From Entophlyctis helioformis (Eukaryota > Chytridiomycota > Chytridiomycetes > Chytridiales > Chytriomycetaceae): a stretch of 64,000 bases of DNA. Positions within the stretch are counted from its first letter, which is position 1, and each line of letters starts with the position of its first letter. Both the position numbers and the translations under genes were made by a program. The stretch spans positions 107,985 to 171,984 of the forward strand of contig JAHLKH010000041.1 of assembly GCA_025526915.1 (NCBI GenBank), read 5' to 3'. Positions 1-64,000 of the stretch are shown here, in pieces. Below the pieces are notes generated by a model. The model was given only the letters and a program-made list of their open reading frames with translations. It did not search any database and was not told where the DNA came from.

Positions 1-3000
1 TGTTGGTTGTGCATGTCAGCCGCCATCAGTCAGACACAACATATGATTCAAGCCATCGACTCACCGAGATACTCGACAATATGCGGGTGTCTGAGCCCTT
101 GCAGCAGGTCGAGCTCGCGCTGTATGGCCACAATTGGCGAGAATACAGATTTCTTGCGCAAAGGGCCAGCTGGCCGTGCACGGCCGCCATTCGACGCTTT
201 GCGGACCAAGCTCACACCGCCGCCGCCGCCGCCGTGGCTGCCAGCCAGCCCAAAACTGCCACCAGAGTCGCCAAGGACCGTGCCTGCAGGGGTCTTGACT
301 TGCTTGACAGCCATCCATACGCCGGTCTGCAGGTTCAGGCCAAGGTACACGGACGCATGCGATCCGCCAGCAATGTACTCGCCACGCAGCCACACCATCT
401 TCTCCTGTGTCGTGGCATTGATTTCGCTGACATGCATGCCGGCCAGACTTGCACTTGCTGTTGGGAGAAGAGAGGACGCAGCAGGAATAGACATACTGGG
501 GCGTTTGATGCCGAGCGGCGGCTGCATGCTTTCGCGGCGAGGAGAAGCCGTAACTGATGAGCCGACCGGCGATGAAAAGATTGTTGCTGGCGCGTCTGCC
601 GGTGCAGCCTGCCCTGTGGATGGGCCGACCAGAGTGCTGGTGGTTGGGCTATCATACGTTGAGGGCGACATGGTTATACCGGCGCTTGTGCCAGCACTTG
701 AAGATGCAGACACGTCGTCTTCAGGAATGCATTCGTGCATCCTCGAGAAAGGACTGGATTTGTCTGGCGACTCGACCATCTGGTGTCGCGCAGGCGAGTG
801 TGCATACTGTCCAGCCGATGCTTCGTCGCGCGTTGCTGAGAGAATGTCTACTCTTGGAGACGCTGAACTGAGAGTGGTGCTTGCCGATGCCGATCCGCGT
901 CGCTGCTGGCCAGCCACAATGACGTTGAGCGCAATGTCCTTGAGTGTCAGTCCGCCAGGCGTGACGGGGGATGCAGGCGGCAATGCTTGAACAGCCGACG
1001 TCACATTGCGCATGCCAGAGGGAAGAAACGATCTGAGTCGCGGCCGTCGCACGGCAGCCGACGAAGTTGACGGCGACTTTGCAGTGTCAATGGCAAGAGG
1101 GCTTGCACCGCTTTTTGGAAACGCAACGACATCACTGCTTGACGGAGATGGTATGGCGTCGGTCGCACGCGGGGATGGGATGCTTTGGCTTGGACTGCCC
1201 AACGCAGATCCAACCGATATTTTGTCTGGAAGGCCGTTTGTGCGCAGCGCCGGCCGAGTCGCGTTTGCACTTGCAGCGGCAAGCCCTCGGTTTTGTATGG
1301 AGGCCATCAGTTGCCTGCGAGCTGCGGTGTCAAACACGAATCCGGGAGATGCAGCCCCAAACACCAAGTTGCCTGACCCCATTCTAGGCGTCGTTGGTGT
1401 CATAGGAACGCCGGCTGGCGGTAGGCTGGCCGGCATCGTATGCGGCGTTGGGGGTGTGTCAGGGACATGGGCAGACAACACGACGGCCGCAGACTCATCC
1501 ATGCCGCCCTGTTCGCCGATCACGTCTACATGAATGTCGGCTATGCCCGGGAAGAACTTTTCGAGATTGCTCATGATAACGTCGGGCGATGGACGGCCAT
1601 ATTCGTCATCGAATCCAGCGCGCTGGTCGGCCACTGCTTTGGGGCGTGCATCGGGAGCTATTCGCAATCGTGCCTGCCTGTCCAGTTTGCGTCGTCGCGA
1701 AGGCTGGCGTCTTGGAAGCGATGCACCAGACGGGCTGGCACTATGTGTGCTTGATCCACCGGGACTCGCAAGCGCGTCCGACTGGCCGGGGCTGCTTGTG
1801 TTGGCTGAAGCCACTGGCTCAGCGTCCTGGAGTTAAGCCTCCGAGTGTCAGTCGACAGCAGCAGTATCCAACAGTCGCAATCGTGCAAACGCTTGTCACC
1901 ATGGTGTTGAATTGACCAACTTGGACCGCAGGTGCTGTATTGGCATCCTTGTTGCGCGTCTTGCGGCGGCCAAGCGTTGACTGCTCGGCTTTGCCAGTGC
2001 GCCCTGCAGGAAGGTCTGAAAGCATGCTGTCTGACCCACCCCTGTGCAACGGTGACTGGGCAAGGATACCCGAGCGCGTGGCCGAGTAAGCAGGCGAATA
2101 TGCAGCATATGTTGGCGATACAGGCACGTCCCGAACCGACGATGCTTCGACCGACTTGGTGGTTGCAGTGACAATTGGCGTGACCTGTGGTGGCGTTGCC
2201 GGTGATGCAGCTGCAAAGTGTCGCGTTGCGGTTGGCGTCGAGTGGATAATGTTCACCATTGGCCCAGACGTCGTCACCACTGGATCTTCCGGCCGGCTTG
2301 CAGGAGGCAATGCTGCTGGTGCTGCTGATGAAGCCGAGGCCGCCAATGCCTCCTCTTCTCCGGCAGGGCGGCTCAACGAGCCAGCCGTTGATAAGTCGCT
2401 CTTTACCATGGTTGTCGGCGGAGTCGAGACTGAATGGCCCAATGGCTGATCCATGCTGGTTGCGCTGAAACTCCTGCTCGCGCTTGAGAGAGTGTTGCCA
2501 GGTAGTGCAGGTGCAGAGTCGATCTGCGTCTGGGAGCGACTGCCGGCTCGAGTGAGATTCTTGATGATCTTTTCCGCGAAACTGAGCCGCCCACTCTTGT
2601 TGGACTGTTGAGAGGACACGGACGATACAGAGAGCCTGCGAGTCGTGTCTTGCTGCAGGCCGGCTGCATCTGGTGTGCCGTCGGCATGGAATGTGCGATC
2701 GGTACCTTGCGATGGCTGGTAATCGTCGTGATCAGGCCTCTGTTGTTGCATATCCAAATCCGAGCCTGATCCATGGCCCAGTGCCATGCTAATGGCCGAG
2801 TACGACCCAAGCACGGCCGGCTTGCGATTCAGTTGCTGCTGTTGCTGCTGCTGGTATTGAGGCAGATCGGACTGCAGCTGTGCGGCCGGCTGCGGCTGGT
2901 GAGCGTCTCTGCCAGACCGCGAGAGACGCTTTCCAGCTTCCAAATCCGCTTCTTTGGCTGCAACGGCTGCATCGCTTACAATCAGAGCGTCCGACAGCGT

Positions 3001-3225
3001 GCGAGGGATGCCATCGCGAAGACTGGACATGCTTGTGCGGCTCAAGCGTGCTGCCATGTCTGCATCTGCTGCTGGCACAAGGTCTCCAAAACTGTCTCGA
3101 TGCCCAGGGGCCGGTGCGGCAAATGTGTCTGGCGCGCTGGTCGCGTCGCCACCACCCGCCACTGGCCCGGCGTTGCTGCCGTCCGGGTCTGAATCCAGCC
3201 GCTGCTTGCTTCCAACGGTTGTCAT
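1..3225 (-). CDS. MAP kinase kinase kinase, BCK1/STE11-like (3' part cut by window edge)
   Basis: N-terminal regulatory part and the first kinase subdomains of a MAPKKK, the upstream kinase of a MAPK cascade. The start ATG is at 3225. A long Ser/Pro/Gln-rich, probably disordered region (with a poly-Gln run) is split by an intron near 1815-1935 whose exact edges I could not fix. The second exon carries a block reading GRPSPDVIMSNLEKFFPGI, which resembles the segment before the kinase domain in fungal BCK1 proteins. The kinase domain opens with WLRGEYIAGGSHASVYLGLN and the VAIK-type lysine in MAVKQVK. The Gly-rich loop is unusual (AGGSHAS instead of GxGxFG), and a Gly-rich insert sits between the lysine and the C-helix. 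Coding stops at a phase-1 GTGAGT donor at about position 65; catalytic and activation loops lie outside the window. Confidence 0.8.
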
Positions 3226-3276
3226 TATGTGTTGTCAACAAAGCCTCGTGTAAATCGCGCTTTCATTACATGGCGG

Positions 3277-5206
3277 CTATGCCTCAATCGGCCCAATCAC
3301 CAGATCGCCTTGTCCATCAACGCCGTCGGCGCTGACTGACTGAATACGGTACATGTACCACGACCCAGCCACGGCAGACTTGTCTGCATAGATGGGCTGT
3401 CCCCATTCGACATTATCCAAGACTCTGTCGGCAAGAAGCTCCCAATGAGCCGTCGCGGTTTCACGCGTAGCAGAACCATCCGATGCAGACGATGGCGCTG
3501 AAGGTGCACGCCAAACGCGATAAGATGCTGCCCACGATGCGCCACGCCACCGCAACGCTGACGGCTTGACTCCAGCAATCAGGCCAGGAGCCGACGGGAT
3601 CGGGTACGGCGTGTTAGCTGGCAGACCCTGGATAAGCAGTGCGTGTTTGCGCATCATGGGCACGATGGTCTGCTCTTCGGTTGTGAACCCGCTTGCTTTT
3701 GGGAAGCCAGGCGCATGGTACGACCAGTAGTTGTCCTTTTCATAGTGAGTGTAGAAGCCGCCTGATGTTGACAATGCTGGCTGGTTGAGTCTTTTGAGGA
3801 ATGACACGAGAGACAGGCCAGCAATACGACAGACCTTCAGCGCTGTGGTACCGCAGACTCCAGATGAGCGCACCAGAGATGTAAGGGGTGGCGACAACAC
3901 GCTTGAGCACAGTCTCGATGACGCTCGTTGAGCAAAGCCCAAACTCGCCAATGATGAACGCCTTCTTGTACCCAGCCACGAACTTGGCATCACGGTCAAT
4001 CCGGCTCAGGTCGCTGCTTCCATAGTAGTAGTGGTTGGAAAACACGTCCACGAACTCGGACTCGAGCGCAGCCTTTGCAAACCGGCGACGTGCATCGTGA
4101 GCACCCATTGTGCCGTCCATGACCAGCGTGCGCGGTGCGAGGGATTTGACGTGCTTGGCCATCTCGACTGTCCAGTCTCCTGGCGGCGGCGAAGACTTCC
4201 AGCCGCCTAGCTCGTTGCCAAACTGCCACGCAAGGATGGTGGGGTCGTCGCCATATCGAATGCCAGTCAGTGTGTTGACGCGGTTGAGCAGGTCCGCAAT
4301 CAGGTCCTTAAAGTCCTGCCTGCCATTGTGTGGTGCCAGCATGCCATGGGTAAGTGAACGGCCAGCACATCGGTCATGGACGGGCCGGTTGGCCAGCAGA
4401 TCGATTACCGCAACTGTGGGTCTGAGAAGAAGACCATGGGCGACTTGCCGCGTGCCTTGGCCATAAATCCATAGTCGCCGTAGCTCAGGTTATCGCTAAA
4501 GTTGTTGTTGACGAGCGGGATGATGAGACGCACACGGTGCTTGCGTGCCAGACTGAGCGCTTGGTCCATGGCAACTAGCGCAGGCTCGTGGTAGTTGCGC
4601 GGCGAGCGCACGTGGTACCGCGGCCCAAAGCCAAGCGTGTATGTGCGGATGACCCTGCCGCCGCCTGCAGCGACCGTGCGGATGGCGTCCTCTTGCTCAA
4701 ACGGATCGGGCACGACCCATTCGTAAGGGTCTTGGCCGTGGGGCGATACGATGCAGCTGCGGCCCTGTGTGTGCACGCTGGTGTCAGCCACGCCACGCCA
4801 CCCGCGTGCGTATCTGGCCAGCCGCATCACACACATTCTCGAAGCCGTAGCCCAGGCCGTTGCAGTCTCGTTCTGGGTTGGGCACAGGCTTCCTGCACAG
4901 TGGGAAGCCGTAGAGCGACGGCGGGCGGTCTTCCAGAAGGAGCATCGCAGGCACATTGTACGACACCCAGCGGAACACCTTGTCGCCTTCGTACAGGCTT
5001 GCACCTTTGCGGGTGATAAAGTCCCACGGCAGCGGGCCAGACGGCTGGTCCTGCTGCGTCTGTATCTGCGTCTGCGTCTGCTGGTGCTGCTGCTCTTGCT
5101 CTGATGGCAGCGACGATGTGGATGAGCACAGCGACAGCTTGCTTGCTGTGCGCTTGAGCAGACTCTTGAACGACTGCATTGTGGTTGGCAAGGAGGGTTG
5201 GGCCAT
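3277..5206 (-). CDS. glycoside hydrolase family 5, mannan endo-1,4-beta-mannosidase-like
   Basis: Predicted beta-mannanase-type hydrolase of 576 residues. Exons fit as 4802-5206, 4409-4764, 3835-4319 and 3277-3761; phases close, and the joins read FFSDPQLRQDF and RYHSAEGGFYTHYE. The GH5 acid/base glutamate is in LAWQFGNELGG and the nucleophile glutamate in AFIIGEFG. The C-terminal part looks like the accessory beta region seen in large fungal and bacterial GH5 members. No signal peptide is visible; the N-terminus is Ser/Gln-rich, so secretion is uncertain. I chose ATG 5206 (MAQPSL); ATG 5179 (MQSFK) is an alternative. The first intron (4765-4801) has a weak GTGGCG donor and its start could lie slightly upstream. 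The gene begins only 10 bp after the stop of the GT32 gene on the same strand. Confidence 0.8.
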
Positions 5207-5216
5207 ATATTCACAA

Positions 5217-6395
5217 CTAGTCGCGACGTTCACGCTGGAGAGGCAAGGACGACCGAGTCACAACAGACACGGGCAGCAGGGCCTCGCTGCCCGCCAGACT
5301 TGCACCGCCCATGCCTGGCCTTGACAGCGAGGGCAGAATGCTGCTGCTGCTGCCGCCGCTACCGTTTGGCGATCTGTTGATGCGCCGCCGTCTGCACCAC
5401 CACACGGACACCGCTACCAAGAGTGCGATCAGCCACGGACGGGACAAAAGGCCCCACAGCACAAACACGAGCTTGGCATCGTCCGTGTGCCAGCTGCTGC
5501 CTTCAAAGTGCACAAAGAAGCTGTACGGACGAGGCCCAGCGTACAGCCACGGCTCCATGACCCAGACGGCTGCCGGATCGACAGCGGCCGCGATCGTGTC
5601 TGCAGCAATGGCATCAGGCACTTGCGGGAACGTGATGTTGGTGGGCTTGCTGCCCAGCACGATGGGCAGATCCATGGGTGGTTCAAGCGTGTGCTTGTGC
5701 TCGGGCAGTTGCGGATGTTTTTGGTAGTAGATCCCAAGCTGCAGGTTGAGGAACATGGGTCCGGTCGAGAAGAAGACGGTCGCATACGGGGTGAGAAACC
5801 AGCGGTTCCAGTGCGGCAGTGCGTCGATGAGCTGCTTGAAGAACGGGTGGCGCGGACTGGCCATCATAAAGTCGTTGGAGAAGCCGATGGGCTCGGTCTT
5901 GGGCACGACGGCTGGGTATTTGAGCAGCGGCTCGAGCGATCGGGTGCATCCAATGTCCAGATCCATATAGACTCCGCCGAACTCGTACAGGATAAAGTAC
6001 CGGACGGCATCGACCCGCTGGATCGGGTGCGGGTAGCTGTCGAAGGTGGGCAGGAATGCGGGGTGCTTTTCGGCAATGAAGTTGCGGGCGGCCTCGTCCG
6101 TCCACAGCACATGTGTCCACTCTGCCGACCTGTGCACATAGCGACAGGCGCCGTATGGCCGGGCCCACTGTTTGGGGATCTCGGCCGTCTTCCACGTCTG
6201 GTGGATGATGCGAGGTATGGAGGGGTTGGCTACGGGCGGGCAGCTGATACAGACGGCTGGGACTTCGATGGCATGTGGCCGCCAGAAGGGTGCACTCCAC
6301 ATGTACCGCGACCACAGGAGGACCGATGTGGCTGCAGCCGCGAGCAGCAGGAACACGACGAGGCACAGCAGCCGACAGAGTGCACGGCGTCGCAT
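5217..6395 (-). CDS. GT32 glycosyltransferase, inositol phosphoceramide mannosyltransferase-like
   Basis: Intronless 392-residue type II membrane enzyme of the OCH1/SUR1/CSH1 family. A short basic N-terminus is followed by a membrane segment at about residues 8-29. The glycosyltransferase core starts at PRIIHQTWK and carries the metal-binding DXD motif in YMDLDIGC. The later EGSSWH block is typical of mannosyl-inositol-phosphoceramide synthase catalytic subunits (SUR1/CSH1), and a second membrane segment follows it, as in that subfamily. Likely role: transfer of mannose from GDP-mannose to inositol phosphoceramide in the Golgi; the sphingolipid assignment rests on family resemblance. The first in-frame ATG is at 6395. 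It is divergent from the FAP7 gene with 62 bp between start codons. Confidence 0.8.
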   Translation of the reverse strand: MRRRALCRLLCLVVFLLLAAAATSVLLWSRYMWSAPFWRPHAIEVPAVCISCPPVANPSIPRIIHQTWKTAEIPKQWARPYGACRYVHRSAEWTHVLWTDEAARNFIAEKHPAFLPTFDSYPHPIQRVDAVRYFILYEFGGVYMDLDIGCTRSLEPLLKYPAVVPKTEPIGFSNDFMMASPRHPFFKQLIDALPHWNRWFLTPYATVFFSTGPMFLNLQLGIYYQKHPQLPEHKHTLEPPMDLPIVLGSKPTNITFPQVPDAIAADTIAAAVDPAAVWVMEPWLYAGPRPYSFFVHFEGSSWHTDDAKLVFVLWGLLSRPWLIALLVAVSVWWCRRRRINRSPNGSGGSSSSILPSLSRPGMGGASLAGSEALLPVSVVTRSSLPLQRERRD

Positions 6396-6457
6396 CGCTT
6401 CTGCTTTGTTTGTTGTCAAAAACTACAGGTTTTTCTTGAATTTCAATACCTGAATCG
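6396..6457. promoter_or_regulatory. 62-bp bidirectional intergenic promoter region (GT32 / FAP7)
   Basis: Both start codons point away from this stretch, so it must hold the 5' UTRs and core promoters of two genes unless transcription begins inside the neighbouring gene. It contains short T- and A-rich runs, the only AT-rich patch nearby. No TATA box is obvious. Confidence 0.5.
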
Positions 6458-7244
<787 letters not shown>

Positions 7245-7292
7245 AATGAATGCGGCTCAGAGTGGACGGCTTTTAGTTTCCGGACCAGTGCA

Positions 7293-8381
7293 TTAGAGGC
7301 GAGGTTGCGGGGGTGCACCCTGCGAGAATGGGCCAACAATGGCGAGATGCAGCGACATCCCGGGATCTTTTTTCAAAGACACAATATACTTTGGTTTGTA
7401 CACAGCACCGTTGGTCGCAGCACTGGCATCTATTGTGTCGCCTGCTTTTGGCGCTTGGCGACTCTGGGTTGCACGCTGCGCCTTTATCGTTTCTTGGGTC
7501 AGAATACGCGGCGGGTGCGCCATCAGGCCAGCCGTTTCGAGGAACTGCGCCGAGTCCTGCAGATCCGAGGCAGTAGTGAAGATCAAACCCCACAGCGTCA
7601 ACGAAAACGGACTTGCTGTTGCTGTTTGCGGCGCAGCTCGAGATGATGGTGGTCCAGATCCGCCATGTTGCTGCTGTTGCGGGCCACCAGAGGGCTGGCT
7701 GGCTGGGACGACAAGCTCGATAATGACGCCCGACTCGCGATTGAGCAGGTACACGAACCGCTGGCCACGAGCCTCGATCGGCTTCTTCAGGCCGGCAATG
7801 GGCACCATCTCGAGCATGCCCATGAGCGCACCTAGCGCAGGTGCAAGGGTCGAGGCATGGATGACGACCCGCGACAGACGCGACGCGCCATTGGCATGCT
7901 TCGATCCAGATCCGCCAACAGGAGCGCCAGATCCAGCCGTGGAAAGCGTCGATGGCGTGCCCGTCAACATCTCGCGGTCGCTGTCTCTGCCCGAAACGAG
8001 ACATGTGCTCAGCGAGCTGCTGGAGCTGGAGCTGGAGCTGCCGGTCCTACTGCCACCGCCGCCGCTCAGGTCAAAGAACATGTCGCCCGTGTGCATGGGC
8101 GATGTCTCAAAGGACCAGCCGACGAACTGGCGACGGGCCAGGCCACCGAGCAGGATGATGTTGATGTTGTCGAGCCTGACAAACGGCGACACGGCCGACG
8201 GAGTGAACGAGGCGTCCGGGGTCTCTGGGAACGCCATGGGCCGCTCGAGAGGGTCGGTGACGGTGAAGCCAGCACGCTCCCATGCCTGACGTGAGTCTGA
8301 CACGCGCAGCTCAACAAGCCTGCCCACGGGCGGCTTGCCTTTTGCACGGGCAGATGGCAGCGACTGGCGCGTTGACATCAT
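7293..8381 (-). CDS. hypothetical protein with possible VOC/glyoxalase-like fold
   Basis: Single-exon protein of 362 residues starting at a double ATG. I do not recognise a specific family. The N-terminal segment VELRVSDSRQAWERAGFTVTD and the internal VVIHASTLAPALGALMGML have the beta-alpha-beta rhythm of vicinal-oxygen-chelate (glyoxalase-like) domains, as does the RGQRFVYLLNRESGVIIELV strand pair. No complete metal-binding His/Glu set can be assigned with confidence. Two low-complexity inserts (poly-Ser near residue 115, Gln/Gly near 235) interrupt the candidate domain. It is convergent with FAP7 (stops 48 bp apart). Existence of the gene is likely; function is open. Confidence 0.6.
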   Translation of the reverse strand: MMSTRQSLPSARAKGKPPVGRLVELRVSDSRQAWERAGFTVTDPLERPMAFPETPDASFTPSAVSPFVRLDNINIILLGGLARRQFVGWSFETSPMHTGDMFFDLSGGGGSRTGSSSSSSSSSLSTCLVSGRDSDREMLTGTPSTLSTAGSGAPVGGSGSKHANGASRLSRVVIHASTLAPALGALMGMLEMVPIAGLKKPIEARGQRFVYLLNRESGVIIELVVPASQPSGGPQQQQHGGSGPPSSRAAPQTATASPFSLTLWGLIFTTASDLQDSAQFLETAGLMAHPPRILTQETIKAQRATQSRQAPKAGDTIDASAATNGAVYKPKYIVSLKKDPGMSLHLAIVGPFSQGAPPQPRL

Positions 8382-8637
8382 CCAATTTGGCGGTGAAGTC
8401 GGATCTCAGATTACATGCAACTGCAGGGCCGATCAGAAAGGCAACAGATGCCTGGCAACAGAGTCCTCACACAGTGTGTGCCGGCCACACTCGCCTGCAC
8501 GCATCACGCAAGGGCCCTCACAAGCCGCCTTCCCGTGCACTCGTCGCTGATACCAAGTCACGTGACCAAGAGTTGAAAAAAGCAGCCGTTTTTCGTTTTT
8601 CTTGCTGCGCACCAACCACAGATCGCACGACGAGCAC

Positions 8638-10842
8638 ATGGGCAAGCGGAAAGGAGACGATACAGCAGCGGCGTCTGGCGTTGTTGCCGCCGGTGGTTCG
8701 GGCGCCAGCCCCAACAAGGACACAAAGGCCAAGGCCGAGCAGAGTGCAGGCGCCGGTGCACGCCACGCCGACGGCGACGAGGGCATGGGCGAGTTCGAGG
8801 ACATGTGGGAGGACGATGCCGAGAGCGAGGACGACGGCGAGGTCGTGATTGCTCCCGACTCGGACGACGAGGATGCTGGTATGTCGTGCCCATGCTTGCG
8901 GCTGCCGCTGCCCTTGCACTGCTTCTGGCTGCTGCTGCTGCCTGTCGCACGCATGTCCGCCGTGTGTGCTCATGCTGTCTTGCCTGCCTCTGTGTGTGTC
9001 CCACCTGCCGCTCTGCCCGCCCGCCTGCCGCTTCCATCCACGCTTGGATGGCCTCGAAAAAAAAAAGACATGCAGGACGGCGAGGCCGTTGTCACGCACG
9101 ATGCTGGCGACGACGACGAGGACGACAAGGAGGACGTCAAGGTCTACCTGCCCGGCCAGCAGATGGAGGAGGACGAAGAGCTCGTTGCCGACCAGTCTGC
9201 GTACGAGATGCTGCACTCGATGAACGCCGAGTGGCCGTGTCTGAGCTTTGACATTCTGCGCGACAACCTCGGCGCCGACCGCACTGCTGTACGTCCGTCC
9301 GACTGGCTTGTCTGCGCTGTGGTGCACTTGCCTGCGCGCTGCCTGTGCTGACGCTCTGCATCCTGCCCTTGTCCTTGCCTGCCCTTTGCCTTTCTTTTGG
9401 TGTCCAGTTCCCCATGACTGCATACGTCGTGGCTGGCTCGCAGGCCGACAAGCCAAAGGACAACCAGATCTATGTACTCAAGATGTCGTCGTTGCATCGC
9501 ACCAAGCACGACGGCAACGACGGCATGGACGACGAGGAAAACGAGGACGATCTTGACGACGACCCCGTGCTCGAGTACCGCTCCATCCCGCACTTTGGTG
9601 GCGTCAACCGTATCCGTGCCATGCCCCATCCCGAGGCCCACATTGTGGCCACCATGGCAGATACCGGCAAGGCGCACATTTACGACATTTCGCAGCACGT
9701 CCAGGCGCTCGACACGCCCGGCCTGATTCCCCCTCGCAACCCCGATCCCATCCATACCATCACGCAGCACGGCAAAACCGAGGGCTACGGCATTGACTGG
9801 TCGTCCATTCAGACCGGCCACCTTCTCACCGGCGACTCTGCGAGCCGCATCTTCTTGACAACGCGGACGCCTGCCAAGTTTGTCACGGACGCGACCCCCT
9901 TCACTGGCCACACCTCGTCCATCGAGGACATCCAGTGGTCGCCGTCGCAAGCCAATGTCTTTGCTACGTGTTCTGCCGACAAGACGATCCGCATCTGGGA
10001 CGCTAGAGACAAGCGCAAGCCCCAGCTGACGGTTGTTGCACACGACTCTGACGTCAATGTCATCAGCTGGAACCGGTACGTGGTCTCTTCAACCCCCTGT
10101 TGCCATTGCCCGTCTGTCTGCCATCCTCCCCCGACACCTCGCTCCGAGCCCTCTGTGCCGCTAAGACGCATTCAATCGTCTTATGCTTTGGCCTGCGCTT
10201 TGGAGCAACAGCGAATCAGCACGACATCTCCACGCCGCTTTGGTCTTGCGCTGGGCTTTGGCCCAATGCAGTTCACCCATCGTTGCACTATTTTTTAGTC
10301 GTGATATTTCTCCTCCTTTCTTCTACTTGCTCTGGTCTTGCCGTGCGCGCTGGCAGCATGCTAACGCATACACACACAAACGCTTGCTCTGTTTTGGCGC
10401 TCGCTCGCTCGCTTGCTTGCTCAGCATCAAGTTCTCTGACCACGTTCTCGCGTCTGGCTCCGAGTCTGGCGCGTTCAGTGTGTGGGATCTGCGCAACTGG
10501 CCGGCCAGCAAGAGCACGCCTGCTCCCTCGGCCAGCTTCAAGTGGCACCAGGGCCCCATCACGTCCATCGAATGGCACCCCGTCGAGTCATCCATGCTCG
10601 CCGTTTCTGGCGCCGACGACCAGGTCACCATTTGGGATCTGGCTCTCGAGCGCGACCAGGAAGAGGAGGCGGTCATGACCACCGGCCTCACTGGAGAGCA
10701 GGTCGAGGTGCCGCCGCAACTGCTGTTCATCCACCAGGGCCAGCGCAATGTCAAGGAGATCCACTGGCACCGTCAGCTGCCTGGCGTGCTTGCGTCCACG
10801 GCTTATGACGGATTCAACATCTTCAAGACGATCAACTCGTGA
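8638..10842 (+). CDS. RRB1: glutamate-rich WD-repeat protein, RRB1/GRWD1 homologue
   Basis: Acidic WD40 protein of 515 residues, homologous to yeast Rrb1 and animal GRWD1, which escort ribosomal protein L3 during 60S assembly. Exons are 8638-8878, 9068-9288, 9408-10075 and 10425-10842; phases close. The N-terminal half is rich in Asp/Glu. The family's CAF1C/H4-binding-type motif is visible as YEMLHSMNAEWPCLSFDIL. WD repeats follow, with clear WD ends in KTIRIWD, FSVWDLRNW and QVTIWDLAL. The third intron is long for this locus (349 bp), and the acceptor of intron 1 follows a poly-A run. The gene is convergent with NAB2, with about 100 bp between stops. Confidence 0.93.
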
Positions 10843-10944
10843 TTGCCCTCGTCCCTCTGCCGACTCTCCGACTCCTCCATCCCCACCTTCACCCGTAATT
10901 AATAGGACCCATTTGCATTTGTCACATGGCTATTCTCCTGTTAT

Positions 10945-13823
10945 TCAACTCGACGCTGGCGGCTCAGCAAGTGCTGATCCAGGCACAACGCGCTCGGTGT
11001 CGCCGTCCACAATCGCAAACGACCGCTCGCTGATATGGCGCGCCGCAGCAGAAGCAGCCGCAGGCGCACTTGCCGTTGCCGGATGGGTGATCTTGAGCGA
11101 CATGTTGCGTCCATGGCCGTTGGCGGACGCGGCTGCACGCACATGAGCAAACATGCATCCCGGCACACGGCAAAGCACGCCCTTCCAGCACGGCTTCGCG
11201 CCACGGTTCTCTGGCGGCATGAATGCACCACCGGCCGAGGCCACAACGGGTGCAGGCGGGTGGTAAAACCGGCATGCGGGGTTGAGGCAGTTGGGGTGGT
11301 GGCGGCACACGACAGATGCCCGCCAGCCGGACTTGCTGCTGCTGCTGCTGCGGCTCCCAAGCCAGACGACGCTTGAGCTAGGGCAACGGCCGCAGGACTT
11401 GGATGCGCGAGCCGGCAGTCGGGCCGCAAACACTTTTCGCCAAACTTGCAGACACCGGGCTTGACCGGCGTTGCGGATGTGGTGGCATGCTTGGCGGAAG
11501 AAGCCGAGGCTGCAGCAAGCAGAGACGCCTTGGCCAGCTGCTTCATGGCCGCCATGTCGCTGGGATGCATGTAGATGCACGCGTTGCCGCTCGTGCAGGT
11601 GGACAGATTGGGACACGGCTCAATGGGATGCCAAAAGGTGCACATGGCGCCGCGCGTGCACTTGGGAAAGAACCTGCATCTGACAAGACCTTCGGGCCTC
11701 CCACTGGCCAGTGTCGGTGTCTGCAGTGTTGGCGCAACGTCAATGGTATATGCCGCATCGCTGTCTCGATGGTTGTCCTGACCAGCGCCGTCGTCCATGC
11801 TGCGACGGTTCTCTCCCTCGGCAACAGGCGAATGACGCGAGCGGCGGCGGTCGTCATCAGAATCATCTTCTGACGAGGACGAGGACCTGCGGCGGAATCG
11901 GTCGGGCGTGCTGCTCTCCGAGACATGCTCTTGACGGCGGGCAGGCACCGAGTCGTGAAGCGTTGGCCCGAGACGAGACGAAATGCGCTCTGTCGGCAGA
12001 CGCCCGTCATCTTTGTCAGACCTGAATGCCGCTGGTGCGCGACCAACCAGAGAATCCACACGCGCAATCTTGGCGTCTGGTGCGCGTGCTGCAAGACCGA
12101 CAATGCTTGTCCCCAATGAGTCTGCTTGGTCCAGCGAAGACTGGACAGCGGCCAGCTTGCGCTTCAGGCGTGCGTTGAGGTCGACAGCCGCCGGTGAGGC
12201 CTTTGGGGTCGAGGCTGGTGCAGTTGGCTCAGTGCGAGAGCGTTCTGGGGATGCTGCTTCTGTCCTCGACTGCCGATCTGCCCTGCGTTCTTCTGATGCC
12301 GCGTCCGATACTCGGCGATCGCTGTGCGCCGGCAACGAATCCGAGATGCGTCTCGGCTGGTGCCCGCTTGCAACATCCTTGACATCTCTGAACGCTCGGC
12401 TAAACAGCCGGTTTGGGTCAGACGCTCTCTCCGATTGTGATCCCCTTATGTCCTGCGCACCGCCGTGCTTGGACTGTCCGTCAACGCCTTGCTCTGCACG
12501 ACCAGGAACAGGTCGTTCGCGCTCGGGACTGCGATACCGTTCGATAACCCGCTCAGCAGCGAGAACAGGGCTGGGCTTGGCATTCTTGCTGTGAAAGTGG
12601 TCACGCTGCGCGTCGCGACCATAATCTGGACTACGACGGCGAGTGCGGCTGAGGATCGGGCTGCGACTGCTACTGCGACTGCGACTGCCACTATGCTCGC
12701 GGTGTCCATTTCGAGTGCCGGGACTGGTGCCATTACGTCCAAAATCACGGGCTGGCAGATCCCGCTCGGGCCTGCGCTCCATGTGCCTCTGATGCTGCTC
12801 AAATGCCTGTCCCTGGCTTACTGAATGCGCATCTGGTCTGCGTCGGTCATCGTGCATCTGCTCTTGCTGTGTTTGCGGTCGCTGGTACTGGTGGTCATGG
12901 CCGCCTGGACGGCCGTCGCGCGACTGTTGGTGCCGCTGCGGTGAGCGGCTGGTGGAGCGATGCCGCTGTGGCGAGCGGCTGACGGAATGACGACGGCTGT
13001 GGATCCTTTCCGCAGCAGAAGATCTGGCAGGTGATGGCGATGCTTGTATCGATGGTTTGCGGCCACTATCCAAAACTGGGGAGCGAGATCTTTTGCGCTC
13101 AATAACGTGGTCACGTCTGTTATCCTTCTCGCGTGTGCTGTCTCTACCGTGCCGTTCATGCCGATCATGCCTGTCGCGACTGTCCCTCGACTCGTGCTTG
13201 TCATGCCTATCGCTCTTGCTGCTTCTGTCGGCTCTGTCCGTCCTGTCCGTCCTGTCTTTGTCGCGCGAGTCTCGCCGCTCGCGCCTGTCCTTGTCGTCCC
13301 TTGCCACATGAGAGTCGCGCCGTTCGCGGCGGTCCTTTCTGTCCTTGTCGCGCCTGTCGCGCGAGTCCCGTCTGCTGTGCCTGTCCCGCCTGTCGGCCGA
13401 GCGTCGACTCTCGCGAGAGTCTCGCCGGTCTCGTCTGTCCGACGATCGGCGATGCCCAGACTCGGCACTCGCCCTGTCGTCCGCCCTGTCGTCCGCCTGT
13501 CGCCGCTCTGCCGCCCCGTATCTGCGCCGGCTTGCTGGCCAGCCGGTCAAACACCCAAGAAGTGAACTCGCGTGACATGCCAGGCTCCATGACTGTAGGC
13601 ACGCAGGGGCAGGCGTCAGCCGGGATGCGGACAGCCAGCACACACACGCAGATGCAGACGCAGACGCAGACGCAGACGCACTCTCACACAGCTCGCGTTG
13701 CACCCAGTCGCGGGGCCTGTTGTCGCCGACCATCGTCTCGACGAGTTGCACAAGCAGCTCGCACGCTCGAGCCTTGATGTTGTGATCCAGCTCCACGAGC
13801 TTGGCCGCCATCGCCGCCTGCAT
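10945..13823 (-). CDS. poly(A)-binding CCCH zinc-finger protein, NAB2/ZC3H14-like
   Basis: Nuclear poly(A) RNA-binding protein involved in mRNA export and tail-length control. Exon 1 (13688-13823, start MQAAMAAK) joins exon 2 at 13592 to give the helical NAB2 N-terminal domain (RDWVQRELFMEPGMSREFTS). A long Arg/Asp/Ser-rich stretch of RRDSRD-type repeats follows, then RS-like sequence. The C-terminus carries five CCCH fingers of the NAB2 spacing: CRFFPKCTRGAMCTFWH, CPNLSTCTSGNACIYMH, CKFGEKCLRPDCRLAH, CRHHPNCLNPACRFYH and CWKGVLCRVPGCMFAH. Five fingers match ZC3H14 rather than yeast Nab2. The frame changes twice: near 13500-13560, and inside a (GCA)n tract near 11335-11350 between fingers 3 and 4. 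Either unrecognised splicing or sequence indels must explain this. Confidence 0.85.
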
Positions 13824-13967
13824 CCGTCCGTCCGTCCGTCCAGCAGCAGATGCACAGCGGGCACACGTTGTTGCCAGGGTGGGTTCGACGTCAGTCGCCA
13901 GTTGGGCGGCCGTCGAGCGATACGGCAGAGAATGCCTGCCACTGCCACTGGTAGCAGGCGGCACTCG

Positions 13968-14036
13968 GCCTGCACAGCACCACACGGCACCACACGGCAC
14001 AGCACCACACCACACGGCACCACACGGCACGCCGCT
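13968..14036. repeat. short GC-rich direct repeats (cacacggcac type)
   Basis: Several copies of a roughly 10-bp ACCACACGGC unit sit between the divergent NAB2 and RGG-protein genes, within the 275-bp intergenic space. They may lie in a 5' UTR or promoter; no function can be read from them. Confidence 0.6.
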
Positions 14037-14098
14037 CACTTGCGCACCTTTGTTTCCGTCGTGAGGCCATCGCCCGATCTTGTCGCTCCTCAGCAAAC

Positions 14099-15228
14099 AT
14101 GGCCATGGAGTCCGAGCCCCTCGACCCCAACACGGCCCACGGCCAGCTCGCCCGCCAACGCCTCGATGCGCTGCTGGCGGCCAGCCTGGGCTTGGACATG
14201 GACATGGACATGGGCACGGCGAGTAGCACCACCAGCGAGGCTGAGACCACCACCACCAGCAGCCAGCCAGCCGCCACAGACACGGCGCATGAGCCGCTCG
14301 ATGCCAACGCACCGGTCGCCTTTCGCCTGTTTGCGTCTCGGCCTGTCGAGCTCGTCAGCATCGTCGATACGTCCATGGACGACTGGAAGGTCAGCGACCC
14401 CCGTGTGTTTGAGTGGTCCACGTAAGCGCCTCCTGCCTTGCTGCTCGTGACGGCCTTCTTACAGCCACTTGCTGGCCTGGCCTCTTCATGGCCGATCCTC
14501 GGTGCTGACTCCCGGCTGGCAACCCGACCGTCACAGGCAGCAAGAGGCGTCGATCCGTGCCAAGCTCGCCAGTGTCGCCGTCTCAAACGACGACATCCTC
14601 AAGCAGTCGTCGCTTCCTGTGAGTTGCGCATCCGCCTCAACAGCGCGGCAGCATCATCGATCGTGTCTGGTGTGCTCACGCTGGGATCCGACAGGCCTCC
14701 TACCCACTGCGTGGTCTCATCACAGTCAGCAAAACCGGCAAAGTGACCGTGCCGCAACGGCCGCAGCGGCTCGGATCTGATCTCGTTCAACTGCCTGGCT
14801 ACCCGTCTGCACCTCGGTCGCTGCAACCAACGCCTAGTCCGGCAATGGCCAAGGCACGGTCACGGTCACGGTCGGGAGCAAAGGGAACCAACAAGTCGCT
14901 GCGTCGGAGACGGATTGACAAGCTGGTCGCAGAAGGGAAACTCGCTCGCAAGCCGTTCATTGCTGCCGCCAGCCAGCACTCCACATACAATTCATTCCGA
15001 CAGCCGTTTAGAGCACCAGTCATGTTTGGTCGCGGCGCATTTACAGGCGGCTTGGGCAGCTTCACCCGCGGCGGTTCCAGTGGCGGTGGAAGTGGAGGCG
15101 CTCCTGGACGAGGCGGCTTTTCGTCTGGCTTCTCGCGCGGTGGGTTCACAGGAGGCCAGCGAGGCAGGTTTGGCTCTGACCGCGGTCGTGGACGCGTCGG
15201 TTTTGGGCGTGGCGGCTCGTCGCAGTAG
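14099..15228 (+). CDS. uncharacterised protein with RGG-rich C-terminus
   Basis: A 336-residue protein; exons 14099-14421, 14465-14618 and 14695-15228 join with closing phases. The two introns are only 43 and 76 bp. The N-terminal third is acidic and Thr-rich. A conserved-looking middle (VAFRLFASRPVELVSI, then PLRGLITVSKTGKV) is followed by a basic linker (RSRSRSGAKGTNKSLRRRRI). The last 75 residues are Gly-rich with GRGG, TRGG and DRGRGR boxes, an RNA-binding/phase-separation type tail. I do not recognise the family. The RGG tail and the head-to-head position with the poly(A)-binding NAB2 gene suggest RNA metabolism, but that is inference. Confidence 0.8.
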
Positions 15229-15401
15229 TAGCATTGGCCGTCTCTCGCTTCCCGCTTGAACAAACCTGAATGCGATCTCGAGGCTGGCTGGTGGCAATAC
15301 ATTTGGCTTCATTCACCATATTCGAATCAATAGTCTTTGCAAAAACAAAACGAGCGCTGCTTCGTAGCTAGCCCATACCATGCCCCCAACATCATCGGAG
15401 A

Positions 15402-18400
15402 TCACTCATTTGCCTTGGCCGGCAGTGAGGGCTCGTTGGACAAATGCGAGTGCTCCAAAGGCTCCTTGTGCACCTTGGCAAACATCTCCTGCTCCTTCTT
15501 CCGGCGCGAGTTTCGTCGAGACGCAAACCCTGACCCGCCTCCTCCTGAACCTGCTGCGCTGCTGCTGTCCAGGTTGTCGGGCTGCGTTTGTGGCCCTTCG
15601 CCGTCTGTCTCGGGAATAAAGTTTCGTGCAACGCGATCTTGGGCTCGGTAGCCATTGCGGCGTGATGAATTGACGCGGATAATGGACTTTTCGGGTGCGG
15701 CAAGCTGCTCCGAGTGCTTCGCGTCTGTTGGATCAGCCTGCGGTGGCAGACCTCCCACAACAGGCCGGTTGGATCGCGGTGCAGTTGTTCTTTCTGACCG
15801 GTTGGGGGTGTCGGGTACAATCAGAGGTTCTGGCGGTCCAGCAATGTCATCTGGGTTGAGTGGAACAAAGTCGTCGTCATAGTCGTTGGACTGGTTCTGT
15901 CGCTCTTCGGTGCGCGCTTCAGAGGCTGCTGGCTCGGCTGCTTGAGTTGGCTGGGTGGCAACCCCAAGATCCACCTTGGAGCCCGATGCCGACATGGCGA
16001 TCAGGCCAGCAGACTGGGTCGCTGCGAGCGGCTGCTTCTTGAGACTGTCCGCTGATCCAGCCTTCTTGGCCAGATCTGCTTTGCTGCCTGTAGCCTGGGC
16101 ACGACTCTTTGGCGTTGTCGGTGCCGTCAAACTTGTCACGCTGGCTGATGAACCAGACTTGGTCAATTTTGTAGTTGTGGACGCCGACTTGGCCATTTGA
16201 AGACTCTTGGTGCTGCTGCTACTGCCAAGCGGCTGAGACCCCTTACTTTCAGGAGCTTCCTTGGACACAACCATGCTCGCTCCATCAGTGCCTTCGGCCG
16301 CTTGCTTCAAACTGCGCGTAGAGGATGGACGCGACAGTGCGGGTTTAGGCGCATCGCCAGATGGTGCACGCGGTGCAGCCGCTGAGCCGGTTCCTCGCAG
16401 ACTGCTTGTGCTTTGGCTCTTGTGGAGCGAGCTAGACGACCCAGAGTTGGCCATCGCCTTCTTTAGCAAAGACGTGGGCTGCTTGCTGTGACTCGACAGA
16501 TCTGCCTTGGAGCGAGAAGTGCTGGATTTGGAGGGCGGCTGGGGTGGATCAACGAGGCCGGCCAACTGAGATGCGCTGGCATGACGTGAGATCGGGGTTG
16601 CAGTTGATTTCACGTTACGAGCTGAAGCAGGGCTGCCAACAGACGCACGACTTGCAGACCTACTGTGAGAGGCGACTGCAGGTGTAATGGATTGCTGAGA
16701 GGTGGAACGAGAGATTGGCCGACTGTTGGACACTTGCTTGTTTTGCGCATCAGAGGTGGAAGTGGCCAGGGGTGTCTTTTCACTGCCGGCACGAGATAAT
16801 GGCGCACTCGGAGGCAGATCCGTGCGTGTGGCGCGATCAAAGGACATTGAGCCGGCAACCTCGCTGTGTCGATCATCCGACAGTGGCTGCTGGTGGCTCT
16901 GAGCTCTTGACAGCGGTGCACTTGGAGGAAGGTCTGTCCGTGTGGCGCGGTCGAACGACATTGAACCGGCAACCTCGCTGTGGCGATCATCCGACAGTGG
17001 CTGCTTGTGGCTCTGAGCTTTTGACAATGGCGCACTTGGAGGAAGGTCTGTCCGTGTGGCACGGTCGAACGACATCGACCCTGCGACCTCGCTATGGCGA
17101 TCATCCGACAGTGGCTGCTTGTGGCTCTGAGCTCTTGACAATGGCGCACTTGGTGGAAGGTCTGTCCGCATGGCGCGGTCGAACGACATCGATCCGGCAA
17201 CCTCACTGTGTCGGTCATCCGTCAATGGCTGTTGGTGGCTCTGAGCTCTTGACAGTGGTGCACTCGGTGGAAGGTCTGTCCGTGTGGCACGGTCGAACGA
17301 CATCGATCCGGCAACCTCGCTGTGTCGGTCATCCGTCAATGGCTGCTGGTGGCTCTGAGCTCTTGACAGCGGTGCACTCGGTGGAAGGTCTGTCCGTGTG
17401 GCACGATCAAACGACATCGATCCGGCAACCTCACTGTGTCGGCCATCCGTCAATGGCTGTTGGTGGCTCTGAGCTCTTGACAGTGGTGCACTCGGTGGAA
17501 GATCCGTCCGCATGGCGCGGTCGAAGGACATCGATCCGGCAACCTCACTGTGTCGGTCATCCGTCAATGGCTGCTGGTGGCTCTGAGCTCTTGACAGCGG
17601 TGCACTCGGTGGAAGATCCGTCCGCATGGCGCGGTCGAAGGACATCGATCCGGCAACCTCACTGTGGCGATCATCCGTCAATGGCTGTTGGTGGCTCTGA
17701 GCTCTTGACAGTGGTGCACTTGGAGGAAGGTCTGTCCGTGTGGCACGATCGAACGACATCGATCCGGCAACCTCACTGTGTCGGTCATCCGACAGTGGCT
17801 GTTGGTGGCTCTGAGCTCTTGACAGTGGTGCACTCGGTGGAAGGTCTGTCCGTGTGGCACGATCGAACGACATTGAACCGGCAACCTCGCTGTGTCTGTC
17901 ATCCGTCAATGGCTGTTGGTGGCTCTGAGCTCTTGACAGCGGTGCACTCGGTGGAAGGTCTGTCCGTGTGGCACGATCGAACGACATCGATCCGGCAACC
18001 TCACTGTGTCGGTCATCCGACAGTGGCTGTTGGTGGCTCTGAGCTCTTGACAGTGGTGCACTCGGTGGAAGGTCTGTCCGTGTGGCACGATCGAACGACA
18101 TCGATCCGGCAACCTCACTGTGTCGGTCATCCGACAGTGGCTGTTGGTGGCTCTGAGCTCTTGACAGTGGTGCACTCGGTGGAAGGTCTGTCCGTGTGGC
18201 ACGATCGAACGACATCGATCCGGCAACCTCACTGTGTCGGTCATCCGACAGTGGCTGTTGGTGGCTCTGAGCTCTTGACAGTGGTGCACTTGGAGGAAGG
18301 TCTGTCCGTGTGGCACGATCGAACGACATCGATCCGGCAACCTCACTGTGTCGGTCATCCGTCAATGGCTGTTGGTGGCTCTGAGCTCTTGACAGTGGCG

Positions 18401-21400
18401 CACTTGGAGGCAGATCCGTGCGTGTGGCACGATCGAACGACATCGATCCGGCAACCTCACTGTGTCGGTCATCCGTCAATGGCTGTTGGTGGCTCTGAGC
18501 TCTTGACAGTGGTGCACTCGGTGGAAGATCCGTGCGTGTGGCGCGATCAAACGACATTGAACCGGCAACCTCACTGTGGCGATCATCCGACAGTGGCTGT
18601 TGGTGGCTCTGAGCACGCGACAGTGGCGCACTCGGAGGCAGATCCGTGCGTGTGGCGCGATCAAAGGACATCGATCCGGCAACCTCGCTGTGGCGATCAT
18701 CCGTCAATGGCTGCTGATGGCTCTGAGCTCTTGACAGTGGTGCACTCGGTGGAAGATCCGTCCGCATGGCGCGGTCGAACGACATTGAACCGGCAACCTC
18801 ACTGTGGCGATCATCCGACAGTGGCTGCTGATGGCTCTGAGCTCTTGACAGTGGTGCACTCGGTGGAAGATCCGTCCGCATGGCGCGGTCGAACGACATT
18901 GAACCGGCAACCTCACTGTGTCGGTCATCCGACAGTGGCTGTTGGTGGCTCTGAGCTCTTGACAGTGGTGCACTCGGTGGAAGGTCTGTCCGTGTGGCAC
19001 GATCGAACGACATCGATCCGGCAACCTCACTGTGTCGGTCATCCGTCAATGGCTGTTGGTGGCTCTGAGCTCTTGACAGTGGCGCACTCGGAGGCAGATC
19101 CGTGCGTGTGGCGCGATCAAACGACATTGAACCGGCAACCTCACTGTGGCGATCATCAGACAGTGGCTGTTGGTGGCTCTGAGCTCTTGACAGTGGTGCA
19201 CTCGGAGGCAGATCCGTGCGTGTGGCGCGATCAACGACATTGAACCGGCAACCTCACTGTGTCGGTCATCCGTCAATGGCTGTTGGTGGCTCTGAGCTCT
19301 TGACAGTGGTGCACTCGGAGGCAGATCCGTGCGTGTGGCGGATCAAACGACATTGAACCGGCAACCTCACTGTGTCGGTCATCCGTCAATGGCTGTTGGT
19401 GGCTCTGAGCTCTTGACAGCGGTGCGCTAGGAGGCAGATCTGTCCGCATGGCGCGATCAAACGACATCGATCCTGCGACTTCGCTATGGCGATCATCAGA
19501 CAGTGGCTGTTGGTGGCTCTCAGCTCTTGACAGTGGCGCACTCGGAGGAAGGTCTGTCCGCGTAGCACGATCGAACGACATTGAACCGGCAACCTCACTG
19601 TGTCGGTCATCCGACAGTGGCTGTTGGTGGCTCTGAGCACGCGACAGTGGCGCACTCGGAGGCAGATCCGTGCGTGTGGCACGATCGAACGACATTGAAC
19701 CGGCAACCTCACTGTGTCTGTCATCCGTCAATGGCTGTTGGTGGCTCTGAGCTCTTGACAGCGGTGCACTCGGTGGAAGATCCGTCCGCATGGCGCGGTC
19801 GAACGACATTGAACCGGCAACCTCGCTGTGTCGGTCATCCGTCAATGGCTGTTGGTGGCTCTCAGCTCTTGACAGTGGCGCACTCGGAGGAAGATCCGTC
19901 CGCATGGCGCGGTCGAAGGACATCGATCCGGCAACCTCACTGTGTCGGTCATCCGTCAATGGCTGCTGGTGGCTCTGAGCTCTTGACAGTGGTGCACTCG
20001 GTGGAAGATCCGTCCGCATGGCGCGGTCGAAGGACATCGATCCGGCAACCTCACTGTGTCGGTCATCCGTCAATGGCTGCTGGTGGCTCTGAGCTCTTGA
20101 CAGTGGTGCACTCGGTGGAAGGTCTGTCCGCGTAGCACGATCGAACGACATTGAACCGGCAACCTCACTGTGGCGATCATCCGACAGTGGCTGTTGGGTG
20201 GCTCTGAGCACGCGACAGTGGCGCACTCGGAGGCAGATCCGTGCGTGTGGCGCGATCAAACGACATTGATCCTGCGACCTCACTGTGTCGGTCATCCGAC
20301 AGTGGCTGCTGATGGCTCTGAGCACGCGACAGTGGTGCACTCGGTGGAAGATCCGTCCGCATGGCACGATCAAAGGACATCGATCCGGCAACCTCACTGT
20401 GGCGATCATCCGACAGTGGCTGTTGGTGGCTCTGAGCTCTTGACAGTGGTGCACTTGGTGGAAGGTCTGTCCGTGTGGCACGATCAAAGGACATCGATCC
20501 GGCAACCTCGCTATGGCGATCATCCGACAGTGGCTGCTGATGGCTCTGAGCTCTTGACAGTGGTGCACTCGGTGGAAGATCCGTCCGCATGGCGCGGTCG
20601 AACGACATTGAACCGGCAACCTCACTGTGGCGATCATCCGACAGTGGCTGCTGATGGCTCTGAGCACGCGACAGTGGTGCACTCGGTGGAAGATCCGTCC
20701 GCATGGCGCGGTCGAACGACATTGAACCGGCAACCTCACTGTGGCGATCATCCGACAGTGGCTGCTGATGGCTCTGAGCTCTTGACAGTGGTGCACTCGG
20801 TGGAAGATCCGTCCGCATGGCGCGGTCGAACGACATTGAACCGGCAACCTCACTGTGGCGATCATCAGACAGTGGCTGTTGATGGCTCTGAGCTCTTGAC
20901 AGTGGCGCACTCGGAGGCAGATCCGTGCGTGTGGCGCGATCAAAGGACATCGATCCGGCAACCTCACTGTGGCGATCATCCGACAGTGGCTGTTGGTGGC
21001 TCTGAGCTCTTGACAGCGGTGCACTTGGTGGAAGGTCTGTCCGTGTGGCACGATCAAAGGACATCGATCCGGCAACCTCGCTATGGCGATCATCCGACAG
21101 TGGCTGCTGATGGCTCTGAGCACGCGAAAGTGGTGCGCTTGGAGGCAGATCCGTGCGTGTGGCGCGGTCGAAGGACATCGATCCTGCAACGCTCTTGGGC
21201 CGTGTTTCGGCCAAAGGTTTACCGGCACTTGCTGCCCGTGACAGCTGTGGAGTACCCTTTCCACTTGCTGGTTTCGTCCCAGATACGTCCGCCCGACTCT
21301 GCCGAACACTTGCCGGGTTCGATGGAGCACGTGGCGGAAGTTCGGCTCCAATCTGATCGGAACTGCCTTTTGGACTGCCGGTGGGCTCGGCGTCTGCATC

Positions 21401-24400
21401 CACAGAACTTGAAATGATATCCATGGACGACGAAGCAGCCAGACGCTTTCTGCTTGCAGCTCGAGAAAGCGGCGCACTGGGTGGCAGTGGCGATCGGCGT
21501 GCTTGTTCAATCGAGTTGCTTCGGCTGCGAGAGCCTGGCTGGTCTACTGCAGTTGACGCCAATCGCGTTTGAGAGACCTGTCTTGAGGCTGATGCGCTGG
21601 TGGGTCGGTCGACGGCGGGCTTGGACACTGACGATCTGGGAGTCTCCTTTGCAACGCTGGATGCGGATGCTGCCGATGCAAGTTTGGCCTGTGAGGCAGA
21701 CGCCGCGCGCTGAGCACCGCTCGCAGATCCAACGCTGTGCGTGCTGTCAGTCTTCTTGATACTAGCCTTCGACGCCGACTTTTGCAGGCTGGCAGCCGAA
21801 GGTGTTTTGGGAAGACTGGCGGCGTTTGTCTCGACCGCTGCAGGTGCGTGAATCTCATGATCTTCCAATGCCTCAAACTCTGCGTCGCCGTACATTTCGT
21901 CAGCGTCTGCTGCGTCGTGATGGGACTGCAGATTGTCTGGCAAAGGTTGGTCTTCCAGGTCAACGTGCACTCCAGCCATGGCGGCGTCTGGGGCCTCTTG
22001 CTGTTGCTCGGCAGGTGCTCCAATACTTTGACGCGACGCAGTACGTGATGCCAGCTTTGGCTCCGCCTTGACACTTGTGCGTGACGTTTGGCGTGAGATA
22101 TTGTTGGGAGATGCCGACATGGGCCGTGCAACAGCGTTGGTGGTGCTTGGTGTGCGGGACAAATCACGCTGGCTGGAGGCAGACGATGCGCGCTTGATGC
22201 TTGCGGTTGATACACTCCGCTGCTGAGCAGCATCCGTTTGAGAACCCTGCTTGAGGCTGTGGGTACTCTGGCGAGCAGACTGGGATGCTGCCTTGGGCGA
22301 AGACGGCGGCTGTGGGTCTGCCAATGTAGCTGGCGCTGCAAGTTTGTTGAGAGATGCGGCGCGCGATGCAGGGCCTGCCGATTCCATCACAATACTCGCG
22401 TTAGTGCTGAGCAGGCAGCGGAGCAGAGCATTCAAGCATTCCACTTACGCGACTGGATACTGCGGTTGCTTGCACTCTTTTCAAGGAGTGCGCGAGACGC
22501 AGACTTGCTGCCAAGATTGGCACGCGATGACGACGTGGCCGCTTGCTTTGCCAGTGATGCCGTGCTTCCCGCCAGCTTTTCCTTGCTTGCCGCACGACTG
22601 ACCACAGCACCATCTGAAGCGTTTGCGGGCGGCTTTCCGGATGAGCTGCCAGCACTTCCAGTTGATGCGCTGTGCTTTAGCTCAGCAGATGCCGATGTCG
22701 AGATTTGTGCTGCCTCGTATGGCTCAGCCTGGGCAGATGGCTGCTCAGACTCGTCTTCGGCGATGCGATCCTCATGGTGCACTTCCTGGTGAGTCTCGCT
22801 TGCGCGATGGTCCTCGAACGCATCAAGCGAATACGAAGTTGTTCCATGGATAATCGCGTCGGGCTCACCGCGCTGGGACGACGGCTGGTGGTCGGACAAG
22901 TGATCCTCAAAGGCATCGATAGAATACGACGCCGAAGCAGGCTGGCCCGGGCTAGTAGCCTCGCGGTGTTGGCGAGAAGCGTGGCTATGATCCGATAGAT
23001 GATCCTCAAAGGCATCAAGCGAGTACTGGACGTCTTCGGCGTGCTGGCTGTCTGCCTGAAGATGCTCGGCAGACGCTTTGGGCTCACTCATTGGAGGCGG
23101 CGAGGAAGAGTCGACCTGCTGCTCGACCGAGGTGTCAACATCAGCAGTGATGGCAGGCTCGTCAGGTACTTTGGCAACTGCAGCATGCTCCTGGACATCA
23201 TCGTGCTGGACAGGCTCCGCAGACTGCAGATCAGCGCGAGACTGACGTTGCGAAGCTGGCTGTGAAGCCGGCTGCTGAACACCTGGCTGCTGAACGTCTG
23301 GCTGAGATGGCGCTTTTGCAATGGACGTTCTGGAGGCTGTTTTGGATCCGAGCGATCGAACACTTGCCGCCTTTGCCGCCTCGGCAAGGTTGGTCTTGGA
23401 CTGGCTTCTTGACGCTGCACGCGATGCAGCGCGCGAGGCTGTCCGCGAAGCAGGGCCAGCAGAGGGGGGTCGTGACGCCGGCGCTGACGGAGGACGCGTT
23501 GCTGGAGCTGAGGGCTGTCTTGATGTGGGGGCAGAAGGCGGTCGTGATGCGCTTCTGGCCACCTGCTCGTCAACAGTCGCGGTCTCGGCTGGTGCAGCAT
23601 GATCATGCACTTCAGTGTGTGCGTCTGCAAGACGATCGACGGTTTCCGCGGTGCTAGTGTTGGCTGCCAGACTAGCAGTCGATGCCACTCTTGCTGTGCT
23701 GGGGGCCTTGGCAAGGACAGCTTGAGAGGTGACCTGAGAGGCACGCCTAGATCCTGGCGACGATTCAGCACCACAGGGAGCGCTATGCAGAGACGCAGCC
23801 GACGCGGGACGAGAGGCTGAACGTTCGAGCAGGCGGCTTGTGCTTGGTGCTTTGGATGCAAGCGCCGTCTGCGAAGCACGGGCAGATGCGGGGGCTGCCT
23901 GCTCAATGCCGGCCATGCTGGATGTCTTGGCAAGCTGTGTCTTGGAGGCGCGCGGCGACGCGGCATTCGAGCCTCCAATGTTGGCTGCCGACTGGACTCG
24001 TGAAGCAGGCTTGGACGGCGTTTTTGGTGCATCGCCCTGCACGTCGTCGTGGGGTTGGTGCTCTTCGGCCAGCTGGACAGCCGAGTGACGAGCAGACCCA
24101 GGGCGGGAAGGCTCTGCACGGATGCTGTGCTGGGAAGCACGAGCGCTAGGCGGTTTTTCAGCAACAACCTCATCGTGCTGGTGATGATCAGTAGCCTCTT
24201 GTGGCTCGTCCGCGTGCTCCTCAAACTCTTCAGAGTACTGCTTGGAAGGCTCCTCTGGCGCGTGCTCTTCCGACGCAGCCTTGTCGTGGGCTGCGGGTGC
24301 TTCGATGAGCGTATCATCTTGGGCAACGGCCGGCTGCTCGACGTCAGGTGCTGGCAAAGCGTCAAAGTCATCGAGAATTCCGTAGGGATCGGTTGCTGCT

Positions 24401-27026
24401 GCTGTTTCAACAGCAGCGTCGGCAGGCGCTGGGGGCTCGTCTTGTGCAAACGACTCGGTGTTGACGGCATCGCGACTTGCACCACGGCTGGCGGCCTTGA
24501 TGCTGCTGGCTGACGATCGTTGGGCTTGTTGATCTGCCTCGGTCAACCGTGAAACACTGCCTCGAGCAGACGCAGGCTTGGAGGACGCTTTTGGGGTTCC
24601 AGTGCCTTGATCCGGAGCTGCAACAACAGCATCGGCAAGACTGTGACGACTTGAGCGCGCCGATGCTGCATTGGAGGGCGGCTTACCGGACGTCGTGGTA
24701 GGCGCATGTGTGATGGACGTCCGCGACTGGCGGGCACTAGCCAGCTTGGGCTGCGATCTGCTCAGGCTCTCGAGCGACGGGAGCACGTTGTCGAATGCCG
24801 AGATCGGAGCAGGTGCACCAGCGGGTTCAACAGACTGCTCCTGCTGCTGCTGCACCGTGGCTGATGCATCTTGGCCAGCGTCTTCCGGCTTGTCAAAGTC
24901 AAAGTCGAATTCATAGCCGAACGAGCCAGTCTCGGTCGATGGCTGCGGTGGCGCATCCACTGGCTCAGGCTGGTGCTGAGCGGGTTCCAGCGGCGGCTGC
25001 TGCTGCTGTTTCTCGGGCAGCTCCTCAAGCACCATGTCTTGCAGCGATCGAGAGATGTTCTTGGCGTCAGACTCCTCGACGACGAATGCCTCCTTGATCA
25101 CTGGCTTGAGAGTCGGCGTGGACGGCTCGCCAAGCGACTGGCGAGACACGGACGCAGTGCCAGACTTGGATCCCGAGCGGCTCGGCTCATCGTCGTCGAA
25201 CGAGTTCGAGTCCGACTCGCCCTCGCCCTCGCTGCCAAAGTCCGAGAACCCGGAGGATGTCGGGAACGTCGAGTTGCGTGTTGGGCGGGCACTCTTGGGA
25301 CGCGCGAAGCGATGCGGCTCAAGATTGTCGCCCGATGCGTGCTTGGAGGGCGACGACGAGTCAGGGGCAGCCTTGTCCTGCTGCTCTGCTTCGGTGAACG
25401 CGTCGACCGAGATGGACACCGTCTTCTTGCTGCTGATGATGTTTTCAGAGCTGAGCTGCTCCTTTTCGTCGCGCTTTAGGATACCCGATGTGGTGCGCGG
25501 CGACGAGGGCAGCATGAGAGCAGCGCTGTCGGCACCAGGATGTGCCTTGGCAATGACGCGCTGCAGAAGCCTGCGAAGAAGCATCTCGGCAGCTTCAATG
25601 TTGCCAGCCTCGTACTCCTGCTTGGCGGCTTCAAAGAGCGTCACAAGACAACCGTCGGATTTGTCGATGCGGGCTTCCATGGCAGCAATGCGATCCGAGG
25701 CTGCCGCCGAGCCGGGTGCATGGCGGGACTTTGGTGTCTTTGGTGTCTGGTTGGAGCTGGATGCAGGCTTCTTGTCGCGACCAGAGTGCGCGTGCTGCTT
25801 GCGGAACTTGGCGCTGTCTTGCTCGTACTCCTTCTTGCGCTTCTTCTGCAGACGCTTGAGGCGTGCCTCGATCTCCTTGCGAGTGACACCGAGTGCTTGC
25901 AGCTTGGCCGGTGGCTGATCGCGCAGACGCTCAAGAAGCATGTGCTCTGCGCTCAAGATGGCATTGGGCTTCTCAGAGTACAGAAGAGCAGTCTTGTGCA
26001 TCGCCACTGGGAACTGCTCGAAAAAGTCTGGGTAAGGCGGCACCACATCGTCCGACTGGGCACGCCATGTGAGCATGAAAGATCGAGTCGCATGTTAGCA
26101 ATGCCAGACAAGACCACTCGCTGACACGCCGCCTTGGATGGATGGATGGATCGATGGATGTGGTCATGCAAGAGCAGCTCGACTTACCCGTCCAATACGG
26201 TGCGGTCGTGCCTCCTGATGTTGTGCCTGGACACGAAGCGCAATCTGTGCATCCCGAAGACATGATGGAAGCTGCATGAGCAAGTGCAAGGCGGAATGGC
26301 ATGGCAACAGCAAGCCACTGGTGTCGTGCACATGCAGAAGTTTCTGTTGCTCACCTCGATATCATGGTCAAGCTCGCGCTCCATCTGCTTGCGTCTTATC
26401 GCATCTTCGTAAGCCCGCTTGTCGAGCTGGATCTGATTGTACTTGAAGACCTTGGCATCGACAATCTTGCCCTCTTCATCAATCTGCGGTATGGACGGGT
26501 AGAGTAGGGCAGGACATGACATGGCATGGCATGGCACAAGACGTGTGAGCAGCGCGCGTTGTATGCCATGTCCAAAGGAGTGGATCTGAACAAGGCAGCC
26601 GGCCAGCGAATGGACTCGCAGACAATGATGCGAGTCGGGAGGCTCGGCCGCCAGATCCGCACGTGGGAACCCATGACAATGCCATGATGTGCAGTATGCG
26701 AGATCGTGGAGCGACGCATGCAAACAGACGGGACTGGGAGAGCGGGAATGGAGCACGTGCTGGGGATCGGGGATCGGGGAACGGGGAACAGATACAGACA
26801 AGCAGCGTGCTTCAAAGACTTACGAGCCCAAGCCTAACGAGGTGGTTGCGCGTGTTTGGGCTATTGAAGTAGTCGCGCAGATGCTCGTCCATGAGCGGCT
26901 CGTAGGGCGGCATCTGTGTGTTGACAAGATTGATGTCGTATGTCCTCTCCTTGATGCGCTCCCGGTGGTGCTTCCATTTCCTGTTTACATCGAGTCAAGG
27001 CAATGTGGGCGATGAGCCAATACGCC

Positions 27027-27061
<35 letters not shown>

Positions 27062-27443
27062 AGAGACAGAGTGAGGATCGCCATGCCATGGCATGTGCAG
27101 ACTGGGGCTGCAATGAGACTGCACAGCGCACGCCGTCTCTGCCCGAGCTGCTGCGGCATTTTCGACCCAATGTGACAATGCATGGCATTGCATCTGCGGC
27201 ACGGCATCGTGACACAGAACAGCAGCACCCATCACAGCCGGACAGCCAGACAGGGCAGATGCGACACGATCAGCAAGGCGTGCCAACTCACCGCTCAGTG
27301 TCCAGCAAAACATTCGTGTCTGCTGCTGACGGATCGTGTCGCAACTTGGGCATCGCCAGGTGCGTCTGTCTCGAGAACCGAGTGATGTCCGAGAAGATGT
27401 TGTCGAACGCTGATTTCGGCGCAACGGCGCCACTTGCGCTCAT
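15402..27443 (-). CDS. giant ERICH3-like ciliary protein with 38-residue tandem repeats
   Basis: Exons 27292-27443, 26824-26980, 26355-26483, 26188-26271, 22449-26055 and 15402-22374, each supported by splice signals and phase; the last intron (22375-22448) has GTAAGT and a CACTAAC branch site. The N-terminal block (LMDEHLRDYFNSPNTRNHL, then LGLIDEEGKIVDAKVFKYNQ) resembles the start of vertebrate ERICH3, a protein of motile and sensory cilia. A Lys/Arg coiled coil follows (RLKRLQKKRKKEYEQ). The rest is Ser/Ala/Pro-rich and probably disordered, with repeated SRAASR-type motifs, three SYSIDAFEDHLSDH-like boxes near 22800-23030, then the 38-residue array. Total is about 3,700 residues. Three one-base indels in the array (near 20196, 19335, 19227) break the frame; undoing them closes the frame exactly. 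The ERICH3 link is from recognised similarity, not a search. Confidence 0.8.
16785..21195 (-). repeat. coding minisatellite, about 38 tandem copies of 114 bp
   Basis: Each unit encodes 38 residues, beginning MSFDRATRTDLPPSAPLSRA and ending with a DDRHSEVAGS block. Copies differ at a few fixed positions (ATR/AMR, PLS/PLT, QSHQQ/QSHKQ/ESHQQ) and by synonymous changes. Unit length is a multiple of three, so copy-number change keeps the frame. The core LPPSAPLSRA also occurs once just upstream (about 21470, followed by ASRKRLAAS) outside the array, so the array probably grew from that local sequence. The final copy is truncated and continues as AGSEKTPLATS. Confidence 0.97.
27027..27060. repeat. 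(CA)n microsatellite in an intron
   Basis: About 15 CA dinucleotides followed by a short GA-rich run, within the first intron of the ERICH3-like gene. Confidence 0.95.
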
Positions 27444-27669
27444 AGCGGCGTGCGACAAGTGCGTGTCTGCTGTGTGTCTGCTGTGCGGCTACTGTGTGTA
27501 TCCTGTGGTGCAAAGGCAGATCGCTGCCGGTACCGACTCGATGTGCTGCTCGCTTTGCGGGTGGTGTACGCTCGCTTTGCGGGAGGATGTGATCAGTTGT
27601 TGGCAAGTGAAGTCGCTGGTCAGATGTGATTCGCACAGGGGCAAGCTTTGTCAAGTGGCTGAAGAGGAT

Positions 27670-28323
27670 TTATTCGAAAAACAAGGCCAGAATGCGCGAG
27701 ACGTTTCCCTGGTGCTCGTTGATGAGTGCGAGAGCCTCTTCGCGAGAACAAAGGACCAGATCCATCACAAGCTCAACGGCCGACTCGTCGACTGCCACGA
27801 TCGCGGCAGGCGTTTCGGCGCTTTCGCTCGACCCAGATCCGTTGGCGCCGCTCACGTCGCTTGTGCTGGTATGCGCACTATTGCTGTTTGACGTTGCAGC
27901 ATTGGGCTGTGTCGGGCTTGTGTTGGTCGAGTTGTCGGTGCTATCTGCAGGCGTTGCAGAAGCAGCGCGACTGCCCTTGCTGCTTCCAGGCAGGATTGGC
28001 AGCCATGGCACAGAGTGGCCAGCCAGGAACTGTGCCGTGATGGCATCGCCTTCAAGATCGTGAATTCGAAACACTCGCTCGAACCTGCAATGCCTCGCGG
28101 CAGCCATTGTGTCAGTGCCTGTCTAAATCCAAGGGCGTTGCATCGCCGCTGTGTAGCACCTGTCATGCTCAGACTGCATCGTAAACCACTTGCGATGGCT
28201 CTTGAGCAGCTCGTCCAGAACGCGAACAAGTATCGGGTCGGTGCCTGCCTGCGTTTCTGCGACTTTGGCCGAGCCCTGCAGATGGCTTTCTTTGACAGAT
28301 GCTCGTGCCATGGCGTCCCCAGG

Positions 28324-28370
<47 letters not shown>

Positions 28371-30560
28371 GCGCGTTGCGGGCAAGCGAAAGGATAGGCC
28401 CGCGACAGACTGCTGCAAGCAACTCTCGAGCACGTCGATAATGAGTCGACAGCTGTTTCGCCCTGATAGTCAGTACAGGCAGGCGTCATGCAAGTGGAGT
28501 CCAGGCTGTGCAGAACTTCTATCGAGTGATCACCTCGTCGTTTTCAGAGCTTGGCGCATCTGATTGGTTCGACAGTGGATGTGGCTTGACAGGATACTTG
28601 AGAGCAAGCAAGTAGGATATCTCTCGAACCGAGCCGTGCTGGCCAAGAACCTGATCGGCATGTGGTGCGATACGCGTCCGAAGCGTATCGCTGGCGCGTG
28701 CCCACCACAGCTCTGCCGTTTCGCTCCCCAGATCAAGTGCGAGCCGACCGCGCATCAGATAGATCAGACACTCTATGCGACGGATGGCAAACAGCGCCGC
28801 AGAAAGCGCCGCAGATGCAGACAGGATGAGCGATAACGAGTCGATCAGTGTTTGGAACACGGACGTCTGGTCAAGCGTGAAATGCGCGAGTTGTGTTGGC
28901 AGCGCCTGCAATGCCTTTCGAGTGCATTCCCGAATACGAACGGCATCGTGTGTATGAGCCGCGCCGCTGGACCCGTCGATCCCCGCACTATCCACGTCCT
29001 GCTGGACCTCCATCGGACTGTACTGCCCTTGATCATTCATGCCGTCGTCGCTCGCAAGGTCGTCGCGTATGCTCAGTCCGCGATGCTCGCAATAGTCGCG
29101 CGCAAGCACGTAGAGATACGATCGGTCGTAGCTGAGCGACGAGACTTGGCGTTTCATGGCAAACTCAAGGCCGCTAAACTCGGAGCTGCCGGCCGCTTCA
29201 AGCAGACCGCGCCGCAAGACGGACCGAGCTTTGCGCGGCGCGATGCCTGCCGCCTGAGCAAGAATGGCAACCTCCTCGTCGTTGATGGCGATGGATGCAT
29301 CTTCCAGATCGGTGCCGCTCTCGTTTGCAAGCAGTGGCGAGTTGGGCAATGACGACTGGCTGGCGTCGGGGAGCAGAAAGTGGCGTGAAACGTCGTCGAA
29401 CAAGGGAGATCCCCCCTTGAGAAAGAAGAGCATGTTTTGGACGAGGCAGAGGTACCTGTTTGTGGCAGGCGGCGATGAGTCTGGGCTCTGATCGAACCTG
29501 GCCTGGCCCGATTACGCAGGACAGTACCTCAGCAGGAGTGGCAGACCAGGCTCAGCAACGCCTGCGGTTTTGATAATCTCGTCGTAGACCGTCTCGGCAA
29601 CAGCGTTCTTGGTCTGAGTGATCCTGTATTGACGGCACGAGTGTCAGCATACCATGTTGGGCAGCGATTGCCGCCAATGCAACTGGCACTCGCCAGTCTG
29701 GCGTGGGATCGTTGGCTGGATTCTTTGCGGCTGGCTCCTTGTCAAGAGTAGCATCGATCCGTCAGCGGACTCTTTGTGGGGAGCGACCGTCGCTGGACGG
29801 GGACTGCCCAGAGTCACGACGAGTTTCATGAGCAGCGCCTTGGCATCGTGCTGCTGATCCAAGCCCATGCTGCTGATGAGATCGGCGAGCCGTGCGGCTT
29901 GGATGAACTCGAGCGTTTTGTGCGACCGTTCGTGAGGTGCAGCAGCGGAGATGGTCTCGCAGAAGACAAGGAGGGAAACGCCGAAGGCGAGGAACGGGTT
30001 GGTGTCCAGGACATGCTGGGCACGGACAGCCAGCAGCTCCTGCGCGTCCTGTGCGCTGCCGGTCAGGATCTGTGATCGGAGGCTCTGTCAGGCGCTCCAA
30101 CGTGAGGACATGCTCTTCCAGCTCGTGGTGGCGCTGCACAGCTCCCGATTCATCGACTCTGGCGATACGACTGGCGCAGCCCGCGCATCGTGTCTGACTG
30201 GCAGACTGCGGCGGGACGGCGGCGGGACGGCGGCGGGACGGGTCGACTCTCACCTTGGCCAGCTGGACATCTTCTGGAAGTGCCGAGTCTCGGCTGCCGA
30301 TGAGCTGAGTCTGCGAGCTAAAGAACCGCAGATACTCTATCGTGAGCGAGTCTGTCGGTTGGCGGTCGTCAGCCAACGCTGGTCCACGCTGGCCCATGCG
30401 AGTCCTTGTCGGCTCTTGATGTGTGTGGGCCTTCCTGCCTATCCGGCAGCAGAGCCATACAGCAGAGCCATACAGCAGAGCCGTGCAGCAGAGCCATGCA
30501 GCAGGCGGGCTAACAGATGCAGTGGCACGCACCAAGCACGTCGAGATTCAATGTTGTCAT
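27670..30560 (-). CDS. uncharacterised protein with C-terminal UBA-like domain
   Basis: Eight exons fit by phase: 30533-30560, 30254-30351, 30110-30133 (tentative microexon), 29653-30069, 29528-29613, 28534-29455, 28160-28452 and 27670-28084, giving about 760 residues. Exon 1 is MTTLNLDVL plus one base. The N-terminal half is alpha-helical (FLAFGVSLLVFCETISAA; YLRFFSSQTQLIGS). The C-terminus (VMDLVLCSREEALALINEHQ to the final FFE) has the three-helix look of a UBA/CUE ubiquitin-binding domain. A Ser or Ala/Gln low-complexity run comes from an AGC microsatellite. I do not recognise the family; a ubiquitin-linked role is inferred only from the C-terminus. Exon 3 and the exon 4/5 junction are the weakest parts of the model. 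Confidence 0.65.
28322..28367. repeat. (GCT)n / (AGC)n coding microsatellite
   Basis: About 15 trinucleotide units inside the UBA-like gene; in the modelled frame on the minus strand they encode poly-Ser. Confidence 0.95.
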
Positions 30561-30633
30561 GGCCGTCGGAGTTGATGCAGAAGATTGAGTAGTTCCGTAT
30601 GACCACGGCCAAGCCGATGGCCAACACGTTTAT

Positions 30634-31670
30634 TCAGATGAACATGGTGCCGTGCGAGACAGTGACGGCATCGCCGACAATCTGCACGGTGCCCTTGTCG
30701 GCCAGATACGTGAGGTGCATGTCGCCCGAGCGCGCACTCGCCTGGTGGGCACGAAGAGCGTTCTTTCCAAGCTTCGCCTCCCAGAACGGCGCCAGACCAC
30801 AGTGGGCGCTTCCACACACGGGATCTTCGGGGATGCCGCAACGAGGCGCAAACGCTCTCGACTGAAAGTCGGCGTTGCGGCTTTCGGCATCGGCAGCGGT
30901 TGTCACAATCACAATGCGCGTGTCGAAGCGCACGACAAGGCTCTGGTCGGGCTCGATGGCCTGGATGGGCACCACGCCGTCGATCTCGACGATGATGTCG
31001 AACTTGGTCCTGTTGGTCGAGAGGATGCGCTCGGGTGCAATGCCGAGGGCCGCGGCCATCTCGACGCGGTCAATGTCGGCAGGCGCAGCAGGTGCCGCGG
31101 GGAACGTCATCTCGAGCGTGGTGGTCATGTTGGCAGGGTCGGCATCTCGGCACGCAACCACGAGCTCGCCAGAGAGCGTCTGGAAGCGGAGAGGGCGGGC
31201 AGTGCGCTGATCGGCAGTCATCTTGGAGAAGAGGGCGTGCGAGGCAGCCAGCGTGGCATGGCCGCACAGCTCGACCTCGACGGTTGGCGTGAACCAGCGC
31301 AGCCGGAAGTCGTGCGTGCTGGTCGGCGTGAGCGGCACCACAAACGACGTCTCGGCCAGGTTGAACTCTCTGGAGTGGAGTGAGCATCACAGCTCGGGCA
31401 GCGGCAGGCACACAGGCACAGGCACAGGCACACAGGCACATACCTGGCAATCTTGCCAAGGGTCGCATCGTCGTAGAACTGGTCAATGACCACAATGGCC
31501 GCAGGGTTGCCTGCGAAGCGGGACTTGGTGAAGGCGTCGACGACGGTCTGCGTGCGTGCCGCCAACGCAGGGCATGTCAGCGTGCGAGTCTGGCCATGGG
31601 CAGACAGGAAGCGTCGTGTGTGCATCTGCGCTTGGGGACCCACAAAGGAGATCTGCTTCGAGTTTGTCAT
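30634..31670 (-). CDS. PhzF-family isomerase/epimerase-like protein
   Basis: Three exons, 31644-31670, 31444-31547 and 30634-31369, give 288 residues, the usual length of the family. The spliced N-terminus reads MTNSKQISFTVVDAFTKSRF, the classic PhzF opening, followed by AGNPAAIVV. The catalytic glutamate is in EFNLAETSFV. Other family blocks are WFTPTVEVELCGHATLA and, near the end, EDPVCGSAHCGLAPF. PhzF proteins have a diaminopimelate-epimerase fold; the substrate of most eukaryotic members is unknown, so no reaction is assigned. Intron 2 contains a small (ACAGGC)n repeat. Confidence 0.92.
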
Positions 31671-31899
31671 GGCGGCTGCTGGATCGAGAGGCAAGCCGAG
31701 CAACATGCGCCACCATTTTATAGACGGTAGAACGACTACATGAACAGCTGTTGGCGAGTTGGATGACTAAGCTGACGTCCAGATGACTAAGATGACGGCT
31801 GTCCCATCCAGCACGCAATGCCCTCCGCTGGATCTGTGCCTCCTGTGTCGTGCTGTGCTGTATGTGCCGTTCGTTTCTGAGTTGCTTTATTGTGGCTCT

Positions 31900-32682
31900 C
31901 TACGCACGCTCGATCTTGGTCTCAACGTCGAGCACACTGACCGACTCGCCAGCCTTCTCGTCGTAGTCTGCCCACTCTCTGTCGGTCAGGTCGATCTCCT
32001 TGAACTTGGTGTTGGACTCGACACCAACGGCCTGGAACGGTGCCTGTGGTGCATGCAATCGTCAGCTCATCTCGGCGAAGCTCGGCACAGCGTGGCTGCC
32101 ATCGCATGCACGGCTCAGGCGAGGCGGACGGCTTACGAGAGGGATCCACTCAACAGGCTCCCAGCCGCGGCACTCGAGCTTGAGCAGCGGCGCCATCTTG
32201 CCGCTCTTGTCTGCCGGGTACGGCTTCAGGGTCGCCATGTCGAGGCTGACGTTGCCGTCTCTCTTGCAGAACTTGCAGCGCATGTTCAGGTTGGCAGAGC
32301 CGCGGCCGCCTGGCACCTCGACTTGATCTCTTGCGTTCACCGACACCTGGCTGTCGTGCTTCTCATGGCAAGAAGTGCATTCAAACTGCAGCCATGTCCG
32401 TCATATGTGTGCGTATGTGTGAGAGTGCCAGCGAGAGAGAGTGGCAAGCGGCTGAGTGCGGCGTGCTTGCCTTGAACTCCCACGGATAGTCGAGAGGGTT
32501 GGCAGGCACAAGGTCGGTCAGGCCAACCACCTCGGCCTGCCAGCAGACTTGATAGAACTGCAAAGCGTATCCGTCTTCCAGTTAGTTGTGTGCTGGCTGG
32601 CGGCTGCCTGCCTGCCTGGCTGTCCGTCCTGACCGGCAGCTTGCCGTCGACCGGCTGCCAATGGGAGCCAACTCACAGGCAT
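31900..32682 (-). CDS. CXXC zinc-binding protein (CZIB/UPF0587 family)
   Basis: Four coding exons, 32677-32682, 32471-32557, 32137-32385 and 31900-32043, give 161 residues, about the size of human CZIB (C1orf123). Metal ligands are the two CxxC pairs in FECTSCHEKH and MRCKFCKRD. Other family marks are CRGWEPVEW and, near the C-terminus, DLTDREWADYDEKAGESV. The first coding exon is only six bases (Met-Pro). The second intron has a GC donor (AAG|GCAAGC). The cellular role of this zinc-binding family is poorly known. Confidence 0.92.
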
Positions 32683-32824
32683 GTTGATCGTGGTGGAAAA
32701 TCACCGTCATCATCGCCAACGGATCTTGATGGCCTTCAAAAGCACCCAAGTGCTGCCCACCAACAAGGAAACTCTGTTTGGCTGGTGGATTGCTTTATGG
32801 CTGCAGGCTGGCCAGAAAAAGTGA

Positions 32825-34240
32825 TCACAGCGATGCAGACTTCTTGGACTCGTAAGCAGCGACCCACTCCTTGAAGCGCTCCTCTTCACCGTCGGCCATC
32901 TTGTATGTGTGCTTGCCGGGCACTGGGAACGCACGGGCCCGCACGGCATCAGAAAACTCACGCAGCCCGCCAATCGCCTGCTCGCCAACTGCCGCATACA
33001 CATTCGAGAACCTGTGCATCAGCCGCAACAGAGGGCGGTGATCAGCTGCCAGCTCCGTTCATCATCAACACGCAGAGCATGCAAACGACCTACTTGGGCG
33101 ACAGTTTGTCATACACGCCCAGCGCGTCCATCATCACGAGCACCTGGCCAGACGTGTCCGGCCCTGCTCCAATGCCAATGGTGGGCACCTTGAGCTGGCT
33201 GGTCAAAAATCGCGCAACCGCCTGCGGCATCGCCTCCAGCACAATCGAGAAACAGCCGGCCTCCTGCAGAGCAAGCGCGTCTTCCAGCAGGCCTTGCGCC
33301 TTTTCCAGAGTCTTGCCCTGGACCTTGAACCCGCCGAGCGACGTCTGCCGCTGCGGAGTCAGCCCAATGTGGCCCATGACGGGGATGCCGACATCGGTGA
33401 TGCGCTTGACAGTCGCGCTGATCTCGACGCCGCCCTCGAGCTTGACGGCCTCGACGTTGCCCTCATGGATGAAGCGGATGGCGTTGCGGAGTGCATGCTC
33501 TGGGCTCACTTCAAACGTGCCAAACGGCATGTCGCCAACGAGAAACGCGCACGTCGATCCACGCGCAACGGCTTTGGAGTGGTGCATCATTTCCTGTTCA
33601 TCGCAGCCATGCGTGCAGCCATGCATCAGAGTGTGTGAGCATACAGACGCATGGCCATGCCCGAGAGACCACTAAGCATGCCATGCACAGCATCAGGGGC
33701 ACTCACCTCGAGAGTGATCTTGTTGGTCGATTCATAGCCCAGAGCGACCATGGCAAGCGAGTCGCCCACAAGGCAGATGTCGATGCCGGCCTTTTCGACA
33801 AACATGCCGGTCGGGTAGTCGTGCGCAGTCATGACCGTGATGGGCGTGCCTTCCTTGTACAGCTTGTGCAGCGTTGGAATCGTCACCTTCTTGCGGCCTG
33901 TTGCCATCACGGCCGGTCAGCCATCAGCAGGCGTCATCACGGCCGGTCAGCCATCAGCAGGCCTCGGCCGAGCAGAGCACATCCACGGGAACGGCCACGC
34001 ACTTTGGTTCGCTGCAGTCTTTGGCTCTGGGGGCGGCGAGCTGAACGAGCGTGTCTGCATGGTGCCGCTGCCGTGCCGCATGGACGCTGCGGTTGCTGCG
34101 GTTGCGGCCATGGCTGGAATGCCGCTGTGCACCGCACAGGCAGTCGCTCGCGCCGCTGATGCCGCTGATGCCGTTGATGCCGCTGCTGCTGGCGTGCGGC
34201 TTGCCACACACGTCCGAAGAAATCGCTGCACTGGCTGCAT
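32825..34240 (-). CDS. ECM31: 3-methyl-2-oxobutanoate hydroxymethyltransferase (ketopantoate hydroxymethyltransferase)
   Basis: Committed step of pantothenate synthesis: transfer of a hydroxymethyl group from methylene-tetrahydrofolate to ketoisovalerate. Exons 34003-34240, 33707-33897, 33094-33593 and 32825-33011 give 371 residues. Exon 1 encodes an Arg/Ala/Ser-rich, acid-poor leader ([18 protein letters not shown]... RSFSS) that looks like a mitochondrial targeting peptide. The core starts at [16 protein letters not shown]; PanB motifs are [37 protein letters not shown] and [16 protein letters not shown]. An internal ATG at 33907 could give a shorter form starting near the core if exon 1 is not used. 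It lies 68 bp downstream of the next minus-strand gene. Confidence 0.95.
33905..33962. repeat. 30-bp direct duplication at the 3' end of an intron
   Basis: Two adjacent, nearly perfect copies of a 30-bp unit (starting CATCACGGCCGGTCAGCCAT) lie in intron 1 of the ketopantoate hydroxymethyltransferase gene. Each copy contains a GCTGACC branch-like site on the minus strand, so the presumed branch site is doubled. Confidence 0.9.
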
Positions 34241-34308
34241 TGTCGATCGCTGGCCAAAGAGTTCATTGCGTGCCCACTCAGCAACTCAGCACCAGCCCCG
34301 GTGGCGCA

Positions 34309-35808
34309 TCACGACCCCTGCTCAAGCAGCTCTTCGACGCGAAGACGATCCTTCTCGCTGAACAGCTTGTCGACCTTGGGCTTGTTGTCGCGAATGACAA
34401 GGTGTTCCTTGAGTCGGATGGCATCGATCGAGGTCGACTGCCCCTCGACCAGAAACTGCAGCTCCTCCTCCTGTTCACAGCGTCTGGTTAGCTGAAAGTC
34501 ACCACCTGCCGTGCACAACAAGAGCGCAGGTAGACTCACCCGTGTCTGCAGGATCTTGCGCACCTTCTCGCGCATCCGTCGTCGCGCCATGGCTGCCCCT
34601 TCCTCGCCCACACGGCGGCTGTTTGGATCCTCGATCGCCTTGTGCAGCAGCTCCCATTTCTTGCGCGCAGCCTCCACAACCTGCCGGATCCGGTAATGCT
34701 CGTCCTTTAGCCACCGCCGCGACCGCCGCTCGCTCTGTCCAATCTGCTCGGCAACCGACGGCGGCGGCTTGTCGTACGCCATGTACTTGGCGCGCGTGAG
34801 CGGGTCGAGCCGGCCCATCTGCCTCGACGACAGGCCTGCTGGGTTAAAGCTGGATTTCGTCGACAGAGGGAACGGCGTGTACGTGATATCGTCCAGTCCG
34901 ACGTTCTCGTTGGCATCGTTCTTGCCACCGCTGCCGCCGGCACTTGCACCACCGTTGGCTGCATTCGAGTTGCCTTGGCCGCCGCCACCGCCGCTGCCCC
35001 CACCTCCACGGCCAAGACCCGGTGCGGCCGATCCGCTTGTTGCGCTGCCTGGCGCCACGCGTCCCGAGTTGGCTGACGGCGACCGTTGGACAGACAGGCC
35101 TGCACCACCACCTCCGTTGGATGCGTTGGCGCCGTTACTGCCACCAGCACCGCCCGCGATGGACGATGCACCTCCAGGCAGCCGCTGATGTTTGATGACG
35201 GGCAGCTGCGGTGTCTGTCCGGCTGTCGTCGATCCGCGACCAACAGAGCTTGATGCATCGCCACCCGCGCCGCCAGCGTCCGACACGGTGCCAGCTCGTC
35301 GTCGGCCAGCAATCGGCCCACGCGTCGCACGTCCAGCCGTCGTCTCGCCGCCAGCCACGCTCCCGGCCACAGACGGCGACACGTGTCCAGTCCCACCACC
35401 ACCACCGCCGCCGCCGCCGCCCGTCTCGCCTCCTTCATGTCCACGACCCGACGCGCCGCGCCTGCCCATCGCTGGCCCGCCGCTCCCCGAGCCAGCCCCC
35501 GCAGCACGATCGTCGCCGTCGCCCTCTTCGGCCGTGGCAGCCAGCCCGCCGCCCCGCTGGACACGCCGGTAGCTCTCGTCAATGAGCCGCGACGTGGACG
35601 AGCGTTTGAATCTCTCCGACATGACGAGCGGCACTTTGAGCGGCGGACCGGGCGGCAGCCGCGCGGCAGCCGTCGAGGCGTCCATGATGCCCATGGATGG
35701 TGTGTGGAAGGCCAGCGAGGCCGACGTTGCGATCGAGGATGCAATCGACGGCGGCGGCCTGTGCTGCTGCGGCGTGTAGGCATGCGATGGCGATTGCTGC
35801 GCGGTCAT
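34309..35808 (-). CDS. uncharacterised Gly-rich protein with conserved charged C-terminus
   Basis: Two exons, 34540-35808 and 34309-34470, encode 476 residues. The first 300 residues are low complexity: Pro/Ser at the start, then poly-Gly and Gly/Ser/Ala runs. The last 160 look folded and conserved: DITYTPFPLSTKSSFN, LDPLTRAKYMAYDKPPPS, a long basic helix (RRSRRWLKDEHYRIRQVVEA), and after splicing TREEELQFLVEGQSTSIDA. I do not recognise the family. The helix-rich basic tail would suit a subunit of a nuclear complex, but nothing more specific can be claimed. It is divergent from CEP104, 151 bp between start codons. Confidence 0.75.
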   Translation of the reverse strand: MTAQQSPSHAYTPQQHRPPPSIASSIATSASLAFHTPSMGIMDASTAAARLPPGPPLKVPLVMSERFKRSSTSRLIDESYRRVQRGGGLAATAEEGDGDDRAAGAGSGSGGPAMGRRGASGRGHEGGETGGGGGGGGGGTGHVSPSVAGSVAGGETTAGRATRGPIAGRRRAGTVSDAGGAGGDASSSVGRGSTTAGQTPQLPVIKHQRLPGGASSIAGGAGGSNGANASNGGGGAGLSVQRSPSANSGRVAPGSATSGSAAPGLGRGGGGSGGGGGQGNSNAANGGASAGGSGGKNDANENVGLDDITYTPFPLSTKSSFNPAGLSSRQMGRLDPLTRAKYMAYDKPPPSVAEQIGQSERRSRRWLKDEHYRIRQVVEAARKKWELLHKAIEDPNSRRVGEEGAAMARRRMREKVRKILQTRVSLPALLLCTAGGDFQLTRRCEQEEELQFLVEGQSTSIDAIRLKEHLVIRDNKPKVDKLFSEKDRLRVEELLEQGS

Positions 35809-35959
35809 GTTTGCTGTCCGAGCGGGGAGAAGCCGCCCGTTTGTGTTTGTTTGTCGGTCGGTCGACCGTCGGGCTTGGCCGCAATCACGAGATTGTTGGT
35901 CGGACGAGACGCAGGCAAGCGGCAGACGAGACGAGAGCGAGAGCGAGACGAGAGCGAGC

Positions 35960-38900
35960 ATGACGCAGATGGAGAAGCTCGCCTTCAAGGTGGCTGCGTG
36001 CACAGGCTACGAGGACCGCCATCCGCCCGACGAGCTGCTGGTCGACAAGCACACGCCGATGGCCGTCGGATGGCAGAGCCAGCGGTGCGTTTGTCTGCGT
36101 CTGTCTGAGTCTGTGGTTGTGCATGCGTCTGTGCGGATGTGGATGTGGATGTGGTTGTGGTTGTGGTTGTCGATGGACGGATGGATGGATGGTACCAGCA
36201 GCATCTGGCCGCGGCATCTGGCCACTGACGCTTGTCGCTGCGCAGGTTCTGCACGTTTCCGCAGGAGCTTGTGCTTGCGCTGACGCCCGGCGTGTGCCGA
36301 GTGCGCAAGCTGCAGCTGCTCATCCACCACTTCAAGATCCCCACGCGGGTGTCGGTGCATCTGGCCACGGTGCCGCTGGTCAAGACGTGGGCCGGGCTGG
36401 GGCCGGCCTTTCTGGACTCGATCGACTTTCGCAACATTGGGTGCGCATCTGGCTGCCGTCTGGCTGCCGTCCGTCGGTCCTACTGACACGCTGCTGCGTC
36501 TGCCGCAGATACGTCTCGCTCAACGACAATGTGGCCAATGCGTACAGAGCACGCGAGCTCAAGACCATCCATCTGGACGCCGACGCCAATCTGGTCAAGC
36601 TGGTGCTGCACAAGCCGCATGTGAATGCCCTCAATCTGTACAACCAGGTTGGCCTCGTGGCCGTCAACATCTTGGGCGAGGTCGTCGAGTCCGAGACGCT
36701 GGTCATGCGTCTGTCGCAGGCCAGCAGCAGTGGCGGCAGCAGTCTTGGCGGCATAGCGAGCATCGGCACGTCTGGATGGGTGGGTCTGTTGAGGGGATGG
36801 CGTTTGGCGGCTGGCTGACGGGCTGACGGCTGACGGGCTGACGGGCTGGCTTGGTACTCTTGGCACTCTTGGCACTCTGGCGCATAAAGGATGTGGACGA
36901 GTCGCGCGGTCTCTCCAAGGCGATCCTGAGAGGCGTACTGGACAAGTCGATCATCGATGCGCGGACAGCGACGGAGATGGATCTCGCGTATTCGGTCGAC
37001 CAAGATCGGCAGGTTGCTCGGATAGCTGCTGCTATCCTGCGCGCCAAAGACCAAGCGGTGCACAGTGGGTGGTTTGATGGATGGTTACGGGGAAACGACA
37101 CCTGCCCTGCTGACTGACTGGCATGCGTGCACAGATGAGCAGTACTCGGATGCAAGAGATCTCAAGCAGCTGCATGGGCTGTATCTTCAAGTAGGCATTC
37201 ACACAGACGCAACTGTCTGCACTTGGATATCTTGCTTACAACCCGACAGGCAGGTGCCGAGATTGCACGTCTCGAGACCAAGAAGCACGAGGCCGCACAA
37301 GCCGAAGACTACGTTGCTGCCGACCACTATCAGGCAAGATGCGGCCCGCCACTGATTGTTTCCGCTCCTCTTCATACTGACTCGGCTTCAACAGCACAAG
37401 ATCGAAGGCATGCGGCAGGTGCTGAGGTCGCAGACGCTTGCGACCGGATACACGCTGGAAGACGGAGAGCTGTACAAGGTGCCGCCGCCTGATCTGGATG
37501 CACAGCTGCAAGAAAAGCCGCCATCGCCGCCTATATCCCCACACACCGGTTTACGCAAGCCTGCACAGCCTGAGCCCTCTGAAGTACTGCATCATCTTCC
37601 ACAGCTGCAGCAGACTGCGCATCCATTGCCTGAGCGGTCTGCATCACCGCCCATACCGACCATCCAGAAAGCAGCTGCAGCCGCAGCAGCACAGGCAGCA
37701 GCACAGGCAGCAGCACAGGCGACCACTGCCGCTGAATCTGCGAGGGACGACGCCGGCGACACCGACCCCGCCAATGCAGGATCGCCATACTCAGACTCGG
37801 CGTCACTGGCAGATATCGGCACACCCGATCCGCTCTCGGACGCCCAGCACAGCCAGTACGCACTGGCTGTCGTCCTGTTTGGCGCGGACCTTGTTGCGCG
37901 CGTGCTGAGTCGTCAGTTCCGCCACCGCGAGCAGGGGCTCGTGGACCTGCGATCAGCCGTGCAGGCATCGGCGACCACACCGCAAGGGGCCAGCACGGAT
38001 ACGGTCAAGGCGTCGATGATGCTTGTCGGCGCTGTGCTTGACGACCCGCGAGAGCGTGTGAGCGTGCTGGCCGTTTCGGTGTTTGACAGCGTGATGGGTG
38101 AGTCGGCCGTCTCGTGCAAGGGTCTGTCATGGACAGAGCGCACAGGTTCTGACACGCTGGATGGGCTGTGTAGGACTGGTGGAGAGGTCTGGTATGGACA
38201 AGGCGGCAGTCATGCCAGCGCTTGACGAGCCGTTTGCGATGCTGCTGGCACAGGCTAGCGACACCAACCCACGCGTCAAGAAAGCATGTCTGGACGCGGT
38301 GCAGACGTGTCTGACTGCCTTTCACCGGGAACCGGCCAGTCTGCTGCCTGTGCTGTTGCGGCCAATTGGCAGCGGCAAGGGCGTGGTTGTGCACCACCGG
38401 ATTATACGCACGCGGCTGGATGTGCTGCTTGGTGCAGTCAATGACTATGGTCTTGATGACGGCGGTGGCGGCGGTGCCGCACGCGGCCGCGTTGGTCTGA
38501 TGTCCAAGGTACGGCCCGCCTTCCAGCAGCTCTGCTTGGTTGCTGATGCATGGGCTGACGACGGATAATGGGCATAGGATGTCATGCGGTTCATCAAACC
38601 CTACACGGAGCACGTCAACAACGATGTGCGGGACGTAGCGTTTTCGATTGCGGCTGCTGTTGGGCAGATTGTCGGGCCGGACCGCGTGCTCCATGATCTC
38701 AAGGACCTGCGCGAGTCGCAGCTGTCGGTGGTCAAGAAGCGCATGCCTGATGCAGGGCCTGGCGTTGGCGATGGCGGGAAAGGCGGCAAGCAGCGCGATG
38801 GCGGGATTCCACGACTCATGACTGGCGACCCTGCTGCTGCTGGTGGTGGTGGTGGCGGCGGCGGCGGCGGCAAGAAGAAGCTTGCTGCGCCACCTGCGTC

Positions 38901-39662
38901 TGCCACTGCAACTTCTGGTGCTGCGCCAAAGACTGCCAAGAAGACCAAGGTGGGTGCGAGAGAGAGAGAGAGAGAGAGGGGAGCTGCCGTGTTTGTCCAT
39001 GCGCGGATATCTGACTATGCCCGATTCCAGGACAAGGCGGCTGCTGAACAGGACTTGCTGCGACCACACCCGCATGGCCCCGTGGAAGACCTTTTGCACA
39101 AGCGGCTCCACAAGACATGCATCTTCTGCGAGGAGTATGATCCCAAATTCACCGACGAGACGCTCGAGCTTCACTACTGGGAGTCGTGCCCGCTGCTGAT
39201 CAACTGTCCCAAATGCGGCGTGGTGAGTGTCTGGGCGTCTTGGCCTGCTGGGTCGACTCTGCAGCTTGAACGTGTCTGACTCGCTCCCCCGCCCCTCCCC
39301 GTTCTCCACGCGGCCTGCTGTGACAGATCACGGAGATCCCGCTCCTCAACGACCACATTCTCAACGACTGCGAGGAGCGCGCGCCGGGCTACACGCAGTG
39401 CCGCCGGTGTCGCCAGGCCATTCCCGACAAGACGTACAAGGCGCACAGCAGCAAGCGGACGTGTGCACCGGCTCGGGACGGCATGGATCGGTGTCCGCTG
39501 TGTCTGCTGGACTGCGCTCCCGGCACGCTGGTCGCGCATCTGACACGCGGCGCTGGGTGCCCGTCCAACCCGCGCCGACCCCGGCCGCCGCAGCCGACAT
39601 CGACGCTGGCCCAGCCCGCATCGCTGATCCCGCAATCCCAGTCTCGGCATGCCGTCCAATGA
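35960..39662 (+). CDS. CEP104: CEP104 orthologue, ciliary tip TOG-domain protein
   Basis: Eleven exons (35960-36084, 36246-36440, 36509-36779, 36890-37064, 37135-37190, 37250-37333, 37395-38097, 38174-38508, 38578-38949, 39031-39222, 39327-39662) give 947 residues, close to animal CEP104. The order matches the family: an N-terminal jelly-roll domain (RFCTFPQELVLAL, YVSLNDNVANAYRARELK, LYNQVGLVAVNILGE), a coiled coil (EIARLETKKHEAAQAEDYVA), a TOG/HEAT domain (FAMLLAQASDTNPRVKKACL, VRDVAFSIAAAVGQ), and C-terminal zinc fingers (CIFCEEYD, CPLLINCPKC, CRRCRQAI, CPLCLLDC). CEP104 binds tubulin at the growing ciliary tip. Intron 6 has a GC donor (CAG|GCAAGA). A long poly-Gly run sits between the TOG domain and the fingers. 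Confidence 0.95.
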
Positions 39663-39717
39663 ACCATTGTGTATGTGTGTACGAGAGGGAGAGTGTGTGC
39701 ACATGCCAGGCGATCTG

Positions 39718-39993
39718 TTATTGTTGCGGCGACGACGGCGACAGTGGCGACGGTGACGGGGCGGCCACCAGATGCGAATGCGACGCCTGGCGGGCGAAGC
39801 AGGCACGGAACAGCGCCATCTCGTCCCGGCACTTGCGCCAGTCGTGCTTGTCGTAGTAGCAGTCCTGCAGCCGCTCGTGCTCGGGGAAGCAGCCCGACCG
39901 CTTGATGCGGGTGATGTACGGGTCCTCGTCGTCGTCTGCGGCCGGTGCCGGTGCCGGTGGGCTTGCCGTCGAGTGCTGCTGCGACGTTGACAT
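39718..39993 (-). CDS. COA4: twin CX9C mitochondrial protein, COA4-like
   Basis: Single-exon, 91 residues. A short acidic, Pro/Ala-rich N-terminus leads into RIKRSGCFPEHERLQDC and KCRDEMALFRACF, giving two CX9C motifs of a CHCH domain; the spacing and the DWRKCRDEM block match COA4, a cytochrome c oxidase assembly factor of the intermembrane space imported by the MIA40 route. No targeting presequence is expected or seen. It lies convergent to CEP104 (stops 55 bp apart) and divergent from PDE6D. Confidence 0.9.
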   Translation of the reverse strand: MSTSQQHSTASPPAPAPAADDDEDPYITRIKRSGCFPEHERLQDCYYDKHDWRKCRDEMALFRACFARQASHSHLVAAPSPSPLSPSSPQQ

Positions 39994-40019
39994 TTGTGGT
40001 TTGCCAGCTGTCGGGCAAC
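39994..40019. promoter_or_regulatory. 26-bp bidirectional gap between COA4 and PDE6D start codons
   Basis: The two ATGs face away from each other with only 26 bp between them. The 5' UTRs must therefore overlap, or transcription of each gene must start inside the coding sequence of the other. Confidence 0.6.
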
Positions 40020-40880
<861 letters not shown>

Positions 40881-40916
40881 AAAGCAACAACAACACGAAC
40901 GCACGGCCATGATCTT

Positions 40917-41540
40917 TTATACTGGATTGGTGGCCGCCGTCCCACCAGCCGCCTCCTGCTTCTCGCGCAGCGATCGCTCCATATCACGCAGCGCGCGCAT
41001 GCCTGCATCCATGCCAGCCCCCCGCTCCTCCTTGTACACCCTCCGTGCATTGGCAATGCCGGTCTCGTCGCCAGCGTCCCGCAGCAACTCGAGCTTGCGC
41101 GCAAACAGCCCGCGGCGCTCGGCGATAAAGGCGGTGGTGTCCTGCTCGTAGATGTCCCAGACGCAGTGGACGCAGCCGGACATGCAGCAGTCTTCGGGCC
41201 CGGGCGGCAGCGGCTTCTTGGACGATTGGCGCGAGCGGGCAGTGAGGGCCTCGAGCGACGTGATGTAGCGGAACTTGGCCGCTGCGAGCAAGAGGTCGGC
41301 GTCTGTGAGGTGCGAAGCCGTTATTGTCGTTGGTGCCGGTGCCGGTGCTGGTGTGGATGTTGGTGCTGGTGCTGGTGTGGCGGTTGGTGTTGGTACTGGT
41401 GTTGACGGTGGTTGGCTGCCAGGAGCGGCCGCCTTGGGTGTGTCGAGAATGAGGTCCCAGAAGCCGGCATAGCGAGAGGATGGTGCACTGGTCGTGGCCA
41501 ATGCCCGCCGGTGCACTCGAATCGCCGCTTGAAACGCCAT
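40917..41540 (-). CDS. oxidoreductase-like domain protein (OXLD1-like), mitochondrial
   Basis: Single-exon, 207 residues. The N-terminus (MAFQAAIRVHRRALATTS) is a plausible mitochondrial presequence. A Pro/Ala/Thr linker of PTPTATPAPAP type follows. The family hallmark is the Cys-rich PPGPEDCCMSGCVHCVWDIY, then a charged helical C-terminus. This domain is found in OXLD1 and in fungal mitochondrial proteins of unknown biochemistry; the name oxidoreductase-like is historical and no activity is implied. Its ATG lies 3 bp after the stop codon of MTQ1 on the same strand. Confidence 0.9.
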   Translation of the reverse strand: MAFQAAIRVHRRALATTSAPSSRYAGFWDLILDTPKAAAPGSQPPSTPVPTPTATPAPAPTSTPAPAPAPTTITASHLTDADLLLAAAKFRYITSLEALTARSRQSSKKPLPPGPEDCCMSGCVHCVWDIYEQDTTAFIAERRGLFARKLELLRDAGDETGIANARRVYKEERGAGMDAGMRALRDMERSLREKQEAAGGTAATNPV

Positions 41541-41543
41541 TAG

Positions 41544-42635
41544 TCAGCCAGCGGGAAACTTCACGACAGCGCGGTCGCGGCCGGCGCCATCTTGCCACAC
41601 CAGCGAGGCGCGCCAGGCCAAGGGACCGAGCTGCGCGCGCACGGCTGCGGCCTGTCCGCTGCCAATCTCAAACACCAGAGCCGGCCATCCAGAATCAGCG
41701 GTGACGGGCCGCTCTGCCAGCAGCGCAGGGGCCAGCTGTGCCTCGATGCGGGTGTAGAAGCGTGTGCCCTGCGCGTCCGATGCCAGCAGAGCGCGCGGGT
41801 CTTCCCAATCGAGGACCGATGGCTCGAGCGCGGCGAGCTCGGCCGGCGGGATGTACGGCGGGTTGGAGACGATGAGATCGAAGCCCGCGTCGGCGGGGTC
41901 GTCGGACGCGAGCGACAGCAGGGTGGCCACGAGGCCGTCGTCGAACAGGTCGCCGTGCACGAAGCGCAGGGCGGCGGTGTCGATGCCGAGCAGCCGCTGG
42001 TTGAGGCGGGCGAGCCTGAGGGCAGGGCCCGCAATGTCGACGGCCACGATCTGCGCCTGCAGGCCGATGGCCCGCAGCTCGTGCGCAAGCAGCAGCGAGA
42101 TGCAGCCGGAGCCGGAGCACAGCTCGAGGATGCGCAGCGGGCGGCGCAGGCGCGGCGGCGGGGCGGGCAGCCGGAAGAGATCGACGAGGCGGGCGGCCCA
42201 CTCCTCGGTCTCCCAGCGCGGAATGAGCGTGGGCGGCCGGACGCGCAGCTCCAGCCCGCCAAACGGCTGCGATCCGAGCACGTACTGGAGCGGCTTGTGG
42301 CGGACGGTGCGGTCGTGCAGCCACGCGTCCAGGCGGCGCTGCTCGGCGGCCGTCAGGTGCGTGTGCGTGAGCGTCTCGATGGTCTGCGGGCAGGACACGA
42401 CCGACGGCCGCGACAGGCGCGACAGCAGGCGCCGAGCGTCGGCATGGCCGCTGCTGGTGTTGCTGCTGCTGCTGCCAGCACGATGCGGCGGCGAGTGTGC
42501 AGCGGGCCGCACGCGAGCAAAGAAGGAGCCAAGACGCCGCTGCACAATGGCCTCGGCCATCCAGCGCAGCTCGGCGGCGGCCTGGGCCAGACTGCCGTCG
42601 CAGGCGGCCTTGAGCCGGTCGAGTCGTTTGGTCAT
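41544..42635 (-). CDS. MTQ1: N5-glutamine methyltransferase, HemK/MTQ1-like
   Basis: Single-exon, 363 residues from ATG 42635. Modifies the GGQ glutamine of a peptide release factor, in this subfamily the mitochondrial one. An N-terminal helical domain (LAQAAAELRWMAEAIVQRRL) contains a Ser/Gly insert. The substrate-binding region has KPLQYVLGSQPFGG and LIPRWETEEW. The SAM-binding motif I is ILELCSGSGCISLLL, and the catalytic NPPY is in LIVSNPPYIPP. No clean presequence is seen; the frame remains open upstream, so an earlier start is possible. GC content is very high even for this locus. It is followed 3 bp later by the OXLD1-like gene, another mitochondrial protein. Confidence 0.92.
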   Translation of the reverse strand: MTKRLDRLKAACDGSLAQAAAELRWMAEAIVQRRLGSFFARVRPAAHSPPHRAGSSSSNTSSGHADARRLLSRLSRPSVVSCPQTIETLTHTHLTAAEQRRLDAWLHDRTVRHKPLQYVLGSQPFGGLELRVRPPTLIPRWETEEWAARLVDLFRLPAPPPRLRRPLRILELCSGSGCISLLLAHELRAIGLQAQIVAVDIAGPALRLARLNQRLLGIDTAALRFVHGDLFDDGLVATLLSLASDDPADAGFDLIVSNPPYIPPAELAALEPSVLDWEDPRALLASDAQGTRFYTRIEAQLAPALLAERPVTADSGWPALVFEIGSGQAAAVRAQLGPLAWRASLVWQDGAGRDRAVVKFPAG

Positions 42636-42669
42636 GCGCAGCAAAGCGGCCACGCGATCTGCGACAAGT

Positions 42670-42671
<2 letters not shown>

Positions 42672-42705
<34 letters not shown>

Positions 42706-42709
42706 TGAC
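42672..42709. repeat. (GAC)n microsatellite upstream of MTQ1
   Basis: About 12 trinucleotide units 40-75 bp upstream of the MTQ1 ATG, probably in its 5' UTR or promoter. Confidence 0.93.
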
Positions 42710-42807
42710 AGCTACAGCGACGACGGATCCAAGGGCGATCACCAACAACGACAACAACACCAACAACAGCGATGGGAACGACAGCGACTACGACTACGAC
42801 TACGGCT

Positions 42808-43426
42808 TTATTTCGGGCCCCACAAGAGGCGTTTCCGCTCCTCGGAGCGCATGGCGGCCTCCATGCGGCGCTCAAACATGATGCCGTCGCGGTGCATCTG
42901 GAACGAGTAGTGGACCATGAGGTTGGATCCGACGAGGGCCGAGACTGGCGCGGGTGTGGGCGGGTGTGAGCGAGTGTGAGCCACAGTGAGCCAGCCGGAA
43001 CAACCGCGCGTGCGGAACAATGCAGAGCAGCAGTAGCATCCAAGGGCACGCACTCGTGGAGATGACGACGGTGTTGGTGGTCGACTGCTTGTTGAGGCGG
43101 CACAGCACGACGGCCGAGCCGAGCACTGCGCGTGGCGGGCGGGTATGCAGAGCCACAGGAACGCAGAGCCACAGCCTGGGCGGGTCAGCCGTGCGGATCC
43201 ACCCGGCGCCGCCCGCACAAGTGGCGCAGCGACGACGCAGCGACTACGCACCGGCAGCACCGGCAATGGCGCCGTGCATGTACGCCCGCGGCACGCCGCT
43301 GTCCAAGCGCTCCTGGAAATACTCGTCGTCGTGGTACTCGGGCATCGGCGGCATCGGCGGCATTGGCTGCTGCCCGCTTACGCCTTGTGTGTCCTGTGCG
43401 TTCTGTGCAGGCGGCCGTTGCGCCAT
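42808..43426 (-). CDS. small predicted membrane protein, unknown
   Basis: Two exons, 43252-43426 and 42808-42944, give 103 residues. The N-terminus is Pro/Met/Gln-rich (MPPMPPMPEYHDDEYFQERL). The splice creates a hydrophobic Gly/Ala segment (MHGAIAGAAVSALVGSNLMV) long enough for one membrane span, then a basic helix (RDGIMFERRMEAAMRSEERK) and a short tail. Size, single Gly-rich span and charged tail resemble small mitochondrial inner-membrane proteins, but I cannot name a family. The 307-bp intron is long for this locus and could hide another exon. Confidence 0.6.
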
Positions 43427-43629
43427 TCTCGGCAGCCAAGTCGCATCGCCGCGCCGCCCAAGCCGCCGGCCGCCCTTGAGAGTGCGCCGCTGATTGGCCC
43501 GCTGTCCCGTCACGTGCCTTACACGTGACACGGCGGACAGGCAGCCACTTTCCGCACCAAACTATTCCCGCACGTTCCTACAAAACGCACCAACACATCA
43601 ACGCACCAACGCACCAACGCACCATCGGC

Positions 43630-46600
43630 ATGACGCATCTGCTCGTGTGGGGCGCTGCCGGCGACGGCCAGCACGGCACGGGCGCCACCGACAACGCTGC
43701 GTCGCCGCGCCCGCTGCCGTTCTTTGCAGACGCCCGCCTGTCGCTGGCTGCGCTGGCCGTGGGCAGGCACCACGTTCTGGCGCTCGTGAGTCGCCGTCCT
43801 GTTGCTTCCGTCTGCCTCTCGGCTTGAACTGAACCCTTGCACATACGCTCGCACGCTCGCGCAGGTCGACAGAGGCGCCGAGCGGGGCCTGCTGTACTCG
43901 TGGGGCTCCAACGACCACGGCCAGCTGGGCCACTGCGGCCGCAGGCTGCGGCCGTCGCCGCTGGCCGCCCTCGACGCTACCTCGGTCGTCGCCATTGCGT
44001 GCGGCGAGTCCCATTCGCTCGCCGTCGATGTGCTCGGCAGGCTGTTTGCCTGGGGCTCCAACAGCCACGGCCAGCTGGGCATTCCCTCGCCGTCTGCACC
44101 ACCACCACCATCGACACTACCACAACCATCGTCACCACAACCATCGTCCTTTGCCAAGCCAAAGCTCGTGCCCTTTCCTGGATCGCCAACAGCCAGCCGA
44201 GTGCGCATCACGCAGATCGCGGCCGGCCACCGCCACTCCCTTGCCCTCGACTCGCTCGGCAACCTGTGGTCGTTTGGCGACGCTTCCAACGGCCGCCTGG
44301 GCCGTCCCGTGGTGCACACGTCCGCCTCGTGCTCCCACTGCAGCGTCGAGTCCCCCGCTGAGCGGCCTGGCTGCATTCGATCCCTGTTCGGCCTGCCTAT
44401 CCGCAAGATGTCGTGCGGCGGCTCGCACTCGGCCGTCATTACCGTCTGTGGCTCCGTGTTTGTGTGGGGGATCCAACCAGTTTGGTCAGCTCGGCCTCGG
44501 ACACCGGCGCGACACGTATCTGCCGGAACGCGTGCCCATGATGCGGGATCTGGTCGCCGTCGATGTGGACTGCGGCGAGGACCACACCGCCATTGTCACG
44601 GACTCCGGGTGCCTGTTTGTGTTTGGGGCTGGCTCCTATGGCGAGCTTGGCCATGGCAACAGTGCACACGTCGATCAGCCGATGCAGGTCCAGGAGCTAC
44701 TAGGGTCCACAGTCGAATCGGTTGTCTGCGGGCGGCGCCATACGATTGTGCGGCTTGCTCAACCGCCGCAGCCTTGTTTGGCGGGAGGCCAGCTGCATCC
44801 GATGTGGTGCGCGTTTTTGGGCTCAACAGCTCTGGCCAGCTTGGTCTTGGGTCATTCACATCCGCATCTGTCCCTGTACGACTGCATCTTCCCATGCAAG
44901 GCATGGTCGTCGTTTCGGGACACAGCGACACCTGCTTCGCCATGCCGTCACCACCATTGCCTTCGCCCTCGTCATTGCCACAGTCTGGCACGGTTGCGTC
45001 CATCTTTTCCTCGCTCGCGTCGCTCAATGGCGCGTTTCTTGAACTCCCGTTCTCCAAGCCTGCGCTCTCCGTGCATCCTTTCATCGACTTTCCTGCCGTC
45101 CACGCCGTTTTTGGTACACAATCACCGTCAACACCAACAGATACAACGACAGATGCCGATTCTGACGTGCTCGTGCCGCTGATTTCGCGTCTGGTCAGCA
45201 GCATTCGACATGTCCATTCCAGCCACCCCGAAGCCCTTCGCGCCGTTTTTCTTGTCCTTGCCATTCCTGCACTCCACTCGGCCGGCGACCTGTCCAAAGC
45301 CATGCTGCATGTCGTCACGGATCTATTTGGCGCACTGAGCCAACTCTCTGACAGCCAGTGGAAGCAGCTAGGCACATGGTGGCGGTCGGCAGCAGCACCG
45401 GTATCCACATCAACATCCACATCCACATCCACACCAGCATCGACATCGGCGGTCCATCTCAAGACTCACTTCGAGCAAACGATCCTGCTTGCCCACCGCG
45501 TCATCACCAACCATGTCAAGACCGTGCCAAACTCGACCTTGCAGCATATCCTGCCAACCGTTCAGGTGCTGGATCGCCTCTGGGCCATCAACAATCTCTC
45601 GTGGACCCTCGATCACAGCGGCATTGGCTGTGTCAAGTCTGCACGGATATTCCCACCAGCGACGCCGCCGCCGCCACCACCACCACGGTCCGCTGCCAAC
45701 TACTCCTCGTCATCCGCCTCGTCCACATCCATGGCGCCTGCCAGCCGGCCTGTTCTCGCGCCAGGCCCTTCGCCCGTCACGCTGACGCGTCCACGGATCT
45801 TCCAAAACGACGCTCTCTCGATGGCATTCGATGCCGTGGCCGGGTACATGTCGCTGTTTATGGACGGCTCGGGCCATGTCCACACGACCGCAACAACGAC
45901 CGCGACAATGACGGCAGCAACCACGACGGCGAGCGATAACAGCAGGATGCATGTGGCGCGGCTTCCCTTTTTGTTCAATGTAAATGCCAAGACGGCGCTG
46001 CTTGAGACGGACTTCCAGCGGCAGATGTTTGAGGCACAGACGCAGTCTCTCCTGTCGGCGCTGCAGACGCGGCTGTTTGGCGTGGCCGAAAACGGGGGTC
46101 TGGCCGAGAGCGGCGGCGGCGGCGGAGTCGGCCATCAGCCGTACGTGTGCATCCACGTGCGCCGGTCGCATGTTGTGCTGGACACGGCGTGTGAGTTGTC
46201 GGAAAAGAGGCTCGGCTCGCTCAAGAAGCCGCTCAAGGTCAAGTTTGTGGGCGAGGACGGCGTCGACGAGGGCGGTGTTGGCGTGGAGTTTTTCACGTTG
46301 TTCTGGGAAGCGGCTGTAGGCACAATGGACGTGTTTGAGGTGCTCGATGATGCCGATGGCGATGGCGGCGCTGACGGTGACGGCGACGCCTACGGTGCCG
46401 TGGAGCCTGCTGGAGACGGAGAGAGTGGCAAGGGGCTGCGGTCCATGTACGTGTGGTTCAACCCGGCGGCATCAGCATCACCGTCACAAGCAACGAGCGA
46501 GATGTACAACCTGGTCGGCCGCGTTCTGGGGCTGTCACTGTACAACGGCAGCCCGTGCCCCGTGTCGTTTCCGCCCATCTTTTTCCGACAGCTGGTGGGC

Positions 46601-47626
46601 GAGCCGGCCGACACGAGCCGGTTGGCTGACATGATGGCCGATCTGCGCGTGTTCCAGCCGCGAGTCGCACAGTCGCTGCAACAGCTGCTGGACTATCCAG
46701 GCAGCGATGTCCAGGACGTGTTTGGCCTCGACTTTACCGTCACATGCCGGGCATCTGGCGGGAAACGCCCGACGCAGGTGATTGAGCTTCAGCCCAATGG
46801 AGCGGACATCCCCGTGACGGCAGACAACAAGGCCGAGTATGTGAGGCTGTTTGTCAAGTGGCGGCTCTACGACAGCGTGTCACATGCCATGGCCATGCTG
46901 CGGAAGGGATTCGACGAGATTGTGCGCAGTGGCGGTCATGTATTCGAATCATTTACCTCGGCAGATGTCGGGCACCTCATGGCTGGCAGCCAGCATTTCG
47001 ACTTTCGCGACTTGGAGAAGGGGGCGCTATACCGCGAGCCATACCACGCGCGGCACCCCGTCATTCGGCGGTTCTGGACGGTTGTGCACCAACTGCCGGC
47101 CGACCTGCAGCGGCGGTTCCTGCGGTTTGTGACGGGCACGGAGCGCGTGCCGCCGGTGCTTGGACTCAAGGGCGTTGGGCTGTGTATCCAGCAGAGCGGC
47201 GTGGACGAAAGTGCGTCGAGCGGTGATGGTGGTCGTGGCGACGATGAAGGTGATGAGGAGTTGGTGGAGGGTGATGACGAGGCAGAAGGCGAGGGCCAAG
47301 AGGCAGGCTCACGGAAGCGGAAACGCGGACGTGATGACGGCGAGGGCGGCGATGCCGATGCGGCGGAGAGAAACGGCGAGGAAGGCGTAGAGCAGCATGG
47401 GCAGCAGCAGCAGCGCGACAAGCGACAACGGACAGAGGATGGCGGGCACGGGGCATGGACGGGCAGGAGCCGACGAGCAGGACAACGCAGGCGTGGGCTG
47501 ATGCGGCTGCCAAGTGCGCACACGTGCTCGCATGTACTTGACCTGCCGCCATATTCAAGCGCCGCGGATCTGCGCGAACGGCTTGTGTTTGCCATGGCGA
47601 ATGCGGATGGCTTCTATCTTGCATAA
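43630..47626 (+). CDS. RCC1-repeat HECT E3 ubiquitin ligase (HERC-like)
   Basis: Two exons (43630-43785, 43865-47626) give 1,305 residues. RCC1 blades are clear: LLYSWGSNDHGQLGHC, CGESHSLAVD, LFAWGSNSHGQLG, AGHRHSLALDSLGNLWSFG, and in a second frame GSNQFGQLGLGHRRDTYLPE and VFGAGSYGELGHGN, then back in the first frame VFGLNSSGQLGLG. The frame leaves near 44468 (a run of five G) and returns near 44760-44800, so two compensating indels are likely. The HECT domain occupies the C-terminus (KVKFVGEDGVDEGGVGVEFF; SHAMAMLRKGFDEI; LPADLQRRFLRFVTG). The catalytic cysteine is in LPSAHTCSHVLDLPPY. An acidic-then-basic insert of roughly 100 residues separates the preceding strand from the catalytic loop. 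Confidence 0.9.
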
Positions 47627-48304
47627 ATCGCAGTGTTTTCTATGAATACGAATGCTTTACTCCATGTTCTCGCATGGCAAGCGCTACCAGCCATGGTGTT
47701 CGCTCACAACTCAAGTGCAACGTGCGCAATCTAGCGTGTTTTCCAGATCCTCGCCGCCCGCTTCCCTGATCACTGCGACCCAGTAACAGCGACGCAATGG
47801 CACAAGGTGCTTAACAAGTGCTCGGTGGACTCGTGCTGTAAAATGGGATCGCCGCCGAGCACCAGCTGATATGTATCCCGGATGTGCCACGAGTGGTATG
47901 AGATGCTCGCCTGGTACGCTGTCAAGTTTGGCCATGCAAGTCTGCTGGCCGAGACCGTCCGCCGCAATGATGCCGGTCTTTGCCAGTATAACACCACGCA
48001 GCCGTACTGGCATCTCGCTGTTGTTGTTATGCTCCACAGTAATCGGCCACTTGGGAATCGTGCGCATCCTAAAAAGCCGGATCTACACACCGTCCTGAGC
48101 AGCCTGCGCAGTCTTTATGAATAATATGAATTTCAATGATCTGTCTGTCTCTATGTCACCCAACCAGACTTGGCCTTCTATCCACGCAGCCATGCCAAGT
48201 CTGCGCCTTTGAATCGGGCATCGAGTCCGCATTCAGCGTGGCAATGGCACAAGCATTGAGTCACGTGTGTCAGGAAAAACCGCAAGCCTCGTTCAGCAAG
48301 GACA
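47627..48304. other. intergenic region without a convincing gene
   Basis: 678 bp between the HECT ligase and the NRPS. AT content is higher than in the flanks. Short open stretches exist on both strands (for example 47711-48067 minus, 118 codons), but none shows domain-like sequence or splice-linked partners. The right end must carry the NRPS promoter; a CACGTG E-box-like hexamer lies at about 48262. Confidence 0.6.
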
Positions 48305-49673
48305 TATGCCGCTTGCCCCATACGACGTCAACCTCAACGACATTCGTACCAACGACGACGTCAGCATGAACGATACTCTTACCAACGACGACATCAGCAC
48401 GAGCGACATTCTCGCAATCAACGACCCCAACGCCGTCGCTGTTGTCTGCAATGCCAACGGCGACAGCCTCACGTTCGGCCAGCTCGATGCTTGTGCCCGT
48501 GCTTTGGCTCCTTTGCTTGACCCGAACCAGCGAATGCTGGAATGCAGTGAATGCATCCGCTGCCCTTGCCCAGGCTCCTCACCGCCTTCCTCTGGCCATC
48601 TGCGCCGACGGCTCGACCGCCATGGCCGTCGCGGCTCTCGCCGCTGTGCATGCCAAGTGCACCGTTGTTCCTCTGCCGCCTGCTGGCTCGGTACCTGCTG
48701 CGGCCGAATTCGGTGCATTCGCTCTCAGCCCCGCTGAGACCCACCGGCTTGTCCGTGACGGCCTCGCCCGCACTCGGGCCAACGACACCAACGCCGTGCC
48801 AGCCAGCCTGGCCAGCAACAACTCGCTGTCTGGCACCCAGTGCGCCGCAGCTGACCCCCGCTCGGCCCCCGCTGATGCTGCCAAGGTGTGTGCCGCCTGC
48901 CTTGCCCGATTTTGTGCACCACCACCTGACATGACCGCATCCAAGCACGTCGGCGTGTTTGACGAGCTCGCGTTCAACCACAACGAGCTGCTCAACGCCG
49001 TGTCTGAGCGACTCCAGGCGGCCACGACCGTGCATGCCAGCGGTAATGCTGCCTTTGATGCCATCGTCGACTGTCTCGCCACGCTCGCCTCTGGTCGCAC
49101 TTTCGAGGCCGTCGAACCGGCCGATGCCGATGCTGCTGTTCCGCCCTGCCTGCCGATCTGGCGTACGCTCTTTGAAGTCGGCAAGCCTGCCCCCATCACG
49201 ACGGGTACGTTGGCTCGCTCTCCCATGTCGATTGTATGGCTGGATGCGTTCGGATGTACGACGGATCTGACTCGACCTGCCATGGCAGTTCACCAAGCTG
49301 CTGGTCATGACGTGAACAACGCTTGTGCCAACGAGCCTGCTCTCGGTCCTGCTGTCCAAGCTGCCGAAGCCACGCCGGATGCCATGCTCAAGAAAGGTGG
49401 TGTTGGTATTGGTATGGATGTGGGAGCGGATGGGAAGATGGAAAGGAGCGTTGGCAACGGCGTGGCTGCTGGCGGCTTGGACAGCGACAGGAACGATGAG
49501 CTCTTCGTCAAGAACGCCATCACGGCTGATGCCAAGAACGGTGAACTCGTGGATGTCCACCAAGTGACCATGCGAGCCCTCGACGACAGGATGGCGACCA
49601 ACGTCCCATCGGTTACCGCTGCTGTTGCTGCCATGCCTGCTATCGAGTCTGGCTCGCAGACATCGCAGAGCAC
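48305..49673 (+). other. NRPS start: degenerate adenylation-domain remnant
   Basis: The opening LTFGQLDACARALAPLLD and the later AVAALAAVHAKCTVVPLPPA match the N-terminal core motifs A1 and A2 of adenylation domains. SKHVGVFDELAFNHNELLNA resembles the region after A3. The ATP loop (A3), the A5, A7, A8 and A10 motifs, and a carrier domain are absent. A frame change near 48535 separates the two recognisable blocks. The rest is low-complexity Ala/Asp/Gly sequence. Substrate activation here looks impossible. Confidence 0.65.
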
Positions 49674-52600
49674 GTAAGTTCACTGATGGATTGGATGCAA
49701 GGATGGATGCGGCTGGCTGACTCTGTCCAAAAAGCATCAAAGCCGCGAAGAACGATGCAGAGAGGTTCTGGCGCGAGTATCTTGCCGGTGTTGCACCAGC
49801 CGAGCCACTCTCGCTTGGCAAGTGGGACTCTGAGGATGCCTCCGAGGACAAGCCGCTGTCGCTCGAGTGCAGCCTGCCGATGCCGCAGATGCAGGCGGCG
49901 TGCAAGGCAGCCGGCGTCACGGTCGCCGTGTTCCTCAAGGCGGCATGGGCCATGACGCTGCGCAAGTACACGCGATCCAGCGATGTCGTGTTTGGCCAGG
50001 TGCTGTCTGGCCGCGAGATCCCCGTTGCTGGTGCCGATCGGTGAGTCGCATGGTGTTGCTGCTGCTTGTGGCTTGTGTGTACATAGCTGTTGACTGACAC
50101 TCGCACATGCATCCCTGACTGCAGCATTGTTGGAGCCATGATCAACACCGTGCCGTGTCGAGTGCGCATCGAGTCGGATGGCACTGATGCAGCCGATGTC
50201 CTTCGTGCAATCCAGGCGGACCACGGACAGATGCTGCCACACTCGCACACGGGTCTGATCGACGTGCACAAGTGGAGCGGCCTCGCATCGGACGCCAAGA
50301 TGTTCCAGACACTGTTTGTGTTTGAGAACCTGCCAGAGGACGACCGTCTGTCTGGCGATGCCGGTGCCCAGCCGCCGTTCAGCCATGCTGCATCACAAGG
50401 ATCGTCGCGTTCATTGGCGTACACATTCGAGCTGATCATGTTCCCGAGTGAGAGTGACATTACGCTGACGGCACTGTACGACTTCTCGCAGCTGTCTCAC
50501 ACGCAGGCATCATCGATCCTGGCCGAGTTTGACTTCACGGTCGGCCAACTTGCAGCCACAGTCGCATCCAAGTCGTCGATCGAGCCGCTGTGGGATCTGT
50601 CGCCTGCCCAGATGCAGCTGCTCGATGCACACAGCTTCGGACCACTCGTGGATCTGCCATACGAGGCAGTGCACCACGGCTTCGAGGCACGCGCAGTGGA
50701 GCATCCCGACTGGACGGCCGTCGAGTACGGCGACGAGTCGATCACGTATGGCGAACTGAACAAGTGCGGCACTCTGCTTGCCAACCAGGTCGTCGCACTT
50801 GGCGGCATTGGTGTTGGCTCGCGCGTCGCAGTGATCATGCAGCGATGCCTCGAGTTCCCGCTTGCACTGCTCGCTGTGCTCAAGACTGGCGCGACGATTG
50901 TGCCGCTCGACTCCAAGTTCCCAGCCGAGCGCATCCGGTTCATTCTCGCCGATGCCGGCGTGACGGTTGTGCTGTCGACCGAGTCTGAGCGCGAGCGTAT
51001 CGACCAGCTGCAGCTGCCATCCACCGTGCAAGTCGTGATGGTGTCGGCCGATGCTCTCCAGACAGCCGCATCAACCAAGGACGTTGTCGCATTCCAGGCA
51101 TCGGCTGACAAGCAGCACGCCGCATCTCGATCGGATGTGTTCATGATCGTGTACACATCAGGCTCGACGGGCAACCCCAAGGGCGTGCCAGTGCCGCATG
51201 CAGGTGCCATCAACATCGTCAGCAACTGCAACCAGCGATTCGGATGCACCCAGGCATGCGAATGGCGCAGTTCATGGCAGTCGGATTCGACGGCTGCCAA
51301 TGGGAGACATGGTCCGCTCTGAACAACGGCGCCACTCTCGTGCTCCGAGGCAACGATACACTCGAGTTTGTGCAAATGGTCAACTCGATCTTCATCACGC
51401 CGACCGGTCTTGCCCATCTCGGATCACCCAGCCAGTTCCCGAACCTCAAAAGCGTTGCTGTCGGTGGAGAACGTTGCCCCAAGGAGCTCAAGGATCTGTG
51501 GGCTTCCAAGGTCGTCTTCAACAACGCATATGGACCGTCCGAGATCTCGATCATGTCGCACGCCGCCAAGCTCACTATTGGCGATGACATCACAATCGGA
51601 TCTGCCATCGACAACGTTTCTGCCTACATCCTGGACGAGCAGCAGCGCCGCGTGCCTGCTGGCGTGATGGGCGAGATGTTCATTGGTGGCATTGGTGTGT
51701 CGCCTGGATACATCAACCTTCCCGAGATGACGGCCGACAAGTTCCTGGCTGATCCGTTTGCAAGCGGCGAGTTTGCAGCCAAGTGTGGCAGCCGCATGTT
51801 CAAGACAGGCGATCTCGGACGCATGCTTCCCGACGGCCGCTTCGAGATCATTGGACGTCGCGACGACCAGGTCAAGCTCAAGGGATACCGCATTGAGCTG
51901 GACGAGGTTGCAGCCGCACTGATGAAGCATCCGCGTGTGACGGCGGCGGCAGCGATTGTCAAGGACAAGACGCACCTGGTTGGCTTTGTGACACCAGCCG
52001 ACATTGACGCCGACGAGCTGCGCGATGTGGTGTCGGAGCACCTGCCAGCGTACATGGTGCCGGCCGTGTTTGTGGGACTGGACGCCATGCCGACCAACGC
52101 CAACGGCAAGACGGACAAGAAGGCACTCGCCGCCATGGACGTTGTGATTGCAGTCGAGAGCCTGTCGAGCGATGCCGAGATGCGCATGGCAGCCGTGTGG
52201 GCCGATGTGCTTGGCGTGCCAGTCGAGTCGATTGGCCGCAACACGTCGTTCTTTGCACTCGGTGGCGACTCGATCTCGGCCATCAAGACGGCAACAGCCT
52301 GCCAGCGTGCGGGTCTGCCGATCACCGTGCCGCAGCTGTTCAAGACACAGACGCTGTCACGCTCGGCCGCACTCGCCGACACGGCAGCCTCATCTGGCGA
52401 CTCTGGCTCTGACAGCACGCAAGTGTGGCCGGCTGCCACTCTGTCGCAGGACACGCTCGATGAGATTGCCGCCGACTGGACCGACCGACTCGGAGTGGAT
52501 GCATCGACCATGGACGCATTCCCCGCAACGCCACTGCAGTCTGGCATGGTTGCAGCAACGATCCAGGATGCATCGGCGTATATCAACCAGGTGCCATTGC

Positions 52601-55600
52601 AAGCCACGCAGGCGATCGATGTGGCTGCACTCGAGGCAGCCTTCCGCACGCTTGTGCAGCACCACGCCATCCTGCGCACGTCGTTTGTGCCGACATCGAC
52701 TGCCGGCATTGTGCAGGTTGTGCGGCCGCACATCGACGAGCGGATGTTGCACTCGAGCGTGTCGCTCTCACAGCCGACATGGACATTGCCGCGTTCCTCG
52801 ACCAAGACAAGGCTCGTGGCTTTGCCGTCGGCGACAAGCACTGGATCCGCCTGTCGCTGCTGACCCACACGGACGACTCGCATCCTGTTGTTGTGCTCAC
52901 GATCCACCACACGCTGTACGATGGCTGGTCACTGCCGATGATCGTGGGAGACCTGCTTGCAGCGTATGGCGGCCACGCACTCGAGGAGCGACCGCATTCC
53001 GGTCTGTGGTGGACTACATCGCCGCACAGGATGCAGCCGCCACCGAGTCGTTCTGGCGCGAGTACCTTGCCGGTGTTGCACCAGCCGAGCCACTGTCGCT
53101 CGGCAAGTGGGACTCTGAGGACGCCTCCGAGGACAAGCCGCTGTCGCTCGAGTGCAGCCTGCCGATGCCGCAGATGCAGGCGGCGTGCAAGGCGGCAGGC
53201 GTCACGGTCGCCGTGTTCCTCAAGGCAGCATGGGCCATGACGCTGCGCAAGTACACGCGATCCAGCGATGTCGTGTTTGGCCAGGTGCTGTCTGGCCGCG
53301 AGATCCCCGTTGCTGGTGCCGACCGGTGAGTCGCATGTGTTGTTGCTGCTTGTGGGTTGTGTGTGCATGGCTGTGACTGACACTCGCACATGCATCCCTG
53401 ACTGCAGCATTGTTGGAGCCATGATCAACACCGTGCCGTGCGAGTGCGCATCGAGTCGGATGGCACTGATGCAGCCGATGTCCTGCGTGCCGTGCAGTCT
53501 GACCACGGACAGATGCTGCCACACTCGCACACGGGTCTGATCGATGTGCACAAGTGGAGCAGCCTCGCATCGGACGCCAAGCTGTTCCAGACACTGTTTG
53601 TGTTTGAGAACCTGCCAGAGGACGACAGTCTGTCTGGCGATGCTGCTGGCCAGCCGCCGTTCAGCCATGCTACACCCCAAGCATCGTCGCGTTCATTGGC
53701 GTACGACTTTGAGATTACAATCCAGCCGCTATCAAGTTGTATGATTCTTGAAGCCGCCTTCGACTTCTCGCAGCTGTCACACACACAGGCGTTGTCGATC
53801 CTGGCCGAGTTTGACTTCACGGTCGGCCAGCTTGCATCTGCAGTCGCATCCAAGTCGTCGATCGAGCCGCTGTGGGATCTGTCGCCTGCTCAGTCGCAGA
53901 CACTCGCCGAGTTTGCTCATGGACCAGTTGTGCCGCACACATACGATCTTGTCCACAATGCGTTCGAGGCGTGTGCTGCTCTCAACGCCGATGCTGTTGC
54001 TCTGGATGACGGCACCTCGACCGTCACATACGCACAGCTGGATGCACGCGCCAACCAGGTCGCTCATCTGCTGCAGTCGCACGGCGCCACTCGTGAGGTC
54101 TCTGTTGCGCTCATTGTGACGCGGTCGATCGAGTTTGTTGTTGGACTGCTCGGCGTGCTCAAGTCTGGTGCTGCATTCGTCCCCATCGAGGCATCCACGC
54201 CAGCCGACCGCATCAGCTACATGCTCGAGTCGTGCAACGTGGACCATGTGCTCACGACGGCTGCTGCAGCACACGCCGTGCCATCGACGTACGGCGGACT
54301 GGTGTTCCACCTGGACGCTCTTCCATCGGATCTGCCAACCACCAAGGCGGCCGAGATTGCGACGGCCGATGCACTCGCATACACCATCTTCACGTCAGGC
54401 ACGACCGGACTGCCCAAGGGAGTGCTGATCGAGCATGGCGACATCTACGAGCGCATTGTCCATCATCCACTTTTCAGTCATCTGGCACCAGGCATCAACA
54501 TGTCGCAGACATACACAGTCGGATTCGATGCCTGCCTCCAAGAAGTGTTCTCTGCGCTTACGACCGGAGCGACACTGCTCCTGTTCGCCAAGGAGTCTAT
54601 CCTGGACATGATTGCCAAGGCCAACGTGCTTTCGATCTCGCCAAGTGGTCTGCAGCATATTGCGCCACTCGACTACCCGAACTTGCAAGTGGTCCTTCTT
54701 GGCGCTGAGGCATCTCCACAGCCGCTCATTGATCTGTGGTCAAAGCACGTAAGGCTGTACTCGGACTATGGACCGACTGAGATTACGATTCTCGCAACAG
54801 CGACATCGCAGCTGCTGCCAGGATCGCATGTGACGCTCGGCAAGCCGCTTGCAAACACGCGCATCTACGTGCTTGACGACCAGCTGCGCACTGTCCCCGT
54901 CGGAATCAAGGGCCGTCTGTTCATTGGCGGTGTTGGCATTGCGCGCGGATACTTGAACCGTCCCGACTTGACAGCCGAGAAGTTTGTGGCGGACATCAGC
55001 CAGCCGGACACACGCATGTACGACACTGGCGACATTGGACGATGGAACGCCGACGGCCAGATCGAGTATCTCGGCCGCAGCGACGATCAAGTCAAGGTCA
55101 AGGGATACCGCATTGAGCTTGAGGAGGTGTCCAAGGTGTTGCAGCAGTGCGCAGGAGTGCAAGGCGTTGTGACGATGGTGCGCGATGGAGCGATTGTTGC
55201 GTTTGTGACACCGGCGAGTGTTGCTCTTGAGGCTGTGCTTGAGCACGCACACGGAAAGCTGCCGCAGTACATGGTGCCGTCCGCGATTGTGCTGTTGGAG
55301 ACGATTCCGATGAACGTCAATGGCAAGGTGAGCAAGCAGTGAATGCAGGCATTTGAGTGATGGTGACGAGGAAGATGACGCTGACACATGCGATTGATGA
55401 TGGCGGTTTGGGGTGAATGGCAGGCGGACAAGAAGGCACTCGCAGCCATGGATGTTGTGATTGCAGTCGAGAGCCTGTCGAGCGATGCCGAGATGCGCAT
55501 GGCAGCCGTGTGGGCCGATGTGCTTGGCGTGCCGGTCGAGTCGATCGGCCGCAACACGTCGTTCTTTGCACTTGGTGGCGACTCGATCTCGGCCATCAAG

Positions 55601-58600
55601 ACAGCGACAGCCTGCCAGCGTGCGGGCCTGCCGATCACCGTGCCGCAGCTGTTCAAGACACAGACGCTGTCACGCTCAGCCGCACTCGCCGACAAGGCAG
55701 CCTCGTCTGGCGACTCTGGCTCTGACAGCACGCAAGTGTGGCCGGCTGCCACTCTGTCGCAGGACACGCTCGACGAGATTGCCGCCGACTGGACCGACCG
55801 ACTCGGAGTGGATGCATCGACCATGGACGCATTCCCCGCCACGCCGCTGCAGTCTGGCATGGTTGCGGCGACGATCCAGGATGCATCGGCGTATGTCAAC
55901 CAGGTGCCACTGCAGGCCACACAGGCGATCGATGTGGCTGCACTCGAGGCAGCCTTCCGCACGCTTGTGCAGCACCACGCCATCCTGCGCACATCGTTTG
56001 TGTCGACATCGACTGCCGGCATTGTGCAGGTTGTGCGGCCGCACATCGACGAGCGTGATGTTGCACTCGAGCATGTTGCTCTCACAGCCGACATGGACAT
56101 TGCCGCGTTCCTCGACCAAGACAAGGCTCGTGGCTTTGCCATCGGCGACAAGCACTGGATCCGCCTGTCGCTGCTGACCCACACGGACGACTCGCATCCT
56201 GTTGTTGTGCTCACGATCCACCACACGCTGTACGACGGCTGGTCACTGCCGATGATCGTGGGAGACCTGCTTGCAGCATATGGCGGCCACGCACTCGATG
56301 AGCGACCCGCATTCCGGTCTGTGGTGGACTACATCGCCGCACAGGATGCAGCCGCCACCGAGTCGTTCTGGCGCGAGTACCTTGCCGGTGTTGCACCAGC
56401 CGAGCCACTCTCGCTTGGCAAGTGGGACTCTGAGGATGCCTCCGAGGACAAGCCGCTGTCACTCGAGTGCAGCCTGCCGATGCCGCAGATGCAGGCGGCG
56501 TGCAAGGCAGCCGGCGTCACGGTCGCCGTGTTCCTCAAGGCAGCATGGGCCATGACGCTGCGCAAGTACACGCGATCCAGCGATGTCGTGTTTGGCCAGG
56601 TGCTGTCTGGCCGCGAGATCCCCGTTGCTGGTGCCGATCGGTGAGTCGCATGTGTTGCTGCTGCTTGTGGCTTGTGTGTGCATGGCCCAATGACTGACAC
56701 TCGCACATGCATCCCTGACTGCAGCATTGTTGGAGCCATGATCAACACCGTGCCGTGCCGAGTGCGCATCGAGTCGGATGACACTGATGCAGCCGATGTC
56801 CTGCGTGCCGTGCAGTCTGACCACGGACAGATGCTGCCACACTCGCACACGGGTCTGATCGACGTGCACAAGTGGAGCGGCCTCGCATCGGACGCCAAGC
56901 TGTTCCAGACACTGTTTGTGTTTGAGAACCTGCCAGAGGACGACCGTCTATCTGTCGACGCTGCTGGCCAGCCGCCGTTCAGCCATGCTGCACCCCAAGA
57001 ATCGTCGCGTTCATTGGCGTACACATTCGAGCTGATCATGTTCCCGAGTGCAACTGGCATCAGCCTCACGGCACTGTACGACTTCTCGCAGCTGTCGCAC
57101 ACACAGGCATCGTCGATCCTGGCCGAGTTTGACTTCACTGTCGGCCAGCTTGCAGCCGCAGTCGCATCCAAGTCGTCGATTGAGCCGCTGTGGGATCTGT
57201 CGCCTGCTCAGATGCAGCTGCTCGATGCACACAGCTTCGGACCACTCGTGGATCTGCCATACGAGGCAGTGCACCACGGCTTCGAGGCACGCGCAGTGGA
57301 GCATCCCGACTGGACGGCCGTCGAGTACGGCGACGAGTCGATCACGTATGGCGCGATGGACAAGTGCGGCACTCTGCTTGCCAACCAGATCGTCGCACTT
57401 GGCGGCATTGGCGTTGGCTCGCGCGTCGCAGTGATCATGCAGCGATGCCTCGAGTTCCCGCTTGCACTGCTCGCTGTGCTCAAGACCGGCGCGACGATTG
57501 TGCCGCTCGACTCCAAGTTCCCAGCCGAGCGCATCCGGTTCATTCTCGCCGATGCCGGCGTGACGGTTGTGCTGTCGACCGAGTCTGAGCGCGAGCACAT
57601 CGACCAGCTGCAGCTGCCATCCACCGTGCAAGTCGTGATGGTGTCGGCCGATGCTCTCCAGACAGCCGCATCAACCAAGGACGTTGTCGCATTCCAGGCA
57701 TCGGCTGACAAGCAGCACGCCGCATCTCGATCGGATGTGTTCATGATCGTGTACACGTCAGGCTCGACGGGCAACCCCAAGGGCGTGCCAGTGCCGCACG
57801 CTGGTGCCATCAACATCGTCAGCAACTGCAACCAGCGATTCGGATGCACCCCAGGCATGCGAATGGCGCAGTTCATGGCAGTCGGATTCGACGGCTGCCA
57901 ATGGGAGACATGGTCCGCTCTGAACAACGGCGCCACTCTCGTGCTCCGAGGCAACGACACACTCGAGTTTGTGCAAATGGTCAACTCGATCTTCATCACG
58001 CCGACCGGTCTTGCCCATCTCGGATCACCCAGCCAGTTCCCGAACCTGAAGACAATCACCGTTGGCGGCGAAGCTTGTCCCAAGGAGCTCAAGGATCTGT
58101 GGCTGCCGTTTGTGACATTCCACAACGCATACGGACCAACGGAAATCTCGATCATTTCTCATATCCATCCGATGGACAGCGTATCCGACATTCATCTCGG
58201 TGGTCCCGTTTCGAACGTTTCTGCCTACATCCTGGACGAGCAGCAGCGCCGCGTTCCTGCTGGCGTGATGGGCGAGATGTTCATTGGAGGCATTGGCGTG
58301 TCGCCTGGATACATCAACCTTCCCGAGATGACGGCCTACAAGTTCCTGGCCGATCCGTTTGCGAGCGGCGAGTTTGCAGCCAAGTGTGGCAGCCGCATGT
58401 TCAAGACGGGCGATCTCGGACGCATGCTTCCCGACGGCCGCTTCGAGATCATTGGACGCCGCGACGACCAGGTCAAGCTCAAGGGATACCGCATTGAGCT
58501 GGACGAGGTTGCAGCCGCACTGATGAAGCACCCGCGTGTGACGGCGGCCGCAGCGATTGTCAAGGACAAGACGCACCTGGTTGGCTTCGTGACACCGGCC

Positions 58601-61600
58601 GACATTGACGCCGACGAGCTGCGCGATGTGGTGTCGGAGCACCTGCCAGCGTACATGGTGCCGGCCGTGTTTGTGGGACTGGACGCCATGCCGACCAACG
58701 CCAACGGCAAGACGGACAAGAAGGCACTCGCCGCCATGGACGTTGTGATTGTCGTCGAGAGCCTGTCGAGCGATGCCGAGATGCGCATGGCAGCCGTGTG
58801 GGCCGATGTGCTTGGCGTGCCAGTCGCGTCGATCGGCCGCAACACGTCGTTCTTTGCACTCGGTGGCGACTCGATCTCGGCCATCAAGACGGCGACAGCC
58901 TGCCAGCGTGCGGGTCTGCCGATCACCGGTGCCGCAGCTGTTCAAGACACAGACGCTGTCACGCTCAGCCGCACTCGCCGACAAGGCAGCCTCATCTGGC
59001 GACTCTGGCTCTGACAGCACGCAAGTGTGGCCGGCTGCCACTCTGTCGCAGGACACGCTCGATGAGATTGCCGCCGACTGGACCGACCGACTCGGAGTGG
59101 ATGCATCGACCATGGACGCATTCCCCGCCACGCCACTGCAGTCTGGCATGGTTGCAGCAACGATCCAGGATGCATCGGCGTATATCAACCAGGTGCCACT
59201 GCAAGCCACGCAGGCGATCGATGTGGCTGCACTCGAGGCAGCCTTCCGCACGCTTGTGCAGCACCACGCCATCCTGCGCACGTCGTTTGTGCCGACATCG
59301 ACTGCCGGCATTGTGCAGGTTGTGCGGCCGCAGATCGACGAGCGTGATGTTGCACTCGAGCGTGTCGCTCTCACAGCCGACATGGACATTGCCGCGTTCC
59401 TCGACCAAGACAAGGCTCGTGGCTTTGCCGTCGGCGACAAGCACTGGATCCGCCTGTCGCTGGTGGCCCACACGGACGACTCGCATCCTGTTGTTGTGCT
59501 CACGATCCACCACACGCTGTACGACGGCTGGTCACTGCCGATGATCGTGGGAGACCTGCTTGCAGCATATGGTGGCCACGCACTCGAGGAGCGACCCGCA
59601 TTCCGGTCTGTGGTGGACTACATCGCCGCACAGGATGCAGCCGCCACCGAGTCGTTCTGGCGCGAGTACCTTGCCGGTGTTGCACCAGCCGAGCCACTGT
59701 CGCTCGGCAAGTGGGACTCTGAGGACGCCTCCGAGGACAAGCCGCTGTCGCTCGAGTGCAGCCTGCCGATGCCGCAGATGCAGGCGGCGTGCAAGGCGGC
59801 AGGCGTCACGGTCGCCGTGTTCCTCAAGGCAGCATGGGCCATGACGCTGCGCAAGTACACGCGATCCAGCGATGTCGTGTTTGGCCAGGTGCTGTCTGGC
59901 CGCGAGATCCCTGTTGCTGGTGCCGATCGGTGAGTCGCATGGTGTTGCTGCTGCTTGTGGCTTGTCTGCATGCCTGTAGACTGACACTCGCACATGCATC
60001 CCTGACTGCAGCATTGTTGGAGCCATGATCAACACCGTGCCGTGCCGAGTGCGCATCGAGTCGGATGGCACTGATGCATCCGATGTCCTTCGTGCAATCC
60101 AGGCGGACCACGGACAGATGCTGCCACACTCGCACACGGGTCTGATCGACGTGCACAAGTGGAGCGGCTCGCATCGGACGCCAAGATGTTCCAGACACTG
60201 TTTGTGTTTGAGAACCTGCCAGAGGACGACAGTCTGTCTGGCGATGCTGCTGGCCAGCCGCCGTTCAGCCATGCTGCACCCAAGGATCGTCGCGTTCATT
60301 GGCGTACACATTCGAGCTGATCATGTTCCCAAGTGCAACTGGCATCAGCCTGACGGCACTGTACGACTTCTCGCAGCTGTCGCACACACAGGCATCGTCG
60401 ATCCTGGCCGAGTTTGACTTCACTGTCGGCCAGCTTGCATCTGCAGTCGCATCCAAATCGTCGATCGAGCCGCTGTGGGATCTGTCGCCTGCTCAGATGC
60501 AGCTGCTCGATGCACACAGCTTCGGACCACTCGTGGATCTGCCATACGAGGCAGTGCACCACGGTTTCGAGGCACGCGCAGTGGAGCATCCCGACTGGAC
60601 GGCCGTCGAGTACGGCGACGAGTCGATCACGTATGGCGAACTGGACAAGTGCGGCACTCTGCTTGCCAACCAGATTGTCGCACTTGGCAGCATTGGCGTT
60701 GGCTCGCGCGTCGCAGTGATCATGCAGCGATGCCTCGAGTTCCCGCTTGCACTGCTCGCTGTGCTCAAGACCGGCGCGACGATTGTGCCGCTCGACTCCA
60801 AGTTCCCAGCCGAACGCATCCGGTTCATTCTCGCCGATGCCGGCGTGACGGTTGTGCTGTCGACCGAGTCTGAGCGCGAGCGTATCGACCAGCTGCAGCT
60901 GCCATCCACCGTGCGAGTCGTGATGGTGTCGGCCGATGCTCTCCAGACAGCCTCATCAACCAAGGACGTTGTCGCATTCCAGGCATCGGCTGACAAGCAG
61001 CACGCCGCATCTCGATTGGATGTGTTCATGATCGTGTACACGTCAGGCTCGACGGGCAACCCAAAGGGCGTGCTCATGCCTCACTATGGCATCGTGAACG
61101 TCGCACTGTCTGGCCGTTCCGTATTTGGCGTTTCGCCACAGACTCGCATGGCGCAGTTCATGGCCATCGGATTCGACGGCTGCCAGTGCGAAATCTGGAC
61201 AGCGCTCTGCAATGGCGGCACGCTTGTACTCCGTGAGGATGATGCTTTCGCAACCATTGCCAAGGTCGACGCCATCATCATCACGCCTACTGGTTTGTCG
61301 CAGCTTGGCGACCCGTCCAACTTCCCTGGTCTCAAGTTTGTGAGCGTTGCCGGTGAGGCGTGTCCCAAGAGCTCAAGGATCTGTGGTCGTCCAAGGTCAC
61401 ATTCACGAACGCATATGGACCGTCTGAGATCTCGATCATGTCGCACGCCGCCAAGCTCACTGTTGGCGATGAGATCACAGTCGGATCTGCCATCGACAAC
61501 GCCTCGTGCTACATCCTCGACGAGCAGATGCGCCGCGTGCCTGCTGGTGTGATGGGCGAGATGTTCATTGGCGGCATTGGTGTGTCGCCTGGATACATCA

Positions 61601-64000
61601 ACCTTCCCGAGATGACGGCCGACAAGTTCCTGGCCGATCCGTTTGCGAGCGGCGAGTTTGCAGCCAAGTGTGGCAGCCGCATGTTCAAGACGGGCGATCT
61701 CGGGCGCATGCTTCCCGACGGCCGCTTCGAGATCATTGGACGCCGCGACGACCAGGTCAAGCTCAAGGGATACCGCATTGAGCTGGACGAGGTTGCAGCC
61801 GCACTGATGAAGCACCCGCGCGTGACGGCAGCCGCAGCGATTGTCAAGGACAAGACGCACCTGGTTGGCTTTGTGACACCAGCCGACATTGACGCCGACG
61901 AGCTGCGCGATGTGGTGTCGGAGCACCTGCCAGCGTACATGGTGCCGGCCGTGTTTGTGGGACTGGACGCCATGCCGACCAACGCCAACGGCAAGACGGA
62001 CAAGAAGGCACTCGCAGCCATGGACGTTGTGATTGTGTCGAGAGCCTGTCGAGCGATGCCGAGATGCGCATGGCAGCCGTGTGGGCCGATGTGCTTGGCG
62101 TGCCGGTCGAGTCGATCGGCCGCAACACGTCGTTCTTTGCACTTGGTGGCGACTCGATCTCGGCCATTCGTCTGGTTGCCAAGGCCAAGACCGCCGGCTT
62201 CGCCATCACCACTGCCCAGATCTTCAAGTCGCCCCGGCTGTCGTCGCTCACTACCGCCGCCAAGGTCGTTGCCACTGTCAATGCCGCACAGCTGTTTGCG
62301 CCAGTCTCTGGCTCTGTGCCCCTGACGCCTGTCCAGCACAAGTTCTTCAACCATCAGTGGCTGGACATCAACCACTTCAACCAAGGCTTTGTTGTCAAGC
62401 CTCGCGATGCTCTCGACGCTGCGTCTCTGCGCTCAGCCATCTCTGCACTTGCCACGCACCACGACGTGTTCCGCACACGATACACGCGCACCGTCGATGC
62501 TTCCTCTGGCACCGTGGCTTGGTCGCAGCACATCCTCGCACCCGACGCCATTCCCGCCGTCGATGTGCCGTTTGTGCCGCTCGCATCTGTCGACGACCTC
62601 GAGGCGCCGTGCGCAGCGTGCAGCAGTCGCTGTCCCTCACCGACGGCCCCGTCTTTGCAGCATCGCTGTTTGGTCTTCCTGACGGCACGCAGCGTCTGCT
62701 GTTCACAGCACACCATCTGGTCGTGGATCTCGTGTCGTGGCGCATCCTGCTGGACGACCTGCAGACGCTGCTGACTGGCGGCTCGCTGCCGCCCAAGACG
62801 CTCTCGTTCAAGGCGTGGTCGGAGCAGCAGACCGAGTTTGCGGCCCAGCTGAATGCTGCCAGCATTGCCAAGTGGGACGCATTCATGGGCCACGACGACG
62901 GCTTTGGCAAGCAGCCCGATCTGGCGTCTGCCGATGGTGCTTCGGTGGCATCCAAGACCACAACAGTCGCGGCATCGTGGATGCATCGATCACCAGCCAG
63001 CTGGATGCCGCCAACATGCCGTATGGCACCAACATCCAGGACATTGTGCTTGCTGCGCTCACACTCGCACTGGCGATGTGCGGTCGTCGGCAGACAGCAA
63101 CAGCAGCCACCAGCTGTGCATCGATCTCGAGGGTCACGGACGCGAGCCATGGACTGACGGTCTCGACGTCACCAACACGGTCGGCTGGTTCACGACGATC
63201 TACCCTGCCATGTTCACCGCGTCTCGCGAGTCGCACATTGGCGATGTGCTGCGGCAGGTCAAGCAGAAGCTGCGCAGTGTGCCGCACAAAGGACTGTCGT
63301 ATGGTGCCATCAAGCACCTTGCGCCATCCAGTGACGCCACGGCAGCCATCCAGTCGCATGCCGGCCACCGCGTGTCGTTCAACTACCTCGGCCGGTTCCA
63401 GTCTCTCGAGGGCGACGATGCGTTCTTTGCCATGGACACGACGCTCACTCAGGATTGGTCCGTCAGCCCAGACGACAAGCTGCTCCACCCGTGCAACATC
63501 AGCTGTCTTCACGATGGAGCAGATCTTGTGCTGGCTGTGACGTCCGAAGAGTTCATGATGACGGCAGAGATGCTCGAGTCGTGGACAGCGCAGTGGTCAG
63601 TGTGGATGCAGCGCATTGTTGCGCACTGCACAGACGCTGCGACGATCGGCGGTCGCGTGCTTGCCGACGTGCCGCTGCTGCCGTCCGAGGCTGCGCTTGC
63701 CGAGGCAGAATCCGAGGCGTTTGCTGTGCTTGGACTGCGGCCGGTGGATGTGGACGACATGTACCCGGCCACGCCGCTGCAGTCTGGCATGGTTGCAGCC
63801 ACGATCCAGGATGCATCGGCATATGTCAACCAGGTGTCAGTTCCAATGGTACAGCCGGTCGATGTGGCTGCACTCGAGGCAGCCTTCCGCACGCTTGTGC
63901 AGCACCACGCCATCCTGCGCACGTCGTTTGTGCCGACATCGACTGCCGGTATTGTGCAGGTTGTGCGGCCGCAGATCGACGAGCGTGATGTTGCACTCGA
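48305..64000 (+). CDS. multimodular nonribosomal peptide synthetase (3' end outside window)
   Basis: A single large NRPS gene, at least 15.7 kb. Visible order: degenerate A - half C - A1-T1 - C2-A2-T2 - C3-A3-T3 - C4-A4-T4 - E - C5 (cut by the edge). It is eukaryotic: introns at 49674-49734, 50041-50124, 53326-53407, 55328-55423, 56641-56724 and 59930-60011 all splice in phase. Core motifs repeat in each module: IVYTSGSTGNPKG (A3; A2 has IFTSGTTGLPKG), GDLGRMLPDGRFEIIGRRDD (A7), KGYRIEL (A8), NANGK (A10), FFALGGDSIS (T) and HHTLYDG (C catalytic). The product should be a peptide of at least four residues with one D-configured or epimerised unit. About 13 single-base breaks interrupt the frame. 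I chose ATG 48305 as the first in frame with the opening domain; an upstream exon is possible. Confidence 0.93.
49735..50560 (+). other. NRPS condensation domain, C-terminal half only
   Basis: Begins at FWREYLAGV, the middle of the condensation domain as seen in the complete copies, and runs through the intron at 50041-50124 to LTALYDFSQLSH. The N-terminal half with the HHxxxDG catalytic motif is missing; the exon start is joined by an intron directly to the degenerate A remnant. Confidence 0.8.
50590..52400 (+). other. NRPS module 1: A1 and T1 domains
   Basis: Full adenylation domain with A3, A5 (NAYGPSEIS), A7, A8 and A10, then the carrier serine in LGGDSIS. The pocket segment contains FDGCQWETW. 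A missing C near 51251, compared with the same site in module 3, breaks the frame. Confidence 0.9.
52420..55690 (+). other. NRPS module 2: C2, A2, T2
   Basis: C2 starts with PATPLQSGMV and carries HHTLYDG near 52905. A2 is a clearly different adenylation domain from the others (IFTSGTTGLPKG, pocket FDACLQEVF, SDYGPTEIT). It joins the shared carrier domain through a private 96-bp intron (55328-55423) placed exactly in the A10 motif (NVNGK|ADKKAL). Single-base deletions near 52744, 52992 and 53440. Confidence 0.9.
55730..58985 (+). other. NRPS module 3: C3, A3, T3
   Basis: The cleanest copy: apart from the intron at 56641-56724 it stays in frame from C3 to the carrier domain, and serves as the reference for the broken copies. 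Pocket FDGCQWETW is identical to A1. A stretch of about 170 bp around the A5 motif (58050-58225) differs from A1. One extra G at about 58927 breaks the frame at the end of T3. Confidence 0.9.
59030..62285 (+). other. NRPS module 4: C4, A4, T4
   Basis: C4 and the N-terminal half of A4 are almost identical to modules 1 and 3. From about 61070 to 61540 A4 diverges (LMPHYGIVNVALSGRSVFG, pocket FDGCQCEIW) and then returns to the common sequence at RRVPAGVMGEMF. Single-base deletions near 60167, 60287, 61370 and 62036. Confidence 0.9.
62310..63630 (+). other. NRPS epimerization (E) domain
   Basis: Follows T4. Opening PLTPVQHKFFNHQ, catalytic AHHLVVDLVSWRILLDDLQ (HHxxxD), then DLEGHGRE, NTVGWFTTIYPAMF, LSYGAIKHL and FNYLGRF, which are the E-domain signature blocks in their usual order. 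It should epimerise the residue added by module 4 to its D form. Three apparent single-base deletions (near 62610, 62978, 63075) split it over three frames. Confidence 0.9.
63680..64000 (+). other. NRPS condensation domain C5, start only
   Basis: MYPATPLQSGMVAATIQDAS marks the start of the next condensation domain, expected to be of the type that accepts a D-configured donor since it follows an E domain. The first 20 codons diverge from C2-C4 and the rest then becomes nearly identical to them. It runs off the window. Confidence 0.9.

Follow-up and report, generated by a model that had tools for sequence, protein, structure and literature searches.

Domain organization of the locus

The window, a 64,000 bp stretch of an Entophlyctis helioformis contig, carries on its forward strand the 5' part of a multimodular NRPS gene (48306-64000), recognized by domain matches and internal repeats. 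The last base of the window is the end of the contig, which is 171,984 bp long, and the NRPS array, which reaches that end, stops only because the contig does. Matches to the Condensation, AMP-binding, AMP-binding_C and PP-binding profiles recur in order along the forward strand, and this repeated, ordered series of C, A and T domains is that of a type I multimodular NRPS. An Rfam scan of the window gave nothing at the gathering score.

Exon 1 (48306-49673) is a degenerate A-like start region with one frame break, delimited by homology to contigs C4 and C100 from position 48312. Its start codon and the intron that follows (49674-49734) are predicted. No AMP-binding match was found in the window's own exon 1; its sibling on contig C41 has a T domain and, below threshold, an AMP-binding match (E 0.0046). 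Next is C1 (49760-50584, intron 50041-50124), a truncated domain of which only the part after residue ~180 is present, and then the A and T domains of module 1 (50645-52377), the C-terminal A subdomain included. C2 (52507-53866, intron 53326-53407) precedes the A and T domains of module 2 (53942-55690), whose A domain is of a second type, 36% identical to that of module 3. C3 (55820-57184, intron 56641-56724) is followed by module 3 A and T (57245-58979), with a block at 58048-58213 unlike module 1, and C4 (59109-60469, intron 59930-60011) by module 4 A and T (60530-62243), with a block unlike module 1 at 61074-61363. The array continues with an epimerisation (E) domain at 62603-63647 and the start of C5 (63756-63998), which is cut by the contig end and whose final 220 bp are of doubtful joining. 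Core motifs of the C, A, T and E domains, with the signatures HHxxxDG, TSGSTG, YGPTE, LGGDS and HHxxxDxxSW, are present in the exon translations, except that the C motif is absent from the truncated C1. HHLVVDLVSW, found in the translation of the E domain, has the form HHxxxDxxSW.

The first-pass annotation had described four near-identical C-A-T modules with introns, and an E domain, in a flagellated fungus. Four direct-repeat copies are indeed present, with start-to-start spacings of 3282-3318 bp (a period of 3.28-3.32 kb), but since C1 lacks its N-terminal ~180 residues the array comprises four A-T units, of which three belong to complete C-A-T modules, and the A domain of module 2 is only 60-61% identical to those of modules 1 and 3 over about 1.55 kb. 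The introns were borne out, each of the four C domains being split by an intron of 82-84 bp at the same place (4 of 4), as were the E domain and, by domain calling, the order of the C, A, T and E matches. The host agrees as well, a flanking gene being 99% identical to E. helioformis BC831DRAFT_454825. Synonymous divergence is low (dS 0.06-0.17 in the six comparable window pairs), as expected of an array said to be of recent origin or homogenised by gene conversion. The dN/dS of medians lies between 0.09 and 0.38 among copies, which shows, at the level of substitution ratios, that the copies are under purifying selection.

Each A domain in the window would load one amino acid, and the E domain would turn the fourth residue into the D form. 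A chain-release domain is not reached before the contig ends; an FSH1 domain beyond that end would release the peptide.

Gene family and contig ends

Condensation (C-domain) matches lie on 21 contigs of the E. helioformis genome, and mapping placed 35 A domains in 11 arrays; judged by these matches, the window array is one member of a large paralogous NRPS family. An FSH1 serine-hydrolase domain stands at the 3' end of all seven arrays that end inside a contig, the other four of the 11 being cut. The nucleophile elbow LLGFSQG is present in the FSH1 domain of six of these seven sibling arrays and was not found in that on contig C77, where every domain of the array is divergent. A classical thioesterase was rejected as the release domain: the single PF00975 match is on contig C257, where no NRPS match is listed. 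By hand count there are 18 distinct gap-free pocket codes of nine or ten letters, the one at C19:195486 being doubtful; substrate prediction from these codes assigned none.

At least eight frame breaks lie inside the domains of the window array, besides the one in exon 1, which was read by eye. There are 31 frame breaks in the 30.3 kb that lie within 5 kb of contig ends and 27 in the 75.4 kb further in; contig interiors have them too, though more rarely. For those of the window array, poor consensus close to contig ends is the probable cause. A reading in which the near-identical modules are largely artefactual, produced where the assembly stuttered or collapsed a few genes at contig ends, or in which the array is a decaying pseudogene, would account for this excess near ends, for an array that terminates at a contig end, for the truncated C1 and for the final 220 bp, in which the E domain runs into a kind of C domain that follows none of the seven other E copies. 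It is nevertheless improbable. The window modules differ from one another in A-core blocks and are therefore not mere stutter; the interior array at C41:34-44 kb has 0 frame breaks in 6.1 kb; dN/dS is well below 1; and proteins of Polyrhizophydium stewartii likewise have repeated modules. The module family is also found in contig interiors (C41:34-44 kb and C55) and in other species. For the window array itself the worry persists, because its frame breaks and final 220 bp resemble contig-end trouble. A haplotig is an unlikely explanation of the 97.8% copy on contig C65: the HECT flank, the one flank examined, has no second copy beyond a 60-base match, and C65 has an additional module.

Mosaic A domains

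The window modules are mosaic, being 94.9-97.4% identical outside and 57-61% identical inside sharply bounded A-domain blocks that span 166 to about 1,550 bp. The block score exceeded all 300 permutations in each of the five pairs tested (of six). C domains group by species (E. helioformis versus Polyrhizophydium) and A-cores do not: the number of species changes between E. helioformis and P. stewartii is one for C, two for the front of the A domain, six for the A-core and two for the back. A careful A-core tree gives six lineages for E. helioformis, of which at least four are forced, and a single clade occurs in 0% of 200 bootstrap trees; restricted to rows of E. helioformis and P. stewartii it requires five changes. 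The C77 array is one of the six A-core lineages yet is outside the C-domain set because its C domain is broken.

Species-wise C domains with mixed A-cores are the pattern predicted for homogenisation within species with exchange of A-cores. The DNA of the C and T domains and of the A frame would be kept uniform within a species by gene conversion or unequal crossing-over, and A-core blocks with the pocket residues would be exchanged between copies. Exchange on a uniform frame is proposed to let the peptides diversify while the scaffold stays fixed.

Alternatively, the modules of each species may have multiplied in a recent burst, with no ongoing conversion, and the uniformity would then reflect that burst alone, a serious possibility that falls short of being probable. 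Independent recent expansions would fit the species-wise C clades and the low dS, and passages of PMC3688495 report duplicated modules in aba1 and others; the A-cores, however, require more species changes than the C domains and the flanking A parts, and identity switches sharply within single A domains, which pure duplication would not give. A history in which modules were duplicated and then took up A-cores from older copies by recombination is hard to tell apart from conversion. Aureobasidin synthetase (aba1), whose A domains are stated to share over 95% similarity, and cyclosporin synthetase (simA) are, according to the same passages, also fungal and grown by module duplication; they are ascomycete systems, whereas in E. 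helioformis the homogenisation would extend over many arrays within a single genome and be accompanied by exchange of A-cores. In bacterial A-domain recombination, as described in passages of PMC9205934, the pocket-holding part of A is likewise swapped and the C-A frame kept, and homogenisation is named there as a confounder; those systems are bacterial clusters and the present one is an intron-bearing eukaryotic gene family.

Relatives in chytrids and Aphanomyces

The first-pass annotation held NRPS genes to be rarely described in flagellated fungi. That is true of the print record, Bushley and Turgeon 2010 (PMC2823734) calling them scarce in Chytridiomycota, and PMC7466969 speaking of few secondary metabolites in zoosporic fungi. 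The databases, by contrast, list relatives from Polyrhizophydium, Dinochytrium, Geranomyces, Spizellomyces, Zopfochytrium, Chytriomyces, Quaeritorhiza and Batrachochytrium dendrobatidis, among other matches. P. stewartii protein P0001 is ~44-71% identical to the E. helioformis genome, 67% in the best-scoring match, among the matches listed of a few hundred residues each; set beside the 99% match to E. helioformis, these values led to P. stewartii being rejected as the source organism. The window exon shares 50% identity with B. dendrobatidis protein P0007 over 88%. The B. dendrobatidis NRPS BDEG_03514, given as T-C-T-A-T-FSH1 in the same passages of PMC2823734, is like the sibling arrays a chytrid NRPS with an FSH1 ending; it has few modules, whereas E. 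helioformis has numerous arrays in which near-identical modules recur, along with introns, E domains and A domains of mosaic make-up. No NRPS words occur in the main text of the eLife chytrid atlas (PMC8887899), and, among the open-access papers listed, titles, abstract beginnings and passages yielded nothing on an NRPS expansion in E. helioformis or on a link to Aphanomyces.

A phylogeny against bacterial and fungal sequences, also proposed at first pass, gave a chytrid clade of 67 rows (support 97), with the 14 rows labelled bacterial, some of them from metagenome sources, outside. By their position in this tree, the window C domains are assigned to the chytrid clade of an FSH1-ended NRPS family. 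The Aphanomyces rows are nested among fungal rows in both kinds of C domain (clades 100/95 and 100/99), and proteins of A. stellatus carry an FSH1 match. The nesting suggests transfer of the NRPS family from chytrids to Aphanomyces, which is more likely the recipient than the source; the family would be old in chytrids. It is somewhat unlikely that chytrids and Aphanomyces each took the genes from a third donor, or that transfer ran from oomycete to chytrid. Such histories draw on the order of branching in the main 40-row C clade, the larger of the two kinds, which the tree does not settle, and on a sampling biased toward the query, with Dikarya rows left out. They agree poorly with the fungal rows that surround Aphanomyces in both C kinds, with the FSH1 endings common to Aphanomyces and chytrid proteins, and with identities of 28-38% for named bacterial matches against 37-54% for Aphanomyces among the matches listed, where Aphanomyces is the sole oomycete and the fungal holders come from several orders. 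The NRPS-like unigenes of A. euteiches (PMC2248709), likened here by description, belong to the same genus as the nested oomycete copies; in the passages available their best matches are to other organisms and no chytrid link is proposed.

Taken together, positions 48306-64000 are likely the 5' part of an E. helioformis multimodular NRPS from a paralogous family that is homogenised with A-core exchange, would release its product through FSH1 and has Aphanomyces as a recipient; the incomplete window array, its eight in-domain frame breaks and the truncated C1 count against this explanation, as do the rarer frame breaks inside contigs, the place of C77 among the six A-core lineages, the five changes of the restricted A-core count and the branching within the 40-row C clade. 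The chances are about even for the broader proposal that this chytrid lineage maintains, across the genome, a pool of exchangeable NRPS modules. Gene conversion would hold the DNA of C, T and the A frame uniform within a species, short A-core cassettes (about 170-440 bp) as well as entire A domains would pass from array to array, module number would change, and the same FSH1-ended gene type would have gone to Aphanomyces. The 21 contigs with condensation matches stand against the scarcity stated for Chytridiomycota in the passages of PMC2823734. If the proposal is true, such a module pool would give a eukaryote a natural means of evolving new peptides. The arrays themselves provide natural examples of the places where A-domain cassettes of eukaryotic NRPSs can be exchanged, a question of enzyme engineering. 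The Aphanomyces link suggests that a secondary-metabolite system was transferred between two aquatic, zoospore-forming lineages.

Organisation of the window array

The window (contig C41, 107985-171984, up to the contig end) carries the 5' part of a multimodular nonribosomal peptide synthetase (NRPS) gene on the plus strand (48306-64000), which the contig end cuts short. The first-pass annotation had ascribed this DNA to a zoosporic fungus, a call borne out by the flanking RCC1/HECT gene (43790-47623), which shows 99% identity over 99% to E. helioformis BC831DRAFT_454825. On the minus strand lie a match to the LKAAEAR family (34312-36006), which goes with cilia, and a PF04488 glycosyltransferase with a DXD sugar-binding region (5220-6422).

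As mapped with Pfam and local tblastn, the array runs on the plus strand from a start region (48306-49673) through a truncated condensation (C) domain, A-T, C-A-T, C-A-T and C-A-T-E to the beginning of a further C domain, where A, T and E are adenylation, thiolation and epimerisation domains; the four A-T units are termed M1 to M4. Four direct-repeat copies are spaced at 3282-3318 bp. The first C domain is without its initial ~180 residues. An intron of 82-84 bp (GTGAGT...CTGCAG) is found at an equal position in all four C domains of the window, and its junction words occur 19 times across the fetched arrays. No AMP-binding match was found by Pfam in exon 1 of the window; the exon is called A-like because it aligns at 93.8% identity (794 columns) with the start region of a sibling array at 34-44 kb of the same contig (C41). 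The sibling start region is a single frame with a sub-threshold AMP-binding match (E 0.0046, below the Pfam cut-off); next come a T domain (E 1.3e-10) and a complete C domain. The window and contigs C65, C4 and C100 lack T and the first half of C after the start region.

Adenylation cores and the surrounding frame

Outside the best block, module pairs are 94.9-97.4% identical, and the module introns are alike too. Within the block, identity is 59% over 166 bp for M1 and M3 (M3 58048-58213), 57% over 289 columns for M1 and M4 (M4 61074-61363), 60% over 435 columns for M3 and M4, and 60% (M1 and M2) or 61% (M2 and M3) over ~1,555 columns that make up the A domain of M2. The scan covered five of the six module pairs, all except M2-M4, and in each tested pair none of 300 permutations reached the block score. 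The low-identity blocks contain A-domain pocket residues, located by GrsA numbering. The pocket codes are DGWFAGAIMK (M1), DAQSLGDILK (M2), DGWFTGAIIK (M3) and, read by eye across two translated pieces, DGCISAAIMK (M4).

In the C-domain tree, 14 E. helioformis rows form one clade (100, starred), as do 59 Polyrhizophydium stewartii rows (100, starred), taken from 78 as those scoring >250 bits; the array on contig C77, divergent in all its domains, has a broken C and was therefore left out of this set. Two species changes are seen in the A front part and two in the A back part, in keeping with the two A types. Six changes between E. helioformis and P. stewartii are seen in the A-core, the inner part holding the pocket residues, in a set of 20 single-frame E. 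helioformis cores (from 35 A domains) and a random draw of 45 of 85 P. stewartii rows. A careful A-core tree of the same rows gave six changes between E. helioformis and all others, at least four of them forced by starred branches, and five when only the two species were counted; a single E. helioformis clade occurred in 0% of 200 bootstrap trees. C77 makes up one E. helioformis A-core lineage, and two lie within type 2, the kind found in M2. The nearest rival account of these patterns is recent duplication plus recombination. We read them instead as a frame that is probably homogenised within species, in which older A-cores would survive and be exchanged.

Among copies with 80% or more identity to the query (T 14/15, Cn 17/18, Cc 16/21, A 4/20, AC 18/26, En 7/7, Ec 6/6), median dS lay between 0.07 and 0.16 in T, Cn, AC, En and Ec and was higher in Cc (0.26) and A (0.28), and the dN/dS of medians was 0.09-0.38 across array parts, which indicates that the copies are under protein-level constraint.

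Sibling arrays and assembly quality

The Condensation family gave at least 118 six-frame matches on 21 contigs (counted by hand) of the E. helioformis genome. Eleven arrays on 10 contigs were read, comprising 35 A domains when broken and cut ones are included. In seven the 3' end lies within the contig, and each of these closes with FSH1, a serine-hydrolase domain; the other four are cut on the 3' side by the contig end. Genome-wide, 12 contigs have both FSH1 and NRPS matches and three more have FSH1 matches without NRPS ones, and the usual thioesterase family has one match, away from the NRPS arrays. The elbow LLGFSQG is present in 6 of 7 fetched FSH1 regions; a pattern search for it in the C77 region found nothing. 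The second array on C41 (L009, C41:34001-44000, minus strand) lies ~64 kb before the window start and consists of a start region, T, two C-A-T modules and FSH1, with 0 frame breaks in mapped domains. An alignment of 11,150 columns gives 97.8% identity between window 48797-59936 and C65, and the C65 array (C65:98001-127337, L027-L029) has one extra type-2 module, then E, two further modules and FSH1; module number varies between these near copies.

In-domain frame breaks numbered 31 in the 30.3 kb at most 5 kb from a contig end against 27 in the 75.4 kb further in. Introns may account for some of those scored in the divergent C that follows E. The count is 8 in 12.6 kb for the window array and 0 in 6.1 kb for the interior C41 array. 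After E, the window runs into the ordinary C kind, whereas the other E copies (7/7) lead to a different kind. Its final 220 bp (63780-64000) are 83-93% identical to the ordinary C of other arrays carrying that stretch, against 74% to C77. This ordinary C is possibly a chimeric contig end or possibly a real variant.

Relatives and earlier records

Relatives were sought twice with exon 56645-59011, using a longer length window the second time. Among the matches listed (best 120 of 7202 and best 120 of 1190) were P. stewartii, B. dendrobatidis, Dinochytrium, Geranomyces, Spizellomyces, Zopfochytrium, Chytriomyces, Quaeritorhiza, Calcarisporiella and at least five Aphanomyces species, and no protein named as E. 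helioformis. E. helioformis C domains are sister to those of Polyrhizophydium (Rhizophydiales), despite the placement of the species in Chytridiales by NCBI. A 2024 Batrachochytrium assembly paper (PMC11797018) uses E. helioformis JEL805 (Amses et al. 2022) beside Rhizophydiales genomes.

A C-domain tree of 88 rows groups 67 fungal and Aphanomyces rows in one clade (97, starred), leaving outside it 14 rows labelled bacterial, some of them from metagenomes, five rows of Dimargaris and its kin, and two chytrid rows on long branches. A careful 57-row tree, built after removal of five rows on long branches, the Dimargaris rows and near-copies and with three outgroup rows, split Aphanomyces between two C kinds, and in either kind it is nested in fungal rows (clades 100/95 and 100/99, both starred, the larger with 40 rows); the two groups were united in 0 of 200 bootstrap trees. 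Chytrid contamination of the Aphanomyces assemblies is unlikely, since contigs with relatives reach 512 kb, 795 kb and 4.1 Mb among the matches listed. At least two A. stellatus proteins have an FSH1 match. Our conclusion is that a gene carrying the two C kinds was probably passed between chytrid and Aphanomyces lineages; transfer from chytrid to Aphanomyces seems the more likely direction. The FSH1 elbow reads GFCLG in A. stellatus protein P0020 and GFSQG in P. stewartii protein P0005 and six E. helioformis arrays, and the nucleophile of P0020 has perhaps changed.

In excerpts from earlier papers, NRPSs are scarce in Chytridiomycota and a B. dendrobatidis protein has the order T-C-T-A-T-FSH1 (Bushley and Turgeon 2010, PMC2823734), B. 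dendrobatidis has 20 potential TycA-like matches (a 2022 paper, PMC9730576), and zoosporic fungi show a paucity of secondary metabolites (a 2020 paper, PMC7466969). Further excerpts report three NRPS-like unigenes, unrelated to those of Phytophthora, in the 2008 A. euteiches transcriptome (PMC2248709), module duplication in aba1 (PMC3688495) and A-domain recombination in bacteria (PMC9205934). The words NRPS, nonribosomal and non-ribosomal are absent from the main text of the 2018 Aphanomyces genome paper (PMC5907361). As far as the literature was searched, four features are apparently new: the scale of NRPS expansion, a uniform frame joined to roaming A-cores in a eukaryote, the regular occurrence of FSH1 at array ends, and Aphanomyces copies nested in fungal rows.
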